Source: Siniperca chuatsi (lineage: Eukaryota; Chordata; Actinopteri; Centrarchiformes; Sinipercidae). From it: DNA of 64,000 bases. Position numbers and translations under genes: made by a program. The stretch is taken from positions 2,241,587 through 2,305,586 of the forward strand of contig NC_058058.1 in assembly GCF_020085105.1 (NCBI RefSeq). The letters run 5' to 3'. Under the pieces are notes generated by a model that searched no databases, was not told where the DNA came from, and saw only the letters and a program-made list of their open reading frames with translations. Every line of letters begins with the position of its first letter. Positions within the stretch are counted from its first letter, which is position 1. Shown here piece by piece: positions 1 through 64,000 of this stretch.

Positions 1-1
1 A

Positions 2-3000
2 GCCCCGACAACAACTGTAGCATGTGAGACAGAAGCAGCAGCAGCAGCAGCCGCAGCAACAGCAGCAACAGCAGCAGCAACAGCAGCAACAGCAGCAGCA
101 GCAGCAGCAGCAGCGATAACAGCAGCCACTGCAGGACAAACACCAGCAGCTGCAGAAAATGCTTCAATAGCTGCAATAGCAGCAGCTGCTGTCGCTGCAG
201 CAGTAACAGAAAGGAAAGCATCACCAAAAGAGGCAGCAGAAGCAGCAACCAAAGCAGCGGATGCAGCTACGGCAGCTGCAATAGCAGCGATAGAAGCAAC
301 AACAGCAGCACCAGCAGCAACAGCAGCGTTAGCAAAGCAAACCCTTGCGGCATCAATAAAAGCAGCAACAGCAGCAAAAGCAGCAGCAACAGCAGCAACA
401 TTAGCAGCAAACATTGAAGCATCACAAACAACACCAGAAACTGCAGCAGCTGCCATAACGGCTGCACAAACAGCAGCAAAAAAAGCAGCAGAAGCAGCAG
501 AAGAACTAAAAGCAATACTTAAAGCAGCAGTCATAGGACCAACACCAGCAGAAACCACAATAAAATTAGCAATAGCTGCAGCTGAGACAGCAGCTGCAAA
601 GGCAGCAGAAACTGCAAACAAAGCTACAGCAGTAGCAGAAACAGCAGCAGAAGTGGTTGCTGCAACAACAGGAGAGAAGGCAGCTGAACTGGCAGCACTA
701 TCTAAAGAAAAAGCAAAAGAGGCAATAAATGCAGCAAAAGCAGCCGCTGCCGCAGCGAAGGCAGCCACTGAAGCAGCAGTGCCAACAACAACAACAGCAT
801 CAACCACATCGAGCCCCATAACATTGGCACCAAAATCAGCAGCCACAGTGACAGCAGCATCAGCTTCTGCAGCAGGAGCAGCAGCTTCTGTGGCAGCAGC
901 AGCAGCAGCAGCCACTTCAACAGCTGCTGGGGCAAAAACATCTCCAGCTGCAGAAAAAGCAATAAAGGCTGCAAGAGAAGCAGCAAGAGCTGCTACATTA
1001 GTGGCAACAGGAGAAGCACCAGCAACCTTGGCGGCAGAAGCAGCAACAAAAGCCGCCCAAGCAGCAGCAGAAGCAGCAGCAGAAGCAGCAGCGCTAGAAG
1101 CAACAACAGCACCAGCATCAAAAGCAGGAGCAGTTGCACGACTATCAAATGTAGCATCGATAGCAGCAAAGGCAGCTGAAAAAGCAGCAAAAGCAGCAAC
1201 AACGGCAGCCTCGGGTAAACCAACAGCAATCGCAGAAACTGCAGAAGCTGAAAAAACAGTGGCTGAAAAATCAATAGATGCAGCAAAAATATTAAAAACA
1301 GAATTATCATCTGCCAGTGGGCCAACAGAAGCAGCAACACGTTTATCAATATCAGCAGCACAAGCAGTGGCAGAAATAGCAGAGGCAACAGCACTGACAG
1401 CATCAACAGCGACTGGAAATGCAACAACAGAGGGCATCGCAGCAATAATGGCAGCAGCAGCAGAGGCAGCAGCGAGAGCCGCAGCAGCAGCAGCAACTGC
1501 AGCAGAAGCCGCACTCCCACATGCAGGCGTCACAGTGCCACAAACTACTGAAGCGCCACAAGCAGCACCAACACCAGAAGCACCACCAGCCACAGAAGGA
1601 CAAACTGCGGCAGTGACAACATCCACAGCAGCCGCAGCAGCAGCAACAGCAGTAGCAGCCTCAACAGCAGCAGCCGCTGGAGCAACAACATCCAAAGAAG
1701 TAGAAGCTGCAGTAAAAGCTGCACAAGTAGCAGCTAGAGCTGCCACATTATTAGCAGCAGGAGAAGCATCAGTAACACTGGCAGCAAACGCAGCCATAAA
1801 CGCAGCAGAGGCAGCAGAAGCAGCAGCGCTAGCAGCAATACAAGCAGCATTAACAGCACCAGCAGAAACAGCAGATGTAGCAGCACAAATTGCAGAGGCA
1901 TCATCGAGAGCAGCAATAGCGGCAAGAAAAGCAGCAACAGCAGCAACAAAGGCAGCTTTGAGAACACCAACACCAGAAACATTTACAGCAGCTGCAGAAG
2001 CCGCAAAAACAGTGGCACAAGCAGCACAAGGAGCATTAGAAGCGTTATCAGCTGTCACAGCAGAAAAAGCAGCAGAAATGACAGAAGAAACACGTTCGGC
2101 AATAGCCGTAGCACAGACAGTGGCAGATATGGCGGAAGCAACAGCAATTACAGCAGAAACAGTGGCAGAAGCTGCAGCAGCAAACAGCACAAACATTTTG
2201 ACATCAACAGCAAAAGCGGCAGCAAGAGCTGCTACAGCAGCAGCAAAAGCAGCAGAAGGCGCATATCAAGACACAAATGGAACGTCAACAGCAGCAGCAC
2301 CAGTGATGACAAACGCATCCGGGACAACAGTACCAACAACAGAGGCAGAAGCAAAGGAAGCAGCAGTGGTTGGGTCGACCGCGGCAGCAGCGGCGGCGGC
2401 GGCGGCAGCCTCAGCAGCAGCAGCAGCTGCTGGACCAGCGGCATCGGCAGCAGCAGAAAATGCAGCCAAAGCTTCAAAAATAGCAGCAAGAGCTGCCACA
2501 TTAGTTGCAGCAGGGGCAGCCCCTGTGGAAGTGGCGGTAGACGCAGCAAGAAAAGCAGCTGAAGCGGCCGACGCAGCATCACAAGCAGCAATACAAGCAG
2601 CAGCAGCAGCATCACCAGCATCAGCAGCACTACGAGCAGCACAACTAGCAGCATCAGCACTGAAATCAGCACAGGCAGCAAAAACAGCAGCGACAGCAGC
2701 GACAACGGCAGCATCTGAAAAAGCAACGCCGAAAACAATGTCGGCAGTTGCACACGCAATAAAAACAGTGGCCGCAGAAGAAGCAGAAGCAGCAGCAGAA
2801 TTACAGAAAATATTAGCTGGCGCCACAGGGTTAACAGCAGCAGAGCGTGCGTCCATAACGCAGGCACAAGTGGTGGCAGAGATAGCACAAGCAACGGCAA
2901 CGGCAGCAACTACGGTGGCAGAAACAGCAGTGGAGGCGTTATCGGCTACGACAGCACAAAACGCAGCAGACCTAGCAACAGTAATGGCATCAGCAGCACA

Positions 3001-3019
3001 GGCGGCAGTAACAGGCGCT

Positions 3020-3052
<33 letters not shown>

Positions 3053-3172
3053 GCAACAGAGGTGTTACACACTTTCTCTGGCAACGCAGAATCAGGAGCA
3101 GCAGCTCTAGTCAACAACAAAATCAGTCTAATTTCTGTCACAGCGGCTGCCATTGCTGTCGTGCTTCTCTAA
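2..3172 (+). CDS. Giant alanine-rich repeat protein, 5' end outside window
   Basis: Frame 2 is open from base 2 to the TAA at 3170-3172, giving at least 1056 residues. No start is visible, so the true N-terminus is upstream or in an upstream exon. About half the residues are Ala, mostly GCA codons, mixed with Glu, Lys, Thr and Ile. Only one Cys is seen, near the left edge, and aromatics are almost absent. Helix-prone Ala/Glu/Lys blocks alternate with Thr/Pro-rich linkers near 780-840, 1515-1640 and 2265-2345. The blocks are diverged copies of one another, period about 750 bp. The C-terminus is a small-residue stretch (NAESGAAA) followed by a hydrophobic tail (ISLISVTAAAIAVVLL), as in GPI-attachment signals. 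N-glycosylation sequons (NGT, NAS, NAT) are present. A 3' UTR and AATAAA follow. The family is not recognised. The composition recalls type I antifreeze and LEA-like helices, but no function is assigned. Divergent repeats that keep the frame argue for real coding. Confidence 0.72.
240..3060 (+). repeat. About 250-residue (750 bp) tandem protein repeat, 4 copies
   Basis: The landmark ARAATL followed by a VA/LA-G-E/A motif recurs at about 985, 1735 and 2487. A second landmark (AVAEIAEAT or VADMAEATA type) recurs in each copy, and the first, partial copy carries its equivalent near 570-640. Copies are similar in protein but clearly diverged in DNA, so this is an old internal duplication and not simple GCA slippage. 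Confidence 0.75.
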
Positions 3173-3595
3173 AGAGCAACGTAACACAGCTACAGCAGCA
3201 TGTCAGGATTGATGGACTCATAGGTTAACTGTACAATACAAAGGTATATTTATTATTTTATTCTAATAGTTTACTTATCTAATGTATCGTGTGCATGTCT
3301 AAATTATGAAATTTCAATATTTATCTTTTAAAAGTCAGAGAATGGCTGATATTTAAACTTTCAGGTCAAGTGATTGTACTTAGCTGTGTGTGTGTATGTG
3401 TGTGTGCAAAATATGTCACAATTCTGTTTATAATTTAAATGAGGTTCCTAATATTGAAGGAAACTTTGTGATTATATGTAATTATATAAATAGCTTGTGC
3501 TGTAGTTTATTATTATTATTATTTTAAATTGTGTGTATTTATGATTGTAAAGTTGTGAAAACAAATTTCTGAAAGAAAATGCTAACTTCTTAATC

Positions 3596-3601
3596 AATAA
3601 A
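3596..3601 (+). terminator. Polyadenylation signal of the Ala-rich gene
   Basis: AATAAA lies 424 bp after the stop codon in AT-rich sequence without other obvious features. It fits a single 3' UTR of about 440 bases. Confidence 0.5.
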
Positions 3602-5560
3602 TGAATGATAACTACATTTTTGCCTCATTCTGTTGCATTCAACCCCTTAACGAGCTCGTCAAACTTCATTTTAAAGTCCAGTGGAGATTCCAAAGTTTCC
3701 AAAGACACCAAATATCTCAAAATGAATTTTGGGGCGTCTTGGAATATGAATGTTTGAATATTTCACTCATGCAAACATCATATAGCTTCGATGAAGAGCT
3801 GAAACAATACATACATAACAATCTGCATATATTTTTCTCCATTAAAGTGAAACTAAAGGCTTTTAAAAAGATTTTTCAAGTACACATCTTCTTATGCAAA
3901 GAGCGATACATAAAACTCAAGAAATTGTTAACACTTTACTTTAAGCTCCTATTTAGCATCTTAAAAGCAGTATATAAAATGTAAAACAACACCAGATTTA
4001 CACAGATATACGCAGTTAACTCCTCCTGTGAGGCACCCATAAGTCACAACTTGTTGTCAGTTGTGATAAAATAAAATATGTCTTCATAGAAGTTAAAATT
4101 GTTGACAAATCCCTTACATTATATTTAAACATATATATAAACACTTCAAATGTCCTCACACCTGATTATAACTCCATTATATTGTGTTATAAACCGTTTA
4201 TTAAATGTTTCTATACTGCTTATAAATGCTAAATAAAGGGGGTTATTAAACATTTTATATACAACATAAACATGGAAAGTTCTTAAATATGACAAACTAA
4301 CTGTCATATAAAAATACAAAAACTCATATAATGTGCAGTTTAGTCTGTGGTTGTGAAACAGCACAACAGTTGTTTGTTGTGGTTTTCTACAAATCGTCGC
4401 TAACTTGGATTCAAAGTAAAGAAAAAGAAGTATTAGTATAGTCGTGTGAGCACCCTGTGAACTGTCACCTCTGAACGCTCCCTCTGGCTGATCAGAGTGA
4501 AGTTTGTCGATGTCCGCGGCTGTTGTTGTGCTTCAGTTAGACTTTGTGGAATCATTATTGCCAGCAGCAGCAGTATCACCCTGAATAATTATACTATCAT
4601 TTCAACGAACAACTATAAGATAGAATATATTATATGATATAACATATGTGATTTTCCTTTTTGTTATGCATGTTTATGTGTACATATGCATAAATGTACT
4701 GCATATGGATGTATTAGTAAAGGTGACAAGTATCATTATATAACTGTTTGTTCTGTTATTGACAATGACAGAAACAGTGACAAACAACTATTGACAAATA
4801 GTTAAATGATACAATAGGATTAATCCAAGCTTTGTTAAATTTGAAGGACATAAAAGAGTTAACCAATCACACTAGGTTTGTTGAAATAATAACGGCTACT
4901 TTAAATTAATTTCTTTATGTTTACCGGAGTCTGCTTCTCATTTTCTTCTTTATTGTGTTATATTTGCCCATTACTGAGCAACAAGTGTCGCTGTCCACTC
5001 AATTTATGTATGTTTCTTTGTATATACTTCCTTTAGGGGTCATTGTGGGATTAAGAAAAGGTCTGCAGATGCATGTATTATGCATATACTGATCTATATT
5101 GTATATGATCTTTGACGAGCCACCTCTGAAACACAATTCTGCCATTTTCCAGAAGCCCATCACCTCTTTCATCATGTCACCATTTACAGTGTAAGATTAA
5201 ATGGAAATGAGCTGCAGCAGCGCCCTGAAGATGTTCAGTTCTTCTTTTTAATAATAAAAAAATGTATTTAATTTATTTATCATTATTATGATAATTAGAT
5301 TTATTTTATTCCCCCTTCTTCTCTCTCGTCCTCTTCCTCGCACTTGCCTGCACATTCCTCTGGTCACACTTACATACAACTAAAAATCTGTACCAAATTC
5401 AAATCGTAACATTTGTTTGTTAAGTCTTACTGTTCTGTGTTATTGTCTGTATATTTTGTCTGTCTAATTTTTCTAATTTGTCACCTTTTTGTACTATGTC
5501 GCATTGCTTGTTTTGAAAAGTGCTACACATATTAAAGTTATTATTCTCTGCAACACAACA
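3602..5560. other. AT-rich intergenic stretch, no gene supported
   Basis: Between the Ala-rich gene and ring1. It holds a chance-looking 127-codon open frame (3601-3984) and AT-rich low-complexity sequence. No splice-supported or family-recognisable coding sequence was seen on either strand. Confidence 0.6.
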
Positions 5561-5562
5561 TT

Positions 5563-5669
<107 letters not shown>

Positions 5670-5699
5670 CTGTGCATGAGTTTTCCGTTGTAATGCACC

Positions 5700-6062
5700 G
5701 TCTGGCCGCTGGGGGTCACTGCCGCTGAGGAAGGGGCGATGCATCCGCCGAGCAGCCGGGGAGAACGCGAGTTGTTCCGGGAGAAGAAGAAGAAGAATGA
5801 CGGCTACAGCTAACGTTAGCTAGCAGGTGGGGCTCGAAAAATGTTGCGCTCCAAATCTTTTTGTCATTTTTCTCTTTTGGCGAGGCACAGCCGTAACTAC
5901 AAATTACTCTGCCCACAGTGTAACGAGTCAGGCAGAAAATAAGCACCAGTGTTTGTTATTAGAGGGATTTATTAAGTAGTTTTTAGGAGGCTGTGTGTGT
6001 TTGTGCAGGAGGAGGGGGTCGTGTCTCCGGTCAGCTGTCCGTCAGAAAGCTATAAACCTCAG
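5700..6062 (+). promoter_or_regulatory. ring1: ring1 promoter/5' non-coding exon with a short uORF
   Basis: A GC-richer island ends in a strong donor (CAG/GTGAGT) after 6062; an alternative donor (CAG/GTGGGG) follows 5826. A 24-codon upstream open frame runs from ATG 5739 to TAA 5811-5813. If transcribed, it lies in the ring1 leader and could limit translation. The transcription start is not determinable. Confidence 0.5.
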
Positions 6063-6532
6063 GTGAGTTTCTAGTTTGATTTCCTGCTCTTCCTACTCTC
6101 TAATTTAAAGTCTCTGTCGGGGAATGTGAAGATGTTGCTCTTTATTTGTTAAACGTGCAGACAAAAACAACTTTGCAAACTTGTTTATTGATTGAAACTG
6201 TGATGTAGAATCGCTGGTTTGTCCCTGTAAGAAGTTCAAGGTCCAGTGTGTTAGCGGGTCTCAGTAGTGCTTTTTAATCAAAATAAAGATGGATTATCCA
6301 CTCATAGTGTCAATATAACATCACCCGATGAACATATTGTGTGGCTGCTATGTTTGTGTAGTTCTCTTTATGAACTTTAGTTTAGCTTCATGTTGTTTCT
6401 CATAAATGTACTTGAGTGCGTTGAAGTATTGTTTCTTTTACGTGTTTATATTTTAATAGGTTTTGCCCCTCTGGGGATAAATAAAGTATCTATGATCTAT
6501 CTATCGATCTATAGCTTTATTTTATTTTTAAA

Positions 6533-6838
6533 GGCTTTGTAATTTCCCCAAACAGCTCCTCACTGTAGTTTTTATCAGACTAACAGGAGGAAACAGTGCA
6601 TCTGTTGGGGACTATTTTCAGCGGCGGATGAATCCACATGTGGTGCTGTAGTGAGTATTTGGGGCAGCAGGACGGTGTGTGTGGGACTGAGTCAGAATAA
6701 ACTACAGTGTGTGTGTTCATGGTGATGAAGGAACATGTCACCCAGTGCAGCAGAGCGGCTCGCTGATGTGTTTTTAATAGTTTCTGGACAACGATGGAGG
6801 AAGACGATCCATCAGCTGTGATTCACACACACACACAC
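6533..6838. repeat. Interspersed repeat, copy 1 (partner at 38633-38937)
   Basis: About 305 bp nearly identical in the same orientation to 38633-38937. Both contain GGCGGATGAATCCACATG and both end in a CA run. Similarity continues weakly to about 7070 (TAGTAGATACATTCA). It lies in ring1 intron 1. No terminal repeats or coding frame were recognised. Confidence 0.9.
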
Positions 6839-7301
6839 ACACACTTGTGGCACAATCAGGAAAACTGTTCCCACAAATTGAGTCTGCATCATTTTGTATG
6901 AGATTGGACCATTCTGCAAGTTTGGTTAAATTTCTATAGAAAGGATTGGAAAAGCAAAATCACACCTACACTTAATAATGCTGTGTGTGTGTGTGTGTGT
7001 GTGGATACATCAGGCTGCGATACACACACGACACCTGTTAGTAGATACATTCACCGTTCATTTGGGTCTGCAAAGATTGGAGATTTTTTGACATAAGAAA
7101 AATATAGAATATCGCCAGACTGAGCCTTCAAGGACTTGTCGCCCATGTTGAGTTTCAAGAACAATGAACTTTGTTTTTCCCCCCCAGACCTTATTAAAAA
7201 GTTGAGTTTCAGTGATCTTATTTAAACTTTGGATCATCTCCATGTTTGGTATGGTGTTAGGGACTGAACGCCCTCACAGGTACAGGTGTACAGTTTTAAT
7301 A

Positions 7302-7324
7302 TGTGTGTGTGTGTGTGTGTGTGT
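7302..7324. repeat. (TG)n tract before ring1 exon 2 acceptor
   Basis: An alternating TG tract followed by a CT-rich stretch and the CAG acceptor at 7341-7343, so it is part of the 3' splice-site context. Confidence 0.9.
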
Positions 7325-7367
7325 TCTCTCTCTCTCGGTCCAGTGAGGATTGTGGAAAACAGCAGTC

Positions 7368-7449
7368 ATGGCAGCTCCGGTAAACATCCAGACTCCCAGT
7401 AAAACCTGGGAGCTGAGTCTGTATGAGCTTCACAGGAGCCCTCAGGTAA

Positions 7450-7513
<64 letters not shown>

Positions 7514-10500
7514 CCCCACGAATCCTGGGGAGTGTTGTTATACTGTTTATTACTCATTCTGTCATTACAATTTACAAATTAAAAGTCCTCTATTAATCTG
7601 TTCTTAATTATGATGTTTTATTATTTTATTAATATAAATTGAGAAAATCAGTCAAATGCTCGTCCTCAGTCCCTCCCAGCCTTAAACTGTGTTTATAACT
7701 CTCTCTCTCTCTGCGGGATAGTCCCAATGATAGATGAATCTCAAATTTCACCATTTCCACTGTGAAAATCAGCTAAATGTTTTAGATTTTTTTGGATCGT
7801 CCTTTAACATATTTTACACTTCTGTTAATTTCAAAAGGAAGCCGGAGATGAAATTTATAAACATGATGTCGCACTTTTGAGGCGACAGTGTATGATAATA
7901 CGTGTGTGTGTGTGTGTGTGTATTCAGGAGGCGATCATGGATGGGACGGAGGTGGCGGTGTCTCCGCGCTCTCTGCACAGCGAGCTGATGTGTCCCATCT
8001 GTCTGGACATGCTGAAGAACACCATGACGACCAAAGAGTGTCTGCACCGCTTCTGCTCCGACTGCATCGTCACCGCGCTGCGATCAGGGTGAGCACGACA
8101 CGGCAGCAACTGATCCGTATTTGTTTTGTAGATTAATCGGTTGTTTAGTCAACGAAGGAGAGCGCTAGGTGACGTCTTCAACTTGCTTGTTTTGTCCAGC
8201 CAATAGCGGTGGGTCGCATAGATCTTAATGTGGTATCATAATATTGAAAACATTGCAACATGCTGACATATTTACATCAGGACTACAAACAGCAGCAACA
8301 CACACGGCTGTTATCTGGTTATTAACTTAACCAAACGTCTCGATAAATGACTTTAAACAATTAACTGACTGTCAAATAATATCCTGTCAGTTGACTAATC
8401 AATTCATCTTAATCCACACACACACACACACACACAACATTTTCTACGTATAATAAGTGTTGAAAATGAATGTAGAAGATGTGTAAGATGCATGAATCAT
8501 GACACCTCAGCCTGGTAATTTATTTTATAGCAACAGAATAAAAAAATTAGCATCTTCTAGAAGCTAAAGTTTTATATGAGTTGGATTGCGCTACTTGGTT
8601 TTACAGCCTCGAGTCAAACCTGTTTATCGCCTTTATTTCAATTGCAGTGCATTTAAAAAGCACATATTTTGACTGGAATACTGTGCAGATGCTTTAAACT
8701 GACCAAGATATGAGCTCAGAACTAACAGGCCGCCATATCGCCTCCCTCCGCAGGAACAAAGAGTGTCCGACCTGCAGGAAGAAGCTGGTCTCCAGGCGTT
8801 CGCTGCGCCGAGACTCCAACTTCGACGCGCTGATCTCGAAGATCTACCCGAGCCGGGACGAGTACGAGGCCCACCAGCGCCGCGTCCTGGAGCGACTCAA
8901 CAGGCTGCACAACAAGGAGGCGCTGAGCTCCAGCATCGAGGAGGGGCTCCGACAGCAGGCCCGCTACAGGTCCGAGAGGTGGGGGAGGAAAGGGGGAGAC
9001 GGCTGAGGGTCGCATACAGATACAGACGATACTTACAGATTTAGAATCATTTATTTCTCCAAAAACAGACATTCCCATTAGGTTACTTTATCTATAAATA
9101 GTTTCTCAGTTAAATATCCAAAATATTTACTATATCACAATATAGTATATCGACATCATAACATGAAATTCACACCTACCGTGATTGACATTTTGGTCTA
9201 TATCACCCTCCCCTGTTTCCAATTAAAGTGATGCCCAAAAAGTTTTCTTCAGCCAGCAAAGTAAAGTCAAATCTGACTTTATTCAAACTGAATAACTTTA
9301 ATCAATAACTTGAATTTTTGAGATATTCTAGCTCAAAGATTTTCAATTTTCTTTGGGCTTTAAAGGACGGGTTCACAATTGAAACAGGTTATGCTTGCTG
9401 TAATCATTCCTGCTGTTCATACTGGACATTAAAGGATCTCTTTATAATGCACTTCCAATGTTAAGTGATGGGGGACAAAATCCACAGTACTCATTGTTCT
9501 TTCTGTCGGTAATAATAACATTTTACTCACCAAGTTAGTATCTGAGATCCGTGAACACGGTGACATCAGTGAAAAGAAGTCTGATGGGCCAAAAAAAAAT
9601 AAAATCAAGCCGATGAACCAGAATTTCGCCTTAAAGACGGACTGCTGGTCACGTGTTAACCTCCGCCCTGCAGGAACCACCGGGTGAAGAAGCCGACTCA
9701 GGAGAGTGACAACACCACCTTCAGTGGTGGGGAAGATAACGGCGACGCCCGCTCACATCTATCTCATGACTCCGCCCCCTCACACACCCCTCACCCCCCC
9801 GGTCAGACCCCCTCAGAGGCCGGGCCGAGCCGCAAGCGGCCGCGAGTATCGGACGACGGCTCAGGGCCTGAGGCGGACAGCGGCAGCCCCACCCCTCCGC
9901 TGAGACGCCACAAAGAGGGGCCGGGCTCGGAGATAGAGCTGGTGTTCAGACCACACCCGCAGCTGGTCCAAGACCAGGACTACAACCAGACCAGGTGAGC
10001 CTGGACCAGAGGGCCAGTTTGCATCTACAGGCGCTGCTTTTAAAAGCTCAAGAACTACCTAACTTGATCATTTTGACACCTGAAACCTTCCTGCATGATT
10101 TTTAAAATTTGGTCTTTATTACCAAGATTTAACTCAGTCGCAGATTTCTTCATATTTGGTCTAATATCTGCGAACACTGATAAATCTAAAACTCTGCACT
10201 GACAAGAAATGGTGGCCTTTAGCTTGAATGTAAATCAAATTTAACAGTGAATTTGTGCTGTGACTGAATGCATGACTACATGTCACTTTGCCCCTAAAAT
10301 CAGGAGTGTGTGTGTTTGTCTGAGGAGAAATTCCTGTCATCTTATTTCTTATCAACATTTCTTTCTTTGCAGATATGTGAAGACGACAGCCAACGCCACA
10401 GTGGACCATCTGTCTAAATACCTCGCTCTGCGCATCGCTCTGGAGGAGGGACAGACCAACCGAGAGACGGAGGACAGAGGAAGAGAGGAGGGGGGAGGAG

Positions 10501-12955
10501 AAACTGAAGGAACAGCAGGAAGTGGAGAAGGGCCGACTCTGAGCAACATCAGTGAGAAACAGTACACCATCTACATCATGACGAGAGGAGGACAGTTCTC
10601 TGTGAGTAATAAAACCGACACAGTTCAGCTGTTGGCTCTGTCAGATACAGTTTTCAAAACACTCGACCAATCACAAGTTGAAGTTGTTCATATTTCCTTT
10701 AATGGACCACTTGCAAACATGCAAGGCAAATAAAAATGTATATTGGTGGAGAAATGAGGCTGATAATTTAACATTTATTTGGTGTGTAACAACATTTGGT
10801 ATGCAACTAACGATTATTTTCATCTTCAATTTATCTACTCTTTTTCGATGAATCTAATCTTTTATTTAGAAAATGTCAGAAAATAGTGAAAAATGTCCGT
10901 CACAGTTTCCCGCGTCTTGTTTTGTCCGATCAACAGTCCAAAACCCAAAGACTTCACATAAGACAAAGAAACTCATCCTCACAATCCACGAGCTGGAACT
11001 TGGGAATGTTCTGCATTTTTGCATTATGACAAACACTTAGTCGATTATCAGAATAACGTTCTGTTAATCTGTTTATAGACTAATTGTTTCAGCTCTAGTA
11101 TATATTTACAGTGCAAATTGCTAATAATTTAATCTTGCATTTAAAAAGTGGCTTGTTTTTCATGCACATCTTTATCAACATCAACTAAATGGAAAAAGGA
11201 CGAACCCTTTTGATGAAAAACTTAAAATCCTTTTAGTGTGTTCAGACTGAATGCAAAGCTAATTTTAGATGCCGTTGCATGTGAAATCAGTGCAAAGATC
11301 CAAGTGAACGCACAAGAGGCAAATTCACCCTCGGCAGCACGAGTTTAAGATGTTTCTACTTTGGCAAAAAAAAGTGCTGCTTGTTCCAAAATGAACATGA
11401 ATCATGAATTTCAGAGACAAGATGAAAGAGACTGGAAGAAAATAAAAGACAGCTTGAGTTCCTGTTGCATTTTGGGATCTGTCAGTGTGAGTTGGTGTTG
11501 CCATTTAGCTGTACGGCTAACGTCTGTACAGTGTGCATATTGGCTGTTGGGGAAGGTAAATACGGACTAACGCACAAATAACGCAGACAAACGTTCGCTT
11601 CACGTTCAGTCTGAACACCGTGTTGCCCACTTGGAGACTTTGTCACTAGATTTAACGACTATTCAGACCCTCTTAGTGACTTTATTTCTAAAAGGCGACT
11701 AGCGACAAATGTAGCGACTTATTCAGACCATCAGGGAAAAGGCGAGAAATATATTCAATTATATTGTAATTTATTCATTTTATTTGATTTCATTAATTTA
11801 TTAAATTAAGGTGCTCTCTCCCTCACTGCACTAAGCTGTATGCAGATGAATGCATGAAGGTGTCATCAACATGCAAATGAACGAATGACATCATCTGGCT
11901 ACTTTTAGCGACTTTTGGAGCTAGTGCTAGCTACTTTCTGCTGAACACAGATCCAGAATAGCAAAATCATCCGTTCGTTCTGTCCAGCGCTTTCAGGTTT
12001 CTTCCTTACGTTACGCATCGTCCATTTTATTTGTCCAGGTTTTGAGATATCAGTGCCTCCACCTCAATACAATAGCGCTGAGTGGAATTTCATTTGTGGT
12101 GCTCAGAGCAATCTTTCCAGAAACGATAGTCAAGTTTCCGTCCAAATGTAGCGCAAATCTTAACCGAATGTTCAGAAAATCGGCTGAAGAAAATGTGAAT
12201 TTATGCTGTTTATGTTGTGCGAAGAGTTGGCTCATGGAGATAAGCAGTAGGTGGAGCTAAGTCTCCAGGCAGGTGTCAGGTGCCATTAAACCTTTGTAGA
12301 AGACGAGGACACAACGCGATGACGTCATATTTTTAGTCCCTCCAGTGGAAGCTTCGGTGGACGTTTAAGTCCATGCACGTCATGATTAATTCGCCGAGTC
12401 TGTTTCTACTGCACTTTGTCGCATTTTCCTAATGTCTCTGTCTCTCGGTTACTTTCTACTGAAGAAATGGCTCCTATAAAAACTGTTGTGTGTTGTGGGG
12501 ATTATCCAGAGTAGCGGGGACACTGCTGTTGCTGTTGAATTGTTATAACGTAATTTTTCCATTCATCACTATTGTATTGGTGTGGAGGCAGAAATCTCAG
12601 AAACATATCTCGGTATGGATAGATACCACTAGATGTAAGCGAGAAAAATGTTTTTTGTGAACTGACCCTTTAATGAACATTACAGCTTAAAGGGGATTTT
12701 AGCAGCGGTTGTCTGACACGCTGTTCTTCACTTATTTTTCGTGTTTTCGACTCACCCTTCCTCCCGCCTCAGACGCTGAACGGCTCTCTGACTCTGGAGT
12801 TGGTCAACGAGAAATACTGGAAGGTCAGGAAGCCTCTGGAGCTTTACTACGCTCCCACCAAGGACCAGCAGCAACCACAACCGCCACCGCCACAGCAACC
12901 GCAACAGAAGTCTCCTCCTCCTCCTCCTCCTCCTCCACCACAGAGGGAGGGGTGA
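7368..12955 (+). CDS. ring1: RING1, Polycomb PRC1 E3 ubiquitin ligase
   Basis: Coding exons: 7368-7445, 7928-8088, 8754-8978, 9674-9994, 10373-10601, 12773-12955; 1197 nt, 398 aa, all with GT-AG introns. RING1/RNF2 are catalytic subunits of Polycomb repressive complex 1 and monoubiquitinate histone H2A in the nucleus. The C3HC4 RING finger is intact: C48, C51, C64, H66, C69, C72, C84, C87, starting CPICLDML. The flanking helices ([21 protein letters not shown]) match the family. A variable acidic/Pro/Ser linker (exon 5) carries a basic KRPRV patch. The C-terminal RAWUL domain starts at [20 protein letters not shown] and continues through [13 protein letters not shown]. After APTKD the protein has about 29 extra residues of Gln and Pro not expected in the mammalian protein. 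The start is the ATG at 7368, in the first coding exon. The gene converges on rps18. Confidence 0.97.
7453..7498. repeat. (GT)23 after ring1 exon 2 donor
   Basis: A long GT run beginning 8 bp into the intron after the donor at 7446, followed by (GA)n to about 7513. Confidence 0.95.
7902..7921. repeat. (GT)10 abutting ring1 exon 3 acceptor
   Basis: The run ends 6 bp before the exon that encodes the RING finger (exon starts 7928). The acceptor is therefore GT repeat plus ATTCAG, with little normal pyrimidine tract. Confidence 0.92.
10800..11100. repeat. hAT-like non-autonomous element (ring1 intron 6)
   Basis: Begins GCAACTAACGATTATTTTCA and ends GACTAATTGTTTCAGCTCTA. The interior has AAATGTCAGAAAATAGTG and TTGTCCGATCAACAGTCC. 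The same family occurs at 21325-21475, around 24740-25735 and at 40905-41112. It resembles a repeat common in fish genomes; the class assignment is from memory of that type. Confidence 0.7.
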
Positions 12956-13038
12956 GGCAGAGCAGCGTGCTGCTTTTCTCTCCAACCCTCCTCCCATTTA
13001 ACCACACGTCTTCTTTTAAAGATTATTATCAGCGTATC

Positions 13039-13046
<8 letters not shown>

Positions 13047-13071
<25 letters not shown>
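13047..13071. repeat. Poly(A) run
   Basis: A run of about 25 A directly downstream of ring1 coding sequence, in its likely 3' UTR. No canonical AATAAA precedes it, so it is not evidence of a processed transcript. Confidence 0.9.
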
Positions 13072-13072
<1 letters not shown>

Positions 13073-13529
13073 TGCCGGCATTAAGATGGCCGCGTTTGAT
13101 TTCATCTGCGAAATGAACTGATCATTTCGAATGTGTGAAATCTGACCCGAGACCTGATTTTTGAAGGATTGATCAACAAGTAAAAAAAAAGATCAGCAGC
13201 ATTGAGGAGAAAACCGCTAAATAACAGCTGGTAAATCTTTTGCTTTTGTCTGCTTTACCGGACGCTGCTCTGGTAAATAACTAGCCTTCATTTGTTGACG
13301 CCATCGGGGAGAGGCCTGGGATTATAAACTGTCACTGTGGCCGATGGACCTGGACATGACAAGTGAGATCCCAAGAATCTGCAACTCGTTAGCTTCTGTT
13401 TCCCATCAGTTTGAATATCTTATGACTTACAAATACTTAACTACACACATTTAAAAAGACAAAGCTGTGCAAAGTCTCTGCTACTGCCGCTACAACCTTC
13501 TCTGATCTGAATGTTTGACAGTTTTTAGT

Positions 13530-13932
13530 GGGGATGCACCGAAATGCTGGACCGATACCAGTGCTGAAAATAACTATTTGGCCGATAGCCGTTTTTTGTT
13601 TTTGTTGTTATTTACCCCCCCCCCCCCCCAACAAAGAAATCTTCATTATAAAAAACCTGAACTGTCAGCCCTTCATCGCACTATCTTTGAATGAGCATAA
13701 ATTCAATAATACAAATTTATGAAACGACCTTTAATGTAACCTTCTTTCACATGAAAACGTTTCTTTTCAGCTTCAAAAGCCTTTTTAGCTGCTGTACAAC
13801 AAATACAAAGAACCAACGCAAAATTGAGACGACAGATAAACATCAGCCACTGCCGTCGGTGAATGTCATCCTATTAACGATCGCAGTCCACAGGGGGAAT
13901 GTCGGCCGATGCCGATATATCGGTGCATCCCT
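13530..13932. mobile_element. MITE with GGGATGCACCGA terminal inverted repeats
   Basis: The left end GGGGATGCACCGAAA and right end TATCGGTGCATCCCT are inverted repeats about 400 bp apart, enclosing GGCCGATAGCCG and GTCGGCCGATGCCG sub-repeats. T-rich octamers flank both ends and could be a degraded target duplication (GTTTTTAG versus GTTTTTTT). It contains no transposase. hAT-like by the end motif. Confidence 0.75.
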
Positions 13933-15118
13933 GTTTTTTTAATAAGTTTCAGTTCTGATTCTGAGTGGGATTGTTTTTCCGATACTTACTTTTCTCAAAA
14001 TAAAAAAAACACATTTTATTTATTTCTCCTGACACAAACAGCCATATTACAAACAATAGAGAATTAAATATGAAAATTGGCAAACGTATTAAGGCAATAC
14101 CTTTGGAAGCCCATTTCAGCCAGGAAAATAAAAAAAAATTGATGAAAAGTTAGAAATGATTAAAAAAAAATACTCATCAGTCCAAATTGTGAGATTCTAA
14201 GTCAACGTCAGTGGGTCGTGAATCAATGTGAGTCAAAATTTAAACTTTTCAAGTCACAATTTTCGTTAAAATGTCAAATTTATTCATTTTTTTTTGGTCA
14301 AAATTCTGGGATACTAAGTTTTAACTCTGAGGAAAGTAAAAACTATGAGGAAGGGTTTTTTAGTATGAGATAAGTCAAATGTTTGACTTCCTCAATACAT
14401 AAAGTTAGTATCTCATAATTTTGACGCAGTATTTCAAGTTTGGCCTGCATTTCACTGCACAGTGTAGAGATATGTCGAGTATGTGACAAATAAACTTGAA
14501 CTAATAATTGCGAGTGTTTTCGTTTTTGTCATTCCTAACACTACATTCGTTTTCTGTCTCCTGGCGGAAATGAGCTTCCATAAACATCTTGCCGAAGGCA
14601 ACAGGACCAATAATGAGACGTCGTCACTCAGCCTCACTGTGAAAAGCGGATATGTGCAGCGTCCTACATTCCCTTTAATGTGTACTTTTAAGAGCTCCAA
14701 AGATGTGTGCAGGTACCTTTTAACTTGTCTGCTATATTTTACCAAGAAATACCATTTTCCACCTTAAAAGATGTAGCTGTAACACCCACCTTACCTCCTG
14801 TTTTTTTCTTCAAACATGCCGAGATGTTCAGTTCGTATCTGTTTTTTCTCCTAAAAAAATAAAAAAATGTTTGCATGAACATTTCTTGCCCTGAAACTCT
14901 GTTCACTTAAAAAAGCCGTAAGCTTTAGTTGGGTTTAACCTGAGCTCCTTAACGTTGAGACTCTTTGCTCCACTAATGTCTTTATATTTCCTACAGCCAT
15001 ATAGGTTTTCCCACCTTACTTCAGTTTTTAATAGAATTGAGAATAATGCAATATCTCCTTTTCGTCTGTGGTATAATTGCTCTGTCAGCGATGCAACACA
15101 AACTGAATAATCATGATC

Positions 15119-15320
15119 AGATGTCTGGTGTGAGTAACCAGGTCATGATTCCTGGAAAGAGACGTTGCTGTAGAGTTTGTTTTTTTTGGAGCTTTGAGCA
15201 CAACAAGCCGAGTGCCATCTAGTTCCATTATATATATATATAAAAAAGGCAGACATCTCTACGGCAACAAACTCGGCAACTCACACAACAATCTAGATGG
15301 ATAAATAGCGCTACAGGTGA
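15119..15320. repeat. Interspersed repeat, copy 1 (partner 28026-28265)
   Basis: Shares GAGTAACC-GGTCATGATT-CTGGAAAGAGACGTTGCTG, then GCAGACATCTCTACGGC, then GGATGGATAAA-AGCGCTACAGG with the second copy. The middle differs: an (AT)n run here. Confidence 0.8.
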
Positions 15321-15805
15321 GAGTAAACACGTATTTTAACAGTTGCCTGTTTGGCTCGAGGGAGTGGTGCAACGTCTCCTGTGGCTCTCGAGCAGCTTTG
15401 TCGAATCAAAATAATCAGCTCCTCTCTGCTTAGTCTTAACCAGAACGCCGGTGTTACAAAACAGAGGTGTTTTGAAATAAGTGCTGTTTAGGAGGCAGGG
15501 AGGGTCTAATGAAAGGCACTATTCTTTTGCATTATGGGAAATGTAGTATCCACTGTTTCTGAAGCTTGACTTGTAGTAGGGACTTAAAGTGAGGATGTCT
15601 CAGCCTCTGCTGCTTCAACCGTCGACCTTTTTTGAGCCCCCCCCCGTGGAAGTAACATTAAAATCACACGACTATAAAAATTTAATTCCCAAGAAACAAA
15701 GAAGCAAAAGCTTCACCCCGAACTCGAACCTGTGTCTTAAAAACTGACTCCAAAATCTACAAGTGAAACAGCACACCAGGACAGACAGTTTGACAACTGT
15801 GGCGT

Positions 15806-15811
15806 TTTATT
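15806..15811 (-). terminator. rps18: rps18 polyadenylation signal
   Basis: AATAAA on the minus strand, 25 bp past the stop codon. This gives the very short 3' UTR typical of ribosomal protein genes. Confidence 0.85.
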
Positions 15812-15835
15812 GAAACAAAAGGGAAGCAGGGGAGT

Positions 15836-20561
<4,726 letters not shown>

Positions 20562-20881
20562 CTTGGAAGTAGGTTCCGTGCGAAGAGGAAGCTGCAACGT
20601 TCTCGCGAGAGTTTGACCCTGTCGGCGAACGGAAGTCAGTCCCTCACTTTCAATCTGTCCGACAAGAAAGAAACACCGGTTAAATCAAACAAACAAATAT
20701 ATAGCTATGTTAACGTAGTCACACGAAATAAATGTTAATTGATTCGAGGCGTTTTGTCCACTCACACATTATATTATCAAATTGCGGTTCATAAACGCAA
20801 GGAGGCTTTTTCGTTTTCGGGGACGAAGAGGCGGAACTGTACATTTGTAGTTTTTTTTGACGTTAGCGTAAATTCGCCGCA
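20562..20881. promoter_or_regulatory. Bidirectional rps18/vps52 promoter
   Basis: 320 bp separate the two start codons. It contains a perfect TCTCGCGAGA palindrome (20601-20610), a motif known from housekeeping and ribosomal promoters. The motif lies just upstream of the rps18 pyrimidine-rich leader (about 20579-20590). The vps52 start lies in GCCGCAATGGCGGAG, which resembles a YY1-type site overlapping a good Kozak context. Confidence 0.75.
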
Positions 20882-23800
20882 ATGGCGGAGGGAGCTGTAG
20901 CTGCTGTTGGAGCTGTTTCGGATGTAAACACAGCTGGAAACCCGACAGAAATCGCCATGGCCTATTTACAAGACGAGGTGACATTTGATTACTTCTGTTT
21001 GAGTCAGTTGTTGTGAAAAGCTAAAATAATTAACGGTTAATGCGCTCTTTCCTTCCTGTGTTCTGTTAGCATTCATAACAAGAGGCAAGCATTATCAATG
21101 AACTGTAACGTTAGATGTAGCTGACTGAAGTGTATCTTGCTAGATGAACTGCTAGATGAATTAAAATGTTGTGATAGTAAACAAGATCTTGCCAAATTGT
21201 GGATTTTGACAAGCTGTATTCATGTTGCGTGAAGCTAATGTAGCTGTTAGCATCCTGTCAAAACACTGAAAAGCTCAATGATTGTCTGAATGCGCCCTGT
21301 GGCAACAAAGTGAAACGTCACTAGTGTTGAAACGATTAGGCTTTTCATCGATAAGTCGATTGACAGAAAATTAGTCGACAGCAATTTTATTCATTAGTCA
21401 TAAAGTCATCAAGCAAAATGCCAAATGAATCAGTCGATAATGACAATAACCGTTAGTTGTAACTCTAAACATCCTTAATGCGCATGTGTTAGAGATAGAC
21501 CCATCACCTACGAATACATTAGTTGTCTGAAATAATTATTTGTGTGTGATCATGTCTGTTTTTGTCTAGAAGACTGATGCAGACATCGCTAACCTCAACC
21601 TGGGAGAACTGGACCTCACCACTGACGAGTTTATCTTGGATGAAGTGGACAGTAAGGCAGCATTTAGCATTGATATGTGATCAGGATACAAAGGAGAGCA
21701 ACACAGATGAATGGAGCCTGACACCATCAGCACTGCCTTCTGGGGTTAAAGCGCCTAGGACTTAACCTTAGCAAAGTTTTAGCTGTCACATACAGATATT
21801 GAAAGTATATGACATTTTTAACGTGTTTACAACCTGCAGCACAACCTAAACACAAGTTTAAATTCATAACAAAGCTCCTCAGTCAAGGTTTTCCCAGTGT
21901 TAAAGAGAAGCTGCAGCTTGGTAAACACCATGTGTTGTCCAGAGTTTCTGTTGGATGTTTAGTTTGACACGAACGCTGTTCCTCTCTGTCTCCTGCAGTC
22001 CACATCCAGGCCAATCTGGAAGACGACCTCGTGAAGGAGGCGCTCAAAACGGTGAGAATATCCTGACCTGGCAGCTTGGAGGGAAGGATTTAACAAGGAG
22101 GACTGAGAGAGTGGTGACAGCTGAGTATGAGCTGTCATGGCTTCCTGTTGCTGCCTCTAAAAAGACGAGTTTACATGCTCAGCACCTGTTGCTGAATTCC
22201 TATCATTTATCTGCTGCCACTGTCATTATTAAACTAAAACGCAATAAGTCCCGTTTTTGTGAGATTAAGTGAGTGAGAAAACACTTTCTTGGGTTCATGA
22301 AACCAAATAAAATTCTAATAAGTTAAATTGAAACTGCGTTGACTGTGAGCCAATACTAAGCATGCTTCCTCGGGTTTTCACAGCACACTGTCTGTATTAT
22401 TAATGTGATGATCTTCACATCTGTTTTCAGGGCGTTGACCTCCGGCAGTACTCCAAACAGGTGGAGTCGGAGCTGCAGAGGATTGAACAGGCCTCCATCA
22501 AAGACTGTATCCTTCCTGCTCAAAGTTTGAATGTCATGATGTTATAACGCACTAGAGAGAATTACAGAAACATTTTATTGACTGTTACCTGCTAGTTTGC
22601 TAAGCACAAACATTATTTTTAACTTTAATCTCTTTTTTAGGTGATACCTTCTTTCCCTTAATCTCTTTTTTATGCGATACCTTCTTATTGTTTTTCTGCA
22701 GGTTGTAGTTTTTTTGCTTAATGGGCAAAATCAGTCCAGTGTTTTGTTTTTTTACAACTAGTATTTATATACTGTATTTTCACCTTTCCTTTTCTAGGAG
22801 TATTTCATCTAATGCAACATCCCAAAATACAGATGAAATGGAATAAAAACTCTGCGTCTTGTCATTAAACCAATTAACTAAGCGTGTGTAAAAATACAAA
22901 AAGTGCATATATTTATCAGCTGATATACAATATTAAGGTGTGAAAATACTAGTTTTACAAAAACCATATTGATTCACTCCTGTTGAAGTCTTTAAATACA
23001 ATAATTGTGAGCACATATTCAGCTTTTGTCATAATGTAAGGTTAGGGCTCATTTAGGGTTTTTGTTTTTATTGTAAACAAGTTTTATTCTATTAAACATT
23101 TTTTGGGACTGAAAGTGCACACACAGATGATCTGTTGTCGTTTTCCTGATTGTTCACCTGTCAGACATCAAGGAGAGTCAGAACATCGCTCTTCTGCACA
23201 ACCAGATCACCGCCTGCGACTCCATACTGGAGGTAAGACGAGACGCCTTCATCCTGATCCCACAATCCACTGCATGACGAGGTCAGCGTGAGTCAGTGGA
23301 ACATATAAAGAATACAGGACAGCAGCTGTGCACATCTGCATTTTATTTTGCTTTGGCCGCTCAGTTTCCCTTGCACCAGATTTAAGTCTGAAAACATCCA
23401 CTGAGAAATGATTCAGCCTGGTCAGATAACGGACCAATCAGTGAACGTTTAGATGATTGTGTAACTTACTGCCTCTCCAAACTACGGTGGCCCTGAGAGC
23501 TCAGTGCACTGCAGCTTCAGAAAACACAAGCAAATGAAGAAAACATATTCACCAATCTGACAACGCGTGTAGCATTTAGAAATAATCTATCCATGAGCTG
23601 AATGTTTTTGGTTTTTTTGGTGGGACAGTGTGCGTGTCCCACTCGTGGCCGGGCGTGTTCATCACTTTTTATTGTCCCCTGGAAACAGTTTGGTTGTGTT
23701 TTGTCACTTTGCGCATGTGTTTTCAAACTTGCCACCAGTTCCAGATGTTGTAAATATAAAATGAAGCATGATTCTGCAGCCTCGTGCGCCTTTTTGCCCT

Positions 23801-26800
23801 CATTTTATGTAGAAGATGATTTTGGAGTTTACGAGAAATTTGGCATTGTTTCCAGAAAAGGAATAATTTTTAGTCTCAAAACAACTCTCACCTGCACTTT
23901 CCCTTCATGTCACCGTATCTCTTTTTTGTTTCTTTCTGTCTGTGCTCCCACCTTCCTCTTCTGCTCCCCCCACGATGTATCTGTCTTCACTTTGTGGTTT
24001 TCAGTGTCTGCTTCATGCTGATTCCCCTAAAAAGATTTACTCAAACTTTCAAGCTCTTTAATTAACTTGTTACACACAAAACCAACCATTTACAAAAGCA
24101 AGGAGCATAGAGCTCTGTCCTCTTCCTCCAGTGTGAACAGCAGGAATTTCTATCAATAAAAGTATTTTTAACTTGAAGTTGTTTTCTGTCTGTCCATTCG
24201 TTCTTTCAGCGTATGGAGGGCATGCTGAGTGGCTTCCAGAGCGACCTGTCCTCCATCAGCAGTGAGATCCACACTCTGCAGCAGCAGTCGGTCAGCATGA
24301 ACGTCCGGCTGAAGAACAGGCAGGCGGTACGCAGCCACCTCAGCCAGCTGGTGGACGAGCTGGTGGTGCCCGGAGCCATGATCTCGTAAGTGGGACGGAG
24401 AGAGTGGTGGTTCAAAACAGCTGTTAGGACAGTTGAATGAACCGTAGAAGTGTGAAAGAGCGTGTGTTTGTCTGACGTCGTCCCGTGTCGTCGCAGCACC
24501 ATCCTGGACAGCCCTGTGACGGAGCAGGAGTTTCTGGAGCAGCTCCACGAACTCAACAACAAGATCAACTTCGCCAAAGAGCTGAGCTTCAGAGAGACGC
24601 TAGCCTGCTCCGACATCCAGGACATCGTCGACCGACTCAAACTCAAGGTGAGACAGAGAGAGGATATGTATGTTTTTAATTCTTCAAATTTATTAGGATG
24701 GAATAACAAGGGCTCCAAGTAAAGATTATTTTCACTGAAATAAAAACTGAAAGATGCTCATCACAGTATCCTACAGCCCAAAGTGACTCCGTCAAATGTG
24801 ACGGTGTAGTCCCTCATTCGTCCAGGAGTGTTCCATCGTAGAAAAGGTTTCAGTCGTAGTCATCTGGACACTGTTTTCAGAATCAAGACGTTTCGGCTCC
24901 CATCCGGAAGTCATTCTCAATTGTGAAAATGGTCTGAGAACTCAGAAATTTAAGCTACCCTGTTGTTTAAGCCCTGCCCTCAGGGAAGAATCTACCTGAG
25001 TGTCTGCAGTTACCCTGCCTAGTTTCACCTGAAACTGCCCTTCTTTTGTTTCCATGATGGCCCAGTAATCAGTAATCAGGCCTATTGTTTTCTGGCTGCA
25101 CCTCCCTCATCACTGTTAAGTACCAGATTAGCATATTTAAACAGAAATGGTGGTCTGAGATTCAACTTGCCAACTGTTTACCACAGTGTATTAGCACCTT
25201 GGTCAAGCCAATCATATGCTAATCAGGCACTTAACAGTGATGAGGGAGGTGCAGCCAGAAAACAATAGGCCTGATTACTGATTACTGGGCCATCATGGAA
25301 ACAAAAGGTCAGTTTCAGGTGAAACTAGGCAGAGTAATCAGCAGATACTCAGGTAGACTCCTCCCCGAGGGCCGAAGCAACACAGAGTAGCTTAAATTTC
25401 TGAGTTCTCAGACCATTTTCACAATTGAGAATGACTTCCGGATGGGAGCCGAAACGTCGTGATTCTGAAAACAGTGTCCAGATGACTACGACTGAAACCT
25501 TTCCGTCAAATGTCTTGATTTGTCCGACCAACAGTCCAAAACCCAAAAATATTCAATTTACTACAATGTAAAAACAACAAAAGCAGCAAATCCTCACGTT
25601 TCAGAACCTGGAAGGATCACATGGATGGTATTTTTGCTTGAAAATGACTTAAACGATAAATCGATTATCAAAATAGTTGAAGATTCATTTTCTGTCGATC
25701 GATTAATCGACTAATTGTTTGCATCTCTAAAAATAACAGAAGGAAGTTGGATGAAAAACCATCACTAATGCAAAAACACGGACAGAGATTAAATTATACA
25801 AATATCGTGTGCAGCACCTTTCTCTTTAAAGACTCTGTTTTTCTCTTCTTCCATGACAATTGTGGAACAGGCACCTTGTTGTGTATCATCCTTTTACAAA
25901 TTAAACTCTTGCTGACGTGAAACTATATTAATATTATTTCTGCCTCACTTCAGGCGGTGTCAAAAATCCGAGAGTTCATTCTTCAGAAGATCTACTCCTT
26001 CAGGAAGCCGATGACCAACTACCAGATCCCACAGAACACTCTGCTGAAGTACAGGTGAGCACGGCTGCACCTGCTGGTTCTCACTCTCTCTTCAAAGATA
26101 CTTTACGCTATAAAAATGATGCATCTATCAGCTCCTCTTCTTTATTCAAGTTCTCTATTGGAGATTTTATTGTCTAGATAAACAAAAGTCACAAAATGAC
26201 AAAGTCCAGGAAAATGCTTACAGCTATTTTTTGTTTCGTGGAACATTTTAGGACTTTGCGTTGCCTTTGAGTGTCATACTTTAACTTTATGCATAGAAAT
26301 TATCTTTTTTTTTACTACACTACATTAGTTTTGTTAGGAAATTTAACAGAATACAGCTTCAGTTTTGTACCAATGACAATAGAGAATATCTTTACAAGTA
26401 TTAATTTCTTTTCAAAACCCTTCGTAGTGTAAAAAAGGTCATCTGCAGTTGTAAATGGTGCTCAGAAAGCTGCAGATATTCACACCCTGAACATTTAAAC
26501 TTCCAGTTTCTGACTGAAAATAACAGCCGATACATTCTGTCCTTTGTTTCTTCTTACTGTAGGTTTTTCTATCAGTTCCTTTTGGCCAACGAGAGAACAG
26601 TTGCGAAGGAGATCAGAGACGAGTACGTGGACACGATGAGCAAGATTTACTTCAGTTACTTCAAGTCGTACAGCGGCAGGCTGCTCAAAGTGCAGGTCAG
26701 TGGATTCACACAGGAAACCACGAAGTCATGACGGCTGTGAGCTCATTTCTGTTTCATCAAACTCCACACATGTACATCAGTATGAGTCTGTGCCTCGTCC

Positions 26801-29800
26801 CATGTGCTAAGGCAAGTGCTTCGTCCTAATTTACAGCATAAGGGTACTTTTCTATTCCTTGCATACAACCTTCCTAAGCAAAATGTAGTTTTTTAGCCAA
26901 ACTGAACATATTTTTCTTCAAATAAATAAATATCAGAAGGCACTCTAAACAGAGAAGTGCTGAATAAAAACAAATAAAAAAGCAGCTAGCTGATATAAAG
27001 TGAAATAAAGAGGTTATTTGGTATGTCTTGCAGGGATATTGTATCAGCAGCTAACAGACTGGAGGTCAGTCTGACTGCAGCTGACTGCATTTCTATCACA
27101 GCGCCTCTGTGAGCACTACAGATGGTGTTTCAGTCTTTGTGTTTTCCTCTGTTTACATGTGACCTGACATTTCTGCGTCCTGTCTGCAGTATGAGGAGGT
27201 TGCAGACAAAGATGACCTGATGGGAGTAGAAGACACAGCCAAGAAAGATATCCTTTAAACTGAGTCTGTGCGTAGCTGAACATATTTAGATATTTGAACC
27301 AAGGAATGTTGCGGGTCTAATGTGTGAAAAGGCTTTTGATGCAAATACAAGACCTCGGTTTTTGGATTCCACACTTCAGGCACTTTTCATGAATTTAATT
27401 CTTTCAACTTCAATCATGCAAAAAAACAGATTTAGCTGTAAAATCGACAGGATGTGAGCAAATTGTGAGCAAACCAGAGCATGAAGACGGCACATGAAAA
27501 AACACAAGCAGCTGTTTTCACCAAACAAGCTCTGACAAACCCACTGTGCACCACCTGCCCAGCAGCAAACAGCAGGCAGACGCAGTCAGAGACGAGCTGC
27601 TGAAGAAAGTGGAGCATCTAGCAGCTAAAGAGCCAGATATTTCCCTCAGGAGGTTCTCGGAAAGGACTATATGAGTTGGGAGTCATTAATAGGTACACTT
27701 CCATTTAGCACATTCTAGTTAGTCTTTTTAGTCAGTGCACAGTATGTCCGCTGAACGCGCAGAAGCGTGAAATCTGTCAACAGACAAACCTGCACAGAAA
27801 TATTGCAAATAAAGTTTCCAGAAATAAAAGGAATAATTCATTGATCTGGGTTCAAATGAAACTCTGGAACTTCCTCAACAAATGCTTATAAAGTCAACAC
27901 AACAAACTAGACTCAAATAACTTACTGCATTGTTGTTACCACCTTGTCGTGAGCGGTTTCATGTGGGAACTGTCGGTAGAAGGAAAATAGTTCCCACATG
28001 AAGCTGCTCACAACAGATTATCTTGAGTAACCGGGTCATGATTTCTGGAAAGAGACGTTGCTGTTGAGTTTTTCAAATGTATTTTTTTTGGCGCTCCACA
28101 TAGTGCCATATAGTCCCATTAGATTCAAAAACTGCAGACATCTCTACGGCCGATCTCTCCAAAACTCAGCAACTCACACCAAAACAATCTGGATGGATAA
28201 ACAGCGCTACAGGCGACAGGAAAGATATGTGTTTCTGAGTTTGGGGTGAACTGTCCCTTAAGATGAGAATTTTTTGACGTAAAAGATTTTCTTCTCCCCA
28301 GAGAAGCCAAAACATAGAACTTTTTCCATTTGAGTGACCGACCACTAAGTGTGAACACCATCAACACAGATAACTGATGCCAGCACTGTGTGAAAAGGGT
28401 TTTGGAAATGTGCAAATGAGGTGTTGAGCAGGCAAAGTGCCCTAACATCCTGCACAAAAACAACTTTGGCTCCTCTCCAAGGGACACTGGCACACACAAC
28501 TGGCAAAGAATGAAAGTAAATGTTTGAATGGGTGAAAAGACACGCACACGTGTGTAGGTGCAGCTGTGACATGCACATGCTCATCTAGTTCAGGTGTGTC
28601 TGAACACAGCCATACCTAAGAACACGCATATCAGATAGCTCATTAATGACTCCTGAGGGTAGAAATCTGCGATCTTGTGACCTGCCAACGCCTCGCTTAC
28701 ACAAAGTGAAACTCAAAGTGTGAGAGAAGTCATTTCAGGCGACACGTGAAGCTCCTTGACTTCCTGCTGCAGGTTTCTTCTCCAAACCGTCTCTGAAGAG
28801 CAGGAACACCATCTTCACTCTGGGCCAGAGGGGGGCCATCCTGAGTCCTGCTGAGCTGGAGGGGCCGATCCTGGTTCCACATACAGCTCAGAGAGGAGAC
28901 AGCAGGGTGAGACATCACGAACATTCAGAAACACAACCAGGCTGAGAAATGAACATTTCACCAGCTCTTGGTAGGAGTTACCAGGTTTAAGTCCTTAGTT
29001 CGTACTCTTACAGACAAATCACTTTTTATGCGTTTTTAGGCATTATGATTTCGGGTTGTCCGTCCGTCTGTCCCATTCTTGTGAACGCGATATATCTCAG
29101 GAGCGCCTTGAGGGAATTTCTTCAAATTTGGCACAAAAGGTCCACTTGGACTCAAGGATGAACTGATTAGAATTTGGTCAAAGGTCAATGTGACATCACA
29201 AAACAAGCTTTTGGCCATAACTCAAGAGCTGACGACCATTTTTCACAGTTCAGACTCAGGAGGTCAAGGTCACTGTGACCTCACAATGACCTCGACAAAC
29301 ACATTTTTGGCCATAACTTGCTCTAATTATGACAAAATTTCACACAGATGTTTAGTGGGATACGATGATTCAGTGATGACATTTTTTACCCAAGAGGTCA
29401 AACGTCAACTTCACTGTGACATCAAACACCTTTTTTGGCCATTATTCAACACCGTAACTCAGGAACAGAGGGGAAGATTGTGACCATTTTTCACAGTTGG
29501 TCGGACACTGAATAGGTGACACTTTTGACTCAGAAGATCAAGGTCACTGTGACCTCAAAATTACCTTGACAAACACATTTTTGGCCATAACTCAAGAATT
29601 GATGCGTGAATTGGGCGATTCCTGATTTCACACACTGGGACGACACAATGAGGAAACAATAACTAGCTAGCTAATACTGGCTTTCTTCCATCTCGTCCAT
29701 TCTGCCTTTAATTTCCTTCCTCATTCTGAATTTCGAGCTTCGTCGGAATCACGTGACAGCAAACAACATATTTGAGTGCGCCTAGCTAATCATGATACTG

Positions 29801-32279
29801 TGAGTGAGTTTCACTTACAGCTCATAGAGAGGCTTCCCTCTAAAAATGCCAAGAGAAAACAAAAGCACCGCATTTTGTGTAGCTATTCTCTATAAGAATC
29901 CATCTTTACATAGTAATCCAGTACATGTGTACCTCATTAGCCAGTACACCTGTGATAATCCTTCATTAATCAGTTCAACAATGTATATTCACTGGAATCA
30001 TACATACGTGTCATCAGTATAGTGGTAACCTCCACTTAGCCAAAAAATACACTTTATACCTTTTTATTCAATTCCTTCCAACTATTAATAATAATAATAA
30101 CTTTGTATGTATAGCACCTTTCATGTAGAGGTGCATCCCAAAGTGACCTCGTGTACATGTGTAGCTTCACTCATCAAGGAATCGGCCATCTTCCAGCATG
30201 CACTGAGGTGTAGAGGCAAACTGTTGATCAACGCTGACATCTTGTGGCATCCTGAGAGATATTTTGTGAGATAGGTTCCATAATTGAAACTATTTAGACT
30301 AATCAGTGAGTGACATTACAGAAAAGAACACAAACAGTATATTAAACATATTTCTCTTTGATTCCTCTCTGTCTCTCTCCTCCAGTATCCCTATGAGATG
30401 TTGTTTCGCAGCCAGCACTACGCTCTGCTGGACAACGGCTGCAGAGAGTTCCTCTTCCTCTCCGACTTCTTCATGGTGGCAGGAAACTCCGCCCTCGACC
30501 TCTTCAACAGCATCATGGGAAAAACTCTCAGCATGTTCCTGGTACGAACAACGCACCTTCTCTTCTCTGTGTTTTAATGGTCGCAGGTTTGGTCCCTGCA
30601 GCAGAGAGCTGTAGGTTTTCATCAACGGCCACAAGTCGACTCAAACCACATTTATTCGTATAGCACAAAATCACACGTTTGTCTAAAAGAATCTGTACAA
30701 CATACGACACTTTGTATCCTTAAGCCTTGGTGGTACAGTTGACAAAATAGTGCAGTAGACAGTACTGTGCAATAATGGAAATATGATCCATGATGAGTAT
30801 TATGAGATACCGTAAATACTCAAGTAGTGGTCTGGGCCTTTTAATTACCTCAACTGCAGAGGGTACCACCATTTGCTTCTAATTCCCTGTGTTTGATAAG
30901 TATATTTGCTCATATTTTAGTAAGAAGCCTCCTTGTTTTATGATCTGCTCCTGCTTGCCCTGTAAACGTTTTGTTACTGCATTGTGCTATTAATACAAAC
31001 TCAACACTTCCTGTATCCGTTTCAAATTAAAAAGCCCTCTAGCGTTTCAGTGGACAGAATTGCTTCATTTCCTAACGAGGCTTTTATTGTGAAACATTTG
31101 CAGGATCGCGTTGTGGAAAATTCAGTCACTTGCACCTTTGCTATAAGGTACTTCAAATGTAGCTATCGCCATCTTGTGGCACTTATATGTTACAACAATA
31201 TACAGTTTGGCTGAGCACACATAAATCCACAGTGACTGAAATCTGACAATAACTCTTCCGATCAGCAAAGTGTTGAAACTAGCATGATTTATATGGTTGA
31301 ATTTATTAAATTAAAGTGATGGAAATGTACATTATGCTTAGTTGGCATGCACATTATATAACAGGCACCAGGAGTTTATCTACCCTTGTTTTTTCCCTGG
31401 CCTGTGTTTGTAAGTGGCGACCACGCCCCCAGCCATTATTTGACACATGGCTTTTATTTGAGAAAATATGGTAATTATTTGGTGCTGTTTTTTTCTCTCC
31501 TCTGTAAGGTATTGTGTAACTTGAAAAATTAGTTTATTTACTCACTTACATAGTGACATGACGCATAACTGCAAAGATTGTCATGTAAGACTGCGCATGA
31601 CTTCCTAAATGTTTTTATTTCCATACCTGTATATTTTAGAGCCTAATAACATGGTGTCATATTGTATCATTCAGTAATGTTGTCTGTGTCTGCAGAAGAG
31701 TATGTCCACGTATGTGTCCGACTGCTACGACAGCATCGCCGTCTTCCTGTGCATCCACATCATCCTCAGGTTCAGAGCCATCACCGCCAAGAGGAACATC
31801 CCTGCTCTCGACAAGTCAGTGTCCCTTTATTGACCGACTGATCAGATTTATTTCAACAGTTAAAAAGAAAACGTTATATTTCTGTTGTTGGAGAAAAAGG
31901 GAAAAAAATGCTTAGTTCTCCATGACAACTGTGTGGTTGAATTTCAGCAATTATTGTGAATCAGTTTCAGTGCCTCAAAGGTCTTGAAACTCACTCAGCA
32001 CATTTTTCACCCAGCAGCAGTAAAATATATATATTTAAAAGTAACTTAGTTGTGTCACAGCCAGGAGGAGCTGCACTGGAAATCCTGCAGAGATGATGCA
32101 GAGGCGCATTCTTAAAGTGTTTTGAAACAGGTGGATAAAATCATCTTGTAAGGATTTGATTGAAATCACTATCAGTGTGTTCTTTCACTGGATAAGATAT
32201 CCAGAAACCCCTCTCTTGAGCTCTCTGCTTACAGTTTTTAAAGAACTGGATTAAGACAATGATGAAGATATTAATGAGT

Positions 32280-32353
<74 letters not shown>

Positions 32354-35300
32354 AGGTACTGGGAGGCGGTGCTGGAGCTGCTGTGGCCAAGGTTTGAACT
32401 GATTCTGGAGATGAACATCCACAGCATCAGAAACACAGACCCTCAGAAACTGGGAGTACTAGACACCAGACCACACTACGTAGGTCTACACACACATATG
32501 CACACACACACAGGGACAAGGACAAACACACACATATACACACCCCTCATGTGTTTGATCACACACATATCAGCACACACAGCAGAGCATTTCACTTAAA
32601 TAAGTGTGTGTTTCTTGGTTTCAGATCACTCGTCGTTATGCGGAGTTTTCATCAGCCATCGTCAGCATCAACCAGACATTTCCCAATGAGAGAACCCACA
32701 CTCTGCTGGGACAGCTGCTGGTATAACACACACACACACTAATATAAAACTGAATGTCAAAGTGCTTGAAGACAAACACATTTGAAACCAAAAATAAAAT
32801 TAGCATTCATTCAGAGATAAGAGGTCAGTGTGATCTGCAAGTTATCTGACCTTTTTTAACTACATTTTCACAATAAATTGACCTTTTTGGTTACTTCTCT
32901 TTGCTACTTTTGCTCAGAAAACAACAGGTACGGTTTTGAGAAAAATAACTTGGCTGATAATAATAATAATGATAATGATAATAATTTTGTCATAAAACTT
33001 AATTAAAGTGTGAGTTTCAAATGAGCAGGCCGGCAGCGACCTGTTTGCAATGTAACATGTTCCACTGAAGTGAATGAAAATGTGCAGACGTTAGATTTTT
33101 TTTTTTATCACTCTCTGTGAACTAATGATATTATATGAAAAACATGAATATTTGCTTTCCAGGTTGAGGTGGAAAACTTTGTGCTAAAGATGGCGGCAGA
33201 GTTTCCCTCCAGAAGAGACCAACTCATCTTCCTCATCAACAACTACGACATGATGCTCAGTGTCCTCATGGTGAGCTTCAAAACCTGCATGTTCGTGACT
33301 CGGCTTCGTGGTGAAGGACCAGATGTTTTTCAAATAGTCAAACATGTCATTTACTTTTTGGTTACCTGTTCTTACGTGGAAATGTTGATCACAGGTCTCG
33401 TCATACCTGCCTGAGGTTTTCTTTTATTCTGACCTGTGGGAAATTAAAAAATTCTGCTTTTGGTAAAATCCTTGCGTGATGATTGTTTTTCCCTTGTTCG
33501 TCCAGGAGAGGGCAGCCGACGACAGTAAAGAGGTGGAAGGTTTCCAACAGCTGCTTCTGGCCAGGACGCAGGTAAACAACACAGAGGAATTATAAGAAAT
33601 CTGAGCACAGGAAAGAAGGGAGTGTAACAGGGCTTCAGAGTTTTATTTGAACACACATGCAGGTATATTTAAAAGTGTTAATTGACTCTAGAAACAGGTC
33701 AAATTTTAGCAATGAAACAGAGAACTAGAAACTGGTTAAATGGAGATGAAGGTCACAGTTAAACAGCATAGAAGGTGATATCATTAGATTTAGGCAATTT
33801 AGAATGACATAATAGAGGTGCAGCCTTGAGTAATGGGCTTAAAAACAAAATTATATAATTCAAGTATTTCTCCGTCGTTTGGTAGCACTTTAGCATTCTC
33901 AGTACCTTTTTTATTTAAAACTTTCTTTCTACATATTTCCTTTTATTTTAATGCAATAAATATATACAGATGGGTGACAAATTAAAGGAAAAACCAACAT
34001 GAAGTGTGTTAGTATGGAGTCAGGCCGCCACGAGCCAAGTCTCGGGAACTCTACTGGAGGGATGAACACCTTTTTCGAAAAGATATTCCCTCATTTGGTG
34101 CTTTGATGATGGCGGTGGAGAGCACGTCGGTCCAAAATCTCCCATAGGTGTCCAGTTGGGTTGAGATCTGGTGACTGCGAAGGCCACAGCATATCATTCA
34201 CATCATCTTCATACTCATCAAACCATTCAGTGAGCCCTCGTGGCATCCTGGAGGAGAGCACCCCCATCAGGATAGAAATGTTTCGTCATAGGATAAAGGC
34301 GATCACTCAGGACAACTTTGTATTGATTTGCAGTGACCCTTCCCTCTAAGGGGACACGCTGACCCAAACCATGCCAGCAAAATGCCCCCCACAGCCATAA
34401 CAGAGCCCCCTGGATCCCCTCACCGTAGGGGTCCAGCATTCAGCGCTGTACTGTTCCCCTGGTGTACGCCACACATGCACTCGCCCACTTGTCGAGAATG
34501 TGGTGAAGGATGACTCGTCTGACCAGATCACCCTTTTCCACGTCTCTGTAGACCGGTGCCGATGGTTTGAGCTCTCAAATGTGCATTCATCTTTGTAATG
34601 AGGGGTTTCAGCGCTGCAGCCCTGCTGTAACATCCCTCTCTCTGTCACTGTCGACGGACTGTTGTTGCTGGCAGTCTGATCACGTCCAGCATTGACATTC
34701 TCAGTCAGCTGAGAAAGAGTCGCCCTTCTGTTTTGTCTTTCATATCGCACTAATGCACGAGCGTCATGTTCTTCAAATGCGCGCTGTCGACCACAATTTC
34801 CGACCCTACTGATGTCTTTCCCGCCACTCCAGTCACTGTTCCTACTGAAACACAGCTGAGCAGTCTCTGTGACCGAAGCTCCCGCCGTACGTGCCCCAAC
34901 AATGAACCCTCTTTCAAAGCCACTTAGATCTTTTCCTCCTGCCATCTTGATACACAATCGGAGTCAGCTGGGCCTGCTCAGCATGTTCATACACGCCACA
35001 GAGCATGATTTGGATGTTAATTCCTTAAGTGTACCATGCAGTGCACCTGCATTCGTTATGTTTCCCCACTCATTTATTCAGGTTTTGAAGGTTTGATGTT
35101 TTCACGTTTGACCAAAACTAATTTGAAGCCCGTCATGTTTTTTCTTCCTCTCGCCTGCAGGAGTTTATTGAAGAGATTCTGTCTCCCCCCTTCGGAGGGA
35201 TGATCGCCTTCGTGAAGGAGGCCGAGGCTTTGATGGAGAAAGGGCAGCTGGACCGATTAAAGAACGAGGAAGGTGAGAGGAGTCGATTTGTTTTGGTTTG

Positions 35301-35365
35301 ATGTTTTCTCTTTTATATGTATGTATGTGTATATATCTATCTACATATACATATATACTATCTAC

Positions 35366-35406
<41 letters not shown>

Positions 35407-36544
35407 GGCTGATCCTGACTCTTCATTTTCCCTGACAGATTTACAATTTATCCAATGACAACAAAAAGAGCGTTCTCTTGTTTTGTAGACATGTTTTTAA
35501 TGAACGATTGCGGTCAGCACTGACCTCTTGTGACAAATAGATTGCGTTTCCTGTGGCTGCTTCACAATAAAACCCAGTTGAAGTCTTTTAGTGTGAAATG
35601 TTAATAAATATATATATATTAAAATCTTATATAAGATTTTTAAAGAAGGATAGAATGGGGAATATCTGGAACAAGCCAAAGCTTAGAAATGACATTAAAT
35701 TAAAGATTACAGCACAGATCTTTATACTGCCTCTAATGAACAATACAGCCTCACAGAGCTGCTGGTGTGGTTACAGACATGAATTACACTTTATCTTACA
35801 CACTCACTCAGTTGCTTCTTCTTTAAGTCAACAACATCCTGACTCATCCTAATTTTAGCTTGCACAGGATTCTTTCACTTCGTGGTTTAGTTTTGTTTTA
35901 CAGAGTAATGAACAGCTTTCCTTCAAAGGCGTTCAGCTGTCCTCTCAGTTTTGTTTCTCCTCTGTCACTCTGAGGCTGCACTGAATTTCCACCTCACTTC
36001 ATCACTTCGGCTTCCCACATCCTTTCTTGTCTTATCACACTCGCCCTTTTTCCTCTCACATTCGCTGCATCATCAAGTCTGTATTCTCACATGTGAAAGC
36101 AGAAACAGCCCGACTGTTTATAGAGGACTGTGTGATGTCACAGCCACACAAGTAAACTAAATAACAAAGTAATTTATTTACAACAAAAGAGCAAAATAAT
36201 CAAAGCAAATAAGTGGGAGGAAAGTCAGTAGTGTAGAGAGTGGATCAGCGAAAATGTGCTGCATGGAAACAGAATCAACAAAGCAGATGTGTGTGGGGAG
36301 AGGAGATCTGCCCAGGGCCTGGCTGCTGCTCTGGCTTATATGCACGGGGCACACCGGGCCCAGGTGTGGGGCAGGTGTGGGGCACACCGGGCCCAGGTGT
36401 GTCCCATGCCGCAGATTAACCTCCTGATAGGTCTGCCGTCCTGGAGACAGAGAGCAAAGCAACAGCAGAGCGAACCAAGCAGAGGGGCCGTCACAGTGAT
36501 CAGTCACCATCATATAGAATTTAATGTTACATGCATTTAACTTC

Positions 36545-36578
<34 letters not shown>

Positions 36579-37076
36579 TGCTGCAGCTCGCATCATTCAG
36601 CTGGTTCGGGGATTTTCCAGTACGTGGAAACAGTCGGTGGAGTCGATGAGTCAGGACGTCATGAGGTCCTTCACCAACTTCAAAAATGGAACCAGCATCA
36701 TACAGGTGAGACAGCAGACAGGTGTCGTGCTTTACTCCTGCTAGATTAATCAGCGTATTAATTAGAAATAGTTCTTCATTGGTAAAAACCTGGATATTAC
36801 TGTCTTATTGAGTGGCTTTCATTCCTTAGTTTAGAGAAAATGTTATATATTTATACTTGTGTGTGTGTGTGTGTGTAAGAGGAAGTGAATGGTGTAATAA
36901 GTCATGAACACTTCCTGTTTCTGCTGCAGGGCGCTCTGACCCAGCTGATCCAGTACTACCACGGCTTCCACAAGATCCTGAACCAGCCGACGTTCCGCAG
37001 CCTGGCCGTCCGCTCCGAGCTCATCAACCTGCACCACCTCATGGTGGAGGTGAAGAAGCACAAACCCAACTTCTAA
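20882..37076 (+). CDS. vps52: VPS52, GARP/EARP tethering complex subunit
   Basis: Twenty exons: 20882-20977, 21570-21651, 21999-22051, 22431-22506, 23165-23232, 24210-24385, 24497-24647, 25954-26054, 26563-26695, 27190-27247, 28773-28906, 30386-30541, 31696-31814, 32356-32479, 32625-32720, 33163-33270, 33506-33571, 35161-35272, 36587-36705, 36930-37076; 2175 nt, 724 aa, against about 723 in mammals. VPS52 is a core of the GARP (VPS51-54) and EARP complexes, which tether endosome-derived vesicles at the trans-Golgi and recycling endosomes. The N-terminal part is helical/coiled coil (QYSKQVESELQRIEQASIKD). The conserved body includes LLKYRFFYQFLLANERTVAK, RSQHYALLDNGCREFLFLSD, LWPRFELILEMN, NNYDMMLSVLMERAADDSKE and the C-terminus LHHLMVEVKKHKPNF. 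Introns 4 and 10 look minor-spliceosome type. Other introns carry a fold-back element, a Tc1 remnant and GT repeats. Confidence 0.98.
21325..21475. repeat. hAT-like element fragment (vps52 intron 1)
   Basis: GTTGAAACGATTAGGCTTTT to CGTTAGTTGTAACTCTAAAC, with the repeated ATCGATAAGTCGATTGA core of the family at 10800-11100. Partial copy. Confidence 0.6.
24740..25735. repeat. hAT-like element interrupted by a fold-back element
   Basis: The left part ends AGCCCAAAGTGACTCCGTCAAATGT at 24799. The right part resumes CCGTCAAATGTCTTGATTTG at 25503 and ends CGACTAATTGTTTGCATCTC. Joined, it matches the family seen at 10800 and 40905, showing that the fold-back element inserted inside it. In vps52 intron 7. 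Confidence 0.75.
24800..25502. mobile_element. Fold-back element with 300-bp inverted arms
   Basis: The left arm (about 24841-25140) and right arm (about 25208-25504) are reverse complements over nearly 300 bp. Both contain GACGTTTCGGCTCCCATCCG or its complement, and the spacer is about 67 bp. The 11-mer CCGTCAAATGT occurs at 24789-24799 and 25503-25513 and is the likely target-site duplication. No coding frame inside. Confidence 0.88.
28026..28265. repeat. Interspersed repeat, copy 2 (partner 15119-15320)
   Basis: Same orientation as the copy near 15.1 kb, here in vps52 intron 10. It extends a little further right (GATATGTGTTTCTGAG). Family unknown to me. Confidence 0.8.
29030..29620. repeat. 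Tandem-type dispersed repeat (vps52 intron 11)
   Basis: TTTTGGCCATAACT recurs at about 29209, 29307, 29432 (diverged) and 29577, with GGTCAAGGTCACTGTGACCT between. The unit is about 100-140 bp. Typical of a dispersed fish repeat; no coding. Confidence 0.7.
32283..32352. repeat. (GT)35 forming the 3' end of vps52 intron 13
   Basis: The run ends directly in CAG/GTACTGG at the exon 14 acceptor (exon starts 32356). The usual pyrimidine tract is replaced by the dinucleotide repeat. Confidence 0.97.
33967..35085 (-). mobile_element. Degenerate Tc1/mariner transposon in vps52 intron 17
   Basis: The minus-strand frame 34957-34346 reads KDLSGFERGFIVGAR near its start and later WKRVIWSDESSFTTF and RVHVWRTPGEQY. 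These match the helix-turn-helix and catalytic-core region of Tc1 transposases. The frame then shifts, and the rest (LLWLWGAFCWHGLG) continues in 34439-34227. The left end CAGATGGGTGACAAATTAAA follows a TA. The right end is decayed. Frameshifts make it inactive. Confidence 0.88.
35368..35401. repeat. (GA)n microsatellite
   Basis: About 17 GA units after an AT-rich stretch in vps52 intron 18. Confidence 0.95.
35402..35487. repeat. 86-bp direct repeat, copy 1 (partner 37821-37902)
   Basis: GATCCTGACTCTTCATTTTC and CAATGACAACAAAAAGAGCG are shared with the copy just after the vps52 stop codon region, in the same orientation and more than 90 percent alike by eye. Confidence 0.85.
36547..36577. 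repeat. (TG)n before vps52 exon 19 acceptor
   Basis: The tract is followed by TCTGCTGCAG and the exon at 36587. This is the second vps52 acceptor with a TG tract at its 3' splice site. Confidence 0.93.
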
Positions 37077-37662
37077 CAGAGTGGCTTCGTCAGCGGAGAA
37101 ACCCCCCCCCCCCGGTAAACATCTGCTTCATCAACAAAACGCAGACTGGTTGTTTTTGAAACATGATACCTGAAAACACCTGGAGTCTGGAGGTGTTGAC
37201 TCCTTCCGGTTTTCTCCTCCTCCCCTTTCAGCTGAAGAACATACTGTACATTTTGGAAAGCATTAACAAAGCAAGACTTTTTCTGCAGTTTCTCTCCAGC
37301 TGCAGAAAAAGTCATATAGATCAGTAAGGTTCTACACAGAGACACGAGATCATGTCCTCACTGGATATGAACCAAGTCATTGAGTCACTCTGCATTAAAA
37401 CATGACCAAACATCTAAAAAGATTAAACGTGGAAAACAATGAGATAACCCTAATAACAATCAGCTGTACGATCACTGCTTGTCTGTAACAGATTTAATTA
37501 AATAATCAGTTAGACTTGAAGTTATGTTCCTTCAGATTTCAGCCCTGGTTGGTTTGGGACCCCTGTGGTCACTGATGGGAACTGCAGGTGCATTTTACTA
37601 CCACAAGAAGATGAACTGGTGTATCTGTTTATCGTGCAGCCAAAAAACAAACGAGTTGTTTT

Positions 37663-37668
37663 AATAAA
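37663..37668 (+). terminator. vps52: vps52 polyadenylation signal
   Basis: AATAAA 587 bp after the stop; the first canonical signal downstream that I noticed. Confidence 0.5.
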
Positions 37669-37820
37669 AAAAGTCAGTCAATAATCTGCCTTTTTCCATC
37701 ATGCGATGAGCAACCTCCATCTGATTTCACGCTGCACACAGAGCAAGTAGTTTTCCACCCAACAGCAGGGACACAGTAAAAGGAGTTGGTTATGTTTCTG
37801 AGGAGTTCATCCAGCAGCTT

Positions 37821-37902
37821 ACTGTGGCCGATCCTGACTCTTCATTTTCCCTGACAGACGTACATTTGATCCAATGACAACAAAAAGAGCGTTCTCTTGT
37901 TT
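37821..37902. repeat. 86-bp direct repeat, copy 2
   Basis: Partner of 35402-35487; here in the vps52 3' flank or UTR. Confidence 0.85.
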
Positions 37903-38632
37903 AGCAGACAGTGAGGCTAATGTCTATCACATCAAATAACAATCGGTAACACTGGATTAAAGGCTGCATCGTTTCCTCGTGTGTGTGAAGGTAATTTGAT
38001 TCGAGCGCAGGAATGGCAGACCACGCCACTAACAATGAAAACTACTATATAGGGAGGGGAAAAGGCCAACCATACATAGTGATTAAAATGTTAATGATTA
38101 TATCTTTTGAAAAGACATTTTAAAACAAAATACTAGTGTAACAGTTTCCTATTTTATGATGAAAATATAAAAACAGAAAGAAGTTTAGTAAAGCGACAAA
38201 AAAACCCAGCTTGTCCGTGGGTCAAAAGGTATGAGAATTTGGACTTTGATCATGAAACACTGAACAGAAAACACTGTTTGTTTTTCTTTTGTCTTTGTTT
38301 TTTTAATTTAATCCAGAAGAGGAACTCATACACTGATAATATTTGATTTGCAACACTGCACTAGTGAGAGAGAAACTCTTGCAAACACATTACTTGAACA
38401 ACTGTTGCTTTTTTGTCCATCTGTGATGCAGCTTGAGACGCAGATGAGACTGACCTTTAAAGGAGAAAGCTGGTGATATTCTGTATTTTTCATGAAAAGA
38501 CCCAAACCAACAATGTGTTAGTCCGTCTCTCAATACTTAGACTTCCTGTCTGTGTCTCTCAGCTCCGAGCCCATTGGTTCTTACTGAAGACGTATATTTT
38601 AAAAAAACCTCACAAATATAGTTTCATGTTTC

Positions 38633-38937
38633 AAAAAGGCTCAGTAATTTCCTTAAACAGCTGCTCGCTGTAGTTTTAATCAAACAAACAGGAGGAAACA
38701 GAGCATCTGTTGGGGACTATTTCCAGCGGCGGATGAATCCACATGTGGTGCTGTAGTGAGTGTTTGGGGCAGCAGGACGGTGTGTGTGGGGCTGAGTCAG
38801 AATAAACTACAGTGTGTGTGTTCGTGGTGATGAAGGAACATGTCAGCCAGTGCAGCAGAGCGGCTCGCTGATGTGTTTTAATAGTTTCTGGACAACGATG
38901 GAGGAAGACGATCCATCAGCTGTGACACACACACACA
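38633..38937. repeat. Interspersed repeat, copy 2 (partner 6533-6838)
   Basis: Nearly identical to the ring1 intron copy in the same orientation, including GGACAACGATGGAGGAAGAC near the right end and a terminal CA run. Confidence 0.9.
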
Positions 38938-40625
38938 TTTTAGTAGATACATTCAGTGTTGGTTTGGCTCTGCACATGGCATTTAATGACAAGAGGAAAG
39001 ATATTGAATACCACCAATCATCAAGTTTGTTATAACACACTGAGGGAGCGAATGTGTGCCTTTGCTCATTTATTTGTACAGAGTTGGTGTTGCATTTGTG
39101 TGAATCTGTATGTGAAGTCGTTCCAGTGTGAGCCAACAGTCTGTGGACTTAAAAATGAATCATGGAAATACGACAGGATTGTGTTTGCTTGTTTTATTTT
39201 CAGCTCTTTTAGATTGAGTTAATTGAAATAAAGCAAAGAGACGAACTAATAATTGCACCACTTCACAAAAGAATATTAGATTGTTTATAAATACTATGAA
39301 TAATATTAATCACATCACAACAAATTACACCAAAAAGGCCAACATATTTTACAATGCTGTTGATAAACTAAACCCATGGCTGTCTGGAGGAGGACAGAAA
39401 GTCTTAATTACATTCATATTTAATGGGTTAAGATCTGCAGAAATGCTAGTTGATAGAGTAAAAACCAGTCTTGCTGTCCACTTTCATCCCACAAAGACCT
39501 AGGTGCTGCTCGTTGGTCTATTTCTGAACTTCTGAGCTATGTAGCTATTTTGCAAAGGAAATTTCTCAGAGATGAAGAATTTGGAAACTCGTGACAAGAA
39601 CAGACAAGGTGAGAAGTGCTGAGCAGCTGCTTTTGGCAGCATCATCTGGAAAGATAAGATTTAGAGGTTTTAGAGAGGGTTATTCCAGGTCAAGAATGTT
39701 TTAAACATCTTTCCCTTCATGTGAGTCTTCCTAAGGTCTGGATCATTTGCCAGAATAGAAATGTCATTTTCTCACCTGCTGGTACTTGATTTTCCTGAAT
39801 CTGGTGGAGAGCTGTGGATCTTTCTGCAAAACAGTGAGCAGTTACATCAGTTACATGTGATAATGACGCAAATCATAATAAAAAAAAGATTTAACAGCTT
39901 GAGGAAAGATTTTATGCTAAAACACACTTGTCGTGCCAGTCAAGACAAACTGTTTTTAACGACTCAGTAAACCCGAGTTAGACCCAAAGGCGCGACTCAG
40001 AGACCAGACAGGTAAAGTAAAACGTTCAGCTTTACTCGTAGTCAGAAAACAGGCGAGGATCAATACCAGGCGAACTTGTCCAGCTGGGGAGCAGGCAAAG
40101 GGGGAGAAGGCCTAACGGCAGGGAGGGAGGGTAAAAGGATTGTCCGCTAAGTAGCAAGCACATTAGACGACGTGAAGGAGTGTGAATGGGAATATATACT
40201 GCAAGGCTAATGAGGAAATGGGAGCAGGTGTACAGGTGGGTGGGGGGAGGATAGGTGATGTGAACGGTGGGAACACAGGGGTCACTGCAGGGCAGGAGGG
40301 AGCGGCAGGATCAGGCTCATGTATGGCACAGGCAGAGCGCAGGTGTGGCACGAGAATCATGCTGACAACTGTAGAGACGCCTCATTTAACAACATGGGAC
40401 ATGTTCTCACTCCATTTAAGGTTCATGAAGCGAAACCTAAAAGGCCACTTCACCAGTTTTCAACCGTACGTTTAACAATAGAAGAAAAAAAACTTTTCAA
40501 CAAAGCATTTCCTGATCTGTGATTTAATCCATATTCACAATGGACTGGAATTACCAGGGGACATGTGCAGTTTAGAAATGTACTCCCCATGCCTGACATT
40601 AAAAGCATCACAACCTTACCATTTA

Positions 40626-43600
40626 CTAATGTACCTGCCTTTTATATTCCATCTCACAATTAACTTGTCTCTTAACAGTTTCCATTTCACAGTTGTTTCG
40701 ATTTAAACGCAGCTCTGTTATATTCAAACATCTGTCAGCGGTGTGCCACCTTAAAATGAAATTAAATCCAACCCAAAGAGCAGCAGCAAGAGCTCTGATT
40801 GGCCAGACTCCTGCCAACACATAGAAGCTGACCATGTGCAAAAGTTTCCAAACCTTCTATTATTTATTAATGTGCTAATTCTTTCATTTTCAGTTTTCCT
40901 AAAGCTTAAGGTGACATCTTCAAAATGTCTTGTTTTGTACAACCAACAGTCCCAAAGCCAAATACATTCAGTTTATAAAGACATAAAACAGAGAAAAGCA
41001 GAAAATCCTCACATTTGAGAAGCTGGAACCAGAGAATATTTGGTAAATAACCTAAACGATCAATTATCAAAATTGCTGGAGACTTATTGGCTTATAGATT
41101 AGTCAACTAATGCCCCAGGAGGTAAAGTAGGCCTCTCACCTTCCACAGAGAGCTGCACGGTGCTGACAGCGAGGCCCTGTTCATCCAGAACTTTGTACGT
41201 TCCTTCGTCTGAGCTCTTTAACTTCCTTATTGTCAGCTGCTCTCTCAGTGGATGTTTCTCCAGACGCTCACTGTCTTCATCCCCCCTCATCCACAGGTTC
41301 GACCACTCCGAGCTGTTCCTGTGGAGCAACGGTTAGTAACCGTTAGAATGAGGCAAAAACAGACACTGCCAAAACATAAAAACCAGGCTTAGTGCCTGCC
41401 AGCGCCCCCTAGAGACTGCAAAGTTCATTAGAGCCACACAAAATGTAAGTGTTGGATGTAAGTGGGTCTTTATCCTTTGTGCATCCTTTAGAATCTTTTG
41501 TCCTTGACATTACTGTTGCTGCAACAAAACATCTAACTGTGCTGCAGTTATGTACAAGCAACAAAAGGGACCACAAAGACAAAGACAGCAGCCAACTGGG
41601 CGTCCTTGTGACTCCGCATAAGAAAAGCCTGAAGTGACTCATTAAATGTTCTGTTTACTAAATGCTCTAAAAAAAGACGTTTGACGTATGAATGCGACAT
41701 CATGGTTCCTGTGTCTGTATTTACAGTAAATGTCCCAGCAAAGGATTGGCTGTTATACTTGCTTACGATTATGACTTCTATAAAATAAGTTGATAAATGT
41801 GTTTACAGTACATGACAAGACCTAATTTGAAAAATAGTCTTTTTTTTTCCCAAAACCCACATGCTTCTGTCTGCATTTAGCCTCTATTTTGTAAGCAGAC
41901 GTCATAGGGTGAATCAGGAGCCTGTACAAATGACTGTTTGCTGTAACCAGCAGTTTTTTTTTTGGGCGGGGGGGGTTAGGTAACTTGAGGGTGGAAGCAG
42001 AGACAAGACAGGAAAATAAGTGATGAGAGTAGGTGAAGTGTGTAAAGAAGAAATGAAGAGGAGAAAAAGGATGGAGGAGGTGAATGTAGACACATTTTGT
42101 TTTTATATTTGGTTTATTTTACTTTAGGGGGAAAAGTGTTTGTTCGTACGTAAGCAGCTCACCTGCCCTGGAAGACCACTCTCACAGAGTGACGAGTGTG
42201 GAGATCCAGAACTAAGTCCTCACCTGGACTGTGAGACTGTAAGGATTTGTGGTCTAAGAGAGAAAACAAAACCAAATTCATCAACATTCGGATCAAAACC
42301 ATCCAGAGTAAAGACCTCGGCATTGTTAAAGACAAATAAAAATGAGACTACATGGAGATTAAATTAGAAAAAGATATGATGACAAAAGAAATAAAAGAAA
42401 CAGTTTACCAAAGTAGAATGAAAACAAAAGACGAGACACGAGACAAGATAACAGTAAATGAGAAAATCTTATCTTAAATTAGAGTTTAGATGGACTGGAA
42501 AGGGGGACAAAAAAAACAGACGAGAAAGGAAAACAGATATGAGGGTAGATGAGGAGAAAGGTGGAGATAGACGAAAAATGACGTGCTAAAAAACAGGAAG
42601 GAAAGAAAAGATGATTCAGGAGAGCAATGGAGGAAGGATGAGATGAGACAAATTAGACAGTATACAGAAACAGATGAATGAAAAGAAAGAAAAACAGATG
42701 AAAAGATGAGATTACATGAGATGAGAAGCGTTCGATACTAGAGTAGAACAAAAAGACAAGAGGGGAGACGGAGGATCAGAAAGGAGATGAGATGAGAAAA
42801 TTAGGTGAGATTTGAAAATGACAATCATGTGAGATGAGAAACAGAAGAAATTTTGAAATGAGGGATGAGATTACAATACCTGATTAGAGCGGGTGGAATG
42901 AGAAAGAGGACGTGAAACAAGATGGAAACATGAGAAAGGACAGCACATGGCATAATGGAGAAGGAAAGAGTAGACGGTATGAGAGTGGACAACATGAGAG
43001 AAGTCATTAGAGTAGACACATAAGAAACGTCGAGGAGATGAGATGAAAAATTAAGATAACAATAAAACAGATCAGAAAAAAGAAGAGAGGTGGAAAAGGA
43101 ACAACCTGAGAAGACAATGGAACAAAAACCAGAGAGAATAACAGAAAAGAAGAAAGATGAGGGTATGAGATGAAGAAACTAAAGAAGAGATGAGGAAAAA
43201 GAATAGAAAGATAACCCCAACTAACCAAACACAGACAGCTTGACGCTCTGAATGAAGACCCTGGTTTTTTTGGACCTCACTCCGTCAACCACCATGAAGC
43301 TCTCGTATCTCCCCGAGTCTCCGATCTGAACGTCGCTGATGATCAGGGAACAATCCCCGGACCCGAGCCTGTCCTCAGGAACCTCCGCCCGGCCCTCGAA
43401 CTCCTCCGCCTGCCACTTCTGCTCTCCCCGCAGCTCGAACACGGTGTCGGCCGGGGTCGTCCACTGGATGTGGCAGGCGGACGGGGCCACGTCCCCCAGA
43501 CGAGGCTTCCAGCTGCAGGGAAGGACCGCCTGGTTTCCCACGCTGGAGCTGACGGACTGGAAATGGCTGGCGGAGGACAGGGAAGAGGAGTCTGGAAGAA

Positions 43601-45793
43601 GAGAGGCATTGAAGGAGGAAATAGAGGAAAATCTCACCAGTTCGGAGGTCTTTTAGAGGATATGTTCTGTTAAAGAAATATATATGACGAGGTGACCCCA
43701 GTGGTGGAAAGTGACCAAGTATATATACTCAAGTACAATTTTGAGATACTTGTACTTTACTCAGGTATTTCCATTTTATGCTGCTTTATATTTCTACTCC
43801 ACTACTACAGGGACATATCGTACCTTTGACTCCAATACATCTATTTAACAGCTGGAGATACTTGTTTTTACCTTAAAAAATGTACAATATAAGCTTACAA
43901 AATGCGACACATTGCTAAATTTAAACCAGTAGTTCTCAAACTTTTTGGCTTGTGACCCTTTACAAAAAAAGCAGTGTGTAGTTGGAGCTCCTCGTCATAT
44001 TTCAGATGACATTTCCCATCTAAACTTGTCAGAAGGTTTCATTTAAACAATTGTTCAAGGCCCAAATTGGTCACTTTATCCAATATTTCTGTTTTTTCTT
44101 CTTTCCTCTCCCATTAAGCATCTCACGACCCCTCAGATTTATCTGGTGACCCTTTGGAGGGGGCCCGACCCCTAGGTTGGGAACCGCTGGCCTAAACTAT
44201 CTAAAAAATAGCTCCACCTCGAGCAGCTACAATAGTAAAAGGCTGCTCTAATGCATGCATCAGTATTAATCTGATAATATCAGATGTAAAAAAATCACAG
44301 GAGACATTTTAATATTTCTGAAATGTTCCTACTTTAAGTACATTTTAAATTTTAGAAGAAGGATTTTTACTTATACCGGAGTACTTTCATTTTGCTGTAT
44401 TGGTACCTTTACTTAAGTAAAAGGATCTGAGTACTTCTTCTGCCACCGGGTGACCTACTATATTAAGATGTTATATTGAGAAAAAGAGTTCCAATATAAG
44501 ACAATAATCAGTGTGTTGACAGATATTAATATGTTTTATTCTCGTCGACAGATAGCGGGGGTTCGGTTCTCTTCTTGTGGAACATTAAGCTCTTACTATT
44601 GTCTTGACTTCCTGTCCCTTCACTGCCATTTCTCTTGTGATTTCAGTTACTAAAAGAGAGAGAGAGAGATTGTAGCTTTTGCACGTTTGACAAAACAATC
44701 CCAACTCGAGGTCCACTTACTAGCATTTTCCAGAGCTTTCAACCATCACGCGGCCTTCATCAGCAGATGGCGTCTGCTTAGTTGTCATGGAGATGGATCT
44801 GTTGACATGCAAGCTCAGGAGCTGTTATGATTTCAAAGCACTTACAGCAACTTCTCGTTCATGCTGGCTTAAACACTAAGCATCACTTCGTTCTTGACTT
44901 AGTTGAAAATGGGTGTAATACGGTTGAAAGCCCCGGTGAAAGCAGGTGGACCTTGAGTTGGGATTGCTGTATCAAACTTCAAGGTCAAGAATTAACTTTG
45001 GTCCTTAACTTTTAAGCCACCGCGGGCATGAAATCCTGAAACTGCGCTCAAAACATGTTATTATAATACAAAATGTTTCTGTGTAACAAAAAAAGAGAGA
45101 GCGACAAACACAAAAAGCCTATAAAAGACATTTTCTGAGTACATACATTTTTACTTTATGTGTCGTCGCACGAAGACTGTAGCAGACTGTCGCTTTTATT
45201 AAGAAATCCGCATTACACATTATTATATGTTCATTATTCTCACACGACTGTAACCGAGGAAACTGAGATTCGGGGAATGCCACTGCAACAATATACAGGG
45301 TGCGATTTATCCTTCAGAGTCGAGCTGCACGAAAATACATTTTTATCAGTGTTTATTTTTAAAACCAGTTCAAAGTGATATCACAGAACATTTTGTCTCC
45401 TCTACTGCAGCATCGATATGTAAAATATTAAAACTGCACTGGGAATTGGTCTTAACTTTCACGATTTAACACATGATGTGATTTATTTCTGTGACTTTTT
45501 GCTGTTGCATTGGACGATTAGTAAATATTGAGTTTTATGACCTTAAACCTCAGTTAACCCTGAGGTACGAGGACCTCTAATGGCGCTCAGGTGACTCGTG
45601 CAGAGCACAGCAGCTGCGGTCGGACGAAACAACGGGTGCAGATTAAAGCACAGCTGCTGTGGACACAACAGTGGGGGTTAAACCTGTTTTAAACCTTAAA
45701 CCGCAGCTAAGCTAATGACAGAGCAACAGCCACGTAAGCTCATACTCACCAACTAAACTGCCAACCAGGACACAGTGTAGATGTATGAAAAAC
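40626..45793 (-). CDS. Gene B: two-Ig-domain membrane protein (tentative model)
   Basis: Exons on the minus strand: 45793-45750, 43591-43226, 42253-42163, 41318-41140, and tentatively 40810-40626; all junctions in phase. The first exon reads FFIHLHCVLVGSLV, a signal-peptide core. No ATG precedes it in frame, but an upstream exon ending in AT would create a split ATG. Domain 1 is V-like (VLPCSW, HIQWTTPADTVFEL, SLIISDVQIGDSGRYESFMVV), but the F-strand Cys is Ser; other Cys occur in SACHIQW and SGDCSLI. Domain 2, split over two exons, has LTIRKLKSSDEGTYKVLDEQG and no canonical Cys pair. The last exon gives a possible membrane helix (PIRALAAALWVGFNFIL) and a short basic tail. It is the weakest part, because the opposite strand there faintly resembles retroelement code. 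Divergent from gene A; an ISRE lies upstream. Name unknown. Confidence 0.6.
40905..41112. repeat. hAT-like element next to gene B Ig exon
   Basis: GGTGACATCTTCAAAATGTC to GATTAGTCAACTAATG, same family as 10800-11100. It ends 27 bp from the gene B exon at 41140. Confidence 0.65.
42330..43215. repeat. Purine-rich GATGAG-type low-complexity stretch
   Basis: The plus strand is dominated by A and G with recurrent GATGAGA and GAAAAGA words. It is pyrimidine-rich on the transcribed sense of gene B and fills the intron between its two Ig domains. Confidence 0.8.
43698..44452. mobile_element. hAT-like non-autonomous element
   Basis: Left end CAGTGGTGGAAAGTGACCAA and right end AAGTACTTCTTCTGCCACCG are imperfect inverted ends. 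The interior has TACTTGTACTTTACTCAGGT and ACTTAAGTAAAAGGATC. Same family as the arms at 52.9 and 57.4 kb. In gene B intron 1. Confidence 0.75.
43925..44196. mobile_element. Second MITE nested in the hAT-like element
   Basis: Left end CCAGTAGTTCTCAAACTTTT and right end GTTGGGAACCGCTGGCC are inverted ends of another common fish repeat. It lies wholly inside 43698-44452, so it inserted later. Confidence 0.75.
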
Positions 45794-46256
45794 CTGGAAG
45801 AATCACAGGACACACGAGAAAACAGCAGCCATGAGTCTCTGGCAACACACCACGCCTGCTTCTTCTGTCACACATTCATCACAATAAATAAATAAGCTTT
45901 TATACGAGTTTTTAAGGAATATAATTAGCACACAACAGCAGAAGGAAGCTGTCTTTTTTCATCATAAGATTATTTTAAAGGATAGAAGATTTAGTGAAGA
46001 TAGAGTTCAGTTTTTTTTCCTCCACAGGTGTGAAAAGCTTTATGAAACCATTTTATTATTTTTTATTTAAAAAAAAAAACAACAAACATTCAGAATTTTG
46101 TCTCAATGATAAAACTAACAAACATGATTTGAGATGTACATATTTATTCAATAAGTGAAGCTTTCAACTTCTTGATGCAGGGTGGGGTCGCAGCAGATCT
46201 GACTGATATACTGTATATATTCAGATTTAGTTTTATCTATCTATCTATCTATCGAT

Positions 46257-46290
<34 letters not shown>

Positions 46291-46549
46291 GATTAAATGT
46301 GTTTTGAATTATTAATCTTTTTTCCATAATTATAAAATGATTATCATTAAAAATAATAAGTTTGGATTTGACACGTTTTTAAAAACACTTCAGCTCCTGT
46401 TCTTAATATTTCCTGCATGCGCTGAATGTGTTTGTTTCTGTTATCTGTTTTTAATCACCCTGTTGTAATGTGAAGCTCACTTGGCGTCACTGCCCCCCCA
46501 GTGAGGCCAGCTGACTCTGACTGAAGCAGACGGAACCGAGCGGTCGGTA
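45794..46549. other. Upstream intron/leader region of gene B
   Basis: Should contain the unlocated first exon of gene B. Also has a (CTAT)n/(AT)n palindromic microsatellite at about 46235-46288. No coding sequence recognised. Confidence 0.5.
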
Positions 46550-46561
46550 GGTTTCGTTTCT
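46550..46561 (-). promoter_or_regulatory. ISRE-like element upstream of gene B
   Basis: Minus strand AGAAACGAAACC matches the interferon-stimulated response element core GAAANNGAAA. It lies about 760 bp upstream of the first identified gene B exon. The extended core CAGAAACGAAACCTA is identical upstream of gene A. Confidence 0.6.
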
Positions 46562-47186
46562 GGACGCCTCTCGGTTTCCTCGGTAATGAAACAACAGCTG
46601 ACTCTCCGCGCGCCGCGCCACGCTTAGTGCAGCCGCGAGCTGCAAAGGTCCTGAAGTGGACCTGGACCAAATGACGCCGACTGACCTCTTCAGAGCCCTG
46701 GAGCTTAGTTACGGCCGTATTTAATGAAAAAAGCTACGTCCGATTTTCATGCATAGACACATGGTAAATAAGAAATAAAAAATAAAAAAATAAAACCAGG
46801 TGTAAACACTCCAGCTGACTGTGAAGGAAGCGTTTAGTTTCAGAGTAAAGTGCACAGATTCTCACCAGTGTCGCCCTCTGAGAGTTTTCATGATGCCTGC
46901 TGTTTGGAAACTCAGTTCAGTCCAGCTTCTCTTTCCTCCGCGCTGTTTCAGAAAGTGTGTTTACCCTCAGTCCACACCAGCCTTTATCACCTCCACCTCC
47001 ACAGCTGACGACTTCCTGTCTGCTCCACCAAAACAAAAGCACCAAGAGGTGTCCAATGACGTCGCAGAGCTCAGCTGTGCTGAACTGAGAGGCTTTGTTT
47101 CTTTGATGTTATCTTTCTGACATTAATGTTAAAATGAGTTTTTATTACCGTTGCTTTTTGTGAAGCACTTTTCAAAAGTGCTCTAC

Positions 47187-47913
47187 AAATAAAGATGATT
47201 ATAGTGCGAGCAGGTTGGAGCGGGTGGAGAAAGGTGTCAGGTGTGGTGTGTGAGCAGGTGGAGGAAAATCTAGAGAGATGGAGGTCTGAATGAAGCTCAG
47301 CCGCAGTTAGACAGAATACAGGTGCGTCAGTGAGAGGGACCCAGGTGGGACGGTGAGGTCACAGGGAGCAGAGGTGAAGACGGTGCAGGACTTTAAGTAC
47401 TTAGGGTCAACGGCTCAGAGCGATGGAGACTGTGGAGAAGAGGTGAAGAGGCGAGTGCGAGCAGGTTGGAGCAGGTGGAGAAAAGCGTCAGGTGTGTTGT
47501 GTGATAAAAGAGTCTCAGCGAGAATGAAAGGAAACTTAAGCTTAAGATGTTGAGGTTCTCTTTGGGAGGGACGAGGACGGACAGGATCAGGAACGAGGAC
47601 ATCAGAGGGACAGCTCGTGTTAGATGTTTCGGAGATAAAGTCAGAGAGGACAGATCGAGGTGGTTCGGACGTGTTCAGAGGAGAGACTGTGAATATATTG
47701 GTAGAAGGACGCTGAGGCTGGAGCTGCCAGGCAGGAGGTCTAGAGGAAGACCAAAGAGGAGGATTATGGATGTAGTGAGAGAGGACATGAAGCTAACTGG
47801 TGCGAGTGAAGAGGACGCAGAGGACAGGGTTAGATGGAGGCACGTGATTCGCTGTGGCGACCCCTGAAAGGGAACAGCCGAAAGGAAGAGAAGAAGAAAT
47901 AAAGATGATTATA
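47187..47913 (+). mobile_element. 5'-truncated LINE with 17-bp target duplication
   Basis: AAATAAAGATGATTATA is repeated exactly at 47187-47203 and 47897-47913. Between them the frames read VQDFKYLGSTAQSDGDCGEE (from about 47383) and, after a frameshift, RWFGRVQRRDCEYIGRRTLR to WRHVIRCGDP. This is the C-terminal end of a non-LTR reverse transcriptase common in vertebrates. The 5' part carries an internal duplication (GTGCGAGCAGGTTGGAGC at 47205 and 47456). Inactive. It lies between the divergent promoters of genes B and A. Confidence 0.9.
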
Positions 47914-48399
47914 TATGAATTTTCTACATTCCTGTAATTACTAAAGGTGACGGAAAGAGCTTTCAATGTGGCAGCTTTCTCATTTCATCTGTTGAAGGTA
48001 GACCAAAGGCACTTCAATACGTGAAAACACCTTTGTCAATGTCGTCATTCCACTTTAATATTAATTCAGTGATCGAGGGAAATCACCTATGAAGCCCCAA
48101 GAAATATAAAAAAAAACCCAAACAGATTTTTATACTTTATTTTCACAGGATATTAACTTGTTTACTATCCTCTGAAAACAAGCTATGTAATGTTTTCCCA
48201 AGCAGATCTAGTCCATTTGATAATAATTTGTTCCAACAAGTAAACATTTTGTTCTCACGAAACAAAAATAAATAAATAAATAAATAAAAAAGCCTGGGGA
48301 TTTCCTTTCTCCTTTAAAACCACCAGGGACATTTTGTTTGGGCTTTTAATTTGAAGCATTTCCGGTTTTTCCGACATAAACAGATTGACTGATCTCCGC

Positions 48400-48411
48400 A
48401 GAAACGAAACC
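48400..48411 (+). promoter_or_regulatory. ISRE-like element upstream of gene A
   Basis: AGAAACGAAACC, 295 bp before the gene A start codon. A GT-rich microsatellite follows at about 48438-48498. Confidence 0.65.
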
Positions 48412-48705
48412 TAACGACTGCAGTTTGATATCAGCAAAGTGTGTGTGCGTGTGTGCGTGCGTGTGTTTGTGCGTGTGCGTGTGCGTGTGTGTGTGTGTTT
48501 TCAGTGAAAAGTGTGAGTGGTTAGTGGAAAATCTTCACTTTTGTGCTCCAAGAAAGACATGTCGGTGGTCTGTACTGCCTGCTCTGCTGCATAATAAAGT
48601 CCCCGCTCACTTCCTCCCACTAAAATCAGTTTGTTCACTCAGCCTGCTGATCTGACCTCCTGCTCCTGCAGCTCGTGAACTAAACCTGGAGAATATTTGT
48701 ACTAA

Positions 48706-51700
48706 ATGATGGCAGGTGTCACATGGATCCTCACTGTGCTTTGTAAGTTAAAGATTGTTTTATATTTGTATTTGCTGATTTAAATGCAGGCCGGGCACCA
48801 GGCTTCACCACTCACTGTGGGCACTGTGTGGACAAAGCCAAGGACTGCTGGGGTGAGATAAGGCTCGATGTAGAGGCGTATCGTTGTCTATGTTATGTCT
48901 GGTTTTGCTTATTTTGTTTATGCTCCTGATTTTCACTCACGATGCTCATGAATCAGGCGGCTGTGGTGAAGTCACACACCTAAAAATACCAGAAGCCAAA
49001 CTGAAAGAAAACAAGCTGGCAGGAACATCTGTCACCTGAATGTGTCCTCACGCCCATTTCTCCGCGGCACAGCCTGGTTCGGGCCGTCCTGGTCTGGACC
49101 GGGACAGGCTGATGCTGTAGGCTCAGCTGGATGGTCCCGAGGTCCTAACAGGACAGGCACGTCCTTACATCTGCAGACGACACGGCTGCTGCTTCGTGGA
49201 AACGGCGTGGGCCTGTGGTCAGTCATTTAGCAGAGGTCACAAGTTGTTTTATTGACTTCAAAGGACAACACGCAGACGTTGTGGAGAGCCACGGGTTCCT
49301 CGGGACTCATATTGATAAGAAACTGAGCGCTGATGGAAACACTGAGGCAATGTGCAAGAAGGGGATAACAAAGGCCGTATTTTCTGCTGAGGTCAAATGT
49401 TTTTAGTGTTGTATTTTACAGATCCATCATGGAATCAGTCCTTAGCTGCTCACTGATTTGTTGCTATGGAAATCTAAACGTATCAAACAGGAATTAACAG
49501 GTAGAAATTGTCAGGCAGCGGGTAAAATCACTGGTTTACAGCAGACGAATCACACAGAAAGCTCAACCCTTCATATCAAACCCAAACCATCGTCTCCTTA
49601 ATGAATTTCACATCCTCCCCTCGGGTCAGAGCCGCATGAAGTATTGATCCCCTGTGCAATAAGTGCTCTTAATTCTACTACATTAGAAACTGCCTCCTGG
49701 CTCCTCACACAGCTTAGCGTTTTATTCTTCGTGTTGCAGCTCTTGTTGCTTTTATCATAAAAGGGTGTATGATGAAAGCAACAAAAGCTGCAACACGAAG
49801 AATCAAGCTGAAGAAACCGTTTTTGTGCTGGGAGGTTTTGGTCCTGATGGACCGCAGCCTCAGTATCTTGGGGCCCCTTCAAGATCAAGTACCCTAATAA
49901 CTGTAATCAGCCACATGATACTGACCTTCCTCCTTGACCTCCTCAGGTGTCGCAGGATGTTACCTATCTTCAGCCTCACCTGTTCTCCGCTCTGCCCGGG
50001 TCGGGCAGAACGTCTCTCTGACCTGTAACCTGACGTCCAGCAGCGAGATCACCTGGTACCGTCTGCGCTCAGAGCAGCTGCTGCCTCTGCTGACGGTTAA
50101 ATCGAGTAAAGTGGGAGAAGATACGGTCGACTTTCACACTGCAAACAACAGTCGCGTCAACAATAATGGAGATCTGGAGAGAGGCCTGGTCGGCCTGGAG
50201 ATCCTGGAGGTGGAGGAGGAGGACGGCGGGCTGTATTTCTGCACCGGGCGGTGTGCAGGAGCTGTTTGTGTTAACAGAGGAATTCATGTGGCTGTTGATG
50301 GTAAGAAGGAAAACTGGAGCACAAATCAAAGAGCTTAAACATCTTCATCATACAGCAGTGCTTTGAGCTAAATGCTAACGTCAGCATGCTAACACGCTCA
50401 CAGTGACAATACTAACATTCTGATGCTAAGCAGGTATAATGTTTGCCACGATCACCATCTTAGTTTAGCGTGTTAGCATGCTATTATTTGGTGATTAGCA
50501 TTAAACACAAACAGCTGAGGCTGATGGGCACGTCATTAGCTTTGCAGGTAATCGACATACACGAAAGATCTGGACAAACTGAAATTTCGATCTGTTGATG
50601 GCGCCGAAGTTATTACAATTCATCCTGAGGGAGACATGAATGTGTGAACCAAATGTCACGGCAACACATCCAATAGTTTGTTAGTTGACACGTTTCACTG
50701 AAAGCCAGAACTGTCAACCTGTTGGTGGCGCTAGAGGAAAAGGCAGAGGATCACCAAAGTCAGGAGGATTCATCCTCTGGGAACCATGAACGTCGAAACA
50801 AACTTTCATGGCAATCGGTCCAATCGCTGTTGAGAGATTCCAGTCTGAGCCAAAGCGGTGGACCGACCATGTGACCGACCAGCATTGTCATCGTAGCTTG
50901 GCTGAAACAAGCTGAACAACTGGAGCGAAGAAAGAAGCAAGGCAGACATATGGCAGACGAAAAACATAAAGAGTTTTCATGATTTTATGGTCAGAATTAC
51001 AATAAATGATTCTGCAGGACGTTGCATAAATAAATCTATGCAGAAAAGTTTTAATCAAGCAATCGTTAAGATATAAACAGAATCAAGTTCTGACGCATCT
51101 GAAAGGGGAATGTTGTATGTTGCTTATACTGAGTGAAAGGGTCAAACGCAGTTACTCCATGTTTCTGCACCAATACATCAGACATGAAATATGAAAATGA
51201 AATGACGTGAAAATTTCCACATGACTCGTGCGTCATTCTCAACATTTCCCCGAAGTTTAGTCTGACATATTTGTTATCTTTGGGAACGTTGAGCTCTCCG
51301 CTGGAATCTAAAAACAAAACCTCTGTGGGTTTGAACAAAGCTTGAACAAAACAATACTTGCAAAGTTTGTAAAGCTGGACACACTGGCACATGTCCATCA
51401 CAGGTGAATCATTATGACAGAATCATACTCTTTGTATGTAGATGTCAACTTAAAAAACAAAGAAACGAATTAACCCTTTCATTTACAATAACTAGATTTG
51501 AAATAGTAAGAAGCTGAAGACTGAATAAATGGCGCTGCTTAGCTGAGATAAAGGTCATGGTGGCATTTCTGTGGAAAAGAGTAGTTTCAGTAATGACAAT
51601 GTTTCTTCTAAAGTGATGTAAAGCCTGATCAGCGGCGCTGCCTTGGCAGGAAATAGAGGTTTTGATGCGTTGGTTTTTTTTTTGTCAGTTACCGAAAGAC

Positions 51701-53504
51701 TGTTATTAACCAAATATAAACACGGCTGTTATACAGACAACATCCACCAAGCTCTGATCCGCTTTCTGGGTTTATTTCAGTTAGAGAGTTATTTCATTAG
51801 TCTTTCTGAAAGACCTGTCCGCATTCTGTTAAATGAGTTTCTACTGTACTGGACAGGAACGCTTCATTATTTCGACTAAGATAAACCAACAGTTCTTTCT
51901 TTTAGCCTTCACAGCTCCAGCTCCCATGAGCAAAAAGTAGCCAGGTGCTCAGATGTTGCTGTGCAGGACTGATCTATCTTAAAATATGGACACCAGATCC
52001 AAGGAGCATGTTTCGGTTTTTAGGAAAGACAGAAAAAAGACACTTAAAAGAAAAGACATCGTCGAGGCTAGTGGCTAGCTTGACGTTAACGTTTGTAGGC
52101 CTAAAGGGAGCAGGACTTCAACTCTTTACTATCCATCTTTTCCTCTCTTCACCCGATGATGTTTGGAATAGTTTTTATTGATTAACAACCAGAAAGGGTC
52201 CGGCCCCCTAATTGCATTTACTTATTTCATTTGGTTTCAAACCTGTCAGATGTTTCTCAAAAACAGACTTTCAATGTTGCTGTGGTTTACAGGGAAATGA
52301 TACTGAGTGCTGAAAAGAAACTGAAGCTCTTTTCTGCACTCTGGTGGTGTTTGGGATTCATTCAAGCTGACACAAACAGTTATATTTCCAAAATTTAGAA
52401 CATTACAGTTGGAAAGGAAGACCAGAAGTCGAAAACGAAATCCATCAGTTAATGAACTGTTCCCGTGTTTTGTGTCTCCAGGAGTTGACCGGGAGTCAGC
52501 CAGGCAGCCATGTTGGTGTCTGGGCATCTGTGTCCTTCCAGCTTTACTCGCCCTCTGTTTGGTCTTCATCGTTGGATTCTACCTGTGCTCAGGTGTGTGG
52601 TTGGGTGTGTGTTCGTGTCCTCTACTTCTATCTTTGTGAGGACCAAAAGTTTAGACACTGAGAGAGAGGGCGTGTTTGGAACGTGGGGACATTTTGTCCG
52701 GTCTTCACTTCTTCAAAGCGCTGTTTGGAGTTTAAGACGTAGAATTTAGTTTAGGTCAAGATTAGGGATTGGTTGGATTTGAGCATGTAGTTGTGATCCT
52801 TGAGGTTATTGCTATGTATGTCCACAAAGGTCCTCAATTTAAGTACAAACCATGGATTGTAAACAGTCAATGGTACAAACAAGTGTGTGTTTGGGTCAGT
52901 GTCTCCACCCAGTGGTGAAGAGCAGATAATTACATTTACTCAAGTACTGCACATACGTACACTTTTGAGGTACTTACTTGAGTAATTCCATGTAATGCTA
53001 CTTTCTACTTCTACATGTTGGAGGCAGATATCATAGTTTTCACTCCACTACATTTATTTGACAGCTTTTGCTACTAGTTACTTTGCAGATTTAAGTTACT
53101 CATGCTAAATTTAATAAACTAATAAACTGTAACGTAATATTATAGATTAATTACCCAGCAGTATATAATGTAGTTACACCTTTACCAGCTGCAACATTAA
53201 AGTAATGCTTAACCATTAATGCCTCCATATTTATAATAAGAAGAATTTATAAAATATCTGATTCTGAAATGAGCCATTCTGCATGATGAGTGCTTTTAGT
53301 TTTGGCACTTTAAGTATATTTTAATTCTCATACTTTTACTTAAGTCAAATTTTGAACGCAGGACTTTTACTTGTAACAGAATATTTCTACACTGTGGTGT
53401 TGCTCCTTTTACTTAAGTAAAAGATCAGAGTACTCCTCCACCATTGCTCTCAGTATGTTGTTTGAGCGCATATATGTACTGTTCAATCAAGTTTAAAATA
53501 TGTC

Positions 53505-53562
<58 letters not shown>

Positions 53563-56500
53563 ATAATATATATTAAGACATATTTTAAACTTGATCTTGT
53601 ATTTCTTGACCTGAAATCTGTAATACTAGAATAATAAAACTAATTTTGGTTTGTCAACACACAAGTTCACCAGGTATTGATCATCAACCCAAGTAATAGT
53701 TCAATTATGGTCATTTTGTGCAACAAGGAAGAAAAAAAAAGATAGGTAACAATTAAAATCTGCAAAATTCTCTTCTTTAAATGAAAACTAGAACAATTCT
53801 GAATGTCACTACTTTGGCAACAGTTAAAGCTCACTATCAGAACTATTTGTTTCCTACAAGAAATAAACTTTCCACTAGATGGCAGCACAATCACCCTCTC
53901 AGATGCAACAGGCCTCAGACTCTTCCAAGTGGACCGGTTTGAATGTTGCATCTTGCTTTCTCGTTCCCACGGTCTTTTCTTACATTTGAACACATCATGC
54001 AGAGAAGTTGGTTTGATCGTTGCTGCTCGGATTTATGTTCAGTGTCTACAGATGAAACAACAGCCGCATGTTCATTTTATTTTTATTTTCTAGTATTTAC
54101 ACCCACCAATTGTAACACCAACTGTGTCAAACAAATCCCCAAAGTTAAATTGTTAACTAGTGCTTGTTTATACATGAATCTCAAAATAAGGCAGCTGAAG
54201 GCAAAGCAGGTCAGCAGAAAGTCCCTAATACTGTAAGTCGGAAGCAGGACATTGAGGGGAAAAAGCAGAAAAAACAAAAAAAAGCCCGGTTTGTTTGTTA
54301 TTCATACATCCCCCAACAAACATACAGGACCTCTGTGAGTCTTGAGCAAACTCTGAAACACAGCTTTTATACTCTTCAGTAGGATTTACTTGATCTCAGT
54401 GGAGAAGTGTGAAATCATTTTTTGTGAGGTTTTTTTGTTGATAATCAAGAAAACTTGAATTTATTTCCCCGATAACTCCCAAGAAGGTTTTATAGGTTTC
54501 CCCAGAGCTGGATTCACACCTGCATCAGCAGCAGCCCGTACGGTCGGATGGACTCCTGCACGATGGCCCTGGTCTGGACATCGTTGCAGACTTCAGGGAT
54601 GTAGACCAACCAGATGTCTTCTCTCTGGCACTTGTTCCTCTTCTTTGGGTTGATGCGGTTCTGAAGAACCACTTTGTACGTCTTCCCATCCACTTTGGAC
54701 TTAAACCTCTTGCAGTACTTCTCCGCCATCTTGATGTCTGGTGTGGAGTACACCCCTCTGCCCCTCGTCTCCTTGGTGACCAGACACGCCGCCGCGGCAT
54801 CCAGAAACTGTGGCTCATCGGCGGGGCTCTCGCCGCGGGTCAGGATGATGCCGAGGGAGCCGTCCATGTTGTGTCCGTTGTAGGAGACAGGCCAGGCGTC
54901 CTTCCCCGTCCCGAGCCAGCAATCCCCGCCATCATACTTCTGCATGACCCGCAGGGCGGCCCGGTTCCACCCACAGGGACGAATGTACTGCTCGTTACCA
55001 CGCAGGAACTTGGTGTCGCCATCCTGGAGGCGGACAGAGGGGGTCACAGGGTTCATTTCCTCCCTCCCTCATTTCCTCACTCACTTCCTCATTTAATCAC
55101 TCACTCACTTCCTCCCGCCCTCTCTCACTCACTTCCTCATTTAATCACTCACTCACTTCCTCCCGCCCTCCCTCTCTCACTCCCTCCCTCATTCATACAC
55201 TCACTCACTCACTCACTTCCTCATTTAATCACTCCTTCACTTCCTCCCTCCCTCATTTCCTCACTCTCTTCCTCATTTACTCACTCCTTCACTTCCTCCC
55301 TCCCTCATTCATACACTCACTCACTCACTCTCTTCCTCATTTAATCACTCCTTCACTTCCTCCCTCCCTCATTTCCTCACTCTCTTCCTCATTTACTCAC
55401 TCCTTCACTTCCTCCCTCCCTCATTCATACACTCACTCACTCACTCTCTTCCTCATTTAATCACTCCTTCACTTCCTCCCTCCCTCATTTCCTCACTCTC
55501 TTCCTCATTTAATCACTCACTCACTTCCTCCCGCCCTCTCTCACTCACTTCCTCATTTAATCACTCACTCACTTCCTCCCTCCCTCCCTCTCTCACTCCC
55601 TCCCTCATTCCTACACTCACTCACTCACTCACTTCCTCATTTAATCACTCCTTCACTTCCTCCCTCCCTCATTTCCTCACTCTCTTCCTCATTTACTCAC
55701 TCCTTCACTTCCTCCCTCCCTCATTCATACACTCACTCACTCACTCTCTTCCTCATTTAATCACTCCTTCACTTCCTCCCTCCCTCATTTCCTCACTCTC
55801 TTCCTCATTTAATCACTCCTTCATTTCCTCCCTCCCTCCCTCATTCATACACTCACTCACTTCCTCCCTCCCTCACTTCCTTCCTTCCTCCCTCACTTCA
55901 GTATATTCTATTAGCCTCACATGTGACATTTTGCCCAAACAAAAGAAAATTACATCCAAACAAGTAATACTACTACAACTATACAAATACTATATTAACT
56001 GTATCGTGCTGTTTAAGTTATCTTACCATTATTCTACATCAAAGCAGAAAGTTAAAAAGAGAGTGTCAGGCTTGCGTCACCTGACCTCAGGTTTCTTTCT
56101 CACCTTTATGTTGGTGAAGTCGTAGTCGTACTGAGGATGGAAGAAGTCCTGAGGGTTGATCTTCACCGTGGCTCTGAGGCTCTCCTCCGGCCCAGCGGTG
56201 GAGGGGCCTTCGCCCAGTGCAGGGGGGGAGCTGTACATGTCCTGGTCGTCCAGGTCCTGCAGGGATAAAGTCCCTATACTGGGGTACTCCAGCTCTTTAA
56301 ACCCCTCCTGCTTGTAAAACTGCTTGAGCACCACGATGTTGACAAAGTCCTGCGGGGTGAGCTGGGAGGCTCCACTGGTCGGCTCGACGTTGCAGCCGGA
56401 GAGAGCTGACAGGGCCTCCAAACACAGCTTAGTGTCTGGCATGCTGACAGGAGGAGGCAGCAGAGGAGAAAGGTTGCTCTTCTTTGAAGGAAAAATTGTC

Positions 56501-59336
56501 CTTTTCTCTTTTCCGAGTTTGCCGGGGGGTTTTTGAAGAAAAGGTAGAACAATAAGAGGTAGAAGTCTCTTTTTGCCGGCTGCTTCGACACAAACAACTC
56601 ACCCTAGTTTCACTTTCACTTCCTGATTGTGAGTCAGTTACTAAAAGTCACAGCCTGCTCCCGTCTGAGGGCTGGGCTTCTGTCTTGGTTGTTTGTCCAG
56701 GACACACATTAAATGACCTCATTCATTCATTTGATTACTCACTCACTTATAGATTCAAGAAGGGTTTCAAAATGATTCATATTTTATACAAAATTCAATA
56801 CTGGATTCAGAGTCAATGAAATGCTATTGAACCCCAATCCTCTTTAAACCAGATTCAAGTAGAAAATCAGCTGTTTGGCAGGTGGATTGTGTAATCTTCC
56901 CACCTTGCTGACTTCTTGGTGTTAAACTTTAACTGCTGACCCGGCCTCATGCTCAATCACCTTCTGCTTTCTGTCCAGGTAAACCAGCTGTTTGCTGCTG
57001 TAATTCCCTGAGAAGCAACACAAGTCGGAGGGTCACAGAGGTCAGTAGATGGCGACACGTCACATCCTGTGTTTACTCCTCGACAACATCTGATATATTT
57101 TCCATTAAATGCAAAAAACAGCTCTGCTCTTTTTCATTTCAAGCAATTTCAACTAAATCATTTACTCCACTAAATATATCAGTTTCCATGTAAAGATGTA
57201 ACATTCAACATGAGATAAACACTAATATTATCTTCCTGGCTTCTTTCTTCCATCCAGCCTCTTCTTCCTCCTCCTTCCTTCTTCAGCTGCCCAAAACTAG
57301 AAATATGAAGTTTTCACCAAACCGCAAAACTAAACCCATTTTTACTGCTAACTGTTGGCTAAAAGCAGCGGTGGAAGAAGTACTCTGATCTTTTACTTAA
57401 GTAAAAGTATGTAGACACATGAAAGTCCTGCGTTCAAAGTTTTACTTAAGTAAAAGTATGAGAATTAAAATATACCTAAAGTACCAAAAGTTAAAGCACT
57501 CATCATGCAGAATGGCTCATTTCAGAATCAGATATTTTATAAATTCTTCTTATTATAAATATGGAGGCATTAATGGTTAAGCATTACTTTAATGTTGCAG
57601 CTGGTAAAGGTGTAACTACATTATATACTGCTGGGTAATTAATCTATAATATTACGTTACAGTTTATTAGTTTATTAAATTTAGCATGAGTAACTTGAAT
57701 CTGCAAAGTAACTAGTAGCAAAAGCTGTCAGATAAATGTAGTGGAGTGAAAACTATGATATCTGCCTCCAACATGTAGAAGTAGAAAGTAGCATTACATG
57801 GAATTACTCAAGTAAGTACCTCAAAAGTGTACGTATGTGCAGTACTTGAGTAAATGTAATTATCTGCTCTTCACCACTGGGTGGAGACACTGACCCATTA
57901 TAATCGTCGATGCATTAACGTGTTCATCACTTTAATGTTGCAGCTGGTGAAGGTGGAGCTCATTTTAATTACTTTATGTTCTGCCGGGTAGCTTGTGAAT
58001 TTCCCCTCGGTGATCAATAAAGTTTTATCTTAACCTATAATAATACATCATAATGTATTTGTTTATTATATTTTATATTAATTATCTGAATCTTCAAAGT
58101 AAATAAATAAAGTGGAGTAAAAAGTGCAATATTTCCCTCTGAAATGTGGTGGAGTAAAAGTGTAAAGTAGCAGAAGTACTTCAGAAATGTATTTAAGTAC
58201 AGAACTTGAGTGGATATACTTAGTTACTTTCAACAACTGTCTAAAAGTCTAGTGAACATGTGGAAACATCAGTGGTGGAAGAAGAGTTGTGCACTTTGAC
58301 CTTTGACCTCCGTAATACTTTACTGTGGAGCTGTTTGTCAGCTGCTGAGGATAAAACCGTCGGCACGCTGTTTGCATCACAGTGAAAGATCATGCAGACG
58401 TTTCAGCTACTTTCTGGTCAGTCGCAGTGCTGACACGTTTCCTGCATTTATTTTGTACCTGGAAATACTGAAAGATTTACTAATATCTATATTGATAAAG
58501 GTTGACATCTGCCAGCATCATTAGTGTGCCACAAAAGCATACAGAATATGCCTTTAAACGTTATTTAATTAAATGTTGATTAAGTATCTGACACATTGAA
58601 ATAACAGCTGCAGCTGCTTAATCTGACACCTTATTTCTCATGAGCTACTTGATCCAAATACTGAAGGTTGTGAATCAAAAATGTTAAGTTTATTAAGCTT
58701 AAATTATGATATGATATGATATGAATGAAAGATTAAGTGGGAGAATGTTGAACTGTTAGACTATGACTCTTCTCCTGCCCCGTGGACTCCGAATCTAAAT
58801 CAATGCTTTACATTAATGCACATTTTTGAATTCCACATGTTCTCATACTTCATACTGTGAACATTTGCACGTTCTTCAGTAAATATTTTGCACATTCGAT
58901 CCTCTTCGTTTGAAACACTGTGCAGCTCTTTTTGTTTTAAAAACATATATGTGACATATTTTTCAGATTTTGAATATTTTATATATTTTTACATTTTTTC
59001 AATTGTAAATTTCTATTTTTATATTTATGACTCTTGACCTTAGCAGTACTTGTTTTTACTTTTCTCTTACTATGTTTATTGCGACTGCACCAAAATAGCA
59101 AGGCAGATTCCTTGTGTGAAAACCTATTTGTGGCTGAAGCTGCAGCGACCTGCTGAACCTGCAGTTTAATCAGTTTTCTGTCTCTGCAGGACGCGTCTTT
59201 GCACTATTCCAGCCTAAAGCATGCGGACAAGCCCCGCCCCTCTGGCCGAGGAGGGACAGGATTGGTCAAGGAGGAAGTCACGTACTCGTCAGTGACCAGT
59301 TGCAAGAACCAAGACGGATCACATGGCCACAGATAG
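48706..59336 (+). CDS. Gene A: single-V-domain ITIM receptor
   Basis: Five exons: 48706-48742, 49947-50300, 52482-52592, 56979-57040, 59190-59336; 711 nt, 236 aa, all GT-AG and in phase. The signal peptide starts MMAGVTWILTVLCGVAG (a second ATG at 48709 is equally usable). The V-set Ig domain has VSLTCNL, a WYRL C-strand and EEEDGGLYFC; two more Cys follow closely (GRCAGAVC). A membrane helix lies at about residues 144-166 (LGICVLPALLALCLVFIVGF). The tail has two ITIM-type motifs, LHYSSL (Y194) and VTYSSV (Y220), which when phosphorylated recruit SH2 phosphatases in known inhibitory receptors. The architecture resembles fish NITR/CD300-like receptors but the family is not certain. Intron 3 contains the ART-like gene on the other strand. 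ISRE upstream; tail-to-tail with gene C. Confidence 0.86.
49215..49640 (+). mobile_element. Decayed non-LTR retrotransposon fragment
   Basis: Reads FIDFKGQHADVVESHGFLGT then IDKKLSADGNTEAMCKKG, and later NEFHILPSG. These match the end of a LINE reverse transcriptase region with frame breaks. In gene A intron 1. Confidence 0.65.
49724..49803. other. Long near-perfect hairpin
   Basis: ATTCTTCGTGTTGCAGCT pairs with AGCTGCAACACGAAGAAT, and pairing continues (TTGTTGCTTTTATCAT with ATGATGAAAGCAACAA). The stem is about 35 bp with a loop near AAAAGGGTGT. In gene A intron 1, about 145 bp before the V exon. Confidence 0.85.
52893..53446. repeat. Inverted duplication, left copy
   Basis: Reverse complement of 57366-57896 over its whole length. 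The core is a hAT-like element (CAGTGGTGAAGAGCAG end, TACTTAAGTAAAAG interior). Identity continues about 17 bp past the element end into GGGTCAGTGTCTCCACC. Confidence 0.92.
53487..53594. repeat. AT palindrome
   Basis: TCAAGTTTAAAATATGTCTT and its exact reverse complement flank an (AT)n core with a CACACA interruption. The whole 108 bp can fold as one stem. Confidence 0.9.
54460..54465 (-). terminator. Polyadenylation signal of ART-like gene
   Basis: AATAAA on the minus strand, 49 bp past the stop codon. Confidence 0.6.
54514..56442 (-). CDS. ADP-ribosyltransferase/PARP-like protein, nested in gene A
   Basis: Two exons on the minus strand: 56442-56104 and 55023-54514; 849 nt, 282 aa, intron phase 0 with GT-AG ends. 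The N-terminal 110 residues start MPDTKLCLEALSALSG and are not recognised. The second exon carries a compact domain: DGDTKFLRG, WPVSYNGHNMDGSLGIILTR, RGRGVYSTPDIKMAEKYCKR, GKTYKVVLQNRINP, IRPYGLLLMQV. The order of a YNGHN turn, a G-x-G-V-Y strand and an A-x-x-Y helix is that of PARP-type ART folds, seen also in fish interferon-induced Gig2-type proteins. A canonical H-Y-E triad is not evident, so catalytic activity is uncertain. A GAAAGTGAAAC ISRE lies about 165 bp upstream. No signal peptide, so probably intracellular. It sits inside intron 3 of gene A, antisense to it. Confidence 0.8.
55060..55895. repeat. Pyrimidine-rich minisatellite with about 117-bp higher-order period
   Basis: Built of CACTTCCTC, CACTCACTC and CCCTCCCTCATT words. 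The block beginning TTTAATCACTCCTTCAC recurs near 55225, 55340 and 55457. Almost pure C+T with A on the plus strand. It occupies most of the intron of the ART-like gene, where the transcribed sense is purine-rich. Confidence 0.95.
56606..56620 (-). promoter_or_regulatory. ISRE upstream of ART-like gene
   Basis: Minus strand AGTGAAAGTGAAACT is a strong match to the interferon-stimulated response element and lies 164 bp before the start codon. Confidence 0.72.
57366..57896. repeat. Inverted duplication, right copy
   Basis: Reverse complement of 52893-53446, ending CACTGGGTGGAGACACTGAC. It lies in gene A intron 4. A further, diverged member of the same element family follows at about 58090-58240. 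Confidence 0.92.
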
Positions 59337-59344
59337 CTCCTTGC

Positions 59345-59467
59345 TGTTTTAGTATTCATGTTTTTAACAGCAGAAAGAGAGAGGGGGGAGGACACGCAGC
59401 AAAGGGCCCCGGGCCAGCCTTGATACGTGGTACGCGCTCTACCAGGTGAGCTACCAGGGCGCCCCTA
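59345..59467 (-). mobile_element. tRNA-derived SINE in gene A 3' UTR
   Basis: The minus strand begins GGGGCGCCCTGGTAGCTCAC followed by CTGGTAGAGCGCGTACC, a tRNA-like A box. The body CCCTTTGCTGCGTGTCCTCC and CCCTCTCTCTTTCTG is typical of fish SINEs. It starts 9 bp past the gene A stop codon, antisense to that gene. Confidence 0.85.
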
Positions 59468-59702
59468 AAATATGATTTTTAAAGCTATTTCACTGATCTT
59501 TTTTCATATTCTTTTGCTTCTTTACAATCATTTACGTACACAAGTGCACCACAGAAGAATGTTAAAATACTTGCACATAATGACAGAAAGTTTATTTGTA
59601 GCTACGCACCCTGTATGGAGTAATAAGCATCCACTGTTTTTAAGCTCTTCTTGTACTTCGTTGTTGTTCATTTGTATCTGTTAACAATTTGTTTTCATTT
59701 TT

Positions 59703-59708
59703 AATAAA
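59703..59708 (+). terminator. Polyadenylation signal of gene A
   Basis: AATAAA 367 bp after the stop, downstream of the SINE, so the SINE would be part of the mRNA. Confidence 0.55.
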
Positions 59709-60857
59709 TCCATTCTGATGTAACACGCTCCTGTCATTTACATGAACATAAGGTTTCAAAAAATTGATGAGATGAGTTAAGCTTTACTTGTACTGATAAT
59801 GATACAATCCTTGGGCACTACTTTAAAAAAAAGTTACACGTGTCTTGTGTATAAAAAGCCAGAACAATGTAATTGACACAGCTTGCCTGCAGCTGAAGCT
59901 CAGAGGATTTTGCTGGAAGTGCTTGATTTTGTTTGTGGTGCTAAAACTGTTAAAAAATAACACTTCTATAACTCAAAAGCAACGTGTTTCTTTTTGAACA
60001 AACCTCCAAGTTTCTCACGATGATCGACCCACCTTACTGCCCACAGTTTTCATTCCAAACTATTTTTCACCAAATGTAATAAAATACTGAAAACTGTCCA
60101 AAGTAAGATCAGTGAATTATTATATTAGTATCCAGGACATTATTTTGAAAAATATGAGCTGGAAAAACAATAGATTAGCTCCTCTTCATCACTCACATAA
60201 GACCGATCGGAGTACAACTTTGCATCTTTGTAGTTTGAATCAATAGTTTTTTTGAGAGCCGAGGAAAGTCCTTGTTTGTTAAAGTTTGTTTGTCCATAAA
60301 AATGTCTAGTTGTGAACTTTACAAAGAGATAATCCGATAATATAATATAATTGAGAGTAATAATAGGAGCTGGAATGAATGAAAATGTTTCATGAAACCA
60401 TTTGTATAAACATTTTTTTAATGGAACAGTTCTACATTTTGGGAAATGTGCTTATTCGCTTTCTTGTTGAGAGTTAGATGAGGACCGATATCGCAGCCGG
60501 TTAGCTTAGCTTAGCATAAAGACTGGAAAGAGCTAGCGTGACTCTGTCCAAAGGTAAATCCATCTACCATCTCCTCTAAATCTCACAGATTAACACATTT
60601 GTCTTGTTTGATTCGTACAAAAAACTAAAAGTAAAATATGCCGGACTATTTCTTGGCCGGGACTGGTAACTTCCTGCCTGGAAACCTCACAGTGACGACA
60701 AGACACCAGGTCTGGTATCAATCCTGTCATCTAACTCTGAAAGTGCATTTACATGTGGTTAAGATCAAAACAGCCTCTCATGGTTTCATATGTAGCATTT
60801 CATCCCTCTGCTGCGTGTTCGAGACAGGATGCAGTAGACTGTGCTGCTGTTTGGTTT
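59709..60857. other. Tail-to-tail intergenic region between genes A and C
   Basis: Contains the dispersed repeat at 60395-60640 and probably the gene C 3' UTR. No coding sequence recognised. Confidence 0.55.
60395..60640. repeat. Dispersed fish repeat, copy 1
   Basis: GCTTATTCGCTTTCTTGTTGAGAGTTAGATGAGG, then GCCGGTTAGCTTAGCTTAGC and GACTCTGTCCAAAGGTAA, words of a very common fish repeat. A partial second copy with shared left flank (GAAACCATTTGTATAAACAT) lies at 62045-62165. Confidence 0.8.
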
Positions 60858-63840
60858 CTATCTGGCGGCAGGTCTGGTGATGACAGAGGAGTAGATGACA
60901 TCATGGTGGCTCTGATCCGGTGGAGTCTTGCTGGGTCTCTCCCTCCAGTTCTGTCGGCCCAGAGAGGCATAATGGATGGTCTCCTCCGGCAGAGACGCGC
61001 TCACATAAACCTCACACTCTGCAGAGAGACGGGTGAGTGTATTTAATGTGACAACACACCTGAGGATTAATGAAACGTGCCATGTCTCATGGTGTTACCC
61101 GTTTGTTTGGACGTCTTCCATGGCTGCAGCTCAGTGTCTTCGTGCCTCTGTGCTGCTGCTGCAGACAAAACAGAAGAAGCAGATCAACTTACAGAAGGCA
61201 GTAGTTTGCTTGTATCACTGATAACTCACTCGAATTCTTTTCTGAAAAGAAAAATCTTTAAAATTTTGGAAAGATAAGAAGGAAACATATTGAGCTTAAC
61301 TGATGTGAAGGTTATAATGTACCCAACAAAAGGGTTTTTAATGATGGGTCGAGGAAGTTTCTTAAACTTAAAAAAGGAAGATATGATATTTTCACCCAAA
61401 ACAGATGTCATGTTTTTACACATATGGAGGGACATACCGGACTTGACAAGAAATAGATACATGAATGAATTTGGCAGTAAATAATATTGTAAAATTAAAC
61501 AAAATGAACAATGAAATTGAGAAACAGAAGTTGTAGAATGTGGAAAATAACAGAGAAAAATCTGTCTAATGCACAAACAAAAAGTCTCCTAATGTCTTTA
61601 AACTTTGCAATTTTTAAAACGTTTTTCAATCCAGAGGTTGTTAAACCACAGCCGAGGTTCAGACTACATGATATAAGCCTGATAACAGGCACTTTGTGCG
61701 TCGGGAACGAAAATGGGTGTCGGGTGTGACAAGTCAGATACTTTATCCCGTGTAGTGCATGCTGGGAGTGATGCTGATGGTGCTGCGAGGTGGTGTGAAG
61801 TGTGAAACAGAGGAAAGGTCAACACAGGACAGCCAGTATTGAACTTCGGACACCATTGTTTTTTTACATTTTTGTTCTCAGAAGTCGGTCAACTCCTTCC
61901 CGATGACATCACACAGGTCGTGAAAAGCTATGATTGGTCAGGGACCAGCGTGAAGTCTCGTGTCTCTCAGCCGAGTCACGGCAAGAATTTATGACTATGA
62001 CTATAATAATCTGACACGGTGAGCATTTTAACAGACAAAAATATTGTGAAACCATTTGTATAAACATTTTTTTTTAAAGGAACAGTTTTAGGAAATTTGC
62101 TTATTTGCTTTCTTGTTGAGAGTTAGATGAGGATCGATATTGCATGTCTCATGTCTGTACTGTGAATATGTAGTGTGAACCCGGCATTGTGTAACCCATA
62201 TTTTGTAACAATTTTTTTAACAATTTTTTTTTTCATTTGTACCAAATGTAGGAATAATGACACTTGTGGCTTTCCATAGATTAGTCCACCTACCTGCACG
62301 TCCGTATTTCTTCTTCCTCCTGCACTTCACGCTGGTCAGTAAAACACAGACGGCAGCCATGAGGAGGATCATTAACCCCAACCCGACGACAACAGCCACC
62401 AGCAGGGCTGAGAGAGACCACAGACAGAACATCTGGTCAAACTGTAAACACTAAACTTCATGTATGAGTCAGTAAGTGAAGCGTATGTAGCTGACCAACC
62501 GTTCTCAGGTCTCTTCTTCTTCTTCTTTATTTCAACCCCATCTGATACACAACAGGAACGAGATGAAAGACACAAATCCAAACTGAGGTCATAAACTATT
62601 AATACAGTTTATTTCCAAACTGTTTTCACTGAGTTTTCAAGTACAACAATGGAAGTTATAGACATACAAATGACATGTGGAACATGTGATAAGGGTTTGT
62701 TCCAATAACAGAAACAACTGCACATTTGTCCACCATGAACTGGATTATAAAAATAAAATAAAAATGCACAAAATTGGATACAACATACATAGAACTGCTA
62801 CCTTTAGACAAGTAAAATAATTATGATTAAAGCTTAAAGTTTAGTGACTAAAACCAGTTTTAGCAAAATGCCATGTATGGGTCATGGATAAATAAATTAA
62901 AACTTAGAAGAGGAACTCTGGTTCTTTATGCCTCACTTATATCTGTCATGGTGGGTGAACTGATTTCTTCCCTCACTTCAGTTATGTGTCCTCGGGCTGG
63001 TGTTAATGTGGTGTAAACAAATCCTACCTGTGTTCATCACAGCAGGTGTTGCAGTTGTACTGGTGGTTTGCTGGATGCTGGTCGGCTCTGGCTGCACTGA
63101 TTAATCCAAAAAAATAAAAAAAATCTTTTTAATAACTTAGAACAAGTTGTTGTTCTTCTCACGGCTCATGCAAAACATAAGTATCTGCTCAATCTGTTCC
63201 TTTGAATGTGAACAGAGTACAGTTTTTAATATAATATAAACAATGTTCAGCTGAACAGAAACAGTCTAAGTCTAATTAAGGATAATTAATGGAAACAATT
63301 ACAGTAAATGCACAATAAAATGAACAGTGCAGAACAATAACACAGGATGGAACGAAGAAAAAGTCTAAAGTCCAAACCTGAAAATAAATAAATGATTAAT
63401 GAAGTTAAAGTTTACATTCGATCCTGTTTGTTTTGGAAACATAGGACAATGAGCTTTTGCTAGTGTTTTTTTGAATAGATTAAAATGACTTTGTAAATCA
63501 ACTTCTACAGGAAAATTTACATGAAATCAAGTAATTAAAATCCAGGTGAACAAACATTAAAATAACTCGCCTGTCAGGACAGTGACTCTGGCCAGCAGCT
63601 TTCCGTTGCACAGATACTCTCCAGCGTCTTCTGGCTGCAGGTCCTGGATCTGCAGGGCATCGTTCTCATAGCTGAGCCGGCTCCCCTCCTTCTCTGGTGT
63701 CACCGTGCCGTTTCTGAACCGGGTGAAGATGGCCTCCCGCCTCCCTCCTTCCCTCCGGTGAATCCACCTCTGTTTGGGTTTGGAGGAGCCGCTGCAGGGG
63801 AGCAGCAGCGTCCGGCCTGCAGACACCATGAAGTCATGGC
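60858..63840 (-). CDS. Gene C: single-V-domain ITIM receptor, 5' exon outside window
   Basis: Minus-strand exons: 63840-63571 (V domain), 63096-63028 (stalk), 62541-62500, 62407-62294 (membrane), 61018-60858 (tail); every internal junction is phase 1. The signal-peptide exon lies beyond base 64000, or possibly in its last bases. The V domain has RTLLLPCSGS, QRWIHRR and LQIQDLQPEDAGEYLCNG, with an NGT glycosylation site. A Thr/Ser/Pro-rich stalk (PTSIQQTTSTTATPAV) and a Lys-rich linker precede the helix ALLVAVVVGLGLMILLMAAV. The tail carries TIHYASL and DVIYSSV, two ITIM-type motifs spaced like those of gene A. The V exon uses a non-canonical GC donor (ACAG/GCGAGT); the downstream GT alternative would give an unlikely Cys-rich stalk. 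Likely a paralogue of gene A: an inhibitory leukocyte-type receptor of unknown ligand. Confidence 0.85.
62045..62165. repeat. Dispersed fish repeat, copy 2 (partial)
   Basis: Shares the left flank and first part of 60395-60640 in the same orientation. Lies in the last intron of gene C. Confidence 0.75.
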
Positions 63841-64000
63841 CTGAGGGGGCAGAAACAAAGAGGAATTATGAGTATTTGTCATTGTGTTTGTCAACTAGTT
63901 TTATATTACACAATGGAAGGGATTTTCCGTCCGGTATTTTTATTTTTACGTAAAAACACAACCACAGCTAACCTGGTTGGCAGGTGCTTCTTTTACCTGC

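Follow-up and report, generated by a model that had tools for sequence, protein, structure and literature searches.

An alanine-rich open frame beside MHC-linked genes of Siniperca chuatsi as part of a probable gene for a GPI-anchored surface protein of helical blocks

GPI-anchored coat proteins are well known as a class. Mucin-like repeat genes near MHC genes also have a counterpart in humans, where mucins of the MUC21/MUC22 type are transmembrane proteins with Ser/Thr repeats; the likeness to the fish cluster described below lies in repeat type and location, and homology is not claimed. For the Ala-rich gene beside that cluster in Siniperca chuatsi, the nearest working model would be the BARP/MISP proteins of Trypanosoma brucei, Ala-rich or related coat proteins which, as described in PMC10089363, likewise combine a signal peptide, a helical-bundle ectodomain and a GPI anchor in a small multigene coat family. 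However, BARP/MISP belong to an unrelated organism and are described there as a single three-helix bundle, whereas the fish protein consists of four repeated blocks; the likeness is one of plan only and no sequence relation is claimed. Ala-rich helices are shared with Maxi of winter and starry flounder and with other type I antifreezes, and the flounder antifreeze genes also carry a signal-peptide exon and show repeat growth, according to PMC3855684 and PMC9122973. In the same accounts, however, type I antifreezes have 11-residue Thr repeats and more than 50% Ala, are soluble and, in flounder, sit at the HDAC5/XYLT1 locus, none of which applies to the gene studied here. The (TTAAPAA)n neighbours of this gene share Thr/Ala repeats and some Pro with the antifreeze glycoproteins (Ala-Ala-Thr repeats, as PMC3855684 presents them), but their unit is seven residues long rather than three and holds two neighbouring Thr, and they carry a GPI-type tail. 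In open-access PMC full text we found no description of a vertebrate GPI coat protein of repeated Ala-rich helical blocks beside like-planned, mucin-like, MHC-linked genes.

The DNA analysed (the window) is a stretch of 64,000 nucleotides, C17:2241587-2305586 (C17 is contig NC_058058.1), from a host genome of 718.8 Mb in 65 contigs. The original prediction had pointed to an unbroken frame of at least 1056 codons from the window edge. It is confirmed: the frame at 2..3172 (+) runs through 1056 codons to a TAA stop at 3170-3172. The gene starts outside the window, and the edge cuts off 64 bases of exon 3, the last exon. With the order of parts read from the host genome, the frame is the main exon of what is predicted to be a complete gene:

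C17:2239943, plus strand, TATA-like box GTGTATATATAG, from upstream genomic DNA
C17:2240068 (last base), plus strand, exon 1, probably non-coding, followed by a GTAAGT donor
C17:2241333-2241429, plus strand, exon 2, with an ATG at 2241390 in A(-3) context, then a GTAAGT donor
C17:2241523, plus strand, start of exon 3 at an AG acceptor, 64 bases before window base 1
window 1..3172, plus strand, the portion of exon 3 inside the window, with the Ala-rich coding sequence, from the sequence and upstream genomic DNA
window 3083..3169, plus strand, GPI-type signal, NAESGAAALVNNK and hydrophobic ISLISVTAAAIAVVLL, judged by rule
window 3173..3620, plus strand, probable 3' UTR, AATAAA at 3596-3601, its end guessed from the AATAAA

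We take exon 1 to be non-coding, since no good signal-type ATG occurs before exon 2. The coding part of exon 2 is 40 nt long from ATG to donor and encodes the signal peptide MIIKTVIVVVMLI; the spliced frame reads MIIKTVIVVVMLIASYSQPAEGSLKPKCPRRTTTIAPTTTVACETE straight into the Ala-rich frame, giving a predicted precursor of 1091 aa with only two Cys, residues 28 and 43. The GPI-like hydrophobic tail seen in the original prediction is borne out by rule: small residues, a spacer and a hydrophobic end are present, and the last 16 residues have a mean Kyte-Doolittle value of 2.65. Judged by rule, the precursor carries both ends expected of a GPI-anchored protein, with the Ser of SGA in the tail as the likely attachment site.

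How much the open frame itself says about coding deserves some care. The longest open frame in 200 dinucleotide shuffles, taken over all six frames, was 351 codons, and the stops expected in the frame number 13.8 from position-independent composition and 1.4 from in-frame first-order composition, against none observed. Openness by itself is nevertheless weak evidence of coding, because the antisense Ala frame is nearly open as well, with one stop in 1055 codons and a longest run of 754; for this reason the open frame alone was rejected as proof. Codons that begin with T avoid A or G in second position (TA 1, TG 1, TT 24; Fisher p 1.9e-8 versus A- or C-first codons), and this avoidance is common to the antisense frame for TA, but not for TG (29 TG antisense). 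Taken without the rest of the gene plan, the frame is suggestive only. The case for coding made in the original prediction is supported far better by the signal-peptide exon, the AATAAA and the like-planned neighbours than by openness, and we read this as a real gene, almost certainly for a secreted surface protein.

In composition, Ala accounts for 462 of the 1056 residues, followed by 139 Thr, 79 Glu, 56 Ser and 52 Lys, and GCA runs are numerous. The Ala-richness first reported therefore holds, although at 44% it falls slightly short of the 'about half' given then. The assignment to no known family also stands: profile searches with the frame returned no family in Pfam up to E 10 and none in NCBIfam up to E 1, and a search of PDB sequences returned no match. 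With the block profile, the PDB search matched only a designed helical repeat protein, at E 0.63. Within the host genome the protein appears to be single-copy, the frame finding only itself at E 0.001 in a protein search in which 44 of the 112 candidates were scored.

The frame is built of four blocks, separated by linkers rich in Pro, Thr and Ser (P+T+S):

window 2..808, plus strand, block 1 (frame residues 1-269), from the in-frame block alignment
window 809..1570, plus strand, block 2 (frame residues 270-523), modelled below, from the same alignment
window 1571..2347, plus strand, block 3 (frame residues 524-782), from the same alignment
window 2348..3169, plus strand, block 4 and C-terminal tail (frame residues 783-1056), from the same alignment
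window 773..856, plus strand, linker of blocks 1/2, 57% P+T+S
window 1514..1636, plus strand, linker of blocks 2/3, 41% P+T+S
window 2264..2386, plus strand, linker of blocks 3/4, 34% P+T+S

The four blocks are homologous to one another. Aligned in frame, they measure 254-274 residues each and share 44-49% pairwise identity. As a control, the codons of the blocks were shuffled and the blocks realigned in the same way; three shuffle windows were used, with 25 shuffles for each. Mean block identity is 47.1% compared with 33-35% in these controls, non-Ala identities per block pair are 36.7 compared with 19-20, and invariant non-Ala columns number 9 compared with 1.3-2.0. The invariant columns total 63, of which 54 are Ala and the others include Leu, Ile, Glu, Pro, Thr and Gly. 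The four diverged in-frame copies of about 250 residues described from the letters alone, and the Thr/Pro linkers said to divide them, are thus both recovered. At matched fourfold codons the third base is the same in 374 of 589 cases versus 344.3 expected, block pairs 2-4 and 3-4 showing a slight surplus; agreement this close to expectation indicates that synonymous sites are near saturation. The bias against non-synonymous change that had been looked for between the blocks is present weakly, mean dN/dS being 0.81 compared with 0.96-0.98 (sd 0.04-0.05) in the shuffled controls, and is read as a weak purifying bias only, because an alignment made on the protein favours low values. As proof of coding, dN/dS alone was rejected, the bias being too small.

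Given block 2 and a four-sequence alignment of all the blocks, AlphaFold places seven helices at residues 8-39, 46-66, 72-100, 103-134, 139-167, 173-204 and 207-235. The best model has a pLDDT of 71.6 and a pTM of 0.70, and the five models span pLDDT 57.6-71.6. The spacing of charged residues favours 3, 4 and 7, and their periodicity is strongest at 104 degrees (z 7.0, where 95% of shuffles give less than 3.1). At p<0.05, helix 5 is clearly amphipathic in three of the four blocks and helix 7 in two, and none of the remaining helices is so in any block. Helical periodicity also appears in the antisense reading, there for ILVMF (z 7.9), because varied codons are common to both strands; since periodicity and TA avoidance both appear antisense, neither proves coding.

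Upstream of the Ala-rich gene, C17 was scanned from 2.11 Mb to the window for neighbour frames. Seven minus-strand repeat frames were found at C17:2172952-2220771, about 20-70 kb away:

C17:2172952-2173792, minus strand, gene A, Thr-rich
C17:2180005-2185991, minus strand, gene B, Thr/Ala, two overlapping frames
C17:2191865-2192797, minus strand, gene C, (TTAAPAA)n
C17:2195857-2197074, minus strand, gene D, (TTAAPAA)n
C17:2204653-2205615, minus strand, gene E, (TTAAPAA)n
C17:2208676-2209617, minus strand, gene F, (TTAAPAA)n
C17:2214943-2220771, minus strand, gene H, (TTAAPAA)n, 1943 codons

A signal stretch of 40 nt from ATG to donor, with the same intron phase, lies upstream of six of the seven, F being the exception. 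After splicing, the frames of C, D, E and H run uninterrupted from the signal ATG, across (TTAAPAA)n, into a GPI-type tail (323, 418, 333 and 1955 aa, respectively), and A and B hit a stop ahead of their GPI-type tails, at 227 and 825 aa. A and B, with their early stops, and F, with no recognisable signal exon, look either like disrupted copies or like errors made in assembling the repeats. The interior of H is a 21-bp array of 269 copies, and the strand opposite H is open for 1956 codons (Ala/Val/Gly; locus L004:1245-7112, plus strand). Repeat frames thus stay open on both strands, so that for the cluster genes the evidence is carried by the gene ends, not by openness. Whole-genome searches with the 5' end of H gave seven matches, only in H, E, C, D, B and A, and with its 3' end six, only in H, E, F, D, C and B; since the ends of H match cluster genes only, the cluster is a one-locus family.

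We would next weigh what kind of product the Ala-rich gene makes. That it is an expanded GCA repeat staying open by chance, with no function, would fit the many GCA runs and the nearly open antisense frame; yet the signal exon, splice sites, GPI tail and AATAAA stand in the correct order, the blocks keep invariant Leu, Ile, Glu, Pro, Thr and Gly columns, and their residues remain alike where third bases agree little above expectation. We regard this reading as very improbable. The linkers and the mucin-like neighbours lend more credit to a mucin-type glycoprotein, in which dense O-glycosylation of Thr (13%) would hold the interior as an extended brush and not a helical bundle. Against it, P+T+S makes up just 21% of the frame (226/1056, with 31 Pro) and reaches its 34-57% in the linkers only, and the conserved charged residues at helical spacing and the seven modelled helices speak for a fold; such a brush is quite unlikely. 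An ice-binding protein of the type I antifreeze kind at the skin or gill surface, close to the helical antifreeze-like protein entertained in the original prediction, would account for Ala-rich helices with many Thr, and type I forms arose several times in fish (PMC3855684, PMC9122973, as far as these sources describe). It is disfavoured because Ala stands at 44% as opposed to the more than 50 mol% stated for type I in PMC3855684, Thr pairs 11 apart number 17 versus 18.3 expected with no lag-11 excess, a GPI tail is present, and the locus is another one, the flounder antifreeze neighbours being COL1A1, HDAC5 and XYLT1 in the account of PMC9122973. The 11-residue Thr repeat is described for the flounder, cunner and short sculpin forms, and the snailfish form is described as being without it (PMC3855684). 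On present evidence the gene is thus not an antifreeze, an identity to which we would give very little weight, and Ala-rich fish genes annotated as antifreeze by composition may, by way of warning, be something else. What stands most likely is a rod-like surface coat protein, in line with the giant surface protein first suggested; the signal-peptide exon, the GPI-like tail and the neighbours of the same plan support a surface location. The egg-coat role suggested beside it gained neither support nor contradiction, no domain having been recognised.

Whether this gene is a member of the neighbouring family is a separate matter. Its signal stretch has the 40 nt and the phase-1 GTAAG donor found in six of the seven neighbours, and 26-27 of the 40 nt are identical to theirs. 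In BLASTN, 51 bases spanning the signal exon and its donor match C, D, E and H at 78% (E 0.001), and this counts as one match because those four are near-copies; a DNA match joining the exon 3 acceptors was dropped, as the 51 bases cover the signal exon and its donor. The mature N-termini are alike (ASYSQ, compared with ASGNAQ, ASGNSQ or ASCIKQ in the neighbours), and the tail NKISLISV resembles NKMSLISV in gene A, a likeness equalled by 2 of 2000 shuffles (24/30 bases by eye). The tail similarity is weak to the (TTAAPAA)n genes (64/2000) and absent to gene B (1427/2000). Similarity is modest and confined to the signal exon, splice phase and GPI tail. A secreted or GPI-anchored gene of separate descent, in which short signal and GPI sequences converged on the same plan, would explain why the interiors have nothing in common, why the gene lies on the opposite strand, why whole-genome DNA searches with the 5' and 3' ends of H miss it, and why codon shuffles reach the signal-exon similarity in 851-1389 of 100000 trials (about 1%; base shuffles in 0-6 of 100000); exon 1 and the 3' UTR likewise have no match to the cluster neighbours. 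Convergence fits less well with the same 40-nt length and phase-1 junction, the common AS..Q mature start, the BLASTN match and the tail match to gene A, and we hold it to be unlikely. Membership of the family is thus likely, though not proven.

If the Ala-rich gene is a family member, its interior may have arisen as those of its neighbours did. A 21-base period is seen in 7 of the frame's 25 tandem-repeat rows. Matching non-GCA codons are also in excess at lag 7 (z 2.7), as well as at lags 3 (2.3) and 20 (3.2). A common minisatellite origin of the frame and the 21-bp (TTAAPAA)n array is a hint, not a demonstration. One could go further and picture a local cassette family that held on to its signal exon and GPI tail while newly grown short-repeat DNA took over the interior again and again, first as Thr runs and later as 21-bp (TTAAPAA)n. 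In one member the regular Pro would then have been lost, and an Ala-rich heptad sequence would have become a folded seven-helix domain that was duplicated four-fold. We offer this as a speculative scenario, itself improbable as it stands; if true, a minisatellite within a mucin-like gene gave rise to a helical-bundle domain.

On balance, we favour a gene for a secreted, GPI-anchored surface protein of helical blocks, probably a diverged, inverted member of the adjoining mucin-like cluster, acting in a surface coat. The plan shared with the cluster would be a non-coding exon 1, a signal exon, one large exon and a GPI tail, around a different repeat interior. The exon 2 signal peptide, followed by ASYS from exon 3, would direct secretion, and the C-terminal tail would be swapped for a GPI anchor. 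Each block of about 255 residues may fold as a bundle of about seven helices, as the one modelled block suggests at moderate confidence, and the Pro/Thr/Ser-rich linkers, probably O-glycosylated, would join the blocks into a string of rods standing on the membrane. Cys 28 and 43, near the mature N-terminus and distal to the membrane, could link molecules or close a loop. Together with the cluster products, this protein would most likely form a glycocalyx of epithelial or blood cells, to which it would contribute the helical rod, and its Thr-rich and (TTAAPAA)n neighbours the mucin-type brushes. The gene would then be a worked case of low-complexity DNA becoming a folded surface protein.

Other antifreeze connections were also considered. 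A SAF-domain search hit the genome at two places only, which gives no hint that type III antifreezes have expanded. A salmonid 'antifreeze protein Maxi-like' locus lies in another place, adjoining R3H domain-containing protein 1, as given in PMC12465772, and Gig2 is described as the progenitor of the flounder antifreeze genes in PMC9122973. Descent of the Ala-rich gene from Gig2 was rejected, the candidate Gig2-like frame being 51 kb distant. That frame, 54517-55068 (minus strand, 184 codons), we take to be of the Gig2/VHSV-induced type, on the cue that a VHSV-induced gene lies beside VPS52 in salmon; its Pfam search gave no match.

Beyond the Ala-rich gene, the window holds a RING-finger exon at 7829-8089 (Pfam zf-C3HC4), whose gene is read as ring1, a minus-strand frame near 15840 that we take from its translation to be rps18, and a Vps52 coiled-coil exon at 24456-24719 (Pfam). 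The MHC class I region of Atlantic salmon contains RING1, RPS18, VPS52 and a VHSV-induced gene (PMC1971071), and this layout identifies the surroundings of the Ala-rich gene as a teleost MHC-linked region. V-set immunoglobulin-domain frames occur at 43224-43652 (minus), 49925-50335 (plus) and 63560-63865 (minus) by Pfam, probably receptors of this region. That the Ala-rich gene lies near these frames and MHC-linked genes does not argue for an immune role. The gene slc39a7 adjoins RING1 in other vertebrates; sought by its Zip domain, it was absent from 2.1-2.3 Mb of C17 among the 33 matches listed. The frames at window 34349-34963 (minus; no Pfam match) and at locus L003:5931-6272 (plus) resemble pieces of Tc1-type transposases. 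Units of 52, 116 and 416 bp make up a tandem array at window 55052-55900.
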